From an uncultured bacterium (lineage in GTDB: Bacteria; Pseudomonadota; Gammaproteobacteria; Burkholderiales; Burkholderiaceae_E), in contig CAIVPX010000052.1 in the NCBI GenBank assembly GCA_903907905.1, positions 62,001-126,000 of the forward strand: DNA of 64,000 bases. Direction: 5' to 3'. The position numbers were made by a program, and so were the translations under genes. The notes beneath the pieces are model-generated. The model did no database searches. It was not told the origin of the DNA and saw only the letters and a program-made list of their open reading frames with translations. This document shows, piece by piece, positions 1 to 64,000 of the stretch. The first letter of the stretch is position 1, and the number at the start of each line of letters is the position of its first letter.

Positions 1-1893
1 CACCAGCGCAATCCCCCGACCACCTCGTACGCCTCGCCGGGTGGCCACGGGCCGCCCCCATCCGCTGACACGCGCAGCCTCTTCGAGCACCCGCAACACA
101 CCTGGCTCGCGCTGCAGATGTCGCCGCCGGTACTGGTAGGGATCCTCACCGGCGGCGTGTGCGCACTCATCAATGAAGCTCTCAAGGAAAAACGTGTTCG
201 TGCTGTAGCCCACCCCCCGCCAGAACCCCGCAGGCAGCGAACTGTCCACGCGCGTATGCGACACCTTGAACCCGGGAATGTCGTAGGCGCAACCGGCCAC
301 ACCGTCGATGACACCGCGATCGGGCAGGCGCGGCCAACGAATCCCCAGCGCTCGTTTCGCGTACTGATCAAGCACCGACACACCCGCTGCGCGGAAATCA
401 AGCGCGAGCAATTCGCCGCGCGCGCCCAGCGCCGCCTGGACACTGGCGGCCGCGGCGGGTCGAAAGCAGTCATGACGCAGATCCTGCTCTCGCGACCAAA
501 TCAACTGCACCGGGGTGCCCGCAGGCAGCGCGCGCGCGATTGCCACGGCCTGCTGCGCCACCTCCGGCTCGAGGCGCCGACCGAAACTGCCCCCCATGCT
601 CATCGAATGCAGACGAACCTGGTTGCGGGACAAACCGGCGGACTTTGCCACCACCTGCTGCACCAGGGTGGGCGCCTGAGTGCCGACCCAGACATCACAC
701 GCCTCCGCCCCGAGCCTGATGGTGCAATTGAGCGGCTCCATCGCGGCATGGGCCGCGACGCCCAAGCGGTACTGAGCCGAGACCTTCCGACGTGCCTGCC
801 CCAGCGCCTTCTCGGGCTCACCGCGCGCCTCGAACACTCGAGCATCCGGCGAATCGAGTGCCGCTGTGAGGGAATCGTGAATTGCGGCGGTGGACAGCGC
901 TGGCTCATCGCTCGACTGCCACTGCGCCAGGACCTTGTCGGCAATGCGCTCGGCTCGCCACCAAGATTTGGCAACCACCGCATAGAAATGTTCGCCGGCC
1001 ACTAGCGTCGCCAATGCCCGGGTACCGTCATCCGGCAACTCGGCCCGAATCAGTCTTGAACCCAAGGTGGGCGACTGGCGGATCGCCGCATAGAGCAGGC
1101 CCGGCAGCCTGACATCGATCCCGAATTGCAGCGACCCGTCAGTTCTGGACTTCGCGTCCACGCGAGGCATGTTTCGGCCAATGAGGCGAAACTGCTCGCG
1201 CGACTTGAGGGGCGCCCGAGTTGGCGTCCGACCTGCCGCATCGACGGCAAGTTCGCCGTACGGCAGGTATCGATTGGCGACCGGGTCCACCACCCGCCCC
1301 TGCAAAGTCCTCAGGCGGCCAACCGGCACATTCCAGCGATCCGCGGCTGCGGCCAGCAGCAAGGCACGAGCGCTTGCGCCCGCCTCTCGCGCTGCTATCC
1401 AGGTGTTGCGCAGCGACGTTGACCCGCCGGTAACCTGCGCGCCCACGAGCCGGAGCAGCCGCTCGAGGGTCCAGTAGGCCACCTCGCTCAGGGGCTCAGA
1501 TTGGGGCTTGAGCCCGAGCCCATCCAACACGATGAGCGGGTTGACATAGGCGGCGTGGAGCGGCGCCGGTATCGCCCGAACCCGCGATGGGTCGCAATCG
1601 AGCTCTTCCGCAACGAGCATGGGGATGGCAGTGAAAACGCCCTGCCCCATTTCGGCATGCGGAACCGCAACCGTCACCGCGCCGCTTCGGTCGATCGTGA
1701 CCCAGGCACCAAATGAGCCTGCGCCAGCTGGCACCGGCAAGCGAAAGCTGGAGGCGGTGTAGTGGCGCCATCCCAGCACACCGCCTCCGACCGCCAACCC
1801 GCCGCCGGCGAGCGCCGCCGAAATGAGGAAGAACCGTCGAGCCGGCGACCGAGCCGATCGCGACCCTCGCAGCAACGGCCCGGGCTCACTCAT
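1..1893 (-). CDS. Molybdopterin-binding oxidoreductase large subunit, isoquinoline 1-oxidoreductase beta type (3' end outside window)
   Basis: The reading frame is open from an ATG at 1893 to the window edge, about 631 codons without a stop, and continues outside. The N-terminus (SPARRFFLISAALAGG) is a twin-arginine export signal, so the enzyme should act in the periplasm. Family motifs are clear: MGGSFGRR around the cofactor site and GFWRGVGYSTNTFFLESF near the visible end. These place it with IorB-like xanthine-oxidase-family subunits, which bind Mo-cytosine-dinucleotide and oxidise N-heterocycles or aldehydes. Such subunits normally pair with a small 2Fe-2S protein; none is visible, so it may lie beyond the edge. 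The real substrate cannot be read from sequence. Confidence 0.85.
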   Translation of the reverse strand, partial: MSEPGPLLRGSRSARSPARRFFLISAALAGGGLAVGGGVLGWRHYTASSFRLPVPAGAGSFGAWVTIDRSGAVTVAVPHAEMGQGVFTAIPMLVAEELDCDPSRVRAIPAPLHAAYVNPLIVLDGLGLKPQSEPLSEVAYWTLERLLRLVGAQVTGGSTSLRNTWIAAREAGASARALLLAAAADRWNVPVGRLRTLQGRVVDPVANRYLPYGELAVDAAGRTPTRAPLKSREQFRLIGRNMPRVDAKSRTDGSLQFGIDVRLPGLLYAAIRQSPTLGSRLIRAELPDDGTRALATLVAGEHFYAVVAKSWWRAERIADKVLAQWQSSDEPALSTAAIHDSLTAALDSPDARVFEARGEPEKALGQARRKVSAQYRLGVAAHAAMEPLNCTIRLGAEACDVWVGTQAPTLVQQVVAKSAGLSRNQVRLHSMSMGGSFGRRLEPEVAQQAVAIARALPAGTPVQLIWSREQDLRHDCFRPAAAASVQAALGARGELLALDFRAAGVSVLDQYAKRALGIRWPRLPDRGVIDGVAGCAYDIPGFKVSHTRVDSSLPAGFWRGVGYSTNTFFLESFIDECAHAAGEDPYQYRRRHLQREPGVLRVLEEAARVSGWGRPVATRRGVRGGRGIALV

Positions 1894-2010
1894 CGGTCGC
1901 GAGGCCAGAGCGGGAGCAGCCGCCGAATGACGCACGAATTACCCCAGCGCCCAAGGCGCCCCCGTGCGCCGCGCTCCCCCGCCCGAAGCACAACCCAGCC
2001 AAGGAGGAAA

Positions 2011-2502
2011 TCAGGCAGCCGCCACCTGGGTTGCACGCCGCTTGGCGACCTCAAGCAAGCCACTACAGGCGTCCTCGATGTAGTCGAGCACCTGCTCGAA
2101 CCCCTGCTGGGCACCATGGTAGGGATCGGGCACCGTTGCGGTCTCGTGCTCGGTGGCGAAACGCATGAGCAGTTGCAACTTGTGGTGGAAGCGCTTGGGC
2201 GCCGTTTGCTGCAGGAGCGAGAGGTTGTCCCAGTCCATCGCCAGGATCATGTCGAACTCTTCGAAGTCGCGCTCGGACACCTTGCGCGCCCGAATGTCCG
2301 AGCCATCGTAGCCGCGCTTCTGAAGCGAGTGCTGCGCGCGCTTGTCAGCGGCCTCACCTTCATGAAAGGCGTGGGTTCCTGCTGAGTCGACGCGAACCAC
2401 ATCGTCGAGGCCGGCGGTCCGGACCATATGCCGGAAGACGCCCTCAGCCATTGGCGATCGGCAAATGTTGCCCATGCAGACGAAAAGAACTCGAGTGCTC
2501 AT
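2011..2502 (-). CDS. Low molecular weight protein-tyrosine phosphatase
   Basis: Cytoplasmic phosphatase of the LMW-PTP family, about 163 residues, the usual length. The P-loop CMGNICRS (Cys9 to Arg15, C-x5-R) lies at the N-terminus and the general-acid motif DPYH near the C-terminus, so both catalytic elements are present. The ATG at 2502 puts the P-loop at the normal distance from the start. In-frame upstream starts (ATG at 2532, TTG at 2538) would add a non-conserved extension and have no better ribosome site. It sits about 60 bases downstream of uvrB on the same strand and may be co-transcribed. No tyrosine kinase or capsule genes are nearby, so its target is unknown. Confidence 0.9.
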   Translation of the reverse strand: MSTRVLFVCMGNICRSPMAEGVFRHMVRTAGLDDVVRVDSAGTHAFHEGEAADKRAQHSLQKRGYDGSDIRARKVSERDFEEFDMILAMDWDNLSLLQQTAPKRFHHKLQLLMRFATEHETATVPDPYHGAQQGFEQVLDYIEDACSGLLEVAKRRATQVAAA

Positions 2503-2561
2503 GGCAAGGGAGGTAGGTTCTCTTTTGGCCATTTTCAATACCCGTAGAAAAATGAAAGCTG

Positions 2562-4649
2562 TCAGGCCGCCCGCTCAGCGACGAACGGCACCACGTTGCC
2601 GGACCCATCCGATCCGAACACCTGTTGTTTGAGCCGCGCGAGGCGGTCACGCACCTCGGCAGCTTTCTCGAATTCAAGATTGCGTGCGTGCTCGAGCATT
2701 CGCTTCTCAAGCGCCTTGATCTCGCGCGACACGGCCTTTTCACCCAGCGACGGATAGTTGTCAGACTCGCTCGCCACTCTGAGCGCAGCCCGATCGGACT
2801 GCGGGTCGTACACCCCGTCAATGAGTTCGCGCACCTGCTTGCTGATGCCGCGCGGCAGGATGCCGTTGGCGGCGTTGAATTCAATTTGCCGGCCACGCCG
2901 CCGCTCGGTCTCGGTAATGGCCCGCTGCATGGAGTCGGTGATCCGGTCGGCATAGAGGATGGCCGTGCCGCGCAGGTTACGTGCTGCCCGGCCAATGGTT
3001 TGAATGAGGCTGCGCTCGGACCGCAGAAACCCCTCCTTGTCGGCATCGAGGATGGCCACCAGCGACACCTCAGGGATATCGAGCCCCTCGCGAAGAAGGT
3101 TGATGCCAACAAGTACATCGAAGGTGCCCAGGCGCAGATCCCGAATGATCTCGACGCGCTCGACCGTATCGATGTCGGAGTGCAGGTAACGAACCTTGAC
3201 GCCGTGCTCGGCCAGATAGTCGGTAAGATCTTCGGACATCCGCTTGGTGAGCGTGGTGACCAGCACCCGGTCGCCCAGCTGCACGCGGGCGTGAATCTCA
3301 GAGAGAAGATCGTCCACCTGCGAGCGCGCCGGGCGAACGATGATCTGCGGATCGACGAGACCGGTGGGGCGGGCCACCTGCTCGACCACCTGACCCGAAT
3401 GCTTGCGCTCATAGTCGGCCGGCGTCGCCGATACAAACACGCACTGCCTGACCTTGCCCTCGAACTCCTCGAACTTGAGGGGTCGGTTGTCAAGCGCCGA
3501 TGGCAGCCGAAAGCCGTACTGCACCAGGGTGTCCTTGCGCGAACGATCGCCACGAAACATGCCGCTGAGCTGCCCTAGGGTGACATGGCTCTCATCGATG
3601 ATCATGAGTGCATCGGAAGGCAGGTAATCGACCAGCGTGGGGGGCGGATCACCCGGCAGGGCGCCCGACAGATGGCGCGTGTAGTTCTCGATGCCCTTGC
3701 AAAACCCCAGTTCCTGGAGCATTTCGAGATCGAAGCGGGTGCGCTGCTCGAGCCGCTGCGCCTCGAGGACCTTGCCCTGAGAATAGAAGAACTCCAGCCG
3801 CTCGGACAGCTCAAGCTTGATGGATTCGATGGCCCGAAGAATCGTGGCCCGAGGCGTGACGTAGTGGGATGAGGCATACACGACAAAGCGCGGCACCTTC
3901 TGACGGACGCGCCCGGTCAGCGGGTCGAAGAGCTGCAATGACTCGACTTCGTCGTCAAACAGCTCGATGCGTAGCGCCAACTCCGCGTGTTCGGCCGGGA
4001 AGATATCGATGGTGTCGCCGCGCACGCGGAAACAACCTCGCGCAAACTCGGTCTCGTTGCGGCGGTACTGCATGGCCACGAGGCGCTGCAGCAGTTCACG
4101 CTGCCCGATGCGGTCGCGCACGCGCAGCAGCAGACGCATGTCCCGATAGTCTTCGGGATTACCAATGCCGTAGATGCAAGATACCGTGCCCACGATGATC
4201 GTGTCCCGGCGCTCGATCAGGGACTTGGTCGCCGACAGCCTCATCTGCTCGATGTGATCATTGATGGACGAGTCTTTTTCAATGAACAGATCGCGCTGCG
4301 GAACGTAGGCTTCGGGTTGGTAGTAGTCGTAGTAGGAAACGAAATACTCGATGGCATTTTCAGGAAAGAACTCGCGCATTTCGGCATAAATTTGCGCGGC
4401 AAGTGTCTTGTTGGGGGCCAGCACCAGGGCCGGCCGCCCTAGACGTGCGATGACGTTCGCCATGGTGAAGGTCTTACCCGACCCGGTCACGCCGAGCAAG
4501 GTCTGAAAGCTCAAGCCGTCCTCAATGCCCTGGATCAGCGAGTCGATGGCCTGGGGTTGGTCGCCGGCCGGCGCAAAGGGCTGCGCCAGTCGGAACGGGC
4601 TTCCGGGAAAGCTGAGCAGCGAAGAATTGTCGAGCGCCAGGTCAACCAT
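2562..4649 (-). CDS. uvrB: Excinuclease ABC subunit B
   Basis: UvrB, 695 residues, the damage-verification helicase of nucleotide excision repair that works with UvrA and UvrC in the cytoplasm. Walker A is GVTGSGKT at residues 53-60. The tyrosine-rich beta-hairpin ([13 protein letters not shown], about 105-117) that clamps DNA is intact. Helicase motifs follow ([20 protein letters not shown] and the IGRAARN region). A UVR domain for UvrC contact ([20 protein letters not shown]) ends the protein. I looked for a LexA box (CTG-N10-CAG) upstream and saw no convincing one. It is divergent from tyrB across a 237-base spacer. Confidence 0.98.
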
Positions 4650-4812
4650 CGAGAGAGAAAACCCCTTTGCGTGCGTGCTAGAATTTCTGTGCGTTCAGAG
4701 GGTAAACGCTGCATTGCAGCAAGCGCCCTCTATTCGCGCGGCAATCGCGCCAAGAAGCCGCGACTGAACAAACCGAAATTATCGCTCGCCCCCCCCCAAA
4801 AAGCTAGAGTGC

Positions 4813-4829
4813 TGCACAATTCTTGTGCA
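4813..4829. promoter_or_regulatory. Perfect inverted repeat between uvrB and tyrB
   Basis: TGCACAA-TTC-TTGTGCA is a perfect 7-base inverted repeat with a 3-base spacer, in the divergent uvrB/tyrB intergenic region (4650-4886), about 58 bases before the tyrB start. The geometry suits a dimeric repressor operator; a short RNA hairpin is also possible. It lies much nearer tyrB than uvrB, so control of tyrB is the better guess. I cannot name the regulator. Nothing else clear is seen in this spacer except a homopolymer C run at about 4790-4797. Confidence 0.45.
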
Positions 4830-4886
4830 ATATCAACGGTTTCTTACACACGATTTTCAATCTTTTCAAGGACTTAGGCCCGCACC

Positions 4887-6095
4887 ATGACAGCGTCCCT
4901 GTTTGCTGCCGTCGAAATGGCGCCCCGTGACCCGATCCTCGGTCTCACCGAGGCCTTCAACGCCGATACGCGCGCCGGAAAAGTCAACCTTGGCGTGGGG
5001 GTTTATTGCGACGACGAGGGCAAGGTTCCCCTGCTCGAGGCCGTCCGTTTGGCCGAAAAGCAGCGCCTCGAGAAACAACCCGCCAGGGGCTATCTGCCCA
5101 TTGAGGGGTTCGGCGCCTATAACCAAGCGGTGCAAACCCTGCTGTTCGGCGCTCAGTCGGCCCTGGTTGCTGCGGGACGTGCCACGACCTTCGAGGCGCT
5201 CGGTGGAACCGGCGGCCTGAAGATTGGCGCTGATTTTCTCAAGCGTCTGTCACCAACGGCCGAGGTATGGATCAGCGATCCCAGCTGGGAAAATCACCGT
5301 GCGCTCTTCGAGGCCGCAGGGTTCAAGGTCAACAACTACCCCTACTACGACGCCGCCACCCGCGGCGTTGACTTCCCCGGCATGCTCGGCACGCTCCAGG
5401 CGCTGCCCGCGGGTTCCATCGTCGTGCTGCACGCCTGCTGCCACAATCCGACCGGCGTTGATCTGGCTGCCGAGCATTGGGCTCAGGTGGTCGCTGCCGT
5501 GCGCGAGCGAGACCTGGTCGCGTTCCTGGACATGGCCTATCAGGGATTCGGCGACGGCATCGAGGCCGATGCACTCGCGCTCAAGTTATTCGTCGAATCC
5601 GGGCTCAACTTCCTCGTCTCCAGTTCGTTTTCAAAGTCCTTCTCGCTGTACGGCGAGCGGGTTGGTGCCCTGACCATCGTCGCTACCGACCGGGATGAGT
5701 CGGCTCGTGTCACCAGTCAGGTGAAGCGAACGATCCGCACCAACTATTCCAGCCCACCAACGCACGGCGCCGCCGTCGTGGCCGCCGTACTCGCCACGCC
5801 TGAGCTTCGCCAGACCTGGGAGAACGAACTCGCGGGCATGCGGGATCGCATCCGTGCAATGCGTAAGGGGTTGGTCGAGCGACTCAAGGCGCACGGGGTC
5901 GAGCGTGATTTCAGCCATGTGGTTCGGCAGCGCGGCATGTTTTCGTATTCCGGGCTCACCCGCGAGCAGGTGGATGCCCTTCGGGATCAATACGGCGTTT
6001 ACGCGATCAGTACCGGGCGCATCTGCGTCGCTGCGCTCAACACCCGCAACCTCGATCGCGTTGCCCAGGCTATCGCCGCCGTACTCAAGGGCTGA
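4887..6095 (+). CDS. tyrB: Aromatic amino acid aminotransferase (class I, PLP)
   Basis: PLP-dependent transaminase of 402 residues, very like TyrB/AspC along its whole length. It moves the amino group between tyrosine, phenylalanine or aspartate and 2-oxoglutarate in the cytoplasm. The PLP lysine is Lys250 in SSSFSKSFSLYGERVG. The cofactor-contact stretch HACCHNPTGVD, the Asp/Tyr pair in FLDMAYQGFGDG and the C-terminal substrate-binding Arg region (STGRICVAALN) are all present. TyrB is preferred to AspC because of the close match to TyrB around the PLP lysine and in the RGMFSYSGL segment, but some such enzymes do both jobs. Followed by a hairpin at 6125-6152. Confidence 0.93.
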   Translation: MTASLFAAVEMAPRDPILGLTEAFNADTRAGKVNLGVGVYCDDEGKVPLLEAVRLAEKQRLEKQPARGYLPIEGFGAYNQAVQTLLFGAQSALVAAGRATTFEALGGTGGLKIGADFLKRLSPTAEVWISDPSWENHRALFEAAGFKVNNYPYYDAATRGVDFPGMLGTLQALPAGSIVVLHACCHNPTGVDLAAEHWAQVVAAVRERDLVAFLDMAYQGFGDGIEADALALKLFVESGLNFLVSSSFSKSFSLYGERVGALTIVATDRDESARVTSQVKRTIRTNYSSPPTHGAAVVAAVLATPELRQTWENELAGMRDRIRAMRKGLVERLKAHGVERDFSHVVRQRGMFSYSGLTREQVDALRDQYGVYAISTGRICVAALNTRNLDRVAQAIAAVLKG

Positions 6096-6124
6096 CGCCC
6101 CAGGAAGGGTAACCGTAGCGGTCA

Positions 6125-6152
6125 ACTCAGCCTGGGCCCCGCCGGGCTGAGT
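6125..6152 (+). terminator. Hairpin downstream of tyrB, possible terminator without a T run
   Basis: ACTCAGCCTGG and CCGGGCTGAGT form an 11-base stem (one G-U) with a 6-base GCCCCG loop, 30 bases after the tyrB stop. No T tract follows (GTGAGAGAG), so this is not a textbook intrinsic terminator. It may instead protect the transcript end. The rest of 6096-6403, between converging tyrB and the next gene, shows no gene. Confidence 0.45.
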
Positions 6153-6403
6153 GAGAGAGATTGGCTGCGACGCGCCGCTTTCATCACACAAACCCGCACG
6201 CTCAATCCGCCTTTGTACTTCATGTGCTTTTTCAATATATCGCGCTAAAACACTGATTTGCAAACTCTTATTTAGAGGTATTCGTTCCGCAAAGCCCTCG
6301 CAGCCGGTCAGCCCCTTCGAAGCTGGCTCGGATGGGAGACCGCCTTGCATCAGCGCCGTTGGCGCCCGCACCTCCCGCAAGCGACTGCTTGACATCGCAA
6401 GGG

Positions 6404-7408
6404 TCAGTCAAGCTTGAGTTTTGACGACTCGATGATTGCCTGCCAACGCTCCAGGTCAGCCCGTCGGAAGCGGCCAAAGTCGGCCAATTGTTCCTGCGCT
6501 ACGACAATTCCAAGGCCGCTCATCCGCTCCCGATAGTCCGGCGCGGACAAGGCACTGCCGAAAGCTTGCGCAAGGCGACTCAGCAGGCCCGCCGGCGTCC
6601 CCTTGGGCGCCGAGATGCCAAACCAGGCGCCCAGTACCAGATCCACCCCCTGCTCCTGAAATGTCGGGATCTCCGCAGCGATGGGCAGACGCGCCTGCGT
6701 CGTGAACCCGAGGATGTCGAGCAAGCGATCGCGATGCCTGGGCACCGCCTGCGAGACGCCGTCAAAGAAGACATCGATCCGCTTGCCAAGCAGATCCGTG
6801 TGAATTTCGCTCGTGCCCTTGTACGGTACCGCCAGCATGCGGATGCCGGTCACGCTCTGAAACCGCAGCGCCGCCAGGTGGGCCGCCGACCCGGGTCCCA
6901 GGGTGGCGTAGGTAATTTGCCCCGGATTGAGGCGCGCGTGCTCGACGAGTTCAGGGAGGCTACGCGCCGGGAGTTCCTTGCGAACCAGGAGGGCCAGGGG
7001 AATGATCCCCAGAAGCGCCACTGGCTCCCATTCGTCATGCCGATACGCCACCTTGCGAAGCGCCGTATTGAGCAGCAGGGTCTGGGTGTCGATGATCAGC
7101 GTGTGCCCGTCAGGCCGTCCGTTCTCGAACTCCTGCGCCGCGATGGCACCGGCAGCGCCGGGTTTATGCTCGATGACGAAGGGCACACCGATGGACGCCG
7201 CCAGCCTGTCCAGCAGGGGCCGCACGATGTTGTCGGCGCCACCGCCAGGGCCGAACTGGTTGATGATCCTGACGGGGCGAGGCCCGAAGTCGGCCGTCTG
7301 AGCCGCCGCGGGTGAAGGTGAAAGTGTCAGAGAAAGAAGGGCTGCGCACAGCGCGACCCATCGCCTGCGGGCGAAGCCGCCGACTTGATGCTCGATTCGA
7401 AGACTCAT
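6404..7408 (-). CDS. Bug-family (TctC-like) periplasmic solute receptor
   Basis: 334-residue tripartite-tricarboxylate-transporter receptor. A signal peptide (hydrophobic stretch about 18-33, ending SPSPAAAQ) is followed by the family start PRPVRIINQFGPGGGADNIV, the KPGAAGAIAA ligand loop, and the VPYKGTSEIHTDLLG strand. These receptors bind small carboxylates or other metabolites in the periplasm. Its start codon overlaps the stop of the acyl-CoA ligase gene (ATGA), so the two are translationally coupled. That suggests the receptor binds the acid the ligase activates. No TctA/TctB membrane genes occur in the window. Confidence 0.93.
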   Translation of the reverse strand: MSLRIEHQVGGFARRRWVALCAALLSLTLSPSPAAAQTADFGPRPVRIINQFGPGGGADNIVRPLLDRLAASIGVPFVIEHKPGAAGAIAAQEFENGRPDGHTLIIDTQTLLLNTALRKVAYRHDEWEPVALLGIIPLALLVRKELPARSLPELVEHARLNPGQITYATLGPGSAAHLAALRFQSVTGIRMLAVPYKGTSEIHTDLLGKRIDVFFDGVSQAVPRHRDRLLDILGFTTQARLPIAAEIPTFQEQGVDLVLGAWFGISAPKGTPAGLLSRLAQAFGSALSAPDYRERMSGLGIVVAQEQLADFGRFRRADLERWQAIIESSKLKLD

Positions 7409-8952
7409 TGCGATCGATCCTCCAGCCTTTGTCGAACTGCCTTGCGATCCACCTTTCCAGTGGACGCCACCGGAAAGGCCTCAACGAACACCACCCGCCG
7501 CGGGTGCGCATACGCTGCACCATGCGCGAGAAAGAATTCTCGAACCGACGCCTCATCCGGATGCGTACCGGGCTTGGCAATGACCATGGCGCCAGGCACC
7601 TCGCCCTTGATGGCATGCGCCATGGGCGCGACCACCACGCTCATGACATCCGGATGCTGTTGCAGGATTTTCTCCACGTCGCCGGGATAGACCTTTTCCC
7701 CGCCGACGTTGAACATGTCGTCGATTCGCCCTCGCACATAGTAGAGGCCGTCGGCGTCGCGTTCGAAGAGGTCGCCGGAGCGGTACCAGCCCCCCACGAA
7801 GCGTTGCGCGGTAAGTTCGGGCTGCTTCCAGTAGCCTTGAGCCAGCCACTCGGTATGCACCCAGAGTTCACCCGAACTACCCTCCTCACCCGAGTCCGGA
7901 TCAATCAGCTTGACCTCGACCCCCGGAAACGGACGCCCGCAACTGGCGAAGCCCTCGGTTCGCGGCTCGGCCTGCATGACGACACCCGCCTCGGTGCTGC
8001 CGTAGGTGTGGATGATCCGGACATCCAGCGCTTTGACGACTCGGGCAAGGATGTCTCCGCCCGAACTGGCCGAGCCCACGAAGAGTTGGCGCAGGCTTGA
8101 GAAGTCGAGCGAATCAAGGAGATCCTGCTCCTTGAGCATGGCGGCATAGGCAGGCGCCACACCCAGAAAATAGCTGACGCGATAGCGCGTGAGGTTTTGC
8201 AGTGCCTCCCGGGCATCGAAGCGGGGCTGGATGATGACCTGCCCACCGGTCTGCAAGGCGCTGCCAATGGACAATCGGCCATTGGCATGGAAGATCGGCA
8301 AAGCCACCAGCGTCCGGATCTCGCCGCCCGACATCGATCGAATGAGATTGCCGTAGAGGTAAAGCTTGAGCAGCACCGCGCGGTGCGAGGTCATCACCGC
8401 CTTGGGGGCCCCCGACGAGCCGGAGGTGAAGCAGAAGTCGGCGATATCGGTGGATGCCATATCGGGCGCGTCGAATCGGCTGGACGAAGCGCTGACCGAG
8501 GCCTCGTAAGGCAGCCAGCCGGCGCATCGAGCCGGCTCGAGCAACACCCGGTGCGCGACACCGGCCTGATCCACTGACGCGAGTGCGTGCGCGCAGACCT
8601 CAGGGTCGACCACCGCGAGGCTTGCCTCGACGTATCGAAGTGATCGAGTGAGGTCGGCCTCGCCGAGCTTGGTGTTCACCATCACCGGCACGCACCCGCA
8701 ACGGAGCGCGCCGTACACCACCTCGACGAACTCGGCGCGGTTCCCGACGATGACCGCGACCCGATCGCCCTTGCGCAGCCCGAGCGCGACGAAAAACGAT
8801 GCCACCCGATCGAGACGCTCGTCGAGTTCGCCGTAGCGGGTCACCCGCTCCCGACCGGCTGGAAAATCGATGATCGCGACGCGCTGGGGGTCGACCTCGG
8901 CCGTGGCACTGGCGATATAGCCCAGATTGAATCGCTTGCGATCGGGGAGCAT
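7405..8952 (-). CDS. AMP-forming acyl-CoA synthetase / ligase
   Basis: Class I adenylate-forming enzyme, about 515 residues from the ATG at 8952 (a GTG at 8991 would add 13). It activates a carboxylic acid with ATP and CoA. Signature motifs in order: phosphate loop TSGSSGAPKAVMTSH, YGSTEAG, the hinge region GWYRSGDL then RGRIDDMFNVGGEKVYP, and the C-terminal catalytic lysine in STGKVDRKAV. The FNVGGEKVYP hinge is typical of fatty or aromatic acid ligases rather than acetyl-CoA synthetase. Coupling to the Bug receptor just downstream links it to an imported acid. Substrate not readable. Confidence 0.9.
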   Translation of the reverse strand: MLPDRKRFNLGYIASATAEVDPQRVAIIDFPAGRERVTRYGELDERLDRVASFFVALGLRKGDRVAVIVGNRAEFVEVVYGALRCGCVPVMVNTKLGEADLTRSLRYVEASLAVVDPEVCAHALASVDQAGVAHRVLLEPARCAGWLPYEASVSASSSRFDAPDMASTDIADFCFTSGSSGAPKAVMTSHRAVLLKLYLYGNLIRSMSGGEIRTLVALPIFHANGRLSIGSALQTGGQVIIQPRFDAREALQNLTRYRVSYFLGVAPAYAAMLKEQDLLDSLDFSSLRQLFVGSASSGGDILARVVKALDVRIIHTYGSTEAGVVMQAEPRTEGFASCGRPFPGVEVKLIDPDSGEEGSSGELWVHTEWLAQGYWKQPELTAQRFVGGWYRSGDLFERDADGLYYVRGRIDDMFNVGGEKVYPGDVEKILQQHPDVMSVVVAPMAHAIKGEVPGAMVIAKPGTHPDEASVREFFLAHGAAYAHPRRVVFVEAFPVASTGKVDRKAVRQRLEDRSQ

Positions 8953-9316
8953 GCTTGGCTGCGCAAAGGGGGTTGGACGATGGTGCCCCACGGGTCCGGA
9001 CGGGTCAACGACGGGCCCGCACTGCCGGGTCCGATTTCGAGTGTCCGGCGGGCCCGATGCAGGCCAATCCCTCGGCAGGTCGGCTCGGCCCAGCGGATGG
9101 CAGCCAGACCCCTGGTCAAGCGTTCAGGCCCTGCCTCGCGCACCTTCACTCAAGCCCCGCGAGCCAAGGCCGGCCTGACCTCAACGCGCTCGCCGGACCA
9201 GAACGGCATCACGTCGCGGCACCCCATGCCGAGATTCGCCACCTCGCGGATCTTCGAACTTCAGCGCTGACGGACCGCGTCGCCGCCGCGCATACATGGC
9301 ACACTGAAAATCGCGC
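8953..9316. other. Intergenic stretch upstream of the acyl-CoA ligase
   Basis: No credible gene on either strand. It must carry the ligase promoter (minus strand), which I could not place. An 8-base inverted repeat, GGGCCCGC (9013-9020) with GCGGGCCC (9048-9055), is present, but repeats of this kind arise easily by chance at this GC content. Confidence 0.5.
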
Positions 9317-9322
9317 TATAAT
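9317..9322 (+). promoter_or_regulatory. -10 box of tRNA-Asn promoter
   Basis: TATAAT, a consensus -10 hexamer, lies 10 bases before the mature tRNA 5' end in locally AT-rich sequence (CTATAATTATTGG). No good -35 box is seen at the normal spacing. Confidence 0.6.
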
Positions 9323-9332
9323 TATTGGCTGA

Positions 9333-9408
9333 TCCCCGATAGCTCAGTCGGTAGAGCGCCGGACTGTTAATCCGTAGGTCCCTGGTTCGAGCCCAGGTCG
9401 GGGAGCCA
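9333..9408 (+). tRNA. tRNA-Asn (anticodon GTT)
   Basis: A 76-base cloverleaf with CCA encoded. The acceptor stem TCCCCGA pairs fully with TCGGGGA, with discriminator G. The D arm is AGCTCAGTCGGTAGAGC. The anticodon loop CTGTTAA has anticodon GTT (Asn). The T arm is CCTGGTTCGAGCCCAGG. It has its own -10 box upstream and an intrinsic terminator 7 bases downstream, so it is a stand-alone transcription unit. I saw no integrated element at its 3' end. Confidence 0.98.
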
Positions 9409-9414
9409 AAATAC

Positions 9415-9451
9415 AAAGCCAGATCAACGGATAAAGTTGAGCTGGCTTTTT
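9415..9451 (+). terminator. Intrinsic terminator of tRNA-Asn
   Basis: AAAGCCAGATCAAC pairs with GTTGAGCTGGCTTT (one A/G mismatch) around the loop GGATAAA, followed by a T-rich tail (TTTTTCCTTTT). This is a textbook rho-independent terminator just after the tRNA. Confidence 0.85.
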
Positions 9452-9583
9452 CCTTTTCTGACCCCAGCCGCTGGGCCGTGGCGGAAAAGAACTGAATCAA
9501 GTCAGCGTGCGGGCTCGTTGCCCGGCTCGATCGCCCTAAAACCGGCGGCCGGCCCGGATCCCGCTCGGGCCATCGGGCGCCCC

Positions 9584-11209
9584 CTACAGTTGATCGAAGA
9601 AGAAGCGCTCAGCGAGTGTGCCCAGTGCGCTGTCCGGAATGCCCAGGTCCTGAATCCGGAGAACCCGCGTGGCCAGCTTGAGATCGTTCTCGAACACCGC
9701 CGTGAGGCTGGCCGCAAAGCCGCTGTCAAGCACCTGAAGGATGTCCTCCCCCTCATAGCGCACCGAACGCGGATGCAGATTGAAGCTGCCGATCCAGGCG
9801 TATTGCCCGTCGACGATCATGAACTTGGAGTGCAGCGTACTGCCGCGCCGGAGGTAGACCTCTGCGCCAAGTTCGAGCAGTTCCGGCAAGCTTCCGAGGA
9901 TGGGTTGGGTCACTACGGGCTCATCGATGCTCTCCGCCGAGTTCGTGAAGATTCGGACTCGCACACCACGAGCCAATGCGGCCCGCAGCGCGGCGTCCAG
10001 GTCGGGTGTCTTGATGAAATAGGCGTTTTCAATATCGACAGTGGTCCGGGCCGATTCAATGGCCTTGAGCGTGGCCAGCTGAATGTAGGCAGGGCCGGTG
10101 GGCATCTGCGCAGTGAAGGCCGCCTGAGTGCTGCCGGCACTGGCGATTGACCCCGGGCTCGGCGCCGTCAACACACCATCCCCCCACAACGAGGCGAAGA
10201 CCTGAGCGGCCTGGCCTGCAACCGGCCCGCGCAGCACCACATCCGTGTCACGCCACTTGGGCGTTTCCGCGCTCCCGCGGTGTGCATAGACATCGCCGAC
10301 ATTCATGCCTCCCACGATCACCACGGACCCATCGATGATCAAGGCTTTCAGGTGCACGCCGTGGCCGGGACGGCTCGGGTCGCTCCACAATTTCACGGGA
10401 ACGCCCGCATCGCGCAGGGCTCGTGTACCGTCGTAGTGCGGGCGCTTGGCGACCTGCCCGTCGACGATCACCCGTACATCGATGCCGGCCCGAGCCCGGT
10501 CGGCCAGCATACTGGCCACATCCTGGCCCGTGCTGTCGTCATACATTGCCCAGGTGAGCAGCCAGATCGAGCGGGTCGCCCCCCGGATGAGTTGCTCGCG
10601 CACGGCGAACGACGCGGGTCCGTCCACCAGCAACTGAAGCGAGTTGCCGCTCAGAAAGCTTGAGTTGGACAAGGTCTCGATTTGCGTCTGGAACGCGGGC
10701 TCACCCACTGCGGAAGATGACGCCCTGACCGCGGCGAGATGCCGCGCTGAAAGCTCATCCCAGGGGGTGTAGACGGTGCCGCTGCACGTGGCGATCTTTC
10801 CCCGGCTACAAAGCTCGGCATTGATGAGGCTGGACAACTCATCGGCAATACGGTCCGCCTTGGCTGCATCAACGCCGACCAGGGCCCCGGTTTGCGCCGC
10901 GTTGCGCGCCATCACAGCCAGGGCCTGTTGCAGGAGCCCGCGCCCCTGGATGACACTGGCCGCTTCGAGCGCCAGGGCACTCGCCTGAGCGGCGGCATCA
11001 CCGGTACACGCTGCCAGGTCGGCCAAGTCGCTGAGCACGGATGCCGCCGAGGTCGCGTCATTGACCGTTTGAACCTGCGCAGATAACGCCGCCTGGCTTG
11101 CGCAATTGGCCGCGAGCGAAGCGGCTGGGTCGCTCGGCGAACACCCGGCCAACGAAACCAGCACCCACAGCGCAGCGGTCAGCGCTTTGAAACACCCCCA
11201 ATCCCTCAC
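9584..11209 (-). CDS. Phospholipase D-like lipoprotein with two HKD motifs
   Basis: 541 residues. The N-terminus is a lipoprotein signal with lipobox LAGC (Cys23), so the protein is probably membrane-anchored outside the cytoplasm. Two PLD active-site motifs are complete: H286-x-K288-x4-D293 (HLKALIID, then GGMN) and H460-x-K462-x4-D467 (HSKFMIVD, then GSFN). The family includes cardiolipin synthases, phospholipases and nucleases. The roughly 180 residues before the first HKD half are Ala/Cys-rich and unlike classical cardiolipin synthase, which instead has membrane helices there. The GTG start is supported by CGGAGGATG upstream. Divergent from the lipase-like gene at 11495. Confidence 0.85.
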   Translation of the reverse strand: MRDWGCFKALTAALWVLVSLAGCSPSDPAASLAANCASQAALSAQVQTVNDATSAASVLSDLADLAACTGDAAAQASALALEAASVIQGRGLLQQALAVMARNAAQTGALVGVDAAKADRIADELSSLINAELCSRGKIATCSGTVYTPWDELSARHLAAVRASSSAVGEPAFQTQIETLSNSSFLSGNSLQLLVDGPASFAVREQLIRGATRSIWLLTWAMYDDSTGQDVASMLADRARAGIDVRVIVDGQVAKRPHYDGTRALRDAGVPVKLWSDPSRPGHGVHLKALIIDGSVVIVGGMNVGDVYAHRGSAETPKWRDTDVVLRGPVAGQAAQVFASLWGDGVLTAPSPGSIASAGSTQAAFTAQMPTGPAYIQLATLKAIESARTTVDIENAYFIKTPDLDAALRAALARGVRVRIFTNSAESIDEPVVTQPILGSLPELLELGAEVYLRRGSTLHSKFMIVDGQYAWIGSFNLHPRSVRYEGEDILQVLDSGFAASLTAVFENDLKLATRVLRIQDLGIPDSALGTLAERFFFDQL

Positions 11210-11347
11210 TTTGCATCCTCCGGATAAACGAATCTCTAAACGTTCTCCAGCGCCGGCGCGCCCGAAGCGATGACCGGTAGGTGAATCGGAAACCCGCCAA
11301 TCTACACCGACCTGGCCTCACTCGAACCCCACCGGATACGCCACACG

Positions 11348-11378
11348 GGCCCCAGCCTTGTGGACTAGGTCTGGGGCC
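11348..11378. repeat. Inverted repeat in the PLD/lipase divergent spacer
   Basis: GGCCCCAG (11348-11355) and CTGGGGCC (11371-11378) are perfect 8-base arms around a 15-base loop, within the 285-base spacer between two divergent genes for predicted exported lipid-active proteins. It could be an operator or an RNA hairpin in the lipase leader. GC-rich arms make chance occurrence quite possible. Confidence 0.35.
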
Positions 11379-11494
11379 ACAGGGCGAATCACCCAGCCAC
11401 GCCTTGTCGGTGCCACCGGATCTTGCCAGAATGACCGGTTTTCGCTTCGGCGTCGTTGCCGGACCCGCTCCCGTGAAACCAAGGCCCGACCTCA

Positions 11495-14400
11495 ATGCTG
11501 CCGAATGAACCGCTTCGTGCCGTCCGCCTGACCGACCGGGTTCCGGCCGTGCGCGCTGCGTCGAGCCGCCCGATCGCTGCAATGGCGCGCGCGAACGACA
11601 GACCTGCCCCACCCGACCACGGTGCGCCGAGACCGCCATCGGTCGATCTTCGCGCCGCGCGATCGGATGACCGCGACACGCTTGGGGCGGACGCCGCGGC
11701 CGACTCCGAGCCCGTCGGGGTTGCACCATCGGCGTCGCAGTCCGCCACAACCGGTAGCGGTTCGGCGCTTCAGGCCCCGATCCAATTGGCCCAGGCGTCA
11801 GGACTGGCGCCCGATCAGGTCTCCCCATTGACACGCGCGGAGCATTCCAGCGATGCCGCTTTGCCGTCCGGCGCAAGCGACCATGCGCTCGCAGCCACGG
11901 CGCTCGCGTTCGGCGCACTGCTTGCGCACAGTGCCCAGCGCAAGCCGACGCCCCCCGCCACCGTCGCGATCAAAGTCGTTGACGGCTATGTCAGCGGCGC
12001 ACAGATCTACCTCGACAGCAATCGGGACGGAATTGCCGGCCCCGATGAAGCCCTGGCGGGCACTCAAACCGACCAAACCGGAACCTTCCGCGTTCAGGAC
12101 ACCCTGTCCGGCGAAGCGTTTATTGCTGTGGGCGGTGTGAACAGCGACACCCAGGTGCCCAACCGCCTCCCCTTGCTTGCGCCACCGGGAGCGACGGTGC
12201 TGACCCCGCTCACAACCTTGGCGCACAAGCTGATGCTCGAGGGCCGGGCAAGCACCAGCGAAGCGGCTTCATCGCGCGTCCTGACCGGACTGGGCCTGCA
12301 CCTGCCCGACGGGGCGAGCCTGACCCACTACGACCCGCTGCTCGCCAACGATCTCGAGCTTCAGCGCGCAGGGGCGGCCATCGCCGTATTGCTTGACTTC
12401 GCCAGCGACGGCGACCCGACGATCATTCAAACCGTTCTGCGGCGTCTGGCGACCGTCGTCGACGACGCGGCCAGCGATGTCGAGCGCGGTGGCAACCCGG
12501 TCACGCTATCGACGGCTGAGGTGCTCGATGACCTCGTACACGGACTCGTGGCTGCACCGATCGAACGGGCTGCGCTCGCGCAGTCAATGAGTGCGATTCT
12601 GTCCGCTCACACCATGACCGAACTTTCTTCGCTGCAGGCTCAGGCGCTGAGCTACCTGGCGCTCGCCCAGCCCGACCTGTCGACACTGGATGCAAGCGAC
12701 GATATTCCCCAACTGGTGATTGTCGGCTTGGGCGCATCAACACGCGCGGCAGACGATAACGGTAGCGCCCCCGGCGATACGCTCGAGCTGGCGCTCTATC
12801 AAAACAACCAACTGCTCGGCGAGCATCGTTACACGCTCAGCGAAAGCGATATCGCCGCCCGGGAGGTGGTTCTACCCATCCCGCCCACGCTGGCCCCGGG
12901 CGCCTACCGACTCACCGCCCTTTTGAAGACCGCGCGCGGCTGGACCTCCGCCTTGGACACCGAGTATTTCGATGTCACGACCGACAATCCCCAACACCAC
13001 CCCGGCACAACGCCACCAATCGACCCGGCACCGGGCACTCCTACGATCGTGCGGTCGGGATCGGATTTCAACTATCACGACGCATTGACGAGCGCGGTAT
13101 TCTCCGAAGCCGCCTACCAGCTGACCGCGGAAATCGCGTCGGACCCGATTGGGTGGAAGCCCCTCAGCTCGATCGGCTGGCGACCGCTCGACCCCACCAG
13201 CCCCCAGCACTCCGTGCTGCAGGCCGACAATGCGCGAGCAGTCGCGGCGCGCCACGATTCTGCGGCCGAGCCCCTCAGCCAGTTCATCATCGCATTCAAG
13301 GGCAGCAGCAGCCTTGAGGACTGGGGTAACAACGTATTTCAATTCGGCTGGACCCACTACTACCAGTTGCTGATGCCGCTGGTGGCGCAGGTCATCGATG
13401 CAGCCCTCACCGCCCAGCAGGATGGGCGGCAGGTGCAGTTGATCCTCACCGGGCACAGTCTTGGGGGCGCCGCCGCGACCCTGGCGTTCGCAGACCTCTT
13501 CGCCCCGCCCGACACCAACTTCTGGAATCTTCCGGATGCCCCGCTCGGCCGCAGTGAGCGCATCCATCAGTACGGGTTGCTCGAGACCAAGTGGACAGAC
13601 GCCCAGATCGAGGCCCTTGCCGACCACGCTACGGTTTACACCTTCGGGGCCCCCAGTTTTCTGATCGACCCAAACAAACTGCCGACAGCGCCAGTCGGTC
13701 TACTTGAACGGGCGCAGCTCTTGCTGTTTTCCGGTCTCGAAGGCCTGCTGGCGGACGCACTGACCGTCCGGGACGCCGACCTGCCCCCGCTCGCCGGCTA
13801 TGCCGACCAGGCCTTCCAGTTCGAGCACATCAACTCGGACCGCTGGCGCTCGGATGACCTGGTGGCGAAGCTTGGCAGCCGTCAGCCGGGAACCGAACTC
13901 GTGATCAATCTGGACGAGGCCGTGTACGACCGCTACGGGCAGGACATCCTGTTTGGACTTGCACACGCCACCACGCCCATCGACCTCCATGGGATCGATC
14001 GATACATCGAGTCGGTGGCCCGGGCCATCACGGGCAGCGCGCTGCTCAAGTCGGACAACCCCGAAAGCGCCAAGACCCCCTTGCTACCCGAGGTCGATGC
14101 GGGGACCCCAGGCAGTGACTTTCTGCGCAACGTGTCGGCCGACGCGCTCGCTGGCGACGACATCCTGCTCGCGGAGCAGCCGGGCGATTTCCGATTCAAG
14201 GGTGGGCCGGGGGACGACCTGTACGTCGTATCCGCTTACGGCGCAAACGTCACGATCGACGGCCTCCTCGACGGCCTTGATCGACTTTATTTTGCGCTGG
14301 ACGGCGACATCAGCGCCACGAATCGCGTGGCCCCGGACAGCCACCGCGTCGACCGCGTCTTCACCATCAGCCGGGCGGGACAGACGGCCACAGCGATCGT

Positions 14401-14518
14401 CGTGGGGTGGGATGCCGACCCGTCCGGCGGCGTGAACCTACTCGACTTCGTGGGCCAAATCGTGCCCTCGTCAGACAAAAACTGGTCGTTCACCGGACCG
14501 GCCCAATCGGTTCTCTGA
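11495..14518 (+). CDS. Large class 3 lipase-like protein with RTX-like C-terminus
   Basis: 1007 residues, modular. Residues 1-130 are Ala/Arg/Pro-rich and disordered-looking. About 158-200 form a carboxypeptidase-regulatory-like strand module with a calcium-loop-like DSNRDGIAGPDE. A helical segment follows to about 400, then a beta domain. From about 540 an alpha/beta-hydrolase domain of lipase class 3 type appears, with nucleophile elbow GHSLGG (Ser655) and strand VYTFGAP. Near 900 a single RTX-like turn (GGPGDDLYVV) precedes a C-terminal beta region like those of type I secreted proteins. No Sec signal is seen. A later ATG at 11582 is possible. No TolC or ABC secretion genes are nearby. Substrate unknown. 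Confidence 0.75.
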   Translation: MLPNEPLRAVRLTDRVPAVRAASSRPIAAMARANDRPAPPDHGAPRPPSVDLRAARSDDRDTLGADAAADSEPVGVAPSASQSATTGSGSALQAPIQLAQASGLAPDQVSPLTRAEHSSDAALPSGASDHALAATALAFGALLAHSAQRKPTPPATVAIKVVDGYVSGAQIYLDSNRDGIAGPDEALAGTQTDQTGTFRVQDTLSGEAFIAVGGVNSDTQVPNRLPLLAPPGATVLTPLTTLAHKLMLEGRASTSEAASSRVLTGLGLHLPDGASLTHYDPLLANDLELQRAGAAIAVLLDFASDGDPTIIQTVLRRLATVVDDAASDVERGGNPVTLSTAEVLDDLVHGLVAAPIERAALAQSMSAILSAHTMTELSSLQAQALSYLALAQPDLSTLDASDDIPQLVIVGLGASTRAADDNGSAPGDTLELALYQNNQLLGEHRYTLSESDIAAREVVLPIPPTLAPGAYRLTALLKTARGWTSALDTEYFDVTTDNPQHHPGTTPPIDPAPGTPTIVRSGSDFNYHDALTSAVFSEAAYQLTAEIASDPIGWKPLSSIGWRPLDPTSPQHSVLQADNARAVAARHDSAAEPLSQFIIAFKGSSSLEDWGNNVFQFGWTHYYQLLMPLVAQVIDAALTAQQDGRQVQLILTGHSLGGAAATLAFADLFAPPDTNFWNLPDAPLGRSERIHQYGLLETKWTDAQIEALADHATVYTFGAPSFLIDPNKLPTAPVGLLERAQLLLFSGLEGLLADALTVRDADLPPLAGYADQAFQFEHINSDRWRSDDLVAKLGSRQPGTELVINLDEAVYDRYGQDILFGLAHATTPIDLHGIDRYIESVARAITGSALLKSDNPESAKTPLLPEVDAGTPGSDFLRNVSADALAGDDILLAEQPGDFRFKGGPGDDLYVVSAYGANVTIDGLLDGLDRLYFALDGDISATNRVAPDSHRVDRVFTISRAGQTATAIVVGWDADPSGGVNLLDFVGQIVPSSDKNWSFTGPAQSVL

Positions 14519-14692
14519 ACGACTGTCATTGCGATCGAACCGTCCGACCACCCGCTCGACTGCGCCCCGCGCTGAACTGCCGCCTGCAGTGACCGATTCC
14601 GATCACAGTCTCTCAAGCCCGATCTCCCGCGACCTGGCAAAGAGAGCAATTCAAGTGCACCGACCTGGGCAGGGCTCGCCCTCGACCGCTCG

Positions 14693-16807
14693 TCACGACG
14701 CTCGGGGCGCCACCATAGCCGACCGGCACTTTTCAAGCATCACCGCTGCAACCGGGTCCTGAAACTGCTCGACAAGTTGCGCGTAGCCAAGGGCGGCCGC
14801 ACCGAAATCGCCCTGGCTGTAAAGGTCAAAGGCTGTTTGGGTCAAGTCGCAGACACGCTTCTCAATCTCCGTGGCCCGGGTTTCCTCCGGACCGTCACGC
14901 GTTCCCAGCAACTCGAAAATGATCAGGTCGCCCTTGCGCCCCTTGACGGTGATCCGATCAATCGGCCTCATCCAGAGTCTTTCGCCAGCCTCCTTGAAGA
15001 GCGTCTGACTGACGCAGATCTGCGTGCCGTACTCCTTGTTGACCCCTTCGAGGCGAGCTGCCACGTTGACGCCATCGCCCATCACCGTGTAGCTAAGGCG
15101 CTCGGTCGAACCGATGTTGCCGACCAGCACGGCGTCCGAGTGAATACCGATTCGGACGTGGAGCGGGGGCTTGCCCTCTGAAGCGAGATGTGCGTTGAGC
15201 GAGGCCATCCGCTTCTTGCCCTTGAGCGCCGCGACGCATGCGTGATAGGCATGATGCTGATTCAGCAAGGGGGCGCCCCAGAATGCCATCACCGCATCGC
15301 CAATGAATTTGTCAACGGTGCCGGCTTCTTCCTTGATGGCATAGGTCATCAATTCAAGATAGGCCGAAACCCGGATCAACAACTCCCGAGAAGGGGTCAC
15401 TTCCGACAGCGAAGAAAAATCCTTCAGGTCGGTGAAAAGAATGGTGAGGTAGCGGCTCTCGCCCCCGATCTCGATGGGCTTTCCAGTGCTGAGCAGGTCT
15501 GTGACGAGATCGCGCGGAATGTAGGACGTGAAAGCCGATAAGGTGGATGAAAGCCTCTGCACTGCACCGGAGAGGGTCGCGATTTCATCAATCCAGCTAT
15601 GCCTCTCGCCACTCGCGCGCTTGGTATCACGCAGGCTGACGAGATTTTGAATCGAGCGGGTAATGCGTTCGAGCGGTCTGGAAATCCGGCGACTGAGAAC
15701 GTAGATGAGCAGCAACTGCAGCAGAATCGCCGCCGAGCCAAAGTAGACGATTAACTGGCCATTGCGGTTGAATGCCGCCTTGAAGTCGTTCATGGGCGTG
15801 ATCGACAGCATCGTCCACTGATTGCCAAATTCCTCGCCCAACTCCAGAAAAATCGCGACGTACTCCTCACCGCTGCCCGGGTGGCTGAATGTCAGCCGCG
15901 ACCCCGGATGCTTGGCACGCAGCGCGACGGCGAACGCGGGCAACTCGGACGCAATGGTCGACAGGGTGTTGAGTTCGATCTTCTCATTGACGGTTCGGTA
16001 GTTGTCGGCCGCATTGGAACTGGCGAACACGGTCCCGCCATCACCGTAAATCAGGTTGATCGAATTGGAGCCGAGCGCGCGCTCCAACAGAAAGCGCGAG
16101 ACCGTCTCAAGCGAAATGTCGGTTGCGACGACACCCGCCAGAGCCTCACCGCGATAGAACGGCGCCGCGATCGTGACCCCCGGCAAGCCCGTGCTCGAGA
16201 AAATGTAGGGATCAGAGACCACCATTTTTCGAGCCGCTGCCGCCTGAACGTACCAGGATCTGGATCGGGCATCGTAACGGGTGGCGTCAGACGACCTGGC
16301 CAGGGCCGCGCCGTTTTCATCGAGAAACACATAAGACTCGCGCCACTGCTCCGACGCGCCGGGCTCGATGTGGCGGATCCCGAATTTCATGGGATCGGTC
16401 ACCGTGACATCCTGAATCCTTGAACCGGGCTGAAGACGCCGAACCTGGACGAATCCGCCATCCTGCAGCCCAACATAGGACGACAGACTGCTATCTTTCT
16501 GGCTGAGGAGCGACAGCAAGTAGCCAGACACCCTGTCACCGCTTAGAAAATCAGGGTTCAGCGAGCCAAGCGCCGACGCGGACAGAATCAGGCGCCGCCC
16601 CGGATTGATCAATTCCCGTGCGCTGGAGCGCATTTCGTTCGTAAAGCGATCCATCAGGCTGTCTGCGGTCGCGACGGCGATGCGGGCGTTGGACACGAAA
16701 ACGAAGCCGACAAGCGCCAGAAACGATGGGACCACCAGCAGCGCGAACACGATCATGATGCTGGGGCCGAACCGGACGCGGCGACGAGTCGATTCCTGAT
16801 GACTCAT
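14693..16807 (-). CDS. Membrane sensor adenylate cyclase (dCache-HAMP-class III cyclase)
   Basis: 704 residues. Transmembrane helix about 17-39; large extracytoplasmic double-Cache sensor about 45-345 (DARSRSWYVQA signature); second helix about 352-371; HAMP about 372-425; class III cyclase domain about 450-630. The catalytic set is complete: metal Asp460 and Asp504, Lys500 (DKFIGDAV), Thr574 in YTVMGDGVN, Asn581 and Arg585. The Lys plus Thr pair predicts ATP, so cAMP rather than cGMP. About 70 residues follow the catalytic domain. It is the last gene of a three-gene set with a phosphodiesterase and a CNB protein, suggesting a self-contained signalling unit. The ligand of the Cache domain is unknown. 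Confidence 0.92.
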   Translation of the reverse strand: MSHQESTRRRVRFGPSIMIVFALLVVPSFLALVGFVFVSNARIAVATADSLMDRFTNEMRSSARELINPGRRLILSASALGSLNPDFLSGDRVSGYLLSLLSQKDSSLSSYVGLQDGGFVQVRRLQPGSRIQDVTVTDPMKFGIRHIEPGASEQWRESYVFLDENGAALARSSDATRYDARSRSWYVQAAAARKMVVSDPYIFSSTGLPGVTIAAPFYRGEALAGVVATDISLETVSRFLLERALGSNSINLIYGDGGTVFASSNAADNYRTVNEKIELNTLSTIASELPAFAVALRAKHPGSRLTFSHPGSGEEYVAIFLELGEEFGNQWTMLSITPMNDFKAAFNRNGQLIVYFGSAAILLQLLLIYVLSRRISRPLERITRSIQNLVSLRDTKRASGERHSWIDEIATLSGAVQRLSSTLSAFTSYIPRDLVTDLLSTGKPIEIGGESRYLTILFTDLKDFSSLSEVTPSRELLIRVSAYLELMTYAIKEEAGTVDKFIGDAVMAFWGAPLLNQHHAYHACVAALKGKKRMASLNAHLASEGKPPLHVRIGIHSDAVLVGNIGSTERLSYTVMGDGVNVAARLEGVNKEYGTQICVSQTLFKEAGERLWMRPIDRITVKGRKGDLIIFELLGTRDGPEETRATEIEKRVCDLTQTAFDLYSQGDFGAAALGYAQLVEQFQDPVAAVMLEKCRSAMVAPRAS

Positions 16808-16862
16808 GCACGCCCCACGCGGTCAATGGATACGCGGCGACAAACCATGAAAGGCGCAAGGC

Positions 16863-17699
16863 TCACACCGCGTCCCCTGACTGCCTGAGCTCGCGCAGTT
16901 GTTCCGCGACCATTTCGTCGATGCCAAGTCGACGGCTCGCCGGACTGGAAAACACTCCGGCGTATTGCAGGAAGTTGATGCGCGCCCGGGGATCCTCAAG
17001 CATGCTGACCCGGTGAGGGGCTGTTTTTCGCCATTCGGCCAGCAAGGATGCTGTCCGCCTCGCGCCGATATCGCGGAAACAACTCGGCAAAATATCCGCC
17101 TCTTCCACCAGGACACCCAGACAGGCAGGGTTCCCGATGTCGAATGGGCGACCGACCATCTTCGCATGATGGTGCGGAACCTTGCCCGGCTCGGTCATGA
17201 GGATCAAGCGCCCGATCACCCGCTGATCCGCCTTGCTGACCCGATGCTTCTTCATGAAAGGTTCAAGGTGCTTCACCGCCCTGGACTCAAGTTCCTCCGG
17301 AAACCGGTTGACCGTACCATCGTGAAGCAGATCGTGCGCAAGCGTGGCCAGCAGAGCCAGCCACTCGACATGGGAAGGCGTTTCGTCCGGGACTGAAGCG
17401 ATCTCGCGGTTTACAAGGAGCAAGACCGTCAACCCGACCAGCGTGTCGGCGATATGCAAGCGGTTGTGGTAGGCCGGCTCGTCTCCGGATCGGGCAAGTG
17501 CCTGCCCGCCAAGTTCGATGAACTCGGCCAGTTCACGGCAACAAGACTCAAGCGCCCTGTCGCGGGCTGACAGCCCACTCAAATTGGCGCGCCCGAGTTG
17601 GGTCAGGCATCCTTCCAGTACCCGCGGCAACCCAGGCCACCCGGCTCCCCACGCCGACTCCAGGTTGAGGTAGATCGCGTGAAGGTCTTGCAATGTCAT
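16863..17699 (-). CDS. Class I-type 3',5'-cyclic nucleotide phosphodiesterase
   Basis: 278 residues, HD-superfamily metal hydrolase. The motif HDLLHDGTVNRF (His122-Phe133) fits the class I cyclic nucleotide phosphodiesterase signature exactly (H-D-x-x-H-x-G-x2-N-x-F). YHNRLH (His78, His82) and EEADILP (Asp202) supply the catalytic His and the remaining metal ligands, matching His160, His164, His200, Asp201, His204 and Asp318 of human PDE4. Gln245 may be the purine-clamp glutamine. A plain HD-domain label would miss this. It lies 55 bases before the adenylate cyclase gene and 25 bases after the CNB gene, so cAMP hydrolysis is the natural inference. No membrane segment or signal peptide; cytoplasmic. 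Confidence 0.8.
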   Translation of the reverse strand: MTLQDLHAIYLNLESAWGAGWPGLPRVLEGCLTQLGRANLSGLSARDRALESCCRELAEFIELGGQALARSGDEPAYHNRLHIADTLVGLTVLLLVNREIASVPDETPSHVEWLALLATLAHDLLHDGTVNRFPEELESRAVKHLEPFMKKHRVSKADQRVIGRLILMTEPGKVPHHHAKMVGRPFDIGNPACLGVLVEEADILPSCFRDIGARRTASLLAEWRKTAPHRVSMLEDPRARINFLQYAGVFSSPASRRLGIDEMVAEQLRELRQSGDAV

Positions 17700-17724
17700 G
17701 GATCAATCGATTTGTTTTGGACCG

Positions 17725-18135
17725 TCAGACTGCACGCGTTCGCAGGCGCTTGTGCATGCCCTGTTGCAGCAGTAGCGCTTCGACAACTGGCGTCATCACA
17801 GGCGACTGGGCTTCGAGCATGAACTTGAGATTATCCTCGGCAATCAATTGACGGACCGTCTGCTCGCGGGCTCTCAATGTCGTACCGCGAACGCCTGCTG
17901 GCACGATGGCCTGCTCGCCGAACGACTGACCCGCCCCCAAAGTTGCGAACCCCTGGCCCGACTTCGCATCGAGCATTTCGACGGTACCGCTCATCGCCAG
18001 TGAGTTTGCCCGACTTGTCATGCTCGGTGCTGGAGGAGAGTAGGGATCGGCCATGCCTACTTCGTGCAGCCGATCGACATCGACCCAAAAACTCGCGGCC
18101 ACTTGCGGGGGCGTTGTCGCAGTCACACCCGGCAC
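17725..18135 (-). CDS. Cyclic nucleotide-binding (CNB) domain protein, short N-terminus
   Basis: 136 residues from a GTG at 18135. Residues about 48-130 look like a CNB domain: SGTVEML strand, LGAGQSFGE turn, phosphate-binding cassette FGEQAIVPAGVRGTTLRA with its Arg, then a C-terminal helix. No DNA-binding or kinase domain follows, so it may act as a stand-alone cAMP sensor subunit. The first 45 residues do not resemble the usual opening strands, and an in-frame TGA at 18169-18171 blocks extension. Either the N-terminus is divergent or the 5' part has been lost. Start sites are weak (alternative ATG at 18054). First gene of the cAMP cassette. Confidence 0.6.
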   Translation of the reverse strand: MPGVTATTPPQVAASFWVDVDRLHEVGMADPYSPPAPSMTSRANSLAMSGTVEMLDAKSGQGFATLGAGQSFGEQAIVPAGVRGTTLRAREQTVRQLIAEDNLKFMLEAQSPVMTPVVEALLLQQGMHKRLRTRAV

Positions 18136-18464
18136 CTGATTCGGAATCCCATGATCGAAACCGTCTCCTCAACCGACTCATCGTAGGCCGGACAACTCAC
18201 CAGTTGCACCCCTCACCGCTCGCGACCTCACCGATATCCAACATGCAAACAACCCGCGAGCCAAGGCGCGTCGAGGGCGCCTCCACACCGGGAACCGGAC
18301 CGCTACGGATATTCGCTGCTCGAAATCGATCGGTCGTCAAAACCGGCGGGCGTGAACTTATTGCTCAAGTGGCCCACCCAACATTGTAATTGCCGCCTAA
18401 CGGTAAGCAGGGGCGCGGCGCCATCTGACGCAAGGGGCTCGCCCACTCGCAAGGGGAAAATAGC
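18136..18464. other. Intergenic region upstream of the cAMP cassette
   Basis: No credible gene. It should hold the minus-strand promoter for the CNB-PDE-cyclase set, but no convincing -35/-10 pair was found. A small inverted repeat CAACT-CACC-AGTTG lies at about 18194-18206. No CRP-type TGTGA-N6-TCACA site was seen. Confidence 0.4.
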
Positions 18465-19502
18465 TCAATCGCCGGCAAGCACTCCCGCTGTCAGCGCACG
18501 CCTGCGCACGAGCGCCGTGAGCAAGCCCAGCATCGGCACCGGCACGCCGTGCGCACGGGCAAGGTCAACGGGCAACTGATACAGCGCCTCGACCTCAACC
18601 GGTCGCCGCAGATCGAAGTCCTGCAGAATGCTGGGACGATGCCGTGTACCGCTGATTCGCTTCACGAAGGCTTCGATATCCATGCCCTCAAGCGCGGCGC
18701 CGCATCCCAGGGCCTGGGCAAGCTGTCTCATTTCCTGGGCGACGGTGCGCAGGGAGTCAAGCACGAAGGCGTCGTCGAAGGTGTCCCCAAGCGAACTATC
18801 GGCCAGCACGCACTGAGGGCCCGACGCGGCGTTCAGGGCGAGCTTGAGCCAGATCTCGTCGCGAATCCGCTCGCTGACATCCACCTGAAAGCCGCTCGCC
18901 GCCAGCGCCTCGGCGCAGGACTCGAGTCGACCGCTTCGGCCACCGCCGGGCTCGCCCACAATGAGGCGGTTGTTGAGCCGCTCGACCGACACGACCCCGG
19001 GACGAGCAATGTGCGAGGACGAATGCACCACACCGCCGAGCACCCGATCGGGTGAAACATGTCGCGCCACGTCTGCGACCCGCAGACGCTGGACAATCTC
19101 AGGATCGGGCTCAGCAAGCCCCTGAAAATACCACCAGGGGATGCCGTTCTGGACGAACAGCACCGCGCTGTTCGGGTGCGTCAGGCTGGGCAGCAGCGGC
19201 GCGATCGCGGGAACCGCAGGGCTCTTGACCGTGACGATGACGACGTCGGCCGGCCCGAGCGCGGCAGCATCGTCGCTCGCTCGAAATCGCGAGGCCTGCG
19301 CATGCAAGGTCTGACCGGGCAGTTCCAACAGCAGACCACCCTGCTGGATCGCCGAGAGTTGCGCGCCGCGCGCAAGCACCGACACCGGATAGCCCCCCAG
19401 CGCCAGCCGTGCGGCGATGTGCGCACCCACCGCGCCCGCGCCGAGCACACAGAAAGAAGTCAACCCGCCCGCCTGATCGAGAGAATTCAAGAGCCCCTCC
19501 AT
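18465..19502 (-). CDS. Ketopantoate reductase-family (PanE/ApbA-like) oxidoreductase
   Basis: 345 residues. An NAD(P)-binding start VLGAGAVGAHIA, QNGIPWW, and a C-terminal all-helical domain are of the 2-dehydropantoate 2-reductase family. The catalytic Lys and first Asn are kept (EIWLKLALN), but the second conserved Asn of the K-x3-N-x3-N pattern is Gly here (KLALNAASG). It may therefore reduce another 2-keto acid rather than ketopantoate. It is alone on its strand between the cAMP cassette and the catabolic island. panC lies 44 kb away and a PanB-like gene 28 kb away, so it is not in a pantothenate operon. Confidence 0.85.
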   Translation of the reverse strand: MEGLLNSLDQAGGLTSFCVLGAGAVGAHIAARLALGGYPVSVLARGAQLSAIQQGGLLLELPGQTLHAQASRFRASDDAAALGPADVVIVTVKSPAVPAIAPLLPSLTHPNSAVLFVQNGIPWWYFQGLAEPDPEIVQRLRVADVARHVSPDRVLGGVVHSSSHIARPGVVSVERLNNRLIVGEPGGGRSGRLESCAEALAASGFQVDVSERIRDEIWLKLALNAASGPQCVLADSSLGDTFDDAFVLDSLRTVAQEMRQLAQALGCGAALEGMDIEAFVKRISGTRHRPSILQDFDLRRPVEVEALYQLPVDLARAHGVPVPMLGLLTALVRRRALTAGVLAGD

Positions 19503-19579
19503 GGTCTGAAGCAGAGGGCTGCCAATGGACCATCCCCCTGCGCTAGGCTAGGATTGTCGGTCATTCTCGAGGGATCACA

Positions 19580-20572
19580 ATGTCCGATCGCCGACGCCAT
19601 CTGCGCACCCTGCTCGCCCTCGCACTGGGTGCGCCGGCCCTCCGCTCGCCGGCTCAGGAACCCTGGCCGGCCAAGCCGGTCAAAATGATCATTCCCTTCC
19701 CGCCAGGACAGGCCACCGACATCTTCGGCCGCGCCTTCGCCGAGCGCCTCGCCCGCATGTGGGGCCAAGGGGTGACGATCGAGAATCGGGCAGGTGCAAG
19801 CGGCATCATCGGCATGGAGGCGATCAAGCAGGCCGCCCCCGACGGCTACACGCTCGGCATGGTGTCCAGTGGCCCGTTGGCCATCAACCCGTCGGTGTTT
19901 TCCAAGCTGCCCTACGACCCGGTTCGAGACTTCACGCCCATCTCCCTCGCGTTCGTGGCCCCCCTGGTGCTGCTGGTCAACCGTGACCTGCCGGTTCGAA
20001 GCGTGCAGGATTTGCTGGCCCTGATGCGCCGATCGCCGGGCGGGCTGAGCTATGCCTCGGGCGGGCCGGGCACCTCCCAGCATCTGGCCTGCGAACTGTT
20101 CAAAATGGCCACCGACACCTTTGCGGTTCACATCCCCTACAAGGGCAGCGGGCCCGCACTGACCGATCTCATCGGCGGGCAGGTGCAGTTCATGGTGGAC
20201 AGCGTATCGGCCGCGCTCACACACATTCAGGCGGGCCGGGTGCGCGCACTGGCGGTGACCAGTCTTCAGCGCAATACCGCGCTGCCCGATGTCCCGGCTC
20301 TCGCGGAAACCGACGTCCCGGGCCTGGCGAAGTTCGAGGCGGTGGGCTGGGCCGGATTGGTGGGCCCGGCCGGTATGCCCCAGACGGTTGTTGACAAGGT
20401 TTCGCGCGACTTCGCCTCGGTGCTGCGCGATGACGCCGTCAATCAACGCGTGACCCAGAGCGGGTCGGTGGTTCGCGCCCTGCCGGGCAGCGAGTTCACG
20501 CAATTCATCCGAAGCGAGGTCATCAAGTGGGGCGCGGCTGCCAAGGCCTCGGGCACCCGTCTGGATGCTTGA
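19580..20572 (+). CDS. Bug-family (TctC-like) periplasmic solute receptor
   Basis: 330 residues with an Arg-rich, then hydrophobic export signal (cleavage likely after RSPAQ). Family marks: WPAKPVKMIIPFPPGQATDI at the mature start, ENRAGASGIIG loop, HIPYKGSGPALTDLIGG. First gene of the plus-strand catabolic island, directly before a second Bug receptor and the lyase/hydro-lyase genes, so its ligand may be the di- or tricarboxylate those enzymes process. It is divergent from the PanE-like gene with a 77-base spacer that should carry both promoters. Confidence 0.93.
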   Translation: MSDRRRHLRTLLALALGAPALRSPAQEPWPAKPVKMIIPFPPGQATDIFGRAFAERLARMWGQGVTIENRAGASGIIGMEAIKQAAPDGYTLGMVSSGPLAINPSVFSKLPYDPVRDFTPISLAFVAPLVLLVNRDLPVRSVQDLLALMRRSPGGLSYASGGPGTSQHLACELFKMATDTFAVHIPYKGSGPALTDLIGGQVQFMVDSVSAALTHIQAGRVRALAVTSLQRNTALPDVPALAETDVPGLAKFEAVGWAGLVGPAGMPQTVVDKVSRDFASVLRDDAVNQRVTQSGSVVRALPGSEFTQFIRSEVIKWGAAAKASGTRLDA

Positions 20573-20611
20573 ATCTCGCAAGCGGCAAGCCGACCCCCAC
20601 CGGGAGCGACC

Positions 20612-21604
20612 ATGACCCGCCGATCCCTCATTCAGTTCAGCGCCGCATGGGCACTGGCCTCGACCAGTGCCCTGGCGCCATGGCTGTCGCACGCGCTCGC
20701 TCAGACCCGCTTTCCCGACCGTCCGATTCGAATCATCGTGCCCTACTCGGCGGGGGGCGGTGGTGACATCCTGGCTCGCGCGATGGCGCCTCGCCTGGCC
20801 GAGCGCCTCGGCGTGCCGGTGGTGGTCGAGAACCGCGCCGGCGCAGGCGGCAATCTCGGCACCGAGCATGGCCTCAAGTCACCCGCGGACGGCTACACGC
20901 TGGTGGCAATCAGCAGCACCTACCCCTGCCAGGCGGTGGTGTCCAGAAAGCTGGGTTTCGACCCTCTGCACGACTACACGCCGGTGTCGCTCATGTCAGC
21001 CGGGCCCGCCGTACTCGCCATGGGTAAACACGTGGGCGTGCAGAACATGGCGGGATTCATCGAACTGGCCCGGCGCGCGCCCGGCTCGCAGGCCTACGGG
21101 TCGGCGGGCGTCGGCTCGCAGGCTCAGTTTGCTACCGAACTGTTTGCCTATCTGGCGGGTGTCCAGCTCAATCACATTGCCTACAAGGGCACCTCGCAAG
21201 CCTTCAACGACCTGCTGGGCGGAAGCATCGCCATTGCCATCACCACACCCACCTTCATTACGCCCTTCATCCGGAGTGGCCGCGCCCTGGGGCTGGCCGT
21301 CTCGGGCCCCAAGCGGCTGCCGCAATTGCCTGAGGTGCCCACCTTTGCCGAGGTGGGGCTGGCCGACTACGAATACACCGCCTGGAATGCCCTGATCGCG
21401 CCAAAAGGGCTGCCCGCCGAGGTGCTGGCGCGGCTCAATCTCGAAATCAACCACGTGCTGTCGACACGAGAAGTGACGGAGAAGATCATTGCCGACGGCG
21501 TCACCCCCGTGGGAGGCCCGCCGGAAACGCTATCCAGACAAATCCGGGCCGACATTCTGCGCTGGCAGGAAGTCGCCCGTGTTGCCAACATCAGGGAAGA
21601 ATGA
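20612..21604 (+). CDS. Bug-family (TctC-like) periplasmic solute receptor
   Basis: 330 residues. The N-terminus TRRSLIQFSAAWAL has adjacent arginines and a hydrophobic stretch, so Tat or Sec export is possible. Mature start FPDRPIRIIVPYSAGGGGDI, ENRAGAGGNLG loop and HIAYKGTSQAFNDLLGG are typical of the family. It stands 39 bases after another Bug receptor and 3 bases before the ICL-family lyase, so it is very probably in one operon with the lyase and LeuCD-like genes. Confidence 0.93.
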   Translation: MTRRSLIQFSAAWALASTSALAPWLSHALAQTRFPDRPIRIIVPYSAGGGGDILARAMAPRLAERLGVPVVVENRAGAGGNLGTEHGLKSPADGYTLVAISSTYPCQAVVSRKLGFDPLHDYTPVSLMSAGPAVLAMGKHVGVQNMAGFIELARRAPGSQAYGSAGVGSQAQFATELFAYLAGVQLNHIAYKGTSQAFNDLLGGSIAIAITTPTFITPFIRSGRALGLAVSGPKRLPQLPEVPTFAEVGLADYEYTAWNALIAPKGLPAEVLARLNLEINHVLSTREVTEKIIADGVTPVGGPPETLSRQIRADILRWQEVARVANIREE

Positions 21605-21607
21605 GGC

Positions 21608-22489
21608 ATGAGCCCAGACAGCCGTTCACTGAATCTGAAAATGAGGCAGATGCTCACCCCCGGGGCGGGGCTGATCATGCCCGGGGCTGGCAATGCACTG
21701 ACTGCCCGCATCATCGAGCGGTCGGGGTTTGAGCTGTTCATCCTCAGTGGCGCAGCCATCGCCAACACCTACCTGGGCGTTCCGGACGTCGGGCTCATCA
21801 CGCTGAGTGAACTCGCCGACCATACCGCAGCCGTTCGTAGCGCAACCCGAATTCCGATGATCGTCGATGCAGACACCGGCTTCGGCAATGCGGTCAACGT
21901 GGTTCGAACGGTGCAGGTGCTCGAGCGCGCGGGCGCCAACGGTATCATGCTCGAGGATCAGACCGCCCCCAAGCGCTGTGGTCACTTTGATGGCAAGGAT
22001 GTGGTCTCCTGCGCCGAGATGGTCCAAAAGATCAAGGCGGCAGTCGACTCGCGAATCGATGCCAACATGATGATCATGGCGCGCACCGATGCCCGCGCGG
22101 TCGAGGGACTGGAGGCCGCATTCGATCGTGCCCGCGCCTACCAGGAGGCGGGCGCCGACTTTTTGTTCATCGAAGCGCCGCGCAGCATCGAAGAATTGGC
22201 CGCCATTCCGAAGAACGTCCCGGGCATTCACGTCTGCAACATGGTGATCGGCGGCAAAACGCCGGTACTGCCTCGCGAGCAGCTGGCGCAGATGGGCTAC
22301 TCGGTGATCGCGTATGCGAACGCGGCCTTGCAGGCCTCCATGCTCGCCATGCAGAACGTGCTCGGCCATCTTCAGCGCACGGGAGCCATCGACGGCGCCG
22401 AGGACCAGCTCGTCATGTTTGACGAGCGCCAGGGCATCCTCGAGCACGAGCGCTTCAAGGCGATGGAGCTCAAGTACCGCCACCAGTAA
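21608..22489 (+). CDS. Isocitrate lyase/PEP mutase-family C-C lyase (methylisocitrate or dimethylmalate lyase type)
   Basis: 293 residues, TIM-barrel enzyme. Metal-binding DADTGFGN (Asp87, Asp89), the lyase active-site loop KRCGH (Lys122-His126, Cys124 the general acid) and MIMARTDAR are all present. The KRCGH loop marks true lyases that split a 2-hydroxyacid into pyruvate, glyoxylate or similar plus an acid; mutases and phosphonate hydrolases lack it. Next to LeuC/LeuD-like hydro-lyase subunits the set resembles dimethylmaleate hydratase plus 2,3-dimethylmalate lyase of nicotinate degraders. Methylisocitrate lyase is the main alternative, but no methylcitrate synthase is nearby. Confidence 0.85.
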   Translation: MSPDSRSLNLKMRQMLTPGAGLIMPGAGNALTARIIERSGFELFILSGAAIANTYLGVPDVGLITLSELADHTAAVRSATRIPMIVDADTGFGNAVNVVRTVQVLERAGANGIMLEDQTAPKRCGHFDGKDVVSCAEMVQKIKAAVDSRIDANMMIMARTDARAVEGLEAAFDRARAYQEAGADFLFIEAPRSIEELAAIPKNVPGIHVCNMVIGGKTPVLPREQLAQMGYSVIAYANAALQASMLAMQNVLGHLQRTGAIDGAEDQLVMFDERQGILEHERFKAMELKYRHQ

Positions 22490-22523
22490 ACCACTTCGTC
22501 GCTTTCAACCCGAGCACCGAGCC

Positions 22524-23945
22524 ATGAGCGCGCGCACCTATTTCGACAAGGTCTGGGCCGACCATGTCATCCGGCCCCTGGACGCCCAGACCGACCTGCT
22601 GCAGATTGACCGCCTGGTCCTCCACGAGTTGAGCGGTAGTCAGGCTGTGCGAGCACTCGCCGAGGCAAACCGCACACCGGACAGCCGCGCCCAGATCTTC
22701 ACGATCATCGAGCACCTGATCTCGACCCGGCCGGGGCGCGGCCCCAACGACTCCGCATCGCCCAGCGGCTTTTCCATGATCAGCACCACCCGTGCCGCGG
22801 CCAGACAGTGGGGGCTGAACTTCATCGACTACGACGACCCCCGACAGGGCATCGCACACGTCGTGGCGCCCGAACTGGGCATCGCCCTGCCCGGTGCCAC
22901 GCTGGTGTGCTGTGACAGCCATACCTGCACGGTGGGCGGGGTGGGCGCGGTGGCCTGGGGCATTGGCGCCAGCGAAGCCGAGCACGTTCTGGCCACCCAA
23001 ACCCTGGCTCAGTCACGCCCCGGACGTATGCGGGTCTCGTTCGACGGTCAACTGCCCGAAGGGGTCTACGCCAAGGACATGATCCTTGCACTGATTGGCC
23101 AGGTCGGCGCCAACGCCGGCATCGGCTATGCGGTTGAGTTCGCGGGCAGCGCCATCCGCTCGTTGCCCATCGAGGGGCGGCTCACCCTGTGCAACATGTC
23201 CATCGAATTTCAGGCCAAGTACGGATTCGTACCACCCGACGACATCACCTTCGAGTACCTGTCCGGGCGCGCTCATGCGCCCAAGGGCAAGGCCTGGGAC
23301 GATGCCGTGCGCTATTGGCGAAGTCTGACCACCGACGATGATGCGGTTTTCGACAAGGAGGTGCGAATCGACTGCAGCCGCCTCGAGCCGCAGGTCACCT
23401 GGGGCAACAGCCCGCAACATGCGGGCAGCTTGGGCGCGCAAGTTCCCGACCCCTCGCTCGCGGGCGACTCGGAAGCACGCGAGCTCGCGGCGCGAGCGCT
23501 TGATTACATGCAACTGCAGCCGGGTACCCCGCTCCTTGGCTTGCCCATCGACGCGGCCTACATTGGGTCCTGCACCAACGCACGCCTGTCCGATCTGCGT
23601 GTCGCCGCCCAGGTGCTCAAGGGCCGAAAGATTCGGCCGGGCATCCAGGCCGTTTGCGTACCGGGATCCACACCGGTCAAGCACGCGGCCGAGGCCGAGG
23701 GGCTCGATCGGATTTTCATCGAGGCCGGGTTCGAATGGCATGAGTCTGCCTGCGGTTTCTGCGGCCATCTGGGCGACAACCGCTTTGCCGATCAGCGCGT
23801 CATCAGTACCACCAACCGCAATTTCGAGGGGCGCCAGGGCCCCCGCACACGCACCCACCTCGCCAGCCCAGCAACCGTCGCGGCCTCCGCAGTGGCCGGC
23901 TGCATCGCCGATGCCCGCCCGCTGCTCGCCGCCGGCGCGCGCTAA
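22524..23945 (+). CDS. Aconitase-family hydro-lyase large subunit (LeuC-like)
   Basis: 473 residues from the ATG at 22524. [4Fe-4S] ligands: Cys350 in YIGSCTNAR, and Cys410/Cys413 in ACGFCG. Other family marks are CDSHTCTVGGVGA and TTNRNFEGRQGP. The sequence after the Cys pair (GHLGDN) differs from the usual LeuC MCLGMN-type segment, hinting at another substrate. LeuC normally isomerises isopropylmalate with LeuD. Here the pair follows an ICL-type lyase and two solute receptors and there is no leuA or leuB, so a catabolic hydratase is more likely. The frame is open upstream, but the ATG at 22524 fits the family start. Confidence 0.88.
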   Translation: MSARTYFDKVWADHVIRPLDAQTDLLQIDRLVLHELSGSQAVRALAEANRTPDSRAQIFTIIEHLISTRPGRGPNDSASPSGFSMISTTRAAARQWGLNFIDYDDPRQGIAHVVAPELGIALPGATLVCCDSHTCTVGGVGAVAWGIGASEAEHVLATQTLAQSRPGRMRVSFDGQLPEGVYAKDMILALIGQVGANAGIGYAVEFAGSAIRSLPIEGRLTLCNMSIEFQAKYGFVPPDDITFEYLSGRAHAPKGKAWDDAVRYWRSLTTDDDAVFDKEVRIDCSRLEPQVTWGNSPQHAGSLGAQVPDPSLAGDSEARELAARALDYMQLQPGTPLLGLPIDAAYIGSCTNARLSDLRVAAQVLKGRKIRPGIQAVCVPGSTPVKHAAEAEGLDRIFIEAGFEWHESACGFCGHLGDNRFADQRVISTTNRNFEGRQGPRTRTHLASPATVAASAVAGCIADARPLLAAGAR

Positions 23946-23963
23946 ACCCGCAGGACCACTGTC

Positions 23964-24590
23964 ATGGAAGCGCTTCGTTCGGTCAGCGGCATCGCCGCAG
24001 CCATGCTGCAGATCAACATCGACACCGATCAGATCATTCCCGCCCGGTTCATGGGTGGCACCGACGCAAAAGGGTATGGCGAGAAGATGTTCGCCAACCA
24101 GCGGTTTCTCGGTGACGACGTCACCCCCAACCCCGACTTCGTGCTTAACCAGGCGCCCTACGATCGCGCCCAGGTGCTACTGGCCGACCGCAATTTCGGC
24201 TGCGGCTCGTCCCGCGAGCGCGCCCCCAAAGCCTTGCGTGAGTTCGGTTTCCGCGCGCTGATCGCGCCCAGCTACGGCGGCATCTTCTTCAACAACTGCT
24301 TTCGCAATGGCATCGTGCCGGTTGAACTGCCGATCGAGACGGTGCGGGCCATTGCCGACGAAGTCGCAGCCAGCCAAGGCCTGGCCACGGTCACTGTCGA
24401 CCTGGAGGCGCAGCAGGTGCGCGCCCCCAGCGGCAAGGGCTACGGCTTCAGTTCGCCTGCCATCCTGCGGCAGATGCTGCTCGAAGGCATCGACGAAATC
24501 GGTCTCACACTCTCACGCAAGGACGAGATAGAGGCCTTTCGCGCGCTCGACCGGGCACGCCGGCCCTGGGCGTATCTGGAGGGCTGCTGA
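23964..24590 (+). CDS. Aconitase-family hydro-lyase small subunit (LeuD-like)
   Basis: 208 residues, the swivelling partner of the LeuC-like subunit 18 bases upstream. It has INIDTDQIIPARFM near the start, the substrate-contact loop NFGCGSSRERAPKAL and SYGGIFFNNCFRNGIVPV, all standard for LeuD. Length is normal. Together the two subunits should form a cytoplasmic iron-sulfur hydro-lyase adding or removing water on a methyl- or alkyl-malate-type acid, feeding or draining the lyase encoded just upstream. It converges with the next gene with a 4-base gap. Confidence 0.9.
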   Translation: MEALRSVSGIAAAMLQINIDTDQIIPARFMGGTDAKGYGEKMFANQRFLGDDVTPNPDFVLNQAPYDRAQVLLADRNFGCGSSRERAPKALREFGFRALIAPSYGGIFFNNCFRNGIVPVELPIETVRAIADEVAASQGLATVTVDLEAQQVRAPSGKGYGFSSPAILRQMLLEGIDEIGLTLSRKDEIEAFRALDRARRPWAYLEGC

Positions 24591-24594
24591 GCCC

Positions 24595-25413
24595 TCAGCG
24601 GCCCTTGAAAACCGGCTTGCGCTTTTCGCGAAAGGCGTTAGCCGCCTCGACCGAATCCTCGGTGTTCACCAGCAGCGACTGCAGATCCGACTCGAGTCGC
24701 ATGCCCTCGGCGAGCGGCAATTCGCGGCCGCCCAGTACGGCTTCCTTGGCCAACTGCACAGCCAGCGGCGGCCTTGCCGCAATCGATTCCGCAAATACCC
24801 GGCTCTGCTCGGCCAGATCGCCCGCGTCAACCAGACGCGACACCAACCCCACGGCGAGCGCCGTTTCCGCGTCCAGACGCCGGCCGCTCAGCACCAGGTC
24901 GAGCGCGAGGCTCATGCCCAGAACCCGAGTGATGCGCTGGGTGCCGCCCGCGCCGGGCAGGATGCCGAGCCCGGTCTCGGGAAAGCCAAACTGCGCATTG
25001 CGCGCAGCAATCCGCAGATCGCAAGCGAGCGCAATTTCGAGCCCGCCTCCCAGGCAGTAGCCCTGGATGGCGGCGATCATGGGTTTACGCACCGCCTCGA
25101 AGGCAGCCACCCAGTGCTGGTGCACCTTGTTCTGACGGTATTGCACTGGCGCCTGCGGCGCCCGAAACTCGCGGATATCGGCCCCGGCGCAAAAGGCTCG
25201 ATCGCCCGCGCCGCGCAGCACGATGACCCGTACCGCCGGATCGGAATCGGCCGCGCGCAGCGCGATCGGCAAGGCGTGCCGGATCTCTTCGTTGATGGTG
25301 TTCATCGACTCAGGCCGGTTCAGGGTGATCGAGCAGACATACTCTGCGACCTCGATCAGCAACGCGCCGCCGGATGCCGGATACTGGATGGTCTGCGCCT
25401 CAGCGTGCATCAT
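24595..25413 (-). CDS. Enoyl-CoA hydratase (crotonase family)
   Basis: About 272 residues from the ATG at 25413 (an ATG at 25443 would overlap the divergent NIPSNAP gene). Oxyanion-hole segments AFCAGADIREF and YCLGGGLEIALACDL are present. Both catalytic glutamates of a true hydratase are kept (GGGLE and FPETGLG), so water addition to an enoyl-CoA is credible, unlike the second crotonase in this window. It is the only reversed gene in the plus-strand island of 19.6-36.0 kb. It may act on a CoA ester from the same pathway. Confidence 0.92.
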   Translation of the reverse strand: MMHAEAQTIQYPASGGALLIEVAEYVCSITLNRPESMNTINEEIRHALPIALRAADSDPAVRVIVLRGAGDRAFCAGADIREFRAPQAPVQYRQNKVHQHWVAAFEAVRKPMIAAIQGYCLGGGLEIALACDLRIAARNAQFGFPETGLGILPGAGGTQRITRVLGMSLALDLVLSGRRLDAETALAVGLVSRLVDAGDLAEQSRVFAESIAARPPLAVQLAKEAVLGGRELPLAEGMRLESDLQSLLVNTEDSVEAANAFREKRKPVFKGR

Positions 25414-25441
25414 CGCCCCCGAAAATCTCCAAAGGTAGCGC

Positions 25442-26068
25442 ATGTACTACGAACTCGCCACGATGGCACTCGCGATCGGAACCACGGCCCGCTCGGCCGA
25501 GAGCGTGCAACGCTACTGCACCGCCTCGGACGCCGGCGGCGAGTGGCTGGGGTGCTGGTACAGCGACATCGGCCCGCTCAACCAGATGAGCGTGCTGCGC
25601 CGCTTCGAGTCGCTCGAGGCCATGATGCGGGAGCGAATCCGCTCGCAATGCAGCCCGGCGCCCTTCGGCTGTTCGGATGGCCTGCAATCGATCGAATACG
25701 ACAGCTATCAGGCGGTGCCGTGGATGCCGCTCCTGCAGCCCAGCTCCGCTTCGGGTCTGAAGGGACCGATCTACGAGTTGCGCACCTACGGCCTGCGTCC
25801 GGGTAGTCTGCAGGCCACCATCGATCTGTGGGCGCAGTACCTGCCGGCCCGACAGGCGATGTCACCCTGCCTGCTGGCCATGCATGCGCTGGACGGCTAC
25901 CCGCGTTTCACCAGCCTATGGGTTTACCCCAGCCTCGCTGAGCGCAGCCGCATTCGTGCCGAGGCGGTTTCGCAGCGCATCTGGCCCCCCAAAGGAGGAC
26001 CAGCGCTACTGACGTCGCGCATGAGCTCGACCATTTTGATGCCCACCGCGGCGTCACCCCTCGCCTGA
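25442..26068 (+). CDS. NIPSNAP family protein
   Basis: 208 residues. Two related ferredoxin-like halves are suggested: MYYELATMAL at the start and YELRTYGLRPGS near residue 112, the latter being the usual NIPSNAP opening. NIPSNAP proteins are small alpha/beta-barrel dimers of unclear biochemical role, often found in proteobacterial catabolic clusters. A ribosome site AAAGG lies 7 bases before the ATG. No signal peptide; cytoplasmic. It opens the TRAP-containing half of the island and diverges from the enoyl-CoA hydratase. Confidence 0.75.
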   Translation: MYYELATMALAIGTTARSAESVQRYCTASDAGGEWLGCWYSDIGPLNQMSVLRRFESLEAMMRERIRSQCSPAPFGCSDGLQSIEYDSYQAVPWMPLLQPSSASGLKGPIYELRTYGLRPGSLQATIDLWAQYLPARQAMSPCLLAMHALDGYPRFTSLWVYPSLAERSRIRAEAVSQRIWPPKGGPALLTSRMSSTILMPTAASPLA

Positions 26069-26173
26069 GCACTGCCGCGCTTTGCATTGCCGATCGGCCG
26101 CTGTATCGTCGCGGCTGGCCGCGGCGCCAGACCGCCCGGGCGCCGAATCACCGCTCAAGCAAACGGACTTTCC

Positions 26174-26749
26174 ATGCTGAATCGGATCATTGATCGCTTC
26201 TGCCGCTTCCTTGAGCTGCTCGTCGCCGTGTTCCTGGCCATCATGGTGGTGATGGTCTTCGGCAACGTGGTGCTTCGCTATGGATTCAACAGCGGCATCA
26301 TCGTAAGCGAAGAACTTTCGCGCTGGCTCTTCATCTGGGTCACGTTCCTTGGGGCAGTCATTGCGCTGAAGGAACACACGCATTTGGGCAGCGACATGCT
26401 GGTCTCACGGTTGTCGGTGCGCGGCAAGCGGGCCTGCTTCATCGTCAGCCACCTGCTCATGCTCTACATAACCTGGATTTTCCTGCTCGGGAGCATTCAT
26501 CAGGTCAAGCTCAACTGGAACGTGGAGGCTGCCAGTTCAGGCTGGTCGGTCGGCATTTTTTATGCAGCGGGCATCGCCTTTTCGGTGCTCGGCGGACTGT
26601 TGCTGATGCTCGAACTCGTTCGCGCCGTCACCGGCCGGCTTCAGGAGTCGGAGCTCGTCACAGTCCAGGAGTCGGAAGAGCGAGCCGAGCTCGACACGCT
26701 CCGGGCGGAGCTGGCGGAAGCGAAACCGCCCGCCGGAACGCGAACCTAA
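26174..26749 (+). CDS. TRAP transporter small permease (DctQ-type)
   Basis: 191 residues with four predicted membrane helices (about 11-35, 48-68, 88-108, 128-152) and the family stretch NVVLRYGFNSGIIVSEELSR. A charged C-terminal tail (ESEERAELDTLRAELAEAK) looks helical. DctQ couples with the large DctM subunit to take up an organic acid presented by a periplasmic receptor using a sodium gradient. The start at 26174 fits the family; an upstream in-frame extension is not conserved. The large subunit follows after 9 bases, but no receptor gene adjoins this pair. Confidence 0.9.
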   Translation: MLNRIIDRFCRFLELLVAVFLAIMVVMVFGNVVLRYGFNSGIIVSEELSRWLFIWVTFLGAVIALKEHTHLGSDMLVSRLSVRGKRACFIVSHLLMLYITWIFLLGSIHQVKLNWNVEAASSGWSVGIFYAAGIAFSVLGGLLLMLELVRAVTGRLQESELVTVQESEERAELDTLRAELAEAKPPAGTRT

Positions 26750-26758
26750 GGACAGGCC

Positions 26759-28039
26759 ATGACCATTCTCATTTTCATCGGCAGCCTGCTTGGCGCCATG
26801 GCCATTGGCATGCCCATCGCTTACGCGCTGTTGGCGAGCGGCGTGGCCCTGATGTTTCACCTGAACGCCTTCGACCCTCAGGTGCTCTCGCTCAATTTCA
26901 TTCACGGGGCCGACAGCTTCCCGCTGCTGGCAGTGCCCTTCTTCATGCTGGCAGGCGAGATCATGAATGTGGGGGGGCTGTCGCAGCGCATCATCAATTT
27001 CGCGCTCGCGGCCGTGGGCCACGTGCGGGGCGGACTGGGGTACGTCACCATCCTCGCGGCCTGCATGCTGTCCGCCCTCTCGGGCTCGGCGGTCGCCGAT
27101 GCGGCAGCCCTCACCGCCCTCCTGCTGCCCATGATGGTCAAGGCCGGTCACTCGAAGGAGCGTTCGGCCGGTCTGATCGCGGCCTCGGGTGTCATCGGTC
27201 CTGTCATTCCACCCAGTATCGGTTTCGTCATTTTCGGCGTCGCCGCCAACGTGTCCATCACGAAGCTCTTCATTGCCGGCATCGTTCCGGGCCTGATGAT
27301 CGGTCTGGCACTGGCGATCACCTGGTGGTGGCTGGGCCGCAATGAGCAGCGCGAGATGCCGCCCCGCAAGTCGGCCCGGGAACTGCTGCAGGCCGCGCGC
27401 GAGTCGCTGTGGGCGCTGGCGTTGCCCGTGTTCATTCTGGTGGGCCTGCGTTTCGGCGTGTTCACGCCGACGGAGGCGGCAGTGGTCGCGGCTGTGTATG
27501 CGCTCTTTGTCTCGATGGTGATCTATCGTGAACTGAAGCCCGCCATGCTGCTGCCCGTCTTCACCTCCGCAGCCAAGACCACCTCGCTGGTGATGTTCCT
27601 GGTGGCAGCCGCCATGGTGTCCTCTTGGCTCATCACCATCGCCGACCTGCCCAACAAGGTGATTGATCTACTGCAGCCCTTCATGGGGAATCCCACGACG
27701 CTGCTCATCGCCATCATGGTGCTCGTGATGGTCGTCGGGACCGCCATGGACATGACCCCGACCATCCTCATTCTGACGCCCATCCTCATGCCGGTAATCA
27801 AAGCAGCGGGCATCGATCCGGTCTACTTCGGCGTTCTTTTCATCATCAACAACTCGATCGGCCTGGTCACGCCCCCGGTAGGCACCATCCTCAATGTGGT
27901 GGCGGGCGTGGGCAAAATGAAGATGGATGAAGTGACCCGGGGCGTATTGCCATTCATGATCGCCGAGTTCGCGGTGATGTTCATCATGGTGGCCTTCCCG
28001 CAGACAGTACTCGCCCCCCTCAAGTGGTTCTATCGCTAG
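26759..28039 (+). CDS. TRAP transporter large permease (DctM-type)
   Basis: 426 residues, highly hydrophobic with about a dozen membrane segments. Typical motifs are VPFFMLAGEIMN, LSALSGSAVADAAAL and GPVIPPSIGFVIFG, then a second-half repeat ending LVTPPVGTILNVV. It forms the sodium-driven channel with the DctQ protein just upstream. Its receptor is not in the same transcription unit. The DctP-type receptor at 33269 lacks its own permease and is the best candidate partner. Confidence 0.93.
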   Translation: MTILIFIGSLLGAMAIGMPIAYALLASGVALMFHLNAFDPQVLSLNFIHGADSFPLLAVPFFMLAGEIMNVGGLSQRIINFALAAVGHVRGGLGYVTILAACMLSALSGSAVADAAALTALLLPMMVKAGHSKERSAGLIAASGVIGPVIPPSIGFVIFGVAANVSITKLFIAGIVPGLMIGLALAITWWWLGRNEQREMPPRKSARELLQAARESLWALALPVFILVGLRFGVFTPTEAAVVAAVYALFVSMVIYRELKPAMLLPVFTSAAKTTSLVMFLVAAAMVSSWLITIADLPNKVIDLLQPFMGNPTTLLIAIMVLVMVVGTAMDMTPTILILTPILMPVIKAAGIDPVYFGVLFIINNSIGLVTPPVGTILNVVAGVGKMKMDEVTRGVLPFMIAEFAVMFIMVAFPQTVLAPLKWFYR

Positions 28040-28091
28040 GGAATTGCGCAATGCCGATAGAATGACGGCCGTTTGATCAGGAGACGTTCCC

Positions 28092-29204
28092 GTGAACTAC
28101 CCCCTTCCCGCCCGGCACGACCATGTCGGCAGTTTTCTTCGCCCCCAGTACCTGCTGGAGGCGCGCGATCGCAAGGCCAAAGGTGGCATCACCGCCGACG
28201 AACTGCGCAAGGTTGAGGACAAGGCCATCGCCGAGATCGTTGCCTTCCAGCAGAGTGTCGGTCTCAAGGCGATCACCGACGGCGAGTTCCGCCGGACCTG
28301 GTTTCACATCGACTTTCTCGAGCAACTAAGTGGGGTCGCCACCGACATTCCCGTGTCGCTCATCAATCCCGATGGCTCCAAGCAGTTTGCGCCTCCCGGC
28401 ATCCGCGTCGTCGACAAGGTCGTGCACACCCGCAACATTCAGGTGGCTGATTACGAGTTCCTCAAGACACAAGTTGCAGCAGGCTGCCGACCCAAGGTCA
28501 CCCTGCCATCGCCCACCATGCTGCACTTCCGGGGCGGCCGGGGCGGCATCAGCAAGGCGGCTTACCCCGAGCTAGACCCCTACTTCTACGATGATGTCGC
28601 CAAGGCCTACGGCGACGAACTGCACGCGCTTGCCGCCGCGGGCTGCGACTACGTGCAGATGGACGACACCAACCTCGCCTACCTCTGCGACGATAAGATG
28701 CGCGAGGCAGCGCGCAAGCGGGGCGACGACCCCAACGAGCTGCCCCACCGTTACGCCGATTTCATCAACAAAGTTGTCGCGTACAAGCCCCAGGGCATGG
28801 TGCTGGCCATGCACCTGTGCCGCGGCAACTTCAAGAGCACGCACTTCGCCGAGGGCAACTATGAGCCGGTGGCCGAAGCCCTGCTGTCGAAGATGAACCT
28901 CGACGCCTATTTTCTGGAGTACGACGATGACCGCAGCGGCGACTTCCGCCCGCTGCGCTTTCTGCCCAAGGGCAAGATCGTCGTGCTTGGCCTGGTCAGC
29001 TCCAAGTTCGGCGTGATGGAGAGCAAGGACGATCTGAAGCGCCGGATCGACGAGGCTGCGCGCTACGCGCCGCTGGACCAGCTCGCCCTATCGCCGCAAT
29101 GCGGCTTTTCCAGCACGGTTCACGGCAACGATATCGCTGTCGAGGCCCAGCGCAGCAAGCTCAGACTGGTGATTGAAACCGCTCAGGACGTCTGGGGCGA
29201 CTGA
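28092..29204 (+). CDS. Cobalamin-independent methionine synthase-like (MetE C-terminal domain) protein
   Basis: 370 residues, matching only the catalytic C-terminal barrel of MetE, which is about twice as long. Family marks: HVGSFLRP near the start, ITDGEFRRTWFH, CDYVQMDDTNLAY, and probable zinc ligands in AMHLCRGN and SPQCGFSST. It should transfer a methyl or similar group to a thiol using bound zinc. Its place between two TRAP permease sets suggests a substrate-specific methyltransferase or lyase for the imported compound rather than methionine synthesis. GTG start with AGGAGA ribosome site 8 bases upstream. Confidence 0.82.
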   Translation: MNYPLPARHDHVGSFLRPQYLLEARDRKAKGGITADELRKVEDKAIAEIVAFQQSVGLKAITDGEFRRTWFHIDFLEQLSGVATDIPVSLINPDGSKQFAPPGIRVVDKVVHTRNIQVADYEFLKTQVAAGCRPKVTLPSPTMLHFRGGRGGISKAAYPELDPYFYDDVAKAYGDELHALAAAGCDYVQMDDTNLAYLCDDKMREAARKRGDDPNELPHRYADFINKVVAYKPQGMVLAMHLCRGNFKSTHFAEGNYEPVAEALLSKMNLDAYFLEYDDDRSGDFRPLRFLPKGKIVVLGLVSSKFGVMESKDDLKRRIDEAARYAPLDQLALSPQCGFSSTVHGNDIAVEAQRSKLRLVIETAQDVWGD

Positions 29205-29243
29205 TTGCCGCCCCCGCGCCATGCAGCTCAAGAGGAGACTCAC

Positions 29244-30290
29244 GTGACTACACTCAAGACCCCCCTGAAGACCATCCTCGCGGCCGGTGTGCTGGCCGCC
29301 GCAGCCACCGCCGCCCATGCACAGGAAGTGGTGCTGAAGTTTCATCACATCTGGCCCACCGTGGCCATGGGGCACGCCCGCTTGGTCGCGCCTTGGTGCG
29401 ACACCATCGCCCGGGAATCAAATAACCGCATGCGTTGCCAGATCCTTCCCGCGATGACCGGCGGCGGCACGCCAGGACAACTGGTCGACCGCATCAAAGA
29501 CGGCGTGGACGACCTCACCATGACGCTGCCCGGATATACCCCTGGGCGCTTTCCGATCATGGAGGTGTTTGAACTGCCCTTCATGACCAACACCGCGGAG
29601 GTGGCCTCGGCGGCTGCCTGGGACTACCTGAACAAATACGCACTCAAGGAGTTTCCGGGCACGCGAATTCTCGCCACCTGGGTGCATGACGAAGGCTTCG
29701 TCAGCACCTCCAACAAGGCCATCAATCGCCTGGAAGACTTCAAGGGTCTCAAAATCCGCGCTGCCAGCCGTCAGTCCTCAAAGCTACTGGCGCGCCTGGG
29801 GGCCACCCCGGTGGGCATGCCGATTCCCGGCGTAGCGGACGCTATGACCAAGGGTACCCTGGACGGCTACCTTACCGCCTGGGAAATCATTCCTGCCTTC
29901 AAGCTACACGAGGTGAGCAAGTTCCACACGGAAGTCGAGCCCAGCCGCCCGTCGCTGTTTACCGCCGGGTTTGTCTTTGCGATGAACCAGGCGCGCTACG
30001 AGGGGCTGCCGGCCGATCTGAAGGCCATCATCGATCGCAACAGCGGCGCCGCGCTCTCCAGGCAGATCGGGCGTTATTGGGACGAGGCCACTGCGGTGGG
30101 GCGCAAGGCCGCGAAGGACCGCGGCAACACCTTCGTCCAGATCAACTTGGCCGAGACCGACCGCTGGATCGCTGCTTCAGCTCCCCTTTATGACGAATGG
30201 GTGGCCGATATGGACAAGAAGGGTCTGCCCGGCAAGCAAATGCTGCAGGATGCCCGTGACCTGATCAGCAAGTACGGGCGCGCCAAGTAA
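29244..30290 (+). CDS. TRAP transporter periplasmic receptor (DctP-type)
   Basis: 348 residues from a GTG at 29244 with a strong site (AAGAGGAGA) upstream. A Sec signal peptide ends TAAHAQ. The mature protein has HIWPTVAMGHARLVAPW, DDLTMTLPGYTPGRFPI, the ligand-gripping GLKIRAASRQ with its key Arg, and DGYLTAWE. It binds an organic acid in the periplasm for the DctQM proteins encoded next (30364 and 30846), with which it forms a full P-Q-M set. Confidence 0.92.
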   Translation: MTTLKTPLKTILAAGVLAAAATAAHAQEVVLKFHHIWPTVAMGHARLVAPWCDTIARESNNRMRCQILPAMTGGGTPGQLVDRIKDGVDDLTMTLPGYTPGRFPIMEVFELPFMTNTAEVASAAAWDYLNKYALKEFPGTRILATWVHDEGFVSTSNKAINRLEDFKGLKIRAASRQSSKLLARLGATPVGMPIPGVADAMTKGTLDGYLTAWEIIPAFKLHEVSKFHTEVEPSRPSLFTAGFVFAMNQARYEGLPADLKAIIDRNSGAALSRQIGRYWDEATAVGRKAAKDRGNTFVQINLAETDRWIAASAPLYDEWVADMDKKGLPGKQMLQDARDLISKYGRAK

Positions 30291-30363
30291 GCGCGTCCGC
30301 GCGCTGGCCGCGCTTCGGTTCCCGAAGCAATGGCCGGCGCTGGCCTGACGACCGAGTCGCCCC

Positions 30364-30849
30364 GTGCTCGCCCCACTCAGCCGTCTGTTCGGCATGTTAG
30401 GCGCCTCGGTCGCCCTGCTGGTCGGGGTCATGACCACCCTCAGCGTGCTACTCCGCGCGCTCTTCGCCATGCCGATTCCCGGCGATGTCGAGATGACCCA
30501 GCTGGGCATCGCGCTGGCGATCTCGCTCTGCCTGCCCATCTGTCAGTTGCAGCGCGCCAATATCATCGTCGACTTTTTTACCCAGCGCTGCAGCGGACCG
30601 GTACGTGACTGGCTGGACGGGCTGGGCTGCTGGGTGCTGGTGACAATGTACGGACTCCTGGCCTGGCGAACCGCCGTGGGCGCGGTGTCAGTGCGCGAAG
30701 CGGGCGAAACCACCATGATCATCTCGCTGCCGATGTGGTGGGCCTACGCCTCGCTGGCCCCCGGTCTTGCCCTGGCCGCCGTGATTGCGCTCCAGCAGGG
30801 CTGGCATTACTTCCGGTCAGCCGGCGCCTCCCGAGAGACCCAGCCGTGA
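30364..30849 (+). CDS. TRAP transporter small permease (DctQ-type)
   Basis: 161 residues from a GTG, four membrane helices (about 8-32, 45-62, 85-105, 122-148). The middle has the family pattern PGDVEMTQLGIALAISLCLP and ANIIVDFFT. Its stop overlaps the start of the large permease (GTGA), so the two are translationally coupled. It belongs with the receptor at 29244. Confidence 0.88.
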   Translation: MLAPLSRLFGMLGASVALLVGVMTTLSVLLRALFAMPIPGDVEMTQLGIALAISLCLPICQLQRANIIVDFFTQRCSGPVRDWLDGLGCWVLVTMYGLLAWRTAVGAVSVREAGETTMIISLPMWWAYASLAPGLALAAVIALQQGWHYFRSAGASRETQP

Positions 30850-32177
30850 GCCTGAGCGCCGCCCAGGTGGGGCTCACCATGTTCGCCGTGATGCTGCTGC
30901 TGATGGCCTCACGCGTTCCCATCGCCGCCGCCATGTTTCTGCCGGGTCTGGCGGGTTACTTCCTGATGACCGACGCCGCGTCCACGCTCAACCTCCTCAA
31001 GGGCAATGCGGTGGCGCGTCTCACGGTGTATGACCTCAGCGTCATCCCCCTTTTCCTGTTGATGGGGCAATTCGCCTCGCAGGGAGGCCTCAGCCGCGAT
31101 TTGTTCCGCGCAGCATCAGCCGCTATCGGGCATGTGCGCGGGGGACTTGCCATGGCTGCCATCCTGTCGGCGGGTGCCTTCGGCGCGGTCTGCGGCTCGT
31201 CCGTTGCCACCTCGGCCACCATCACGCAGGTGGCCTATCCGCAGATGCGAAGCCACGGCTACAGCGGGCGCCTGGCCACCGCCACGCTCGCAGCGGGCGG
31301 CACGCTGGGCATCCTCATCCCCCCTTCCGTACCGCTGGTGGTTTACGCCATTCTCACCGAGCAGAACATCGCCAAGTTGTTCGCCGCCGCCATGGTGCCC
31401 GGCATCATCGCGATGCTCGGCTACATCGTCGTGGTCGCGCTCTACGCGCGAGCCCGACCCGACCTGGCCCCACCCGCCGAACGCGGCAAACGCGACGAAC
31501 GAGCCCGGGCGTTGGTTGCCGTGTGGCCAATCGCCTTCGTGTTTCTGGTGGTGTTCGGCGGCATTTACACTGGGGCGTTCTCGCCCACTGAAGGGGCCGC
31601 GGTGGGTGCGATCATGACCTTTCTGGTGGGCCTCGCCCGTCGCGAACTCGACAGGCGGGCGCTGGCCGACTCACTGATTGCCACCGCCGAGACCACCGCC
31701 ATGGTGTTCATGATCTTTCTGGGCGCCGACATGATGAACGCCACGCTTGCGCTGACCGAAATGCCCAAGATGGTCGCACAGTGGGTGACGACCCTGCCCA
31801 TCCCCGACCTCAGTATCGTTCTCGCCGTGATGCTTCTCTATGTGCTGCTGGGGTGCGTCATGGATGAGCTATCCATGTTGCTGCTGACCATTCCGGTGAT
31901 TTTTCCGGCCGTCATGGGGCTTGAGCTCTGGGGACTCAAGTACGAGGCCAAGGCGCTCTGGTTCGGCATCCTGGTGCTCATGACGGTCGGCATAGGCCTG
32001 ATCGCGCCGCCCATCGGCCTCAACGTCTATGTGGTGAACAACCTCGCCAAAGACGTCCCGATGTCGGAAACCTACCGCGGCGTCATGCCCTTTCTCGCGT
32101 GGGACGCCGCGCGATGCATTCTGCTGCTGCTTTTTCCTGGCCTGTCACTCTGGCTCGTCACGGTTCTGTTTGCCTGA
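30846..32177 (+). CDS. TRAP transporter large permease (DctM-type)
   Basis: 443 residues from the GTG overlapping the upstream stop. Many hydrophobic segments; motifs VIPLFLLMGQFASQGGLSRD, GAVCGSSVATSATITQV, GILIPPSVPLVVYA and LIAPPIGLNVYVVNN are standard for DctM. It completes the P-Q-M set that starts at 29244. A hydroxyacid dehydrogenase follows after 6 bases and is probably co-transcribed, pointing to a hydroxy- or keto-acid as cargo. Confidence 0.93.
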   Translation: MSLSAAQVGLTMFAVMLLLMASRVPIAAAMFLPGLAGYFLMTDAASTLNLLKGNAVARLTVYDLSVIPLFLLMGQFASQGGLSRDLFRAASAAIGHVRGGLAMAAILSAGAFGAVCGSSVATSATITQVAYPQMRSHGYSGRLATATLAAGGTLGILIPPSVPLVVYAILTEQNIAKLFAAAMVPGIIAMLGYIVVVALYARARPDLAPPAERGKRDERARALVAVWPIAFVFLVVFGGIYTGAFSPTEGAAVGAIMTFLVGLARRELDRRALADSLIATAETTAMVFMIFLGADMMNATLALTEMPKMVAQWVTTLPIPDLSIVLAVMLLYVLLGCVMDELSMLLLTIPVIFPAVMGLELWGLKYEAKALWFGILVLMTVGIGLIAPPIGLNVYVVNNLAKDVPMSETYRGVMPFLAWDAARCILLLLFPGLSLWLVTVLFA

Positions 32178-32183
32178 GCGCGC

Positions 32184-33161
32184 ATGAAGGTCGTCTTTCA
32201 CGGCGCAAACGCCGCCTGCTTTCTGCCCGGATTCGCCGACCTGCTGTCGGCGCAGTGTCATGTCATTGCGCTCAGTGAAACGCTGGCCGGCCCAGGCGAG
32301 GTCGAGCACTATCAGACGGCCGACGTGGTCATTGGCATCCGACTCGACGCGAGCATGCCCCGGCCCACCCAGGCGCGCCTCTTTCACGCGCCGGCCGCCG
32401 GCACCGACGGCATCAACACCGCGCTGCTGGCCGACGCGACTGCGCTGTGCAATTGTTTCGGCCACGAGCACGCGATCGCCGAATATGTCCTGGGCGCGCT
32501 ACTGACACGCCATGTGCCGCTCGCCGCGGCCGATGCCGAGTTGCGACAGCAGCGCTGGCAGTGGTTTGCCGGTCGCCCGGGGGCCACCCGAACCGAGCTC
32601 GGATCGCAGACGATCGGCCTGCTGGGTTTCGGACACATCGGGAAGGCCCTTGCGCACCGAGCCCGTGCCTTTGGCATGCGCATTCATGCCTGCAACCGCA
32701 GCCCCGTGGACTCACCCCTGGTTGACCGGTTCTGGGCCCTTGGCGCACTCGAACCCTTCATGGGTTCGGCTGATGTCATCGTCGTAAGCTTGCCGCTGGT
32801 CCCGGCCACGCGAGGGCTGATCGGTGCGAGGGCGCTTGCCACCATGCGCCCCGATGCCCTGCTGATCAACGTCGGCCGAGGACCGGTCATCGACGAGCAG
32901 GCCTTGTTCGATGCCCTGTCGACGCGCCGCATCGGTGGGGCGGTGATCGACACCTGGTATCGCTACCCGACCGAGCGCGAGCCGGAATGCCGGCCCGCCA
33001 CCTGCGATTTCGAATCGCTCGACAACGTGCTGATGACGCCTCATATGTCGGGGTGGACCGAAGGGACCGTCCGGCGTCGACAGCAAACCATGGCGGACAA
33101 CATTGCCCGACTGCTCGCCCGCCAGCCCCTGCAGAACGTCGTCAGACCCGCGATCGCCTGA
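32184..33161 (+). CDS. D-2-hydroxyacid dehydrogenase (NAD-dependent, glyoxylate/hydroxypyruvate reductase type)
   Basis: 325 residues. Rossmann fold GLLGFGHIGKALA; catalytic Arg in NVGRGPVIDE, Glu in TWYRYPTERE and His in TPHMSGW form the expected R-E-H triad. It interconverts a 2-keto acid and a D-2-hydroxyacid in the cytoplasm. The domain after the triad Arg is a little unusual (IDTWYRYPTEREPECRP), so it is not one of the well-known subfamilies. It follows the TRAP PQM set at once, so it probably acts on the imported acid. Confidence 0.9.
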   Translation: MKVVFHGANAACFLPGFADLLSAQCHVIALSETLAGPGEVEHYQTADVVIGIRLDASMPRPTQARLFHAPAAGTDGINTALLADATALCNCFGHEHAIAEYVLGALLTRHVPLAAADAELRQQRWQWFAGRPGATRTELGSQTIGLLGFGHIGKALAHRARAFGMRIHACNRSPVDSPLVDRFWALGALEPFMGSADVIVVSLPLVPATRGLIGARALATMRPDALLINVGRGPVIDEQALFDALSTRRIGGAVIDTWYRYPTEREPECRPATCDFESLDNVLMTPHMSGWTEGTVRRRQQTMADNIARLLARQPLQNVVRPAIA

Positions 33162-33268
33162 CACCGCTCGGGCGCTGTCTGAATCACCCGCCTCCGAGGC
33201 TGCACCTTTCCGGTAAGATTGCCGGAGCGTTCTGTGCCCAACAAAAGACCCAAAACACGGAGACACCC

Positions 33269-34243
33269 ATGAAGATTTCCCGTTTGCTCGCTGCCTGCCT
33301 GATCGCAGCCTTTGGCTCGACCGCCTTCGCCGCCAAGTACAACCTGCGCATGGGTCATGCCGTCAACACCACCGACGGCCAGCACGCCGCGGCAGTCAAG
33401 CTCGCCGAGTTGGTCAAGCAGCGCACCGGCGGCGAGGTCGAAATCACGATCTATCCGTCCAATCAACTGGGTAACGACGCAGCCATGATCAACGGCACCC
33501 GCGGCGGCACCATCGACATCGTGTCCAGCGGCGCGTCCAACTTCAACGGCATGGTGCCCAACACGGCCGCCATGGAGCTTCCCTTCGTGTTTCGCAGCGC
33601 CCAGCATGCCTACGGTGTACTTGACGGCGACATCGGCACCGGCGTGCTCAACGAACTGGCACCCCACGGGCTCAAGGGCCTGGCGTATTGGGAAAACGGC
33701 TGGCGCGCTTTCACCAACAACAAGCGCCCCGTTCGCACGCCCAACGATCTCAAGGGCCTGAAGATCCGTTCCACACCGAACCCTTACCACATTCAAGCCT
33801 TCAAGCTGCTGGGCATGAACCCCTCGCCTATGCCCATCGCCGAGCTCTACGCAGCCCTTGAGAACGGTGCCTTCGATGCGCAGGAACACCCCATCAACGT
33901 CACGCTGTCGTCCAAGTTCTACGAAGTACAGAAGCACCTGACCGTCAGCAACCACGTGTACTCGCCGCTGGTGGTGGCAATGAACAAGGCCAAGTTCGAC
34001 AGCCTGCCCGCCAATTTTCAGAAGATCATCGTCGATGCCGCGCGTGAGGCCGCCACCTACCAGCGCGAGTTGAATGCACAAAATGCCAGCAAAGTTGTCG
34101 CCGACCTGAAGAAGGCCGGCATGCAGGTCATCGAAAACGTCGACATGGCGCCCTTCCAGAAGATCGTGTCGGCCGAAATCGCCAAGACCTTCGCCGAGAA
34201 GAACGGTCCGGGCCTGCTGAGGGCCATCGAGTCGGCAAAGTAA
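33269..34243 (+). CDS. TRAP transporter periplasmic receptor (DctP-type), no adjoining permease
   Basis: 324 residues. Sec signal ending STAFAA, then YNLRMGHAVNTTDGQHAAAV, LAYWENGWRAFTN, LKGLKIRSTPNP with the ligand Arg, and ALENGAFDAQEHP. This is closer to the sugar-acid/C4-dicarboxylate DctP branch than the receptor at 29244. No permease follows; an SDR starts 12 bases later and a Bug receptor after that. The DctQM pair at 26174-28039 lacks a receptor and may be its partner. An SDR of the gluconate dehydrogenase type next door would fit a sugar-acid ligand. Confidence 0.92.
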   Translation: MKISRLLAACLIAAFGSTAFAAKYNLRMGHAVNTTDGQHAAAVKLAELVKQRTGGEVEITIYPSNQLGNDAAMINGTRGGTIDIVSSGASNFNGMVPNTAAMELPFVFRSAQHAYGVLDGDIGTGVLNELAPHGLKGLAYWENGWRAFTNNKRPVRTPNDLKGLKIRSTPNPYHIQAFKLLGMNPSPMPIAELYAALENGAFDAQEHPINVTLSSKFYEVQKHLTVSNHVYSPLVVAMNKAKFDSLPANFQKIIVDAAREAATYQRELNAQNASKVVADLKKAGMQVIENVDMAPFQKIVSAEIAKTFAEKNGPGLLRAIESAK

Positions 34244-34255
34244 GGCGTTGGCGAG

Positions 34256-35029
34256 GTGAGCGCCACCGTTCTAGATGCCTTCAGCCTGCAGGGCCGTCGG
34301 GCCCTGGTCACGGGCTCATCCGGGGGCATCGGCCTGGGGCTGGCCCGGGCGCTGGGCCAGGCGGGTGCCCATGTCATCCTCAACGGGCGAGGCGCCGACA
34401 AGCTTGCCCACGCGCTTGAGGTGCTTCGCGCCGAGGGACTCAGCGTCTCGATCGAGTCCTTCGATGTCACCGACATGGCCGCCGTCAGCGCCGCCGTCGA
34501 TCGCATCGAAGCGCGTGGACCCCTTGATATTCTCGTCAACAACGCGGGCATCCAGATTCGCAATCCTCTCGAACAGTTCGTGGACGATGACTGGCGCAGG
34601 CTGATGAGCACCAATCTCGACAGCGCCTACTTCGTGGGCAAGGCCGTTGCGCTCAAGATGATCCCGCGCGGGCGCGGACACATCGTCAACATCTGTTCGG
34701 TTCAGAGCGAGCTCGGCCGGCCGGGTATCGCGCCCTATACTGCCAGCAAAGGCGCGCTTAAGATGCTCACCAAGGGCATGGCCATTGACTGGGGGCCCCA
34801 CGGCCTTAATGTCAACGGTCTGGGACCTGGCTACTTCAAGACTGAACTCACCAAAAAGCTGGTGGCCGATCCCCCCTTCAGCGCCTGGCTGGTCGGGCGT
34901 ACCCCCAGTCGCCGCTGGGGCGAGGTCGAAGACCTGGGGCCCGCCATCGTGTTTCTGGCCAGCGATGCGGCACGATTCGTGAACGGACATATCCTGTACG
35001 TAGACGGTGGCGTCACAGCAACCCTGTAG
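34256..35029 (+). CDS. Short-chain dehydrogenase/reductase, gluconate 5-dehydrogenase-like
   Basis: 257 residues from a GTG. Cofactor motif TGSSGGIGLGLA, NNAG at the strand-4 position, catalytic Ser in ICSVQSELGRPG and Tyr-x3-Lys in YTASK are complete. The whole sequence has the look of gluconate 5-dehydrogenases, including the GLNVNGLGPGYFKTEL stretch. It would oxidise or reduce a sugar acid or similar alcohol with NAD(P). It lies between a TRAP receptor and a Bug receptor, within 20 bases on either side, so it is surely part of the same transcript. Confidence 0.9.
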   Translation: MSATVLDAFSLQGRRALVTGSSGGIGLGLARALGQAGAHVILNGRGADKLAHALEVLRAEGLSVSIESFDVTDMAAVSAAVDRIEARGPLDILVNNAGIQIRNPLEQFVDDDWRRLMSTNLDSAYFVGKAVALKMIPRGRGHIVNICSVQSELGRPGIAPYTASKGALKMLTKGMAIDWGPHGLNVNGLGPGYFKTELTKKLVADPPFSAWLVGRTPSRRWGEVEDLGPAIVFLASDAARFVNGHILYVDGGVTATL

Positions 35030-35046
35030 GAACGGAGGCAGACACA

Positions 35047-36012
35047 ATGGGCACGATGAAGCGACTCCTTGCAGCACTGGCGAGCGCCGCCACCCTCCTC
35101 GCAGGGGCTCCACTGGAGCTCGCTGCGCAGGAGAAGGCTCCTATTCGCATGCTGATTCCCTCAGGACCGGGCTCCACCCTGGACATCATCGGGCGCCTGG
35201 TGGGCGAACGACTGTCGCAGCAATCGGGTCGACCGGTCATTGTCGACAACAAGGCGGGTGCAAGCGGCATCATCGCCTACGATATGGTCGCGAAGTCGCC
35301 GCCTGACGGGCTGACCATCACCGCGGTGCAGGCGGGCTTCGTGTCCAATCGGTTTCTGTTCAAGGCCACCAATTACGACGTCTTCAAAGATTTCGCGCCC
35401 ATTGCCATGGTGGCCCGCAGCCCCATGATCCTGGTCGCTCGGAGCGAGTTCCCCGCCAGCGATATCGCCAGCCTGCGCTCGCTGTCGAAGAGCCGCCCCG
35501 AGTCACTTACCTACGGGTCGCTCAATGGCGCCAACCAGATGAACGTCGAACTGGTGCGCAAGCTCCTCGATATCGAAATGCGCAACGTCCCGTATCGAGC
35601 GGCCGGCCAGGCGCTGACTGACATGCTGGCCGGCGCAATCGACACGCAGTTACTGGTCTACGGCACGGCGGCACCCCTGCTTCGAAGCGGCAAGCTCAAG
35701 GCTTTCGTAGTGCTCAGCAAGGATCGGCTCGGCGCGCTGCCCCAGGTGCCATCGGCCACCGACATTGGCCTCGGTGGTGAAGTCTTGAGTTGGGCTGGAT
35801 TTGTGGCCGCGGCCGGCACGCCCGAGCCCATCGCCTCGCAACTTCACGCCACGATCAATCAGGTGGCGCAGGAACCTGCCGTTCGCGAGCGCATGATCGA
35901 AATGGGGTTTGAGCCCTTCGTGATGGGCCGGCCCGACATCATCACCTATATGCAGCGCGAAACTCAAGTCTACGAGCGGGTTGCAAAAGAGCTCGGCATT
36001 CGCCCCGAGTAA
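35047..36012 (+). CDS. Bug-family (TctC-like) periplasmic solute receptor
   Basis: 321 residues with a clean Sec signal (LLAALASAATLLAGAPLELAA). Mature motifs are IRMLIPSGPGSTLDIIGRLV, DNKAGASGIIAY and NVPYRAAGQALTDMLAG. The usual PYKG is PYRA here, a sign of altered ligand contact. Last gene of the plus-strand island, 17 bases after the SDR. AACGGAGGC gives a good ribosome site. Confidence 0.92.
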   Translation: MGTMKRLLAALASAATLLAGAPLELAAQEKAPIRMLIPSGPGSTLDIIGRLVGERLSQQSGRPVIVDNKAGASGIIAYDMVAKSPPDGLTITAVQAGFVSNRFLFKATNYDVFKDFAPIAMVARSPMILVARSEFPASDIASLRSLSKSRPESLTYGSLNGANQMNVELVRKLLDIEMRNVPYRAAGQALTDMLAGAIDTQLLVYGTAAPLLRSGKLKAFVVLSKDRLGALPQVPSATDIGLGGEVLSWAGFVAAAGTPEPIASQLHATINQVAQEPAVRERMIEMGFEPFVMGRPDIITYMQRETQVYERVAKELGIRPE

Positions 36013-36032
36013 AGCCCAGGCTCGGTCCGCGA

Positions 36033-36068
36033 GGAGCGATCGAGCGCCTCAGGCGCCTCAGTCGCTCC
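36033..36068. terminator. Two-tier hairpin between converging genes
   Basis: Outer arms GGAGCGA (36033-36039) and TCGCTCC (36062-36068), inner arms GCGCC and GGCGC around TCA. It sits just after the Bug receptor stop and covers the stop codon of the converging nitroreductase, so it could stop transcription from both sides. No T tract is seen on either strand. Confidence 0.45.
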
Positions 36069-36765
36069 GGAAGCCCCGGAAGCTCGCGAATTCTTCGACG
36101 CCAGCCCTCGCCCGCTCGAATTGGTTCACCGGATGCCGGTCATCGGCATAACCAATGGCGAAGCCACAGTACAGAATCCAGTCGGGCGAGGGCTTGAGAA
36201 AAGCGTTGACGGTATGGGCGTAGCGCGCCCAAGCCTCCTGCGGGCAACTGTCAAGTCCCTGCTCGCGCAGTAGCAACATGAGCGACTGCATGTACATGCC
36301 GATGTCGGCCCATTGTGGGCCGTTGTGCTTGCGGTTCACGTAAAAGAACAAGGCCACCGGCGCCCCGAAAAAATCAAAGTTCCGGTGATGCCACGCCTGT
36401 CGCGCGGCGGCGTCGTCCTTGCCGATTCCCAGCGCCTCGTACAGGGCGACGCCCATCGCCAGGCGACGTGCGCGGTCGACCCCTTCCAGCGGGCTGGGGT
36501 AAATCTTGAAGTCAACCGCCTCGCCATCCTCGGTCTCGCCGTTGGGCTTGTCGATCAACCGCCGGCGCATGATCGCCTTGAGTTCTTCGAGCGGCTCGTT
36601 CTTGAGCACAATCAGTTGCCAGGGCTGCAGATTGCCGCCCGAGGGGGCCCAGGACGCCTGCGCGAGGACACGGCGAATCAGCGCTTCATCGACCTCAGTC
36701 GGAAGAAACGCACGCACCGAGCGACGGGTCGCGACGGCATCACTGACGGTTTTAGAGGACGGCAT
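36058..36765 (-). CDS. Nitroreductase-family FMN oxidoreductase
   Basis: 235 residues. FMN-binding start ATRRSVRAFLP and SWAPSGGNLQPWQ are standard, with a C-terminal segment PDWILYCGFAIGY. The protein reduces quinones, nitro groups or related compounds in the cytoplasm. Its ATG directly follows the stop of the fused ABC ATPase gene, so it is the last gene of the permease operon starting near 40.5 kb. Why a flavin reductase travels with a peptide importer is unclear; it may process the imported compound. Confidence 0.9.
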   Translation of the reverse strand: MPSSKTVSDAVATRRSVRAFLPTEVDEALIRRVLAQASWAPSGGNLQPWQLIVLKNEPLEELKAIMRRRLIDKPNGETEDGEAVDFKIYPSPLEGVDRARRLAMGVALYEALGIGKDDAAARQAWHHRNFDFFGAPVALFFYVNRKHNGPQWADIGMYMQSLMLLLREQGLDSCPQEAWARYAHTVNAFLKPSPDWILYCGFAIGYADDRHPVNQFERARAGVEEFASFRGFRSD

Positions 36766-38553
36766 TCAAACACTCCAGAGACAGGCAGCGGCTTGGGGCG
36801 GTGCGAATCGGATTCGCGGCGCGGCCTCGAGCAGGCTGCGGGTGTAGGGCTCGCGCGGCGCCGACCATAGGCCGTCGGGGGTCCCGGTTTCAATCAGCCG
36901 CCCGTTACGCATGACATGGACCCGGTCGGCAATGTATCGCACCACCGACAAGTCGTGCGAAATGAATAAATAGGCCAGCCCCAGTTCGTCCTTCAGCGCG
37001 GCGAGCAAGTTCAGGATTTGCGCCTGGATTGACACATCGAGCGCCGAAACCGGCTCGTCCAGCACCACCAGCCTCGGGCGCAGCACCAGGGCTCGCGCAA
37101 TCCCGATGCGTTGCCGCTGACCACCCGAAAACTCGTTCGGAAACCGCGCAGCGGCCGAAGCCGAAAGCCCCACCCGCTCGAGCATCTCCAGCATCCGGCG
37201 CGTGCGCGCAGCCGCAGAGGACTCACCGTGCACCCGCAGCACCGCGTCGAGAATATCTCCGACGGAGTGCCTTGGATTGAGTGAGCCGAAAGGGTCCTGA
37301 AATACCATCTGAACCTGACGACGCCAGGCGCGCAATTCGCGTTCAGGCAGGCGAGCGATATCGGTGCCGTCGAAGACAATCTGCCCCGACTCGATGGGAA
37401 TCAGGCGCAACAAGGCCCGAGCAATGGATGACTTTCCGCAACCCGACTCGCCAACCAGAGCAAGGGTTTCGCCATGCCCGATCGAGCATGACACCTCATT
37501 CACCGCACGGACGGGCTTGCCCACCGAGCGCTCGTAGGCGACACACAGGCCCCGCACCTCGAGGAGCGGCGCCGCCTGCGAACCGCGGACCAAGGGCGAT
37601 GGACCTGACGCAGGCACCACGGGTCGAACCAGTCGGAAGGACAATGGCTCGGCCGCGCCTGCCGACCCGCCCTCCGCATGTATTTCGGCCAAGCGACTTG
37701 AACGGTAGTGCAGGCGCTGGCCCCAGTGCAGCGACGACCCGAGCAGCGCTTGCGAGTAGGGATGCGCCGGCTGGGTGAACAACTGTTCGACAGGGGCCGC
37801 CTCGAGCCTCTCGCCGGCGTACATCACGGCGACCTCGTCTGCCCATTCGGCCACGATACCCAGATCGTGGGTGATGAGCAGCAACGACATATCGAGATCG
37901 CGGCGAAGGCGCCCGAGCAACGCCAGGATCTGCGACTGGATCGTGACATCCAGCGCCGTGGTGGGCTCATCGGCCACCAGCAACCGCGGCTGACACGCCA
38001 CCGCCATCGCGATCATCACGCGCTGGCGCTGTCCGCCCGAGAGTTGATGGGGGTAGTCGCCCGCGCGACGGTGCGGCTCAGGAATTTGCACCAGATCGAG
38101 CAACTGGATAGACCGCTGACGCGCCGCGCGTGAACTCATGCCGAGGTGGGCACGCAAGACCTCCGTCACCTGCTCGCCCACCGCGTGCACCGGATTAAGT
38201 GAAGTCATCGGCTCCTGGAAAATCATGGAGATGGCACGACCGCGCAGGCCGCGCAGGGCCCGTTCGGGCATTGCAAGCAGATCCTGGCCATCAAAAAGAA
38301 TGGATCCGGTGACGCCCGCATGGGGCGGCAACAGCCCCATGATCGCCAGCGCAGTACTCGACTTGCCACAGCCCGACTCCCCCACCAGGGCAAGTGTTCG
38401 GCCGCGGGCCAGATCGAAACTGAGGCCCCTCACCGCGTGCTCGGCCATGCGCCCGTGGCCGAAGCGTACGTTCAGGCCGCGAACCGACAACAGCGGCGGC
38501 GCCTCGACCTGCGCCTGAGACTCACCCGAACTGGCCGATAAAGCGTGGGTCAT
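36766..38553 (-). CDS. Peptide-type ABC importer ATPase, two ATPase domains fused (DppD-DppF type)
   Basis: 595 residues made of two complete ATPase domains. First half: Walker [13 protein letters not shown], signature [12 protein letters not shown], Walker [13 protein letters not shown]. Second half: [36 protein letters not shown]. This is the YejF-like fusion; most dipeptide systems, including the second one in this window (58278-60244), use two separate proteins. It energises the two permeases encoded just upstream (38562-40493). Confidence 0.95.
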
Positions 38554-38561
38554 CGTCGGAT

Positions 38562-39509
38562 TCAGCGCTTGCGCAGGCGAGGATTGAAGGCGTCGTTGAG
38601 GCCGTCGCCCAGCAGGTTCAGCGCCAATACCGTCAGCACAATGGCCCCTCCGGGCATGGCGCTGAGGTACCAGGCGGTGCGAAGAAACTCACGGCCCTCG
38701 CCCACCATTCGCCCCCAGGACACCGCATTGGGGTCCGTCATGCCCAGAAAGGACAGCGCAGATTCCATCAGGATGGCGGTAGCCACCAGCACCGCCGTCG
38801 TGACGATGACGGGTGGCAGCGCATTGGGCAGGATTTCATGAAAGATGATCCGGGCATGACCAAAACCCGCGCTTCGCGCCGCGAGCACAAATTCGGACTC
38901 GCGCAAACTACGGAACTCGGCGCGCACCAACCGCGCAATGACGGGCCAGGACGCGAGGCCGATGGCGAAGACGACCACGCCCACCGATGGCCGGCCGATC
39001 GTCACGATCACGATCACCAACAGGAAGGAGGGAACCGTCTGAAACAGCTCGGTAAGGCGAACCAGCAGGTCATCGAGCCATCCGCCAAAGTAGCCCCCCA
39101 GTGCGCCCACAATAATGCCGATCGACAGACTGAGCACAGCCGCCACCGCCCCCACGGCCAGCGAAATCCTCGCGCCGTGGGCGATGCCGGCCAACACATC
39201 GCGGCCCATTGAGTCGGTACCCAGGGGAAAGCTCAGGCTTTGTCCAGGCGACAGCAGCGGCGGCGCCACCATCGCCAGCGGATCGCCCGGGAACAGCCAT
39301 GGCGCCGTGAGCGCCAGCGCCAGCATGGCAATCAACAGCGCTGCGCCCACCCGTGCCGCCGCATCGTGCCAGATGGCCCGGCAAACCGGATACTTTGACA
39401 CCTGTGTCACACGATCTGCAGCGAGCACGACCTGGGTTGTCGCTGTCTGTCCGGCACCGGCATGTGGCTCGAGGGGCGAGGTCGGGGGAGAAGTCACTGT
39501 TTGCCCCAC
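38562..39509 (-). CDS. Peptide-type ABC importer permease (DppC type)
   Basis: 315 residues. An N-terminal tail of about 60 residues precedes the first helix. LLSPGQSLSFPLGTDSMGRDV is the DppC hallmark, and the ATPase-contact EAA loop (LRESEFVLAARSAGFGHARI) is present. The GTG start abuts the stop of the partner permease (TGAGTG). It forms the inner-membrane channel with the DppB-type subunit. Confidence 0.94.
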   Translation of the reverse strand: MGQTVTSPPTSPLEPHAGAGQTATTQVVLAADRVTQVSKYPVCRAIWHDAAARVGAALLIAMLALALTAPWLFPGDPLAMVAPPLLSPGQSLSFPLGTDSMGRDVLAGIAHGARISLAVGAVAAVLSLSIGIIVGALGGYFGGWLDDLLVRLTELFQTVPSFLLVIVIVTIGRPSVGVVVFAIGLASWPVIARLVRAEFRSLRESEFVLAARSAGFGHARIIFHEILPNALPPVIVTTAVLVATAILMESALSFLGMTDPNAVSWGRMVGEGREFLRTAWYLSAMPGGAIVLTVLALNLLGDGLNDAFNPRLRKR

Positions 39510-40493
39510 TCAACGAAACCGGACACGAGGATCCAGCAGCGCCTGCAGCAGGTCCACGAGCAGGTTGGCGGCAATGACCAGCAGGGAGGACAGCAGCAGG
39601 ATTCCCAGCAGCACCACATGGTCGCGGGCCATGACCGACTCGAAGGCCAGCCGCCCCAAGCCGGGCCAGCTGAACACCGATTCGATCACCACGGCGCCGC
39701 CGAGCATCGCGCCAACGTGAAGCCCGGCGACCGTGGTGACCGGCATCATCGCGTTGCGCAAGACATGGTGCAGCGTGACCGCGATCGGCCCAAGACCCTT
39801 GGCACGGGCGGTTCGCACAAAGTCTTGCTGGCTAACTTCCAGACATGCAGAGCGGGTCAACCGGGCAAAGATCGCCACGTAAAAGGCGGCCATCGACAGC
39901 GCAGGCAGAACAAGATAACGGGCCCGATCGGCGATTGCGGCCCAGCCCGTATGGCCTGCGCCAATGGTGGCCGTTCCGCCCGAGGGCAACCAGCCGAGCT
40001 GCACCGAGAACAGCACGATCGCCATCAGCGCAAGCCAGAACCCTGGCGTCGAGTACAGCACGAGCGCCAGAACCGACAGCACGCGGTCGGGCCAGCGCCC
40101 CACTCGCGTCGCCATGATCACGCCCATGGCGATGCCCACCATCAGCGCAATCGTCAACGCACTGCCCATCAGGAGCAGCGTGTTGCCGAGGCGGGAGGCG
40201 ACGAGCTCGACCACGGGCAGGTTGAAGCGCGGCGAGACCCCCAGGCTGAAGTGCGCGAGCTGGCTCAGGTAGCGTGCCAGGCGCTCGAGCACCGGCAGAT
40301 CAAGCCCGAAGCGAGCGCGAAGCTGCTCCATCATCTCGGCGGTGGCTGACCCGGCTTCGGCGGCGGCCGCCTGAGCCGCGTCACCCGGCACCCATTGCAG
40401 GAGCAGAAAATTGAGTACGACGATACCCAGCACGGTCGGCACCGCCTGCGCGAGGGTGCGCAGCAGAATTCGCCAGACGAGGGGAAGTGGCAT
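39510..40493 (-). CDS. Peptide-type ABC importer permease (DppB type)
   Basis: About 327 residues from the ATG at 40493; a GTG at 40523 would add ten residues unlike the family. The N-terminal helix LAQAVPTVLGIVVLNFLL and QWVPGDAA are typical of DppB. The EAA loop is EVSQQDFVRTARAKGLGPIA. First gene of the minus-strand operon of permeases, fused ATPase and nitroreductase; the binding protein is divergent at 40649. Confidence 0.93.
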   Translation of the reverse strand: MPLPLVWRILLRTLAQAVPTVLGIVVLNFLLLQWVPGDAAQAAAAEAGSATAEMMEQLRARFGLDLPVLERLARYLSQLAHFSLGVSPRFNLPVVELVASRLGNTLLLMGSALTIALMVGIAMGVIMATRVGRWPDRVLSVLALVLYSTPGFWLALMAIVLFSVQLGWLPSGGTATIGAGHTGWAAIADRARYLVLPALSMAAFYVAIFARLTRSACLEVSQQDFVRTARAKGLGPIAVTLHHVLRNAMMPVTTVAGLHVGAMLGGAVVIESVFSWPGLGRLAFESVMARDHVVLLGILLLSSLLVIAANLLVDLLQALLDPRVRFR

Positions 40494-40545
40494 CGGGCTC
40501 AGCCAATGTAAGGGGACAGGCACAGCAGGCGTGCGGCAAAAAAAT

Positions 40546-40551
40546 TATACT
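40546..40551 (+). promoter_or_regulatory. Possible -10 box for the divergent ABC binding-protein gene
   Basis: TATACT in an A-rich stretch (CAAAAAAATTATACTGG), about 100 bases before the binding-protein ATG, in the spacer 40494-40648 between two divergent transcripts. A -35 box is not clear. The spacer must also hold the permease operon promoter. Confidence 0.35.
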
Positions 40552-40648
40552 GGGTCGTTTGCGTGCATCCCGCCCTCAGGCAGGGTGTCTGTCTGTCACT
40601 CCCACAGCCTATTTGCCCGGGCTGTCGGGTCCCGCGGAGTTTAATTTC

Positions 40649-42241
40649 ATGGCCCTCACCAAATTGTGGTCCTCAATCGTCTGGCGCCGATCGGCGCTAG
40701 TGCTCTGCGCCGCCGCCTTCGCGGCGACTGGCGCCACGGCCCAACCCCGCCATGGCGGCACGCTTAACTGGGTCGTCAATCCGATTCCCACCTCCCTCGT
40801 TCCGCTCAATACCTCGGCGGGCGGCAATACCGATATCGGCCCCAAGATCGTCGAAGGGCTACTGACCTACGATCAGGACCTCAAACCGCTGCCGCTGCTC
40901 GCCACGGCGTGGCGGGTCAGCGCCGATGGCCTGCAGTACCGCTTCGAGTTGCGCAAGGGCGTCAAGTGGCACGACGGAAAGGACTTCACCTCTGCGGATG
41001 TAGCCTTTTCGATCAACACGCTCAAGCAGGTCCACCCGAGGGGCCGCGGCACCTTTGCGAGCGTCACAGAGGTACAGACGCCTGACGCTCACACCGCCAT
41101 CGTCGTGCTCAGCAAGCCCGCGCCCGCGATGCTCACCGCGCTGGCATCAGCCGAATCGCCCATCGTTCCCCGGCACCTGTATGAAGGCACCGACATTGCC
41201 ACCAACAAGTACAACCGCGAACCGGTCGGCACCGGTCCCTTCAAGTTCAAGGAATGGGTACAAGGCAGCCACGCCGTGCTCGAGCGTAATCCTGACTATT
41301 GGGACAAGCCCAAGCCCTACCTCGACCGGATCGTGATCCGATTCATCCCCGACGCGGTGGCCCGTGCTGCGGCGCTCGAATCGGGAGAAGTCGACCTCGG
41401 GAACGCCGTGATCCCGCTGTCGGAGGTAGCGCGATTCGGCAAGCTGCCCAACCTGGTGGTTGACTCGACGCAGTGGCCGTTCTGGGGTAATCACCAGCAG
41501 GTTTATTTCAATCTGGACAGCCCCCTGATGAAGGACATCACCGTTCGCCGAGCCATCGCACAGGCGATCGATGTCAACGCCTACAACAATGTGGTGTGGT
41601 TCGGCTACGGCAAGGTCTCGGCCTCGATCATCGGGGCGGCCATGACCCGCTATCACGACCCCAGTGTCAAGCATCAGCCCTTCGACCCGAAAGCGGCCGA
41701 GGCCGCACTGGATGCGGCCGGGCACAAGCGCGGCGCCAACGGCATCCGCTTCAAGATGCGTCTGCTCTATAACCCCTTCCTCGAGCGCCGAACCGCCGAC
41801 TTTCTGCGTCAGTCGCTCGCCCGCGTGGGCATCGACGCCGAGATCGAGAGCTACGATTTCCCCACCTACACACGCAAGGTCTACACCGATCGCGCCTTCG
41901 ACATGACCGCCGAGAGCCTGATCAACCTGTTTGACCCCACGGTCGGTGTACAGCGCGTGTTCTGGTCGAAAAACTTCAAGATCGGTCTGCCCTTCTCCAA
42001 CGCGCCGCACTACGTCAGCGAAGAAGCCGACCGACTGCTGGAGGCAGCGGCCGTCGAACCCACTGAGGCCAAGCGTCGGCAATTGTTCATCGACCTGCAG
42101 CGCCGCGTGGCGGCGGACATCCCCTCGATCGAATTCGGCGCAAACCCCAACATCACGGTCGCGGCAAGAAAGGTCAAGAACTACGCGCCCACGGCTGAAG
42201 GGGCTCGCGGCAGTTTCGCTGACCTCTACCTGCAGCCCTGA
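40649..42241 (+). CDS. ABC importer periplasmic binding protein (peptide/opine type, SBP family 5)
   Basis: 530 residues from the ATG at 40649, with GGAG about 10 bases before it. Signal peptide ends ATGATAQ. Family marks: RHGGTLNWVVNP at the mature start, KWHDGKDFTSADVAFSI, and REPVGTGPFKFKEWVQGS. It captures an oligopeptide or similar compound in the periplasm for the divergent permease operon (36766-40493), which has no binding protein of its own. The M24 peptidase gene downstream suggests peptides or modified amino acids. Confidence 0.95.
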   Translation: MALTKLWSSIVWRRSALVLCAAAFAATGATAQPRHGGTLNWVVNPIPTSLVPLNTSAGGNTDIGPKIVEGLLTYDQDLKPLPLLATAWRVSADGLQYRFELRKGVKWHDGKDFTSADVAFSINTLKQVHPRGRGTFASVTEVQTPDAHTAIVVLSKPAPAMLTALASAESPIVPRHLYEGTDIATNKYNREPVGTGPFKFKEWVQGSHAVLERNPDYWDKPKPYLDRIVIRFIPDAVARAAALESGEVDLGNAVIPLSEVARFGKLPNLVVDSTQWPFWGNHQQVYFNLDSPLMKDITVRRAIAQAIDVNAYNNVVWFGYGKVSASIIGAAMTRYHDPSVKHQPFDPKAAEAALDAAGHKRGANGIRFKMRLLYNPFLERRTADFLRQSLARVGIDAEIESYDFPTYTRKVYTDRAFDMTAESLINLFDPTVGVQRVFWSKNFKIGLPFSNAPHYVSEEADRLLEAAAVEPTEAKRRQLFIDLQRRVAADIPSIEFGANPNITVAARKVKNYAPTAEGARGSFADLYLQP

Positions 42242-42275
42242 GCACGCAGTCCGTTTGCAAACCTCACGACACGAC

Positions 42276-43520
42276 ATGGCCGACATCCCCCGAGCCCGCG
42301 CCAGCCGGATCATGAACCAGCAGGGGCTAGACGCCCTGCTGTTGGCCAAGCCTGAGAGCTTTACCTGGGCCACTGGCGCGCCTCCGGGGGTCGCTGCGTT
42401 TTTCAGGCGTGCGGGAGCAGCGATAGCGCTGGTCCCGGCTGACGAAACAGCGCCCGTGTCGGCCGTGTGCACCGAACTGTTTGCCGCACCCACGCGTGCG
42501 GCACTCGGGGAGGCGCAGGTGCTGACCCACCCCGACTGGGTCGAGACGGCCGACATTCGCACCTGGCTGCCAAGCAACAAAGGCGCCGCTGACCTCATCA
42601 ACCGGGCCTGGACGCTTCGCGAACGACCCGCTGGTTTCGGTCGCCCCGCCGCCTACGATGCTGCGGCCGCATTCAGCGCGCTGCAGGCCCTCCTCGTGCG
42701 CGAGGGGCTAGTCGGCGCGCGCATCGGGCTCGACCTCGACTTCTGGCCGGCCGCCGACTTTCAGTTTTTGCAGGCCACCCTTCAGGGCCCCACCTGGGTG
42801 GACGCGAGCCCCGAGATCGCCCTGATCAAGGCGGTCAAGTCATCGCACGAAATCGACCGCCTGAAGGCTGCGGCCAGACTGGCCGAGGCGGGCATGCGTG
42901 CGGCCATCGCGACCGTGCGCCCTGGCATTCATCGGGATGAGATCGCCGCAGCCTGGAAGGCCGGTGTCGCCGCCGAGGCAGCGCAAGGCAGCGATCGGTT
43001 GACCGGACAGTGGGAGTACATCACGGTGGGTCCGCTGCCCTGGTCGGGCGGCGCCCATCTTCTGTCGGGCGATGTTCTCAAGTTTGACGTCGGATGCCTG
43101 GTCGAGGGCTACAGCTCCGACAGCGGGCGCACCTTCACGCTGGGCGCCGCACGGCCGCGCAGTCGCGAGATCATGTCAGCCTTGCATGAGGCCTTTCTGG
43201 CGGGGCTTGAGGCCTTGAGGCCAGGCCATACACTCAGTGAGGTGCATCGCCGGGCCACACAGGCCATGCACCGGGCCGGATTTACCCGCTTCGCGCGCGA
43301 TCATTTCGGCCATAGCCTGGGCCACGACACCTTTTGCGAGGTGGCGCCCTTCATGGCCGCGGCGGCGCACGAACCGATTGAGCCCGGCATGGTCCTGGCC
43401 TTCGAGACGCCCTTCTATGTTGACGGCGAAGGCGGCTTCATCATCGAGGATCAATTCCTCATCACTGCCCGCGACCCCGAACCCGCCTGGTCTTTACCGC
43501 GTACGCTGACCGAACTCTGA
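42276..43520 (+). CDS. M24-family metallopeptidase (Xaa-Pro peptidase type)
   Basis: 414 residues from the ATG at 42276. An N-terminal creatinase-like domain comes before the pita-bread catalytic domain. The five metal ligands are all there: Asp in KFDVGC, Asp in SSDSGRTF, His in HFGHSLGHD, Glu in AFETPF and Glu in IEDQF. The enzyme removes an N-terminal residue next to proline or splits a related amide such as creatine. No signal peptide, so it acts on what the adjoining ABC system brings in. Creatinase-like activity cannot be excluded. Confidence 0.9.
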   Translation: MADIPRARASRIMNQQGLDALLLAKPESFTWATGAPPGVAAFFRRAGAAIALVPADETAPVSAVCTELFAAPTRAALGEAQVLTHPDWVETADIRTWLPSNKGAADLINRAWTLRERPAGFGRPAAYDAAAAFSALQALLVREGLVGARIGLDLDFWPAADFQFLQATLQGPTWVDASPEIALIKAVKSSHEIDRLKAAARLAEAGMRAAIATVRPGIHRDEIAAAWKAGVAAEAAQGSDRLTGQWEYITVGPLPWSGGAHLLSGDVLKFDVGCLVEGYSSDSGRTFTLGAARPRSREIMSALHEAFLAGLEALRPGHTLSEVHRRATQAMHRAGFTRFARDHFGHSLGHDTFCEVAPFMAAAAHEPIEPGMVLAFETPFYVDGEGGFIIEDQFLITARDPEPAWSLPRTLTEL

Positions 43521-43555
43521 GTCCCATCGTGACACCCGGAAACAGGAGAGTCATC

Positions 43556-44536
43556 ATGTCCCCCAAGCGTTTATTCAGTCTTGCCACGGTCTGCGTCTCC
43601 CTCATGGGGTGGTGTGGCCAGGCGGCCGCGCAGGGCTATCCGTCTCGCCCGATCCGCCTGCTGGTTCCGCTGGCTGCGGGCAGTACCGCCGACATCATTT
43701 CGCGTGCAGTCGGCGGCGAACTCAGCAAGACCCTGGGTCAGCCTGTGGTGATCGAGAACAAGCCCGGCGCGGGCGGAACGATCGCCATGGCCGAGGTGGC
43801 ACGCGCGGCGCCCGATGGCTACACGCTCAGCTTTGCCTCGCAAGGCACCCTGGTCTTCAACCAGGCCCTCTACGACAAGCCTGGCTACGACTCAATGCGC
43901 GATTTCGCCACCATCAGCTTTGTCGGGGGCGTCTCCAACGTCATGATTGCGCCGCCCGCCAGCGCTGTCGCGCGGCCGGCCGACCTCGTTGCGCAGGCCC
44001 GTGCCAAACCCGGAACGCTCACCTTCTCGTCGGGTGGCAGCGGCACCAGCCACCACCTGTCGGGCGTGCTGTTTGCCCGGATGACGTCAACTGACTTGAT
44101 TCATGTGCCCTACAAAGGCGCGCCGCAGGGCATTCTCGCGGTCATGTCGGGCGAGGTGAACATGGGCTTTTTCAATACACCGACCGTGATCAGCCAGATT
44201 CGCGACAACAAGCTCAAGGCCTTGGCGGTCACCAGCCTGACGCGATCGCCGCTCTTGCCAGACGTACCCACGCTAGACGAACTGGGCGTGAAGGGCTACG
44301 AAGTGAATACCTGGTTCGGCTTCGTGACACGACACGGGACACCGCCCGAGATCATCGCTCGCCTGCATGCTGAGATCCGTCGCATTCTCGATGACCCGAC
44401 CCTCAAGGCCCGCCTGGACCAGCAGGGCTTTGAACTGGCGCCGCCCACCACACCCGAGCAGTTTGCCCGCATGGTGGCTGACGATCTGCAGAAGTGGGTC
44501 CCGCTGGTGAAACAGTCTGGCGCACGGGTGGACTGA
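43556..44536 (+). CDS. Bug-family (TctC-like) periplasmic solute receptor
   Basis: 326 residues from the ATG at 43556, chosen for its AGGAGAG ribosome site; an ATG-independent extension to 43529 lacks one. Signal peptide ends GQAAAQ. Motifs: YPSRPIRLLVPLAAGSTADI, ENKPGAGGTIAM, HVPYKGAPQGILAVMSG. It follows the M24 peptidase by 35 bases, so it is probably in the same transcript as the ABC binding protein. Two different receptor types in one unit is unusual. Confidence 0.92.
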   Translation: MSPKRLFSLATVCVSLMGWCGQAAAQGYPSRPIRLLVPLAAGSTADIISRAVGGELSKTLGQPVVIENKPGAGGTIAMAEVARAAPDGYTLSFASQGTLVFNQALYDKPGYDSMRDFATISFVGGVSNVMIAPPASAVARPADLVAQARAKPGTLTFSSGGSGTSHHLSGVLFARMTSTDLIHVPYKGAPQGILAVMSGEVNMGFFNTPTVISQIRDNKLKALAVTSLTRSPLLPDVPTLDELGVKGYEVNTWFGFVTRHGTPPEIIARLHAEIRRILDDPTLKARLDQQGFELAPPTTPEQFARMVADDLQKWVPLVKQSGARVD

Positions 44537-44549
44537 CCCATGCCGCTCT

Positions 44550-44565
44550 GGCCCGCGAGCGGGCC
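44550..44565. terminator. Short GC hairpin between converging genes
   Basis: GGCCCG-CGAG-CGGGCC, a perfect 6-base stem, 14 bases after the Bug receptor stop and before the converging sulfatase. A second palindrome CCAGGCGCCTGG lies at 44587-44598. No T run, so termination is only a possibility. Confidence 0.35.
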
Positions 44566-44614
44566 GAGCGTCGTGCGCTGAATCGGCCAGGCGCCTGGCG
44601 CGGTGCCCGCCCGG

Positions 44615-46003
44615 TCAGAGCCCGACGGCCTCCTTCACCAAGGTGCCGAGTTCGCGTCTGAGCTTGGCGCGCACCCCCGCATGCGCCTTTGACGCATTGA
44701 GGTTACGCAGTTCATAGGGGTCGTCACTCAGGTCGTACAACTCGTCGAGTTCGCCATCACGCCCGCGGTTGACCCAATGGATGTACTTGTAGCGCTCGGT
44801 CCGGATGGCCTTGTAGGTCATGCCAACCAGCCAGGGCATGGCGTTTTCGGCCCAGTACTCGACCAGCACGCCTTGCCGAAGACGCGTACGCGCCGAGCCA
44901 AACATCGGAACGAGTGAGCGCCCTTGAATCTGCGGACCGGGCTTGCCGCCGGCAAGTTCGATCAGGGTGGGCGCAATGTCCTGGCAGATCACCAGACCCG
45001 ACCGGACCGAGCCCGCCTTGATCAGTGACGGAAAGCGAACCGCAAAGGGCGATCGGATGCCCTCTTCGTAGGCGAAACGTCGTTCGGGACCCAGTCCGTG
45101 CTCGCCGAAGAAGTAGCCGTTGTCCCCGAGGAAGACGATGCACGTGTTGTCGAGCTGCCCGCGTTGCTCGAGCGTGTCGAGAATGCGACCCACCCCCTCG
45201 TCGACCGCCGCCATCATTCTCGCGCGAAGGCGGATCTCTTCCTGCGTCCCGGCATGAATGGCCTTGAGAATCTGCTTGGACAGCTTGCCACGCTTGAGAT
45301 CGAAGCACTCGGCCCAGGCGGGCTTGGTCTTGACCACCTCTTGCGGCGGCATCATGTTGGGCGTGGGCGGGAAGATGTCGCGCTTGTACAGGTCGCGATG
45401 TCGCTCGGCGACGACGTAGCCCCCCTGGGCGGAGATTCGGAGCGTGCCATCGGCGGCTTGCTCGGCATCGGGGTGGACGGCCTTGTGTGCGAAAAAAAGC
45501 GAAAAGGGTTTGTCGCGCTTTTTCTTCAGGAACGACACCGCGTGCTCGTTCATGATGTCGGTGATGTAGCCCGAATGCTGGCGGTACCGGCCGTTATGGT
45601 TGAGCATCGGGTCCATCAGCTTGCCGTGCCCGTCATAGCTGATCCAGTGGTCATAGCCCGGCCGGGGCTTGCCGTCATTGCCCATGTGCCACTTGCCGAT
45701 ATGCGCCGTTTCATAGCCCAGGCGCTGCAATTCGAGGTGGTAATTGGGCAGGCGATGGCTCATAGCGTCGCGCGCCACGTTATCGATGATGCCGTGACGG
45801 CTCGCGTACTGGCCGCTGACGATCGAGGCTCGATTGGGCGAACAGATCGGCGTTGTATGAAAGGCGCGGGTGAACAGAGCGCCCTCGTGCGCAATGCGAT
45901 CGATGTACGGCGTCTTCATGTAGGGATGACCGCCCGCGCCGAATTCGTCGTAACGCAGGTCGTCGATCAGGATCACCAGCAGGTTCGGGGGGCGCTTGCG
46001 CAA
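44615..46003 (-). CDS. Type I sulfatase (formylglycine-dependent, arylsulfatase/alkaline phosphatase superfamily)
   Basis: 462 residues from a TTG start with GGAG nearby. The sulfatase signature CSPNR (Cys54 in the C-x-P-x-R core) marks the residue that becomes formylglycine. Metal residues appear in VILIDDLRYDE and FLGDNGYFFGEHG, and HTTPICSPNRASIVSGQYAS is the full active-site context. It removes sulfate from an organic ester. No signal peptide is visible, so it may act inside the cell. No formylglycine-generating enzyme is in the window and must come from elsewhere in the genome. It is followed upstream in transcription by the PanB-like gene on the same strand, 46 bases apart. Confidence 0.9.
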   Translation of the reverse strand: MRKRPPNLLVILIDDLRYDEFGAGGHPYMKTPYIDRIAHEGALFTRAFHTTPICSPNRASIVSGQYASRHGIIDNVARDAMSHRLPNYHLELQRLGYETAHIGKWHMGNDGKPRPGYDHWISYDGHGKLMDPMLNHNGRYRQHSGYITDIMNEHAVSFLKKKRDKPFSLFFAHKAVHPDAEQAADGTLRISAQGGYVVAERHRDLYKRDIFPPTPNMMPPQEVVKTKPAWAECFDLKRGKLSKQILKAIHAGTQEEIRLRARMMAAVDEGVGRILDTLEQRGQLDNTCIVFLGDNGYFFGEHGLGPERRFAYEEGIRSPFAVRFPSLIKAGSVRSGLVICQDIAPTLIELAGGKPGPQIQGRSLVPMFGSARTRLRQGVLVEYWAENAMPWLVGMTYKAIRTERYKYIHWVNRGRDGELDELYDLSDDPYELRNLNASKAHAGVRAKLRRELGTLVKEAVGL

Positions 46004-46049
46004 GGCGGTCTCCAGCGGCAGTCAGGAAATACGGTCGGTAGCGAGGCAA

Positions 46050-46910
46050 TCAGCGCTTGGCGGCCAGCAGCTCGGCCAAGCGCTGCGCTTCTTCAGGTTT
46101 CATCGAGTAGGAATGATCCGCGTCCGGGAAAGTGCCCGCCCGGACCTCTTCCGCGTAGCGTCGCATTGCGTCGACCGCAATGTCGGAAATCTGCGCGTAG
46201 CGCTTGGTGAACTTGGGCTTGAACTGATCGAACACGCCCAGCAGATCGAAGGCAAGCAGCAACTGGCCGCAGCTTGCCGGGCCGGCACCGATACCGAAGG
46301 TGAAAATATCCACCGCCTCATCCACCGCCTTGGCGACCGCAGCAGGAACCGCCTCAATCTCGAAACCGATCGCACCAGCCTCTTCGATGGCACGTGCGTC
46401 CTCGATGATGCGCATCGCCTCGTCGGCTGTGCGCCCCTGCAGCTTGAAGCCGCCATACTGATGAACAAAGTGCGGGCACATACCCACATGGCTCATGACC
46501 GGCACGCCGGCGTCGGCGACCGCCTTGATGATGTGGGCCTTGTCCTTGCCACCCTGCATCTTCACCACATCGGCGCCGCCTTCCTTCATGAGTCGCAGCG
46601 CATTCATGACGGCCAGGTCGGGGGTTGCGTAGCTGCCATAGGTCATCGCGACCAGCACCATGCAGTTTGGCGCCCCGCGCTTCACGGCCTGGGTGTGAGC
46701 AACCATCATGTCGATGGTGACCGGCAATGTGTTCGCGAAGCCATAGGACACCATGCCCAGGCTGTCGCCCACCGCTGCGATATCGATCCCGGCCCGCTCA
46801 GCCCAGACTGCCGTCGGATAATCGGGGATGGACGCCATCACGACTTTTTCGCCTGCGCGCTTTCGCTGGGCAAGTTCCGGCACGGTGAGTTTTTTGCGTT
46901 CCTGCGTCAT
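46050..46910 (-). CDS. PanB-fold aldolase-like protein (ketopantoate hydroxymethyltransferase family) with altered metal-site residues
   Basis: 286 residues with clear PanB ancestry: AAVGDSLGMVSYG (Asp49, equal to E. coli Asp45), VKMQGGKD (Lys117, equal to Lys112), HVGMCPHFVHQYGGFKLQGR and IEAVP (Glu186, equal to Glu181). Two residues differ: the metal ligand Asp84 of the DLPF segment is Ala88 (VAMTYGSY), and active-site Glu114 is Gln119. The canonical reaction, adding a hydroxymethyl group from methylene-THF to ketoisovalerate, is therefore doubtful. A related carbon-carbon lyase or aldolase is possible. It is encoded next to a sulfatase, not panC, which fits a catabolic role. Confidence 0.8.
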   Translation of the reverse strand: MTQERKKLTVPELAQRKRAGEKVVMASIPDYPTAVWAERAGIDIAAVGDSLGMVSYGFANTLPVTIDMMVAHTQAVKRGAPNCMVLVAMTYGSYATPDLAVMNALRLMKEGGADVVKMQGGKDKAHIIKAVADAGVPVMSHVGMCPHFVHQYGGFKLQGRTADEAMRIIEDARAIEEAGAIGFEIEAVPAAVAKAVDEAVDIFTFGIGAGPASCGQLLLAFDLLGVFDQFKPKFTKRYAQISDIAVDAMRRYAEEVRAGTFPDADHSYSMKPEEAQRLAELLAAKR

Positions 46911-47089
46911 GGTCGGTCTCCTTCATGGATGGATGGCGCAACCCGCCTGCCTGGCGCCGGATACCAACCGACGCTGCACGCCGTCGCGCACTGCCCCCGC
47001 GTTCAGCATAGACTAAGGGGGTTCAGCTTGAACTTCCCATTGTGCCTTGCCCCGTCTCCCACCGCACGTCAGCCAATTTGAAATTCGCG

Positions 47090-47815
47090 ATGAGCGATCT
47101 TGAGCATTTCGCCCTGTTGCTGGCCGTCCTGGGGCTCTCCGCCTGCGCGCCGTTCGATGGCGCAGGCAGCCCGTCCGGCCCGCAGCGATATGAGTCGCTG
47201 GACGGTTCGGAGACGATTCCGCCTTTGCCCAGCTTCGTCTCGCTGGATGAATGCGAAAAGGCCTACGGGTCTGGCGCCTGTTCCACCGCCGCCCGCGTGT
47301 ATGCGCAAAACGAACGCTACCTGCATGCCATGCCCGCGGACGCCGGATCCTGGTACATCCCTTACGCCTACGGCTCGATTGAGCCGGTCATGGCTCGGGC
47401 CTACTTCGCGCCGCCTGCTTTTTATGTGGCCTCACGCCCTGATCGCTACCGCCTGAGCCCTGCGGTGGTTTACCACCCCCGCAGGTTTGATCCTGCAGTG
47501 ATGCGCCAGCACCCCATCACACCACCTGGCGCCCGGCAGTGGGTCGCGCCGCGGGCGCCCGCCGGGCATGAGCGCGGCCCCCCGGAGCGAAGGCTTCCTC
47601 CGGGTAGCACCCCTCCAGGCGCGCCCCGCACATCCGGCGAAGTCCGGCATCCCGGGTCCGTGCAGCCGTCCAAGCCCGGCGCTACAGTGGCTCCCGGCGC
47701 AAGTCCGCCGGCAACCTTGAGCGGCTCGGCAACCAGTCCCGCAACGCCACCTCGAACGGTGAGTCCGAGCACGACCAAGCCCGACTGCATCCGAGTCCCT
47801 CCAGGCAAGTGCTGA
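47090..47815 (+). CDS. Small lipoprotein, possibly DUF1190 (YgiB-like), with Pro-rich tail
   Basis: About 241 residues from the ATG at 47090; a GTG at 47042 is an alternative. A hydrophobic start with lipobox LSAC predicts a lipoprotein, though the n-region lacks the usual positive charge. Residues about 30-100 contain paired cysteines (DECEKAYGSGACS) and SWYIPYAYG, reminiscent of DUF1190 proteins. The C-terminal 90 residues are rich in Pro, Gly, Ser and Thr and look disordered, ending in a Cys. Function unknown. It is alone on the plus strand between two minus-strand groups. Confidence 0.55.
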   Translation: MSDLEHFALLLAVLGLSACAPFDGAGSPSGPQRYESLDGSETIPPLPSFVSLDECEKAYGSGACSTAARVYAQNERYLHAMPADAGSWYIPYAYGSIEPVMARAYFAPPAFYVASRPDRYRLSPAVVYHPRRFDPAVMRQHPITPPGARQWVAPRAPAGHERGPPERRLPPGSTPPGAPRTSGEVRHPGSVQPSKPGATVAPGASPPATLSGSATSPATPPRTVSPSTTKPDCIRVPPGKC

Positions 47816-47857
47816 ACCGGCCGTGCGCTGACCCCAAGACGCCGTACGAAGCCTCGC

Positions 47858-48673
47858 TCAACGGCCCTGCCAGACAGGCTTTCGCTTTTCCGCATAGGCA
47901 CGCAGCGCCTCGGCATGATCATTTGTCTCTCGAACGACACGCTGGGCTCGCTCCGCAAATCGAACCCCGTCCTCCAGCCCGCGCTCGATCGCCTCGCTCA
48001 AGGCCAACTTGAAGGCCTGGGCTGTCAGGGGTGGGACGTTTTCAATGATTTCCATCGCCAACGCGCGGCAATGCGCCATCAGCCGATCGGGCTCGACCAC
48101 CTCATTGACGAAGCCGATCTCGCGCGCCTGATCAGCCGACAGGGTGCGGCCAGTGACGCCCCACTCGTAGGCCCTGCTGTAGCCGATGATTTGCGGCATG
48201 AGCGCCAGACTGGCGTCATCGGGGACGATCCCCCGGCGGGTGAACACCCAGCCGAAGCGTGACTGCGTGGACGCAATGCGGATATCGCAGCCCGCTGCGA
48301 TGCCAATACCCGACCCGATTGCCGGACCATTCACCGCTGCGATGGCCGGCTTGGACAAACGTCGCAGATCGATCACCACCTTCCGGATATCGGCCTCGTG
48401 CGGAAACAACTCCTCACGCAGCGAGGGGTTGGGCGGTTCGAGCGACTTACCCTCGGCCGTCATGCGCTTGATGTTCCCGCCGGAGCAGAAAATTGTTCCG
48501 GAGCCGGTGAGAATCAGCGCCCTGGCATTGGAGTCGGATTCAATACGCGCGAACTCGCTCACGAGTTCGCCATTCATGACCCAATTGACGGCGTTGCGGG
48601 CCAGCGGATCGTGAATGGTGACCACCACGATGCCGTGCTCGTCCTGCTCGGTTTGAATGAACTGGTAGCTCAC
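47858..48673 (-). CDS. Crotonase-family protein lacking both hydratase glutamates
   Basis: 271 residues from a GTG overlapping the previous stop (GTGA). The oxyanion-hole segments FCSGGNIKRM and GPAIGSGIGIAAGCDI are present. The first catalytic Glu position is Gly (GSGIG) and the second region reads VFTRRGIVPDDAS, as in isomerase-type crotonases where an Asp acts. A classical enoyl-CoA hydratase call is therefore doubtful; an enoyl-CoA isomerase or CoA-ester hydrolase fits better. It is the last gene of the ten-gene operon and should act on the product of the two acyl-CoA dehydrogenases. Confidence 0.9.
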   Translation of the reverse strand: MSYQFIQTEQDEHGIVVVTIHDPLARNAVNWVMNGELVSEFARIESDSNARALILTGSGTIFCSGGNIKRMTAEGKSLEPPNPSLREELFPHEADIRKVVIDLRRLSKPAIAAVNGPAIGSGIGIAAGCDIRIASTQSRFGWVFTRRGIVPDDASLALMPQIIGYSRAYEWGVTGRTLSADQAREIGFVNEVVEPDRLMAHCRALAMEIIENVPPLTAQAFKLALSEAIERGLEDGVRFAERAQRVVRETNDHAEALRAYAEKRKPVWQGR

Positions 48674-49824
48674 GCGTGATCTCCCCGGAAGGCCGCCATG
48701 TCCTCGCGCATCAACCCTGCGAGCGCCTTGCGATGAAACGGCGCGGTGCCATAGCTTGCAGCGGCCGCAAGCGCCCGGTGGTAGCCCAGTTCAAGCGGAT
48801 AGTCTCGGTAGTAACCGACCGCGCCGTGAATCTGGTGGGCCGTGCGGGTGAGCGCGGGAATGGCTTCACTGGCCTTGGCCTTGGCCATCGACACCTCCCG
48901 CAACGCCGGCCGGCCCGAGGCCAAGCGTGCCGCCGCCTGACGCGACAGCAGTCGGGTAACCGTGAGGTCACGAAGCATTTCGGCGCAGTGGTGTTGAACA
49001 CCCTGAAAGCTTCCGATCGGTCGGCCAAACTGAACCCGGGTGCGGGCATAGTCGAGCGTGAGATCGAGCGCGAATTGTCCAACGCCGGTCAACTCAGCCG
49101 CTTTCATTGCGGCCCCACGCTGTATCAATTGGCGCACGGGTTGAGCCACTGCACCGAGCGTTCCCACGAACTGCGAGGGGTCCACCGCGACCTGATCGAA
49201 CCTCACCTCCCAGAGCGCCTCCCCGCCAGCCGTCTTGAGACGCGTGCGCGACACACCCGGCGAGCCAGCGGGTACCACCACCAGCGCCAGGTCATCAGCG
49301 GCTTCGCCAAATCGTGCGACGCATACGATGGTGTCGGCCACACCTGCATCGCGAACAAAAAGCTTGGTGCCATCGATTTGGTATGACCCGCCAACCCCGG
49401 ACAGTCGGGTACGAATGTCGGCAGGTTGCAAACCACCACCGGGCTCCTGCAGGGCCACCGTCAGCAGGGACTCACCCGATGCGATGCGTGGCAACCAGTG
49501 AGCGCGCTGTTCGGCATTGCCGGCTTCGAGCAGCAGCAGACCCGACTCCACCACGGACGAGAAGAGCGGGCTGGGCAAACTCGCCTGCCCGAGCGCCTCG
49601 AAGATCAGTGAGAGTTCGAGCATGGTAAAGCCCGAGCCACCGTATTCGGCTGGAAAGACCGCACCGGCCCAGCCCATCTCGATCATGCGCTGCCAGACGC
49701 TTGGGTCGAATCCGTGCTCGGACGACTCCCACTCGCGCACGCGCGCGGCGGGTGCCGCCTCCTGCGCGAACTCGAGCGCAGTCCGGTGAATGAGCGCCTG
49801 ATCTTCGTTGAGCGTGATATCCAT
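48670..49824 (-). CDS. Acyl-CoA dehydrogenase family protein, divergent subunit
   Basis: 384 residues from the ATG at 49824 with AAGGAGCG just upstream. Overall fold marks are MGWAGAVFPAEYGGSGF, TRVQFGRPIGSFQGVQH and HQIHGAVGYYRDYPL. The FAD-binding segment that usually reads TEP..GSD is degenerate (ALQEPGGGLQ). It is coded 13 bases after a more canonical acyl-CoA dehydrogenase, and such pairs often form one alpha2-beta2 enzyme, as in steroid side-chain breakdown. It may be the partner subunit carrying only one catalytic element. Confidence 0.9.
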   Translation of the reverse strand: MDITLNEDQALIHRTALEFAQEAAPAARVREWESSEHGFDPSVWQRMIEMGWAGAVFPAEYGGSGFTMLELSLIFEALGQASLPSPLFSSVVESGLLLLEAGNAEQRAHWLPRIASGESLLTVALQEPGGGLQPADIRTRLSGVGGSYQIDGTKLFVRDAGVADTIVCVARFGEAADDLALVVVPAGSPGVSRTRLKTAGGEALWEVRFDQVAVDPSQFVGTLGAVAQPVRQLIQRGAAMKAAELTGVGQFALDLTLDYARTRVQFGRPIGSFQGVQHHCAEMLRDLTVTRLLSRQAAARLASGRPALREVSMAKAKASEAIPALTRTAHQIHGAVGYYRDYPLELGYHRALAAAASYGTAPFHRKALAGLMREDMAAFRGDHA

Positions 49825-49837
49825 GATGCGTCGCTCC

Positions 49838-51013
49838 TTATTTGGGCAGGCCGAGGCCGCGCTGCGCGACCACGTTTCGGGTGATGTCGAAACCGCCCGC
49901 GGCGAACTGAAAGTACAGACGGTCGCGATATTCGAGCTCGACGTCACCGTCGAGCTGCGCCCAGGGCGACCCGCCGCGAAGGGGACCGAAGGCGCCCAGC
50001 ATTTCGAGGCCGGCCGCATCGAGTCTGCGGGCCGTCTCACGCTTGACCAGCACCGCGAGCGAGGTCTCGTGCTGCGGGCGCAGCCCCCTGGCGTGCAGTG
50101 ACGCGAGCCAGTAGGTGGTGAGGCGGGCGCCTTCTGCCTCGATGGCCAGCCGAACCAGCTCGTCCTGCACCTGCGGGTCTTCGATCGGCGCGGGCGCGCC
50201 GCCCACCCCCTCGCTACACCAGCCAAGCAGGCGATCAATCTGAAAGGCTGGCAGACCGTAGCTGGCCAGCGCCGCCCGCTCGAAGTCGATCGCGCCCATC
50301 ACGACCTTCCAGCCCTCGTTGACCTCACCCATCACCATGGCGCGCGGTACCCGAACCTGATCGAAGTAGACCGCGTGATGTGTCCAGCCCGCCAGGGTGG
50401 GATGGCGCTGGATCTGCACGCCCGGACTCGTCATGTCGACGATGAACAGGGTCAGACCGCGATGTTTGATTGAAGCGGGATCGGTGCGCGCCAGCACCAG
50501 TCCGTAGTCGGCCATGTGCGCGTCACTGGAAAATGACTTCTGCCCGGTGATGATGAAGTGGTCGCCGTCCTCGACGGCCCGGGTGCTCGCATTGGCCAGG
50601 TCGGAGCCCGCCTCCGGCTCGCTGTAGCCCATGAACCACGCCAGTTCGCCACGAATGATGCGCGGCAGCAGCAATTGCTTCTGCGCCTCCGAGCCAAAGG
50701 CCAGCAGAGAATTGGGCAGGTAGGTGATCGAGCGATCGAGGCCCGGGGCCCGGGCGTACTCCATCTCGTCCCAGAAGATCGCCTGATAAATCCGGCTGCG
50801 CCCGCCACCGCCATACTCGCTCGGCCAACCCATGCCAATGTACCCGGCCGCACCCAGCTTGCGACGGAAGGCCTTGGTAAATTCGACCGACCACATACCC
50901 TGCTCGTTGGTGTCGCGATGCGCCCGCCACACCGACTCGGTGAGTTCCTTTTTGAGGAAGGACCGCACCTCGGCCCGGAAGGCCCGCTCATCGTCCGTGA
51001 AATCGAAGTCCAT
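49838..51013 (-). CDS. Acyl-CoA dehydrogenase, canonical subunit
   Basis: 391 residues. The FAD/substrate segment YSEPEAGSDLANA is standard; GYIGMGWPSEYGGGG and ITGQKSFSSDAHMADY follow the family. The C-terminal end (FDITRNVVAQRGLGLP) is of the long-known FadE-like branch. It introduces an alpha-beta double bond into an acyl-CoA, passing electrons to ETF, whose genes are not in the window. It comes 11 bases after the double CoA-transferase, so its substrate is likely the CoA ester made by that enzyme. Confidence 0.93.
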   Translation of the reverse strand: MDFDFTDDERAFRAEVRSFLKKELTESVWRAHRDTNEQGMWSVEFTKAFRRKLGAAGYIGMGWPSEYGGGGRSRIYQAIFWDEMEYARAPGLDRSITYLPNSLLAFGSEAQKQLLLPRIIRGELAWFMGYSEPEAGSDLANASTRAVEDGDHFIITGQKSFSSDAHMADYGLVLARTDPASIKHRGLTLFIVDMTSPGVQIQRHPTLAGWTHHAVYFDQVRVPRAMVMGEVNEGWKVVMGAIDFERAALASYGLPAFQIDRLLGWCSEGVGGAPAPIEDPQVQDELVRLAIEAEGARLTTYWLASLHARGLRPQHETSLAVLVKRETARRLDAAGLEMLGAFGPLRGGSPWAQLDGDVELEYRDRLYFQFAAGGFDITRNVVAQRGLGLPK

Positions 51014-51024
51014 ACTGTGATGTC

Positions 51025-53535
51025 CTATGCCAGCACGCCATCGGCCTCGAGACGCGCGAAGTGCGTATCGTCGATACCAAGAATTTCGCCAAGGATGTGT
51101 CGGGTGTGCTCCCCCAGCAGGGGCGCGCGCCGGTAATCGACCGCGAAGCCATCGGTTCGCCAGGGCAGCCCCAACTGTTTACGGACGCCCACCACCGGAT
51201 GGTCGGTGGTGATCACGGTCCCGCGTTCAAGCAGGATGGGATCATCAAGCAACTGATCGACCCGAACCACAGGACCGGCGGCGATGTAGTGGCCTTGCAG
51301 CAATTCGGTCACCTCACGGCTGCTGTGGCGCCCGGTGAAGCGCCGTAGGTCGCGCTCGATCTCATCGACCCGCTCGCACCGGCCCCGAGCTTCGCTCAGC
51401 CCCTTGTCATCCATCCAGTCCTCGCGCCCCAGGGCGGCGCAGAGACGCCGCCAGGCCTCGTCATCGCGCACGCTGATCGCCACCCAGTCGCCCTGTTCCC
51501 GGCACGGAAAAATACCGTGCGGGGCACAGAACGGATCGCGGTTGCCGATCCGGGTGGGCTCGCGATCATTGAGGGTGAGATCAACGACAGCTTCGGGGAT
51601 GAGCGTCAGCATGGCCTCATACATCGCCAGGTCGACGAACTGCCCTTTGCCCGTGATTCGTCGCTGCAGCAGCGCGGACAGAATGGCAAAGCCCGCACAG
51701 GTGCCGGCGAGGGGGTCGGGCAACACGCCACCGAGAATGCGGGGCGCCCCGCCCGCGTAGCCGGTGACGTCAGCCACGCCGGAAAACAGGTTGACGGCGC
51801 TGTGGAGTCCGCGCGCCATCTTCATGGGACCGGTCCGACCGAATGCGCCGCAGGACACCGCGATCAGCCCGGGGTTCACCGCCTTCAGAGACTCATAGCC
51901 CAGCCCGAGTTTGTCGATGACCCCGGTGGAAAAGTTGTCGACGATGACGTCGACCTTTTCGGCAAGCTGGCGCACGAGCTTGCGGCCCTCATCGGTGGTC
52001 ATATCGACCCGGCAGCTCTTCTTGCTGCTGTTGAGCAGATTGAAGTAACCGGTGGCGTCCGGATTGCCCTCAAAGCCCGGAAGAAAAGGCGGCGCACTGC
52101 GCGAGGTCATGCGCTTGCCGGATTCGACAATGATCACGTCAGCCCCCAGCCAGGCCAACCAGAGCGTGCAGAACGGAATCGCAATGAACTGGCCGAGATC
52201 GAGCACCGTGACACCCGCAAGGGGTCGATAGGGCCCGGACGCGCCCCCATGTTCAGCGGCAACGCCCGCACTCGCTGCACGGTCCCGGTCACGGGCCATC
52301 GCACTCGAGGCGCGCTCGGGCGATTGCGGCCAGCCCCGCGAGAGCAGCGCCTCGGTATGCTCGCCCAGGCGCGGCGCGGCGCGGCGCAGCGACCAGGGTG
52401 TGTCACCCATGACCAGGGGTGCACCAGGCATTTGAGCCTGGCTCGCACCCAGTTGAACCGTCACGAGACTCTTGCGGGCCCGCACCTGGGCCGACTCGAC
52501 GGTCTTGCGAACCGGGTAGAACGGGAACACCGGCAGCTGTTGCTCGCCCGCGATCCGGTAAAGCTCATCGCCGGAGAGGGTCATCGTCCAGCCGATCAGT
52601 CGCTCGCGCAACTCGATCCAGTGGGCAGTTCGACCACGCGGGGTGGAAAACTTTTCATCGCGGGCCCAGTCGGGGCTACCCATGGCCTCGATCAGCCGCT
52701 GCCAGTGGAGCTCCATGGGTGCCGCAATCGTGACATAGCCATCCTTGCACGGCAGATAAAAGTTCGGCATGCGTCCGATCGTGACCGGATTGAGCAGACG
52801 CTCGTAGACGCCCCCGAGGTAGGCATGCGTGGTGACGTCGCGGTGCTGCAGCGACGCAACCGTCGCGTGCTGGCTGAGTTCGACATGACTGCCCCGTCCC
52901 GTTCGCGCGCGCTCATGAACCGCCGCCACGCTGGCGTGCGCCGCAGCAAGCCCCGCCAGCGTCTCGGCAACGAAACAGTTCGGGTGCAGGGGTGGCTCGG
53001 TGTCAAGATTTTCGCTGGCGTCCGGCATGCCCGGGGTGCTGAACGCGAGTCCGCCCATGGCGTAGGTCAGCAGCTCGTCGCCGGAGCGGGCCGCCCATGA
53101 GCCGTCACTGCCAAAGGGGGTGAGCGTGGTGATGATCAACTGGGGACACTGCAGACGCAGCCTTGCAGGGGCCAGGCCCGCCGCGTCGAGCCATCGCCCC
53201 GAAAAGTTGGTGATCAGAATGTCGGCCTGCTCGAGCAGACGACGAAGCGCTTCCCGCGAGTCCGTCTCACCGGGGTCAAAGCGTAGTCCGAACTTGTTGG
53301 TATTGAGATAGGCAAAGAGCCCGCTCGCCTCGGGGTCGGGCCGGTCGTGCGGAAATGGGCCCCGGCTGCGCGACGAGTCGCCGGCTGCAGTCTCGACCTT
53401 GATCACCTGGGCGCCAAAGTCGGCGAGCAACTTGGCCGCGTAGGGCGCGCTGCTCCCTTTCCCGATTTCGACCACTCGAAGACCCGCGAGGGGCCCACAG
53501 GCCCCTTCGTCCGAAAGCAGGGCGCGCTCGCTCAT
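51025..53535 (-). CDS. Tandem class III CoA-transferase (two CaiB/BaiF domains in one chain)
   Basis: 836 residues, roughly twice the usual 400. Domain 1 is about 14-400 (GPLAGLRVVEIGKGSSAPY) and domain 2 about 435-830 (YRPLAGVTVLDLGQFIAIP). The catalytic Asp that carries the CoA anhydride is kept in domain 2 (Asp607, VLPDPLAG) but is Glu191 in domain 1 (FVAETLAG). CaiB enzymes normally work as interlaced dimers; the fusion makes a pseudo-heterodimer with one canonical site. It moves CoA from a donor thioester to the acid to be degraded. Start overlaps the previous stop (ATGA). Confidence 0.92.
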   Translation of the reverse strand: MSERALLSDEGACGPLAGLRVVEIGKGSSAPYAAKLLADFGAQVIKVETAAGDSSRSRGPFPHDRPDPEASGLFAYLNTNKFGLRFDPGETDSREALRRLLEQADILITNFSGRWLDAAGLAPARLRLQCPQLIITTLTPFGSDGSWAARSGDELLTYAMGGLAFSTPGMPDASENLDTEPPLHPNCFVAETLAGLAAAHASVAAVHERARTGRGSHVELSQHATVASLQHRDVTTHAYLGGVYERLLNPVTIGRMPNFYLPCKDGYVTIAAPMELHWQRLIEAMGSPDWARDEKFSTPRGRTAHWIELRERLIGWTMTLSGDELYRIAGEQQLPVFPFYPVRKTVESAQVRARKSLVTVQLGASQAQMPGAPLVMGDTPWSLRRAAPRLGEHTEALLSRGWPQSPERASSAMARDRDRAASAGVAAEHGGASGPYRPLAGVTVLDLGQFIAIPFCTLWLAWLGADVIIVESGKRMTSRSAPPFLPGFEGNPDATGYFNLLNSSKKSCRVDMTTDEGRKLVRQLAEKVDVIVDNFSTGVIDKLGLGYESLKAVNPGLIAVSCGAFGRTGPMKMARGLHSAVNLFSGVADVTGYAGGAPRILGGVLPDPLAGTCAGFAILSALLQRRITGKGQFVDLAMYEAMLTLIPEAVVDLTLNDREPTRIGNRDPFCAPHGIFPCREQGDWVAISVRDDEAWRRLCAALGREDWMDDKGLSEARGRCERVDEIERDLRRFTGRHSSREVTELLQGHYIAAGPVVRVDQLLDDPILLERGTVITTDHPVVGVRKQLGLPWRTDGFAVDYRRAPLLGEHTRHILGEILGIDDTHFARLEADGVLA

Positions 53536-54650
53536 CCCTGGGCCCGCATCGACTGCAAGCGGCCGAGCACCTCCTCGGCCTCGCGGACCATACCGAGCAA
53601 AATCTCTCGGGCCGGACGCTTTTTCTTAAGCATGCCGCCGATTTGTCCGACCGGATTATTGATGAGCTCGGCCCGTCCTGCTGCATCGGCTGCCGCGATG
53701 AAGTCATCCATCAGCACGCCCTGCAAGGGCATGGGCAGTGGCTTGAGCCCGGAGTCGTCCCAGGCCTTGATGACCGGATTGTCATAGTCGCGTGCGGTCT
53801 TGCCCGTGTAGCACCGAGTGATGACGAAATCCTCGGCCGAGCCGCGAATGATTTCCTCCTGATGTACGGGGTACAGATCAGACTCTTCCGCCAGCAGGAA
53901 GGCAGTACCCACCCAGGCCCCCACCGCCCCCAGCGACAACCCGGCCACCAGGGTGCGCCCATCGGCGATGGCACCGGCAGCAACAACCGGCGTGGGACCG
54001 ACGGCATCGACCACCATGGGAATCAGCGGGAAATTGGCGATCTTGCCGGTGTGCCCGCCGGCCTCGTAGCCCTGCGCGATCACGTAGTCGACACCTGACT
54101 TGGCCTGGCGCTCTGCGCCACGAACATTGCCGACCAGTCCCATTACCTTGGTGCCCACCTGATGCGCCATGGGCACCACCCACGACGGATCGCCCAGCCC
54201 GGCTGCAAACACGGCGATACGCTCCTCCAGGCACACATCCACCTGGGCCCGGATGAACTCTGGCGACATCACCCCACCCTTGGCAACCAGGCGGGCCAGC
54301 CCGAATCGATCCATCAACGAGCGAACGAATTCGGCATGCTTCGGATGATCGCGTTCGATGCGGGCCCGCATCTCCTCTCGGTCGGGGGTCGCATCGACCA
54401 TGCTGGCTGGCAGGAGCAAGTCAACACCAAAGGGTTTGTCAGTGAGATTGCGCACCGCGCGGATTCGCCGGCGCACTTCGTCGGCACCCAGCCAGGAGCA
54501 GCCCAGAATACCCATCCCCCCCGCCTCGGACACCGCTGCAACCAGCTTTGGGGGCGTGGCCTTGCCCTTGACGCCCATGCCAGCGAGAAAGATCGGATAC
54601 TCGATGCCCAGGTCATCGCACAGGCTGGTGTGAAGTACGGTCTTGCCCAT
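53532..54650 (-). CDS. Nitronate monooxygenase / 2-nitropropane dioxygenase-like flavoprotein
   Basis: 372 residues, FMN-dependent TIM barrel. IEYPIFLAGMGVKGKATPP, AVSEAGGMGILG, VIAQGYEAGGHTG and VVAAGAIADGRTL are the family's FMN-binding stretches. The His of EAGGHTG, the usual catalytic base, is present. Many members oxidise nitronates, but others act on unsaturated acyl groups, so the substrate is open. Its position between an ABC importer and CoA-dependent enzymes suggests an early oxidation of the imported compound. Confidence 0.9.
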   Translation of the reverse strand: MGKTVLHTSLCDDLGIEYPIFLAGMGVKGKATPPKLVAAVSEAGGMGILGCSWLGADEVRRRIRAVRNLTDKPFGVDLLLPASMVDATPDREEMRARIERDHPKHAEFVRSLMDRFGLARLVAKGGVMSPEFIRAQVDVCLEERIAVFAAGLGDPSWVVPMAHQVGTKVMGLVGNVRGAERQAKSGVDYVIAQGYEAGGHTGKIANFPLIPMVVDAVGPTPVVAAGAIADGRTLVAGLSLGAVGAWVGTAFLLAEESDLYPVHQEEIIRGSAEDFVITRCYTGKTARDYDNPVIKAWDDSGLKPLPMPLQGVLMDDFIAAADAAGRAELINNPVGQIGGMLKKKRPAREILLGMVREAEEVLGRLQSMRAQG

Positions 54651-54694
54651 CGTGTTCAGCTCCCTATCGGATCAAGGTCTGTTGAAAATTGCGG

Positions 54695-55597
54695 CTACCG
54701 GCCGCGTAACTTGGGGTCGAGCAGGTCGCGAATCGCGTCACCGAGCAGGTTTGAGGCCAGCACGGTGAGGCAAATGGCGAGTCCAGGAAAAATCACCACC
54801 CATGGGGCGGTGAGCGCGAGCGAGGTGGCCGAGCCGGCCATCATCAGCCCCCACGAGGCCTCGGGCTCCTGGATGCCCGCACCCAGGTAGTCGAGGGCCG
54901 CCTCCTGAACGATCGCCAGGCCCAGGTAGGCGGTGGCAATCACCAGCAAAGGCGCAAAGGTGTTGGGCAGGATGTGCCGCAGGATGATGCGTGCGTCCGA
55001 GCAACCGATGACGAGCGCCGATTCAACGAGGGGGCTGGCCTTGAGCACGAGCACGCTTGAGCGGGCAATGCGGGCGGCGCGCGGCACGATGGGCAGCGCC
55101 AGCGCCACGATCACGTTGGGTAGCGACGGCCCCAGCACCGCGGCCAGCGCCAGCGCCAGCAGCAGCATCGGGAAGGCGAGCAGCGCGTCCATCAGTCGCT
55201 GAGTGAGCGTGTCGATCCAGCCGCCGCGGTAGCTGGTGACGAGACCCAGACCGGCCCCCACGGTCACACCCAGCACGCTTGCGCCCAGCCCCACCAACAA
55301 GGACACCCGCGCGCCGAAGATCAAGCGCGACAGCATGTCCCGACCGAAGGGATCGGTACCGAGCCAGTGAGCCGCACTGGGCGGGGCATTGAGCAATGTG
55401 GAATCGCCAACAGTGGGGTCATAGGGCGCCAGCCATGGCGCTCCCAGCGCGAGAATAGCCATAACCAGCAGCACGATCGCGCCGAGGGCACCCAAGGGTT
55501 GCGCCCGAGCGGCATGCGCCAGGCGCCGGAGCCGAGGCGAAGCGGCAGCAGGTGGTGCTGCGACATGTTGCGCGGGGCGCGGCACAAGCGGATTCAT
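54695..55597 (-). CDS. Peptide-type ABC importer permease (DppC type)
   Basis: 300 residues. AHWLGTDPFGRDMLSRLIFG is the DppC hallmark and the coupling loop reads LKASPLVESALVIGCSDARI. Its start overlaps the stop of the DppB-type gene (ATGA). It precedes the nitronate monooxygenase gene by 44 bases, tying the transporter to the catabolic genes. Confidence 0.94.
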   Translation of the reverse strand: MNPLVPRPAQHVAAPPAAASPRLRRLAHAARAQPLGALGAIVLLVMAILALGAPWLAPYDPTVGDSTLLNAPPSAAHWLGTDPFGRDMLSRLIFGARVSLLVGLGASVLGVTVGAGLGLVTSYRGGWIDTLTQRLMDALLAFPMLLLALALAAVLGPSLPNVIVALALPIVPRAARIARSSVLVLKASPLVESALVIGCSDARIILRHILPNTFAPLLVIATAYLGLAIVQEAALDYLGAGIQEPEASWGLMMAGSATSLALTAPWVVIFPGLAICLTVLASNLLGDAIRDLLDPKLRGR

Positions 55598-56562
55598 TTC
55601 GCCCCCTGATGACGCGTCCGCGGATCGAGCCAGCCATACAGCAGGTCGACACCCAGATTGCCGAGCACGACAATGGAGGCAAGGATCAGGACGATGCCCT
55701 GTGCTGCCGGGTAGTCGCGGTTGAGAATGGAGGTGACGACATACTGCCCGAGCCCCGGCACGTTGAAGACCGCCTCGGTAATGATCAAACCGCCAAACAG
55801 CGCGGACACCTCGAAGCCGATCAGTGTGACCACCGGCAGCAGGCCGTTACGCAGACCATGGTGCAGGACCACGGCCCGCTCACTGAGCCCTTTGGCACGC
55901 GCGGTCCGGATGTAGTCTTCGCCCAACACCTCGAGCATGATCGAGCGGGTCATTCGCGCGATCAGTGCCAGCTGACGCAGTCCCACCGCCAGCGCCGGCC
56001 AGAAGAGCTGGGTGATGCTTTGCCAGGGACTCACCCAGAAGGGCTCCCAGAAGAGCGGCGCACTCCATTGGAAAAAGTGGACGAGCCCGAGAATGAGCAG
56101 CAAGCCCACCCAAAAAGACGGCGCGGCCAGGCCCCCGATGGAAAGCGCACGAAGGCACTGGTCAGTCCAACTCCCCGAGCGCGCCGCAGACACCAGACCG
56201 GCAGGAATCCCCAGCGCAACGGCAATGACCATGGCCATGACCACGATCTGAAGCGTGTAGGGGAAACGCCTGGCGATGTCAGCCGCCACAGGCTGGCCAG
56301 TACGCAGCGAGGTGCCCAGGTTGAAACTGAGCACATCCCCCGCCCAGGCCACAAACTGCACCGGCAGGGGTTGGTCGAGTCCCATCTTGGCCCGAACACC
56401 TGCCAGCTCCTGCTCCGATACTGCACCGGCGCCCGCACCGCTCAGCATGACGGCTGCATCGCCGGGCAACACGCGCATCAGGAAAAAGGCAATGACCGCC
56501 ACCCCAAGGAGCGTGGCCAGTCCGGTGAGCAGTCGCCGGACCAGATAGTCGATCATTGCCAT
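55594..56562 (-). CDS. Peptide-type ABC importer permease (DppB type)
   Basis: 322 residues. The first helix LLTGLATLLGVAVIAFFLM with RVLPGDAA, and the ATPase-contact loop EVLGEDYIRTARAKGLSER, are standard. It pairs with the DppC-type subunit coded with a 4-base overlap. The second ATG two codons on is an equal start candidate. Confidence 0.94.
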   Translation of the reverse strand: MAMIDYLVRRLLTGLATLLGVAVIAFFLMRVLPGDAAVMLSGAGAGAVSEQELAGVRAKMGLDQPLPVQFVAWAGDVLSFNLGTSLRTGQPVAADIARRFPYTLQIVVMAMVIAVALGIPAGLVSAARSGSWTDQCLRALSIGGLAAPSFWVGLLLILGLVHFFQWSAPLFWEPFWVSPWQSITQLFWPALAVGLRQLALIARMTRSIMLEVLGEDYIRTARAKGLSERAVVLHHGLRNGLLPVVTLIGFEVSALFGGLIITEAVFNVPGLGQYVVTSILNRDYPAAQGIVLILASIVVLGNLGVDLLYGWLDPRTRHQGAK

Positions 56563-56587
56563 GAGCCGCGTTCGGTCCGGTGCCAGG

Positions 56588-58231
56588 TCAGGCGCCGAGC
56601 CAGACCTTGTCCATCTGCATGTTGGCGTAAAGATCGTTCAAGGCTTTCCAGCCCTGCACCGAATTGAGATGCGCAGCGCCATAGCCTACCCAGGCAAGAT
56701 TGATCTGATAGAAGGTCTTCATGAAGCTGAGCTGAAACTGCCGGATCAGCTGTGCGCGCTTCGCGCCATCGGGTTCCCGCGACTGCTCGCGATACAAGGC
56801 GTCGAGCGAGTCATCCTTCCACAGGCCGTAATTGCGCCCGCCGTAGCTGGTGTAGCCCTCGCCTAGGATCTGATCGGGCGTTGACCCGCCCATTGCCACG
56901 GAATGCGCCACCAGCTGGAAATCGCCCTTGGTTTCCATCGTGTAGAAGGCGCCCGCGTCGCGAATATCGACGGTGGCGTCGAGGCCGATCTGCTTGAGCT
57001 GGCCCGCCACGTTGATTGCCGAATCGCGAAACGCCGGTACATCACCCCGAGTAAGAATCCCGACCTTGAAACCCTTCGGCACGCCGGCCTGCTCGAGCAG
57101 CGCCTGCGCCCGTTCGCGGTTGGCGTTCATATTGCCGCCCAGTCCCGGCAGCGAGTCATAGCCGGCAAACTGCTTCACCTCGGCCGCGCTGAGGCTGTAG
57201 GGGCTCTCGGGCGGCATCAGCCCCAGGCTGTGGAAAAAGGCCCCCGACAATGGCCCGACGGTGCGGATGAAGGCCTCACGATCGATCGCCAGCGACAGTG
57301 CCTCCCGCACGCGCACATCGTCGAAGGGCTTGCGGGTGACATTGGGAATGAGGTTGACGAAGGTCGGCGTCGGTCGACGCAGCGCCGTGATGCCGGCGAC
57401 ATTCTTCAGAGGCGCGAGCACCGCCTCGTTCGCCATGAAGAAGCAGGCATCGATACGCTTGCTCTGCAAGGCCGCACCGCGCTCGACCTCACCCCGAATC
57501 GGGAACATCTGGATCCGATCCAGCCACGCGGGGGGACCAAAATACTTGTCAAAGCGCGACAGCTCGTACAGCTGACCATCGATCGCCTGAGTGAGCCGGA
57601 AGGGACCGGTTCCCACCACCTGGCGTTTCAGCCCCTGCCCCTGCGCATCCAGCGGCTCGGTCACCGCCTTGTTGACGATGACATTGAAGGGGTTGCTCAC
57701 CAGAAAAAGAAAGTCGGGCTGGGCTTGCGCGAGGCGAATCACGACCTTGAGCGGCCCGGCTGCCTCCATCGACTCGATATTGCCCAGCAGGCCCTTTCGC
57801 GGACTGACGATACCCTTGGGGGGCGACTTGATCCGGTTCAGGCTGTAGATCACGTCATCGGCCGTGAGCGGCGAGCCGTTGTGAAAGACCACCCCGGGGC
57901 GAAGCGTCAGGCTAACGGTCTTACCGTCGGCTGACACCTCGGCTCCGCTGGCGAGGTCGGGCAGCAGGCGCGTGCTGTCGGCAGGATCCTGGCGCATCAG
58001 CGTCGAGTAACAGGGCGCACCTAGGAACTGCGTCAGGTAAGTAGCGGTCTGGTGGACATCAAAATCAGGAGGGTCGCCCCCGTTGCTCACCTTGAGCGTA
58101 CCGCCCCGCTTTTGAGCCTGCGCGGGTGCCCAAGCAGACAGGCCCGGCGCCAGCACGAGCGAACCAGCGCCCGCCTTGAGCAGGCGTCTGCGGGAATCAT
58201 GAGTAAGGGTCGACTGGACGGAATCGGTCAT
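56588..58231 (-). CDS. ABC importer periplasmic binding protein (SBP family 5), Tat-exported
   Basis: 547 residues from the ATG at 58231, chosen for AAGGAGCG upstream. The signal has a twin-arginine motif (SRRRLLKAGAGSL), so it is probably folded before export, unlike the Sec-type binding protein at 40649. Mature marks: KRGGTLKVSNGGDPPDFD and VVFHNGSPLTADDVIYSL, then VVGTGPFRLTQ. It serves the permeases and ATPases coded on both sides in the same operon. Confidence 0.94.
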   Translation of the reverse strand: MTDSVQSTLTHDSRRRLLKAGAGSLVLAPGLSAWAPAQAQKRGGTLKVSNGGDPPDFDVHQTATYLTQFLGAPCYSTLMRQDPADSTRLLPDLASGAEVSADGKTVSLTLRPGVVFHNGSPLTADDVIYSLNRIKSPPKGIVSPRKGLLGNIESMEAAGPLKVVIRLAQAQPDFLFLVSNPFNVIVNKAVTEPLDAQGQGLKRQVVGTGPFRLTQAIDGQLYELSRFDKYFGPPAWLDRIQMFPIRGEVERGAALQSKRIDACFFMANEAVLAPLKNVAGITALRRPTPTFVNLIPNVTRKPFDDVRVREALSLAIDREAFIRTVGPLSGAFFHSLGLMPPESPYSLSAAEVKQFAGYDSLPGLGGNMNANRERAQALLEQAGVPKGFKVGILTRGDVPAFRDSAINVAGQLKQIGLDATVDIRDAGAFYTMETKGDFQLVAHSVAMGGSTPDQILGEGYTSYGGRNYGLWKDDSLDALYREQSREPDGAKRAQLIRQFQLSFMKTFYQINLAWVGYGAAHLNSVQGWKALNDLYANMQMDKVWLGA

Positions 58232-58277
58232 GGCGAACGCTCCTTGTAAATGTTGAGCAGGCAGGGGCAGATGCGAG

Positions 58278-59261
58278 TCACGGAGGGCCCTCGGCACGAA
58301 CATGGCAGGCCACCCAGTGGCCGGGATTGGCCTCGACGAGACGCTGCTCGCGCGTGGCGCAAGCGACCTGCGCATGCGGACAGCGGGTGTGGAAGCGGCA
58401 ACCTGTTGGCGGATTGACCGGGCTGGGCACGTCGCCCTGCAGCAGGGTCTTACGACGTCCGGACCGCGGGTCTGGCACCGGCACGGCCGACAACAGCGCC
58501 TCCGTGTAGGGGTGGATGGGTCTGGCGTAAAGATCGCGCGTCGGCGCGATCTCTACGATGCGCCCGAGGTACATCACCGCCACGCGGGTGGAAATGTGCT
58601 CAACGACCGACAGATCGTGCGCAACAAACAGGTAGGTGAGGCCGAACTTCTGTTGCAGGTCTTCGAGCAGATTGACCACCTGGGCCTGCACCGAGACGTC
58701 GAGGGCCGAGACGGGCTCGTCGCACACCACCAGCTTCGGCTCAACCGCCAGCGCCCGAGCAATACCAATGCGCTGCCGTTGTCCACCGGAAAACTCGTGC
58801 GGATAGCGATGCAGATGCTCGGCCGACAGGCCTACCGTCTCGAGCAGCTCGACCGCGCGATCTTCTCGCGCCTGCCGGCTCGCCCCCAGGCGGTGGATCA
58901 ACAGCGCTTCCGCAATTAACGCGCCCGCGGTCATCCGGGGATCGAGCGAGGCGCTGGGGTCCTGAAACACCATCTGCACGTCTTTGCGCAAGGCACGCCA
59001 TTGCTGGCGGTCCAGCCTGGCCAGGTCGGTGCCGCCAAAGAGGATCTGCCCGGCGTCCGGACGCAACAGGCCGAGAATGAGGCGCGCCGTGGTGGACTTG
59101 CCGCAGCCGGACTCGCCCACCAGCCCCAGGGTTTCGCCCGCCTGGACATCAAAGCTCACGCCATCCACCGCCTGAACACTCTGGCGTTGCCGCGAAAACA
59201 GGGGGGCGGGCAGCGGAAAATGTCGAACCAGTTGTCGCACGCTCAGCAGGGGCGCGTTCAT
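58278..59261 (-). CDS. Peptide-type ABC importer ATPase (DppF/OppF type)
   Basis: 327 residues from the ATG at 59261. Walker [14 protein letters not shown]-loop [11 protein letters not shown], signature [12 protein letters not shown], Walker [13 protein letters not shown], and a C-terminal oligopeptide-binding tail with cysteines ([14 protein letters not shown]). Standard DppF with its own extra C-terminal domain. Second gene of the ten-gene operon, 5 bases after the DppD-type partner. Confidence 0.94.
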
Positions 59262-59266
59262 GGCCG

Positions 59267-60244
<978 letters not shown>

Positions 60245-60381
60245 GTGAATCCTGCTGCGAGAAAGAAAATCACTGTATCGGCCGGCCCTGGCAACGAGGG
60301 CGGCAAAAGAGCCCTGCCGCAGCCGGTCCGAACAACCCCTGAACCCCTTTGCGACGTTATGCCGCACCGGATCCAAGCGTC

Positions 60382-60394
60382 CAATATATTATTG
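60382..60394. promoter_or_regulatory. Perfect AT-rich palindrome in the LysR/ABC divergent spacer
   Basis: CAATA-TAT-TATTG, about 40 bases before the LysR ATG and 138 bases before the ABC operon start, in an AT-rich stretch (about 60380-60430) that stands out from the GC-rich surroundings. It fits the T-N11-A style of LysR operators and is a natural candidate for the regulator's own site controlling both divergent transcripts. Confidence 0.5.
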
Positions 60395-60433
60395 ATGCCG
60401 AATCAAGACGTTTTTCATATCGATTATCGGTAC

Positions 60434-61399
60434 ATGGAGCTTCGACAACTTCGCTACTTCGTCGCAGCGGCCGAAGAACTGCACTTCGGGCGGGCAGCGG
60501 CACGCGTGCATATTTCGCAGCCGCCGCTCAGCCAGCAGATCCAGTCGCTTGAAACCGAGATTGGCGTCGAACTCTTCGAGCGGCTCGGACGGGGCGTTCG
60601 GCTCACCCGCGCCGGCACAGAGTTTCTGCAGCATGCCCGAGGTGTGCTGCGACAGAGCCATCGCGCCGTCGAGCACGCTCAGAGGGCAGCCCGCGGCGAG
60701 ATTGGCGAACTCGAGATCGGTTTCGTGGGCTCCCTCTCGTTTACCTATGTGCCCTGGATGCTTCGGGTCTTCATGGCCCGATACCCCGACATCCGCCTGG
60801 TCCTGCATGAAAAGACCATTGCCGAACAGACCGAGTGGCTCGACGAGGGCCGCCTGCAGATCGGGCTGCTGCGCCCGCCGATCAACCTGCCGGATGTCGA
60901 ATGCGAGACCGTTCTCAGGGAGCCCTTCGCCCTGGCCTTGCCCGTTGACCATCCCCTGGCCGACCTCGACAGCGTTCCGGTGGCGGCGCTTCGCGAGCAG
61001 CCGCTCATCATGCTGCCCCGCACGATCGGTCTTCGCTACTACAGTCAGGTGCTCGGCATGTGCCACCGGGCTGGGTTCAGCCCGCAGGTGGTCCAGGAGA
61101 TCCGGCATCTACCCGCGGCCATCGGCCTGGTGAGTGCAGGCATCGGCCTGACCGTCATTCCGGACTCGCTGCGTTTCCATCGCATGCCCGGCGTCACCTT
61201 TCGAACGATTGACGACTCGATCGAGAAGGCCGAGACAGCCATCGCCTGGCGAAAGGACAATCCCCTGCCGGCGGTCGATCGATTCCGGGATGTTGCGCGG
61301 GAAATCATCGGCTCGGGTCTTGAGGGGCTCGAGCGGGCCATGTCAACAACGCGCTGGTCGCTGGGCGCAAACCGCCGCTTAGGCACACAAGACGCCTGA
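60434..61399 (+). CDS. LysR-family transcriptional regulator
   Basis: 321 residues from the ATG at 60434. The helix-turn-helix is at residues 1-60 (LRYFVAAAEELHFGRAAARV, then SQPPLSQQIQSLE); the effector-binding domain follows with GELEIGFVGSLSFTYVPWML. This is close to BenM/CatM-type regulators of aromatic and acid catabolism. It is divergent from the ten-gene ABC/CoA operon and upstream of a Bug receptor gene by 18 bases, so it probably controls one or both, with a pathway intermediate as inducer. Confidence 0.93.
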   Translation: MELRQLRYFVAAAEELHFGRAAARVHISQPPLSQQIQSLETEIGVELFERLGRGVRLTRAGTEFLQHARGVLRQSHRAVEHAQRAARGEIGELEIGFVGSLSFTYVPWMLRVFMARYPDIRLVLHEKTIAEQTEWLDEGRLQIGLLRPPINLPDVECETVLREPFALALPVDHPLADLDSVPVAALREQPLIMLPRTIGLRYYSQVLGMCHRAGFSPQVVQEIRHLPAAIGLVSAGIGLTVIPDSLRFHRMPGVTFRTIDDSIEKAETAIAWRKDNPLPAVDRFRDVAREIIGSGLEGLERAMSTTRWSLGANRRLGTQDA

Positions 61400-61417
61400 G
61401 GGCGAGGGAGATATCCG

Positions 61418-63270
<1,853 letters not shown>

Positions 63271-63319
63271 CTGAACGCGAGAGCTCGCCCCCCACCCAAA
63301 GGCTCTTCCGCCACAATCC

Positions 63320-64000
63320 GTGTCTACCCTCCCCTCCCTCACGCACGCCCAACTCATCGCCCTCGACTGGGGCACCACCCACCTTCGGGCGGCGTTGCTC
63401 GGCGACGGCGGCGCCGTGCTCGAGCACCGTCAGTCCGAGTCCGGTGTGATGCGGGTAGATGGCGGGCGATACGATCACGCTCTGGCAGCGCTGTGCGGCG
63501 ACTGGCTTGCGCGCCCCGACCTGCCGGTAATCGCCAGCGGCATGATCGGCAGTCGCCAGGGCTGGCGGGAAGCCCCCTACCTCGCGTGCCCCGCGGGCAT
63601 CGAGCAGGCAAGCTCGCACCTCACGCGCATTGCGCTCCACACGGGCGGCTCTCTTTGGGTGGTGCCCGGCCTGCACGGCAAGGCCCACAGCGGTATCGAC
63701 GATGTGATGCGTGGCGAGGAGACCCAGATCTGGGGTGCCGACCTGCCGGCGGGCGCGCTCGTGGTGCTGCCCGGCACACACTCCAAATGGGCGTCGGTCG
63801 GACAGAGCGGCCGAATCGAAGGGTTTCAGACCTTCATGACCGGTGAGCTTTACGCCGTGCTCACCACGTACAGCATCCTGGGGCGGCTGATGAAACTGGG
63901 CGGGTATGCCCTTGAGGCCTTCGACGCAGGCGTTCGCCTCGGGCTGAGCGACCATGCGCGGGCAACGCATGTCATGTTTGCCGCCCGCACCGCGGGGCTG
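63320..64000 (+). CDS. dgoK: 2-dehydro-3-deoxygalactonokinase (3' end outside window)
   Basis: 227 residues visible from a GTG, open to the window end. IALDWGTTHLRAALL is the phosphate-1 loop; ASGMIGSRQGWREAPYL, VMRGEETQIWGA, LPGTHSKWA and FQTFMTGELYAVL are hallmarks of DgoK. It phosphorylates 2-keto-3-deoxygalactonate in D-galactonate breakdown. The partner aldolase dgoA often follows and may lie just outside. The ribosome site is weak (CCGCCACAATCC before the GTG). It is not related to panC upstream. Confidence 0.92.
   Translation, partial: MSTLPSLTHAQLIALDWGTTHLRAALLGDGGAVLEHRQSESGVMRVDGGRYDHALAALCGDWLARPDLPVIASGMIGSRQGWREAPYLACPAGIEQASSHLTRIALHTGGSLWVVPGLHGKAHSGIDDVMRGEETQIWGADLPAGALVVLPGTHSKWASVGQSGRIEGFQTFMTGELYAVLTTYSILGRLMKLGGYALEAFDAGVRLGLSDHARATHVMFAARTAGL

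Follow-up and report, generated by a model that had tools for sequence, protein, structure and literature searches.

A cyclic-nucleotide gene cassette in an uncultured Burkholderiales bacterium and the CNB1-CNB2-phosphodiesterase module of its relatives

Class I phosphodiesterases (PDEs) are commonly described as enzymes of eukaryotes, and we know of no job that has been assigned to cyclic nucleotide-binding (CNB) proteins that lack an output domain. Several described systems combine related components. In Sinorhizobium meliloti, cyaD1-clr-spdA associates a receptor-type class III cyclase, a CNB cAMP receptor, and a PDE gene (PMC4222275). The receptor is of the DNA-binding CRP type, there is no stand-alone CNB pair, and SpdA, a class III metallophosphoesterase that had been assumed to hydrolyze cAMP, turned out to act on 2',3'-cNMP (PMC4222275). 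In Rhodospirillum centenum, the gene cluster RC1_3785-gcyB-gcyC-cgrA joins subunits of a class III cyclase to a CNB receptor, but the nucleotide is cGMP, the receptor is a transcription factor, and the cluster as described has no PDE (PMC4681086). In the CAPE proteins of basal plants, a class III adenylate cyclase (AC) and a class I PDE are fused in one polypeptide (PMC5159850, PMC8115329). Finally, Pycsar systems combine a class III-fold cyclase with a CNB receptor (PMC11224242).

We analyzed a cassette within a 64,000-nucleotide stretch of DNA (the window) from an uncultured Burkholderiales bacterium (Table 1). The initial annotation reported three adjacent genes on the same strand, and the coordinates bear this out, with gaps of 25 bases (CNB open reading frame [ORF] to PDE) and 55 bases (PDE to cyclase). 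Like CAPE, the cassette unites a class III AC with a class I PDE, but as separate bacterial genes accompanied by CNB sequences. The type of locus seen in S. meliloti, with a CRP-type receptor and a class III PDE, is not found here: the CNB ORF has no HTH and the PDE is of class I. The genes are presumably co-transcribed; a scan for promoters and terminators gave nothing above chance.

Table 1. Features of the cassette, in coordinates of the window.
Feature	Position	Strand	Basis
Hybrid ORF, 136 aa, fused remnant of tandem CNB1 and CNB2	17725..18135	minus	Comparison with relatives; model
CNB1-like N-terminus, in frame, VAASFWVDVDRLHEVGMADPYS	18037..18135	minus	Similarity to CNB1 of relatives
CNB1 continuation out of frame (SGKLTGDER in another frame), with the breakpoint just downstream	17987..18036	minus	Comparison with relatives
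CNB2-like C-terminal part, predicted phosphate-binding cassette FGEQAIVPAGVRGTT	17725..17985	minus	Similarity to congener CNB2
Predicted class I cyclic nucleotide PDE, 278 aa	16863..17699	minus	Profile, predicted fold, invariant metal ligands
Predicted dCache-HAMP class III AC, 704 aa	14693..16807	minus	PF00211, solved-structure matches, catalytic residues
dCache/PDC sensor domain match, cyclase residues 158-318	15854..16336	minus	dCache_1, MCP-like_PDC_1, PctA/PctB/PctC structures
Predicted class III cyclase catalytic domain, residues 454-631	14915..15448	minus	Pfam, structure matches, catalytic residues

The cyclase had been described as a dCache-HAMP adenylate cyclase whose catalytic set is complete, and we agree. 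It passes the Pfam model PF00211 (2.5e-16, 60.2 bits, cut-off 21.9) and matches solved structures of bacterial class III cyclases (e.g., 2w01 at 8e-28). The sensor region matches structures of the chemoreceptors PctA, PctB, and PctC; the match to MCP-like_PDC_1 is above the cut-off (9.4e-12), the match to dCache_1 is slightly below it (4.5e-11, 43.2 bits versus a cut-off of 45), and the HAMP match is weak. Motifs assign all six catalytic residues: D460 and D504 as the metal-binding aspartates, K500 and T574 (both adenylate-type) for the substrate, and N581 and R585 for the transition state. By its PF00211 domain and this predicted catalytic set, the protein is classified as a class III adenylate cyclase.

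The same protein matches the PADLOC profile for PycC (PDLC00734, 1.1e-32), and the CNB part is a weak match to PADLOC's TIR-effector profiles, as might be expected if the cassette were a Pycsar-like anti-phage system. Shared folds, those of class III cyclases and of CNB domains, account for these matches, however. None of the three genes encodes a TIR or transmembrane effector domain, and the cassette instead has a PDE and a cyclase that carries adenylate-type residues and a dCache sensor in the periplasm. We therefore rejected membership in Pycsar, which we consider extremely improbable.

The middle gene was initially annotated as a cyclic nucleotide phosphodiesterase, and both profile and fold place the product in class I (the animal type), with cAMP as the presumed substrate. 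The protein's own score against PF00233 lies below the cut-off (20.2 versus 24.8); the homologs at loci L065 (31.4) and L096 (27.4) pass. Its AF2 model (pLDDT 95.9) matches PDE3A with a VIA Z of 22.1 over 259 residues and PDE4D with a Z of 21.9 (the PDE4D sequence used is identical to PDB entries). H78, H82, H122, D123, H126, and D202 are invariant in 44 of 44 homologs. The predicted metal ligands are H82, H122, D123, and D202, the last of which aligns with the downstream metal aspartate of PDEs in the profile alignment, and H78 is the predicted general acid. The catalytic fold, the metal ligands, and the allosteric logic that we propose below resemble those of eukaryotic class I PDEs (PDE3, PDE4, and TcrPDEC1). 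Unlike those enzymes, the bacterial protein is a single catalytic domain whose candidate regulators are separate proteins; it also has a shorter loop and possibly an arginine in place of the purine-binding glutamine.

That arginine bears on the substrate. The motif R240-x-x-F243 is invariant among the PDE homologs, and one of three aligners places R240 at the purine-binding position of the class I Gln-x-x-Phe site, while the other two disagree. If R240 does replace the glutamine, then the enzyme may act on something other than cAMP, and the genes would be neighbors without forming one cAMP loop. SpdA sets a precedent for such a misassignment (PMC4222275). We think that another cyclic nucleotide is a rather unlikely substrate, given the class I fold with its complete metal site, the recurrent linkage to cyclases (see below), and the adenylate-type residues of the window's cyclase.

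To find related loci, we searched contigs with a seven-row PDE alignment, which identified 54 PDE loci (the window's PDE as the only query gave no match). In many of these loci, the PDE is directly preceded by two tandem CNB genes: CNB1, which is degenerate, and CNB2, which is predicted from its motif to be competent for binding. The phosphate-binding Gly/Glu/Arg of CNB2 is invariant in 35 of 35 rows, whereas CNB1 mostly lacks the conserved arginine at that position. CNB genes adjoin the PDE in 33 of the 54 loci, and CNB1, CNB2, and PDE are co-directional in 23. In about half of those 23 loci, CNB1 and CNB2 overlap by 4 bases, and in four of them CNB2 and PDE do so. Six loci have the PDE followed by a single CNB2-CNB1 fusion protein of ~390-396 amino acids; no fusion of CNB to PDE was found among these loci. 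The PDE has no adjoining CNB genes at ~20 loci, some of which are truncated by contig ends, and in genus g9 the PDE stands without CNB genes beside it and the genome has no match to CNB2. We found no report in the open-access literature of a bacterial class I PDE that is linked to CNB proteins.

A class III cyclase lies within ~6 kb of the PDE in 15 of the 54 loci. It adjoins the PDE locus in L059, L064, L065, L066, L085, L088, L093, L096, L097, L104, L106, and L107, as well as in congeners, and the gene orders include CNB1-CNB2-PDE-cyclase and cyclase-CNB2-PDE (L059 and L088). (An overlapping long frame in L059 raised the suspicion of a PDE-cyclase fusion, but the frames differ.) The proposed synteny in relatives thus holds for the association of CNB, PDE, and often cyclase genes; the three congeners with these genes depart from the order, with AC and PDE as convergent neighbors and the CNB pair on a different contig. 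This separation of the pair from both enzymes counts against control of the PDE by the CNB proteins, as do the loci whose PDE has no CNB genes beside it and the failure to find a CNB-PDE fusion in this set. In the PDE tree, the window's PDE stands apart from those of its congeners; both this tree and the CNB2 tree have weak support at the window's branch. Given the changed order, one might suppose that three unrelated genes are adjacent by chance. This is very improbable, as CNB genes recur beside the PDE and chance would place only ~0.4 cyclases near it, given that the relatives' genomes contain 26 cyclases in 34 Mb. Rather, CNB1-CNB2-PDE is a conserved module, and a class III cyclase, whose sensor varies, is its frequent but variable neighbor.

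Compared with this module, the window's CNB gene, initially noted as encoding a CNB-domain protein, is not intact: what were two sensor genes now form a single damaged ORF. Codons 1-33 resemble the CNB1 start of relatives, 34-47 are out of frame, and from codon 48 onward the ORF resembles the C-terminal part of CNB2. Over 22-33 residues, the N-terminus shares 45-59% identity with CNB1 of Limnohabitans and other loci, and residues 47-133 are ~53% identical to the congener CNB2. Relative to these homologs, ~440 bases are missing and the frame has changed. The predicted phosphate-binding cassette is kept (G73, E74, and R83, in the pattern Gly-Glu ... Arg), but the first strands of CNB2 are absent, which leaves the beta-roll incomplete. 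The Pfam CNB model (cNMP_binding) matches at model positions 25-86 only, with 21.3 bits (cut-off 27.5), as compared to 71.6 for the intact congener CNB2, and the structure model is poor (mean pLDDT 61.8). Because the ORF is a truncated hybrid, it is doubtful that this genome still encodes cAMP sensing; the sensing arm has probably been lost or altered, and the cyclase and PDE look intact.

The lesion could instead have arisen in the assembly or belong to a minor strain, in a species that carries intact CNB1-CNB2-PDE-AC. The genome is in 190 contigs, and both halves of the ORF keep the codon-position composition and constraint of intact genes, as expected of a very recent or artificial break. 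On the other hand, two changes are needed (one of a single base and one of ~440 bases), yet the ORF stays open; the large neighboring genes in the window are intact; and the missing part of CNB1 has no match elsewhere in this genome's assembly. An artifact or variant is possible, but we doubt it.

The cassette had also been proposed to form an insulated local cAMP circuit. This is unsupported because no class III (PF00211) cyclase other than the window's AC was detected in this genome, which has no class I AC, and because the genome encodes elsewhere a CRP-like regulator whose cNMP-binding motif (FGEMSLIDDEPRSAS) is intact. As for the effector, we suggest that the CNB proteins lack an output domain because the two of them form a module that travels with the PDE. 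Most likely, the CNB pair is a cAMP sensor that controls the PDE. An extracellular ligand would prompt the dCache cyclase to make cAMP, CNB2 would bind this cAMP with CNB1 as a structural partner, and the pair would tune the PDE as a detachable regulatory subunit. The cAMP level would then be under feedback control, with wider output through the CRP-like regulator. More specifically, CNB1-CNB2 might be a pseudo-CNB/CNB heterodimer that serves as a detachable cAMP-binding subunit of a bacterial class I PDE, accompanied by cyclases with varied sensors; we offer this as a possibility that may well prove wrong.

The CNB pair might also act as a receptor for another target, such as chemoreceptors or histidine kinases, so that the PDE only ends the signal. 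Genes for methyl-accepting chemotaxis proteins flank the cassette in L055, L057, L058, L070-L072, L074, and L075, and genes for a kinase and a receiver-cyclase are beside it in L085 and L097. Such neighbors differ from lineage to lineage, however, while the CNB genes remain linked to the PDE, often overlapping it or each other, and we judge a separate target unlikely. Overall, we tentatively favor, at a little under an even chance, the view that the window holds a species-specific, partly decayed form of a cyclic-nucleotide module that is conserved in betaproteobacteria and in which the CNB pair tunes the PDE, with the sensing arm probably lost or altered in this genome as CNB1 and CNB2 collapsed.

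If the loss is real, the window is an example of a module that loses its sensing arm while its enzymes remain intact. The tightly coupled CNB1-CNB2-PDE operon occurs in freshwater Burkholderiales, including sequenced Limnohabitans, which makes the questions of class I PDEs in bacteria and of CNB proteins without output domains testable with three small proteins. If CNB1-CNB2 is a regulatory subunit, then the PDE would be controlled by cAMP, as a prokaryotic counterpart of the eukaryotic allosteric PDEs. And if the CNB pair controls the PDE, then bacteria would have a dedicated cAMP homeostat beyond the cyclase/CRP model.

The initial annotation had described three adjacent same-strand genes for a cyclic-nucleotide-binding (CNB) protein, a phosphodiesterase (PDE) and a dCache-HAMP adenylate cyclase (AC), and we reproduced their positions and the gaps of 25 and 55 bases between them. 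In Pfam searches, the cyclase matches Guanylate_cyc and dCache, with a weak HAMP match, and the other two ORFs score under the cut-offs (PDE, 20.2 bits; CNB, 21.3 bits, covering model positions 25-86 only).

Features of the three-gene locus and its surroundings
Feature	Position	Strand	Remarks
CNB ORF (hybrid)	18135-17725	minus	cNMP_binding match
PDE ORF	17699-16863	minus	PDEase_I match
Cyclase ORF	16807-14693	minus	Guanylate_cyc with dCache, weak HAMP
1007-aa protein with class 3 lipase domain	11495-14518	plus	convergent with cyclase gene, 174 bases apart
Two tandem genes resembling tripartite-tricarboxylate-type (TctC/Bug) solute receptors	19580-21604	plus	adjoin isocitrate-lyase-like and LeuC/LeuD-like genes

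The cyclase catalytic domain resembles class III cyclases of bacteria with solved structures (2w01, 8e-28; CyaB 3r5g, 2e-22), and towards its N-terminus the protein resembles solved dCache domains of chemoreceptors. The catalytic set is complete, as had been claimed, with the metal, adenine-selecting and transition-state residues that a class III cyclase should have (D460, D504, K500, T574, N581 and R585). Given lysine and threonine at the substrate positions, which in this family go with ATP, the substrate is presumably ATP. At a threshold of E 1e-6 this is the sole PF00211 match in the genome, a search of the genome for a class I adenylate cyclase found none, and a different contig encodes a CRP-like regulator that carries FGEMSLIDDEPRSAS. 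For these reasons the product is likely the general cAMP of the cell, and the proposal of an insulated local circuit is not supported.

A profile built from the PDE and its homologues (44 in all) picked out class I enzymes among PDB entries, with PDE8A matched at 1.3e-8 and PDEC of T. cruzi at 1.4e-8. The top Foldseek and VIA-align matches of the PDE's AlphaFold2 model (pLDDT 95.9) were all class I PDEs (Z 22.1 over 259 residues). H78, H82, H122, D123, H126 and D202 are invariant among homologues, as are R240 and F243. R240 aligned onto the purine-binding glutamine of PDE4D in one of three alignments; if it does occupy that position, then substrate choice may differ from that of known class I enzymes, and a substrate other than cAMP is a rival reading. 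In the cyaD1/clr/spdA system of S. meliloti, SpdA proved to be a 2',3'-cNMP PDE (PMC4222275), so function should be inferred from linkage with caution.

When 84,980 species genomes were scanned with an alignment of the PDE, 54 loci emerged, mostly from freshwater Comamonadaceae and other Burkholderiales, among them Limnohabitans strains that have been sequenced. Co-directional CNB1-CNB2-PDE genes are found in 23 loci, and in about half of these CNB1 and CNB2 overlap by 4 bases. Eight further loci have CNB genes arranged otherwise, six of these with the PDE followed by a single CNB2-CNB1 fusion about 390-396 aa long. Counting L064 (cut by a contig end) and L088 (CNB2 only), CNB genes lie by the PDE in 33 loci; about 20 have a PDE without them. 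The nearest solved structures to CNB2 are regulatory CNB domains of PKG and PKA, and the Gly-Glu and Arg of its phosphate-binding cassette are invariant (35 of 35 rows); in CNB1 the Glu is retained and no Arg is conserved. At L058:5995-8608 the cassette is duplicated: two PDE genes converge, and a further CNB1-CNB2 pair belongs to the second. Two records have ill-fitting titles, L080 (Bordetella parapertussis), which is congener G003, and L091 (Singulisphaera), whose cassette is of Burkholderiales type; these are probably mislabelled or misbinned MAGs.

Three congeners (G001, G003 and G004) have neighbouring, convergent genes for the cyclase and the PDE, with the CNB pair located on separate contigs. 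Identity to the window protein is 60% for the cyclase, where complete, and just 34-36% for the PDE. A further relative, G002, has a more distant cyclase and no PDE or CNB match. The proposed CNB-PDE-cyclase synteny held in part: cyclase-PDE adjacency is conserved in the congeners and CNB-PDE linkage recurs in 33 of the 54 loci, but order, strand and CNB linkage differ in the congeners.

In 15 of the 54 loci, the flanking sequence that was retrieved includes a class III cyclase. About 0.4 would be expected, given that relatives' genomes have 26 cyclases in 34 Mb and that the flanks total 496 kb (a rough background, because some Limnohabitans hold 3-5 cyclases per genome). The type differs: a CHASE2 cyclase at L059 (CNB1-CNB2-PDE-AC), receiver-cyclases at L085 and L097, and dCache cyclases at L093, L096, L104 and in the congeners. 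At L088:4153-6774, an alpha/beta-hydrolase-cyclase begins a one-direction AC-CNB2-PDE order, the nearest to the make/sense/destroy order first proposed, without CNB1. The cyclase is therefore the component that changes from locus to locus and the CNB pair the one that stays, though about 20 PDE loci lack CNB genes.

The window's CNB gene carries CNB sequence, with the phosphate-binding Glu and Arg, but it is not intact. Its residues 47-133 are 53-54% identical to a CNB gene in the three congeners. In G003 and G004 this gene is CNB2 (about 119 aa), which follows CNB1 (166 aa) in tandem, and the pair has a helicase gene on one side and an exporter gene on the other; the G001 contig begins at CNB2. 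Codons 1-33 instead resemble the CNB1 N-terminus, with identities reaching 59% over 22 residues and 55% over 31. The CNB1 stretch SGKLTSDER is carried on in the window as SGKLTGDER at 18013-17987, in a different frame, and about 10 bases later the DNA again matches CNB2, back in the first frame. About 440 bases are absent compared with relatives, and codons 34-47 are out of frame, as codon-position composition confirms. By these alignments, the ORF is a CNB1/CNB2 hybrid. The first beta-roll strands are gone, and the hybrid, modelled on its own, has a mean pLDDT of 61.8 (residues 1-11 and 26-41 under 50). No further copy of the CNB gene was found in the assembly. Because dN/dS in the CNB2 part (about 0.22, with dS saturated) is similar to that of the cyclase, either the change is recent or the lesion is an assembly error.

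The joining of cyclase, receptor and PDE is an already known idea, as the S. meliloti system shows. The CAPE proteins of basal plants fuse the two enzyme classes that are separate here (PMC5159850), and an R. centenum cluster joins cyclase subunits with a CRP-type receptor (PMC4681086). Pycsar joins a cyclase with a CNB effector (PMC11224242); we rejected this identity for the window genes, which have no TIR or membrane effector. PADLOC's PDLC00734 ("PycC") matches the window cyclase at 1.1e-32. Compared with that cyclase and with L050:6547-6903, the profile appears to combine a CNB domain with a cyclase domain C-terminal to it, so generic sensor cyclases can score as Pycsar cyclases. In the open-access literature we found no account of a stand-alone pseudo-CNB/CNB pair accompanying a class I PDE of bacteria.

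Gene layout, protein families, key residues, synteny and the hybrid ORF are shown by these analyses, and the mechanism is inferred from them. In the mechanism we propose, the dCache cyclase would make cAMP upon ligand binding, CNB2 together with CNB1 would sense it, and the CNB pair would control the PDE, given the tight gene linkage and the lack of an output domain on the CNB proteins. Alternatively, the pair may act on a separate target, which is consistent with the chemoreceptor genes that flank the cassette in Limnohabitans-type loci. Genes for methyl-accepting chemotaxis proteins flank it in L055, L057, L058, L070, L071, L072, L074 and L075, which suggests a link between the cassette and chemotaxis in these freshwater Comamonadaceae.

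Follow-up and report, generated by a model that had tools for sequence, protein, structure and literature searches.

PanB-like proteins with altered active-site residues form a clade associated with oxygenase genes

The PanB-like gene and its locus

The window (the whole analysed stretch, 64,000 nucleotides of DNA from an uncultured bacterium of the order Burkholderiales) contains a gene for a PanB homologue, a sulfatase gene next to it and a more distant panC:

46050-46910, minus strand: PanB-like paralogue of the window type ("A-type"), 286 aa, ATG start (open reading frame, family models, AF2 model)
44615-46003, minus strand: sulfatase with a CSPNR motif in its translation, directly downstream of the PanB-like gene with a 46-bp gap (open reading frame and translation)
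62425-63270, plus strand: panC (pantoate-beta-alanine ligase), 15.5 kb from the PanB-like gene on the same contig (genome search)

The PanB-like protein matches PF02548 with 302.3 bits in a profile search and passes the cut-offs of TIGR00222 (268.6 bits vs 207.55) and NF001452 (296.2 vs 272). Its AF2 model (pLDDT 91.6) has the PanB TIM-barrel fold: the six best structural matches are all PanB (Z 28.6-34.1), the first of them being 3vav (Z 34.1, 41% identity over 238 residues). Next come PEP mutase, isocitrate lyase and dimethylmalate lyase enzymes with Z of about 18 to 19. This superfamily, which includes 2-methylisocitrate lyase and dimethylmalate lyase, shares the TIM-barrel with the window protein; compared by fold alone, it differs in a Z far under that of PanB and an identity of 12-18%. 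Another open reading frame of the window (21608-22489, plus strand) has a weak PF02548 match (25.4 bits) and probably codes for a member of the isocitrate lyase/PEP mutase superfamily.

In the E. coli PanB structure we take Asp45 and Asp84 to bind the metal, Glu181 to be the catalytic base and Ser46 and Lys112 to contact the substrate. The retrieved part of a review describes PanB as metal dependent, with Mg preferred and the metal assisting enolisation (PMC7770189); the mechanism and a folate-cleaving side reaction are among the subjects treated in PMC4814558, as far as its retrieved text goes. Alignment of the window protein to E. coli PanB (1m3u) places the relevant codons as follows:

46764-46766, minus strand: Asp49 (E. 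coli Asp45), kept
46647-46649, minus strand: Ala88 (E. coli Asp84), acidic residue lost
46560-46562, minus strand: Lys117 (E. coli Lys112), kept
46554-46556, minus strand: Gln119 (E. coli Glu114), changed
46470-46472, minus strand: His147 (E. coli Gln142), gained, present in 95 of 95 variants
46359-46361, minus strand: Glu184 (E. coli Val179), gained, on strand 182-186 shared with the catalytic Glu186 (alignment and AF2 model)
46353-46355, minus strand: Glu186 (E. coli Glu181), kept

The first aspartate of the metal pair is thus present and the second is replaced by alanine, while the equivalents of Ser46, Lys112, His136 and Glu181 are all kept (Ser50, Lys117, His141 and Glu186). Every residue that the initial annotation had read by eye (Asp84 to Ala88, Glu114 to Gln119, with Asp45, Lys112 and Glu181 retained) agrees with this alignment, but the equally diagnostic changes of Val179 to Glu and Gln142 to His had been missed. 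Since Glu184 and Glu186 both belong to strand 182-186 in the model, strand alternation predicts that their side chains should face the same side.

The initial annotation had also pointed out that the gene neighbour was a sulfatase and not panC. The sulfatase is indeed directly downstream, but it is not a conserved partner. In relatives from the same genus the gene order is M24 peptidase-TctC-sulfatase-panC, with no panB at that place. Compared with three such relatives (the contig of one, L208, stops within the sulfatase), the window has about 16 kb (approximately 46050-62400) parting the sulfatase from panC, and the PanB-like gene is at one edge of this block. Besides the PanB-like gene, the block holds genes for acyl-CoA enzymes, an oligopeptide ABC transporter, a LysR regulator and TctC. 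As the sulfatase adjoins panC in the genus relatives, it is a resident gene that came to adjoin the PanB-like gene by insertion, i.e., an accidental neighbour. A role as pathway partner was rejected: in a phmmer search with the window sulfatase against six-frame translations of the loci, strong matches were confined to the window's own copies and to panC loci of genus relatives (900 and 316 bits); weaker ones were found at L059 (146 bits) and L163 (35 bits). The acyl-CoA genes at 47858-54650, also considered as partners, gave only scattered weaker matches at other loci. Within them, 51025-53535 (minus strand) is a single 836-aa open reading frame with two tandem CoA-transferase family III domains.

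A variant clade distinct from canonical PanB

Relatives of the window protein comprise the window type (A-type) and a sister type (C-type), both assigned on positions 88, 119 and 184. Among 46 A-type, 49 C-type and 50 canonical proteins, positions 88, 119, 147 and 184 form a signature. It reads [A/S/C]88, Gln119, His147, Glu184 in 95 of 95 variants (AQHE in 17, SQHE in 29, CQHE in 49) and D-E-Q-V/L in 50 of 50 canonical proteins (DEQV in 48, DEQL in 2); the window protein carries it as AQHE. Because the types were assigned on the other three positions only, His147 is an independent confirmation. In the alignment, position 119 is Gln in 46/46 A-types and 50/50 C-types and Glu in 50/50 canonical proteins, whereas position 88 is Ser or Ala in the A-types (29 and 17 of 46), Cys in 50/50 C-types and Asp in 50/50 canonical proteins. 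Being fixed in this way, the two changes are not a matter of chance or a sequencing oddity. Conservation among the variants extends to 59 columns invariant over 81 sequences.

Trees were built on subsets of 93, 56 and 54 sequences. A quick tree of 93 rows supported the variant group with 100. In the 56-row tree, from which the trait columns (88, 119, 140, 147 and 184) had been removed, the variants formed one clade (99/98) separate from canonical PanB, with the A-type and the C-type each well supported inside it. The variant clade is therefore well supported, and the suggestion of the initial annotation that these changes mark a clade of paralogues was borne out. Its expectation that such genes would automatically be named panB proved right as well: in addition to the TIGR00222 score given above, the NCBI PanB models accept both A- and C-types, and the panB label is also attached to a C-type gene from a plasmid of Methylobacterium nodulans. 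The PanB-like genes of L049 (titled Euryarchaeota) and L037 (titled Acidobacteria) group with those of SAR116 and Burkholderiales, which probably reflects binning errors in metagenome-assembled genomes.

Besides the window protein, the window genome (completeness rated 100%, 190 contigs) encodes one more full-length PanB homologue, and both are non-canonical. This second protein is of the C-type, is encoded on contig C146, shares 54% identity with the first and carries Cys88, Gln119, His147 and Glu184. A second, canonical panB, for which the initial annotation had advised looking, is absent from this genome, and none was seen in the five genus genomes examined. In a survey of 74 genomes of the family, a PanB match was found in 49 and panC in 56. 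Intersection of the two tables leaves 11 of the 56 panC-bearing genomes without any PanB homologue, among them G037 and G039, two of the four genus relatives. As panC without any PanB homologue is common in the family, its presence there does not require the variants. The finding hints at salvage of pantoate, or at ketopantoate formation by an unrelated enzyme, and it weakens the idea of the variant as a replacement PanB of the genus.

The variants are distributed patchily: they occur in 8 genomes out of 399 sampled from the order and, within the family, in 6 out of 74. Of 50 variant-carrying genomes searched, 31 have a canonical PanB as well, judged by score (two pairs among the 50 entries are the same assembly, and 28 of the 31 were checked by residues). 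Linkage of panC and panB is frequent but not universal; here, panC lies within 1.5 kb of 0/37 A-type, 0/42 C-type and 20/63 canonical genes.

Gene neighbourhoods of the variant types

According to an HMM scan, an oxygenase gene lies within 150 bp of the PanB-like gene and is co-directional with it in 31 of 41 A-type loci vs 0 of 66 canonical ones. The oxygenases are of unrelated kinds: Rieske/VanA (16 loci), PhyH "c12" (8), two flanking PhyH (2), PhyH "c2" (3) and TauD (2). Within 4.5 kb, an oxygenase was found at 24/31 A-type vs 0/24 canonical loci. The 41-locus count requires at least 300 bp on both sides (which drops L040 and L057), leaves out the window itself and skips 15 duplicate or re-fetched loci, including the A-type L148 and L149, both next to an oxygenase. 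Since the oxygenase HMMs were built from A- and C-type neighbourhoods and favour these types, a Pfam scan of the nearest open reading frames was added. The 73 nearest to A-type genes include Rieske/VanA (11), PhyH (9) and TauD (2), counts that are low because the choice of the nearest frame missed the PhyH gene found by HMM at L038, L043 and L044. For canonical genes, 120 of 121 neighbours were scanned (the right side of L189 was left out); PanC leads with 17, fatty acid desaturase occurs in three, and Rieske/VanA, PhyH and TauD are absent among the 25 families listed, below which rank 35 families with one member each.

In marine Alphaproteobacteria a frequent order is MarR regulator, PanB-like gene, Rieske oxygenase and GcvT-like protein, while in Burkholderiales a PhyH gene precedes the PanB-like gene, and genes for a GntR regulator and TRAP transport are present as well. 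Genes of the GcvT-type family lie within 4.5 kb of 12/31 A-type genes, and the one GcvT-like neighbour tested exceeds the DMSP-demethylase cut-off (448.5 vs 410). For the tested Rieske partner, the nearest solved structure is dicamba O-demethylase; it also resembles 4beta-methylsterol monooxygenase, far under the cut-off. Ten of the 41 A-type loci lack an adjoining oxygenase, six of them being marine alphaproteobacterial loci beside lon and a tRNA-editing gene. No oxygenase adjoining the PanB-like gene was seen at the window locus either. Contig C53 of the same genome carries a TRAP-PhyH "c12" set without a PanB-like gene; the window gene may once have belonged with this set.

The C-type operon, as seen in G042 and the window genome, codes for the PanB-like protein, a GntR regulator, an FA_hydroxylase-family protein, the TRAP subunits P/Q/M and PhyH. 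In the window genome it reaches the end of contig C146, and the remaining PhyH part was matched at the start of C127. GntR is within 300 bp of 27/40 C-type genes, TRAP within 4.5 kb of 17/31, and the hydroxylase-family protein is near 18/31. In several genomes A- and C-type genes share a cluster, and the cluster of L146 holds separate PhyH, GntR and TRAP genes for each of the two types.

A more divergent group, the E-types, joins the A/C clade with support of 99/99 in the 54-row tree, which includes the trait columns and has long branches and a bootstrap not fully settled. The gained Glu is present in 6/6 E-types. The equivalent of Asp45 is found in 0/4 (rows with letters there) and those of Asp84, Lys112 and Glu114 in 0/6 each, while His136, Glu181 and Asp217 are kept in 6/6 each. 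One published protein, RHE_PE00443 of Rhizobium etli, is the second PanB paralogue of this species. The panB mutant is auxotrophic despite its presence, and its expression fails to complement that mutant ("data not shown"); section 5 of the paper does not give its clade, signature or function (PMC3082293). The gene lies with others that code for a hydroxylase of the desaturase type, a MocE ferredoxin and a reductase. This set resembles the MocDEF rhizopine O-demethylase. Like the window protein, RHE_PE00443 belongs to the larger clade and has the gained Glu, and its gene stands beside an oxygenase set; it differs in being only about 30% identical and in having also lost Asp45, Lys112 and more. 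In a marine relative (L163), desaturase, PanB-like and Rieske ferredoxin genes follow in a row.

Another group of paralogues, the D-types (L151-L157, e.g., L155 6116-9268), keeps Asp84 and Glu114 and has Ser46 changed to Thr and Gly116 to Asn. Downstream of these genes are a TauE/SafE exporter (in L154, L155 and L157 a Pfam match confirms TauE) and a GcvT-type protein. The same gene kinds (PanB, TauE, GcvT) are present in the methanesulfonate region of Filomicrobium, where a monooxygenase yields formaldehyde and sulfite, according to the retrieved part of PMC4433239. Compared by gene kinds, the Filomicrobium trio matches the D-type loci, in which PanB keeps both acidic residues, and resembles the variant loci in placing a PanB-like gene beside a GcvT-type protein in the setting of a formaldehyde-producing oxygenase.

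Possible function of the variant clade

The window type thus resembles canonical PanB (PF02548, TIGR00222, EC 2.1.2.11) in fold, length and the equivalents of Asp45, Ser46, Lys112, His136 and Glu181, and differs from it in the four changed residues, its own clade and neighbours that are oxygenases and not panC. We speculate, with a probability of roughly 45%, that the variants are a monophyletic family of PanB paralogues which has moved off pantothenate synthesis and been recruited to oxygen-dependent catabolism, where it handles a one-carbon unit. An oxygenase (PhyH/TauD, Rieske or a MocD-like desaturase-type hydroxylase) would hydroxylate or demethylate a compound taken up by the cell; the PanB-like enzyme would then handle a one-carbon unit at the formaldehyde level, transferring it to or from tetrahydrofolate (THF) either directly or via a 2-oxo-acid partner. 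In such an enzyme the canonical metal site may be replaced by an arrangement of Asp49, Glu184, Glu186 and perhaps His147. The window gene would have been parted from its usual oxygenase and TRAP neighbours, relatives of which are on other contigs of the genome.

A one-carbon unit, and not the 2-oxo acid, appears as the common theme of the clade because the oxygenase partners are unrelated and several of them are nearest to demethylases, because GcvT neighbours are of a folate type and because in the E-types the part of the site serving the metal and the 2-oxo acid is gone and the other part persists. The same observations, together with the D-type and Filomicrobium parallel, lead us to prefer a reaction in which THF accepts or donates a carbon at the formaldehyde level. 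A narrower version, which we find rather improbable, is that the clade contains a THF-dependent formaldehyde-activating enzyme capturing formaldehyde from the neighbouring demethylating oxygenases as methylene-THF. The PanB barrel would then have shed its 2-oxo-acid/metal half, partly in A- and C-types and almost wholly in E-types, while the one-carbon half would have been retained and strengthened. A point against the one-carbon reading is that enzymes of the PhyH, TauD and Rieske families catalyse hydroxylation in addition to demethylation, so that formaldehyde is not a necessary product.

The main rival is an aldolase or retro-aldolase of class II type whose metal site has been rebuilt and which acts on a carbon skeleton resulting from the oxygenase reaction (a hydroxylated 2-oxo acid), e.g., by removal of a hydroxymethyl group or by C-C cleavage; one-carbon metabolism would be merely incidental to it. 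It owes this rank to the 2-oxo-acid contacts kept by A- and C-types, nearly all of which have the equivalents of Asp45, Ser46, Lys112, His136 and Glu181 (His136 in 44/46 A-types). With Ser46, Lys112 and nearly always His136 in place, these types may bind a 2-oxo acid and carry out ordinary aldol chemistry, in which Glu184 and His147 could serve as replacement ligands. The fold neighbours next after PanB are consistent with such an enzyme, and an HpcH/HpaI aldolase-family gene is found near 3/31 A-type loci. We consider the aldolase possible but not probable, as by itself it leaves unexplained both the GcvT/DmdA-like folate neighbour and the E-types, which lost the metal/2-oxo-acid half and kept the oxygenase company. 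The "new aldolase-type chemistry" of the initial annotation is possible, but gene context is a more specific pointer to one-carbon chemistry alongside oxygenases. The interpretation given there is partly borne out: the paralogue clade named panB holds, whereas no canonical panB turned up in the genome and the sulfatase is not a conserved partner.

With panC present and canonical panB absent, the window genome might still rely on one or both variants for ketopantoate, in keeping with the completeness rating of a genome whose two full-length homologues are both non-canonical and with the PanB equivalog model being passed. We regard this as very unlikely: panC occurs independently of the variants in G037, G039 and the other family genomes devoid of PanB homologues (11/56 in total), canonical panB accompanies the variants in 31/50 genomes, and panC lies within 1.5 kb of none of the 37 A-type and 42 C-type genes compared. 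The R. etli clade member also failed to complement, this being the one published test in the retrieved text, made on a distant and more eroded protein (PMC3082293). Loss of metal-site residues, together with the position of the window copy beside an insertion and without its usual partners, could instead mark a decaying or catalytically dead paralogue, either a binding or regulatory protein or one on its way to loss. This is likewise very unlikely, since the replacements are invariant and not scattered (Gln119, His147 and Glu184 in 95/95), the 59 invariant columns persist, the frame is intact, the modelled fold is confident and the co-directional gene pairs are stable.

The fold family and one non-complementing paralogue are already known. 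The variant clade, its four-residue signature and the oxygenase association were not found described in the open-licence PMC literature searched and appear to be new in that scope; on panB, the retrieved text of PMC10041152 holds only a fitness row, and that of PMC5068391 yielded nothing on PanB.

PanB is treated as a family with one function, and databases name proteins of the variant clade PanB. Wrong calls of pantothenate prototrophy would follow, as for the window genome, which would be scored panB-positive without a canonical copy. The name would also hide an enzyme family that forms part of oxygenase-linked catabolic modules in Proteobacteria from soil and sea. Should the one-carbon reading be true, the clade would exemplify an aldolase barrel converted to formaldehyde/folate chemistry and would bear on the capture of formaldehyde from demethylation in THF-based organisms.

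Further divergence of PanB-like genes was observed in G065, where contig C91 (11609-20746, partly in L010) carries three of them within about 9 kb. The two whose residues were compared have further changes at metal positions (Asn45/His84 and Ser84/Glu112).
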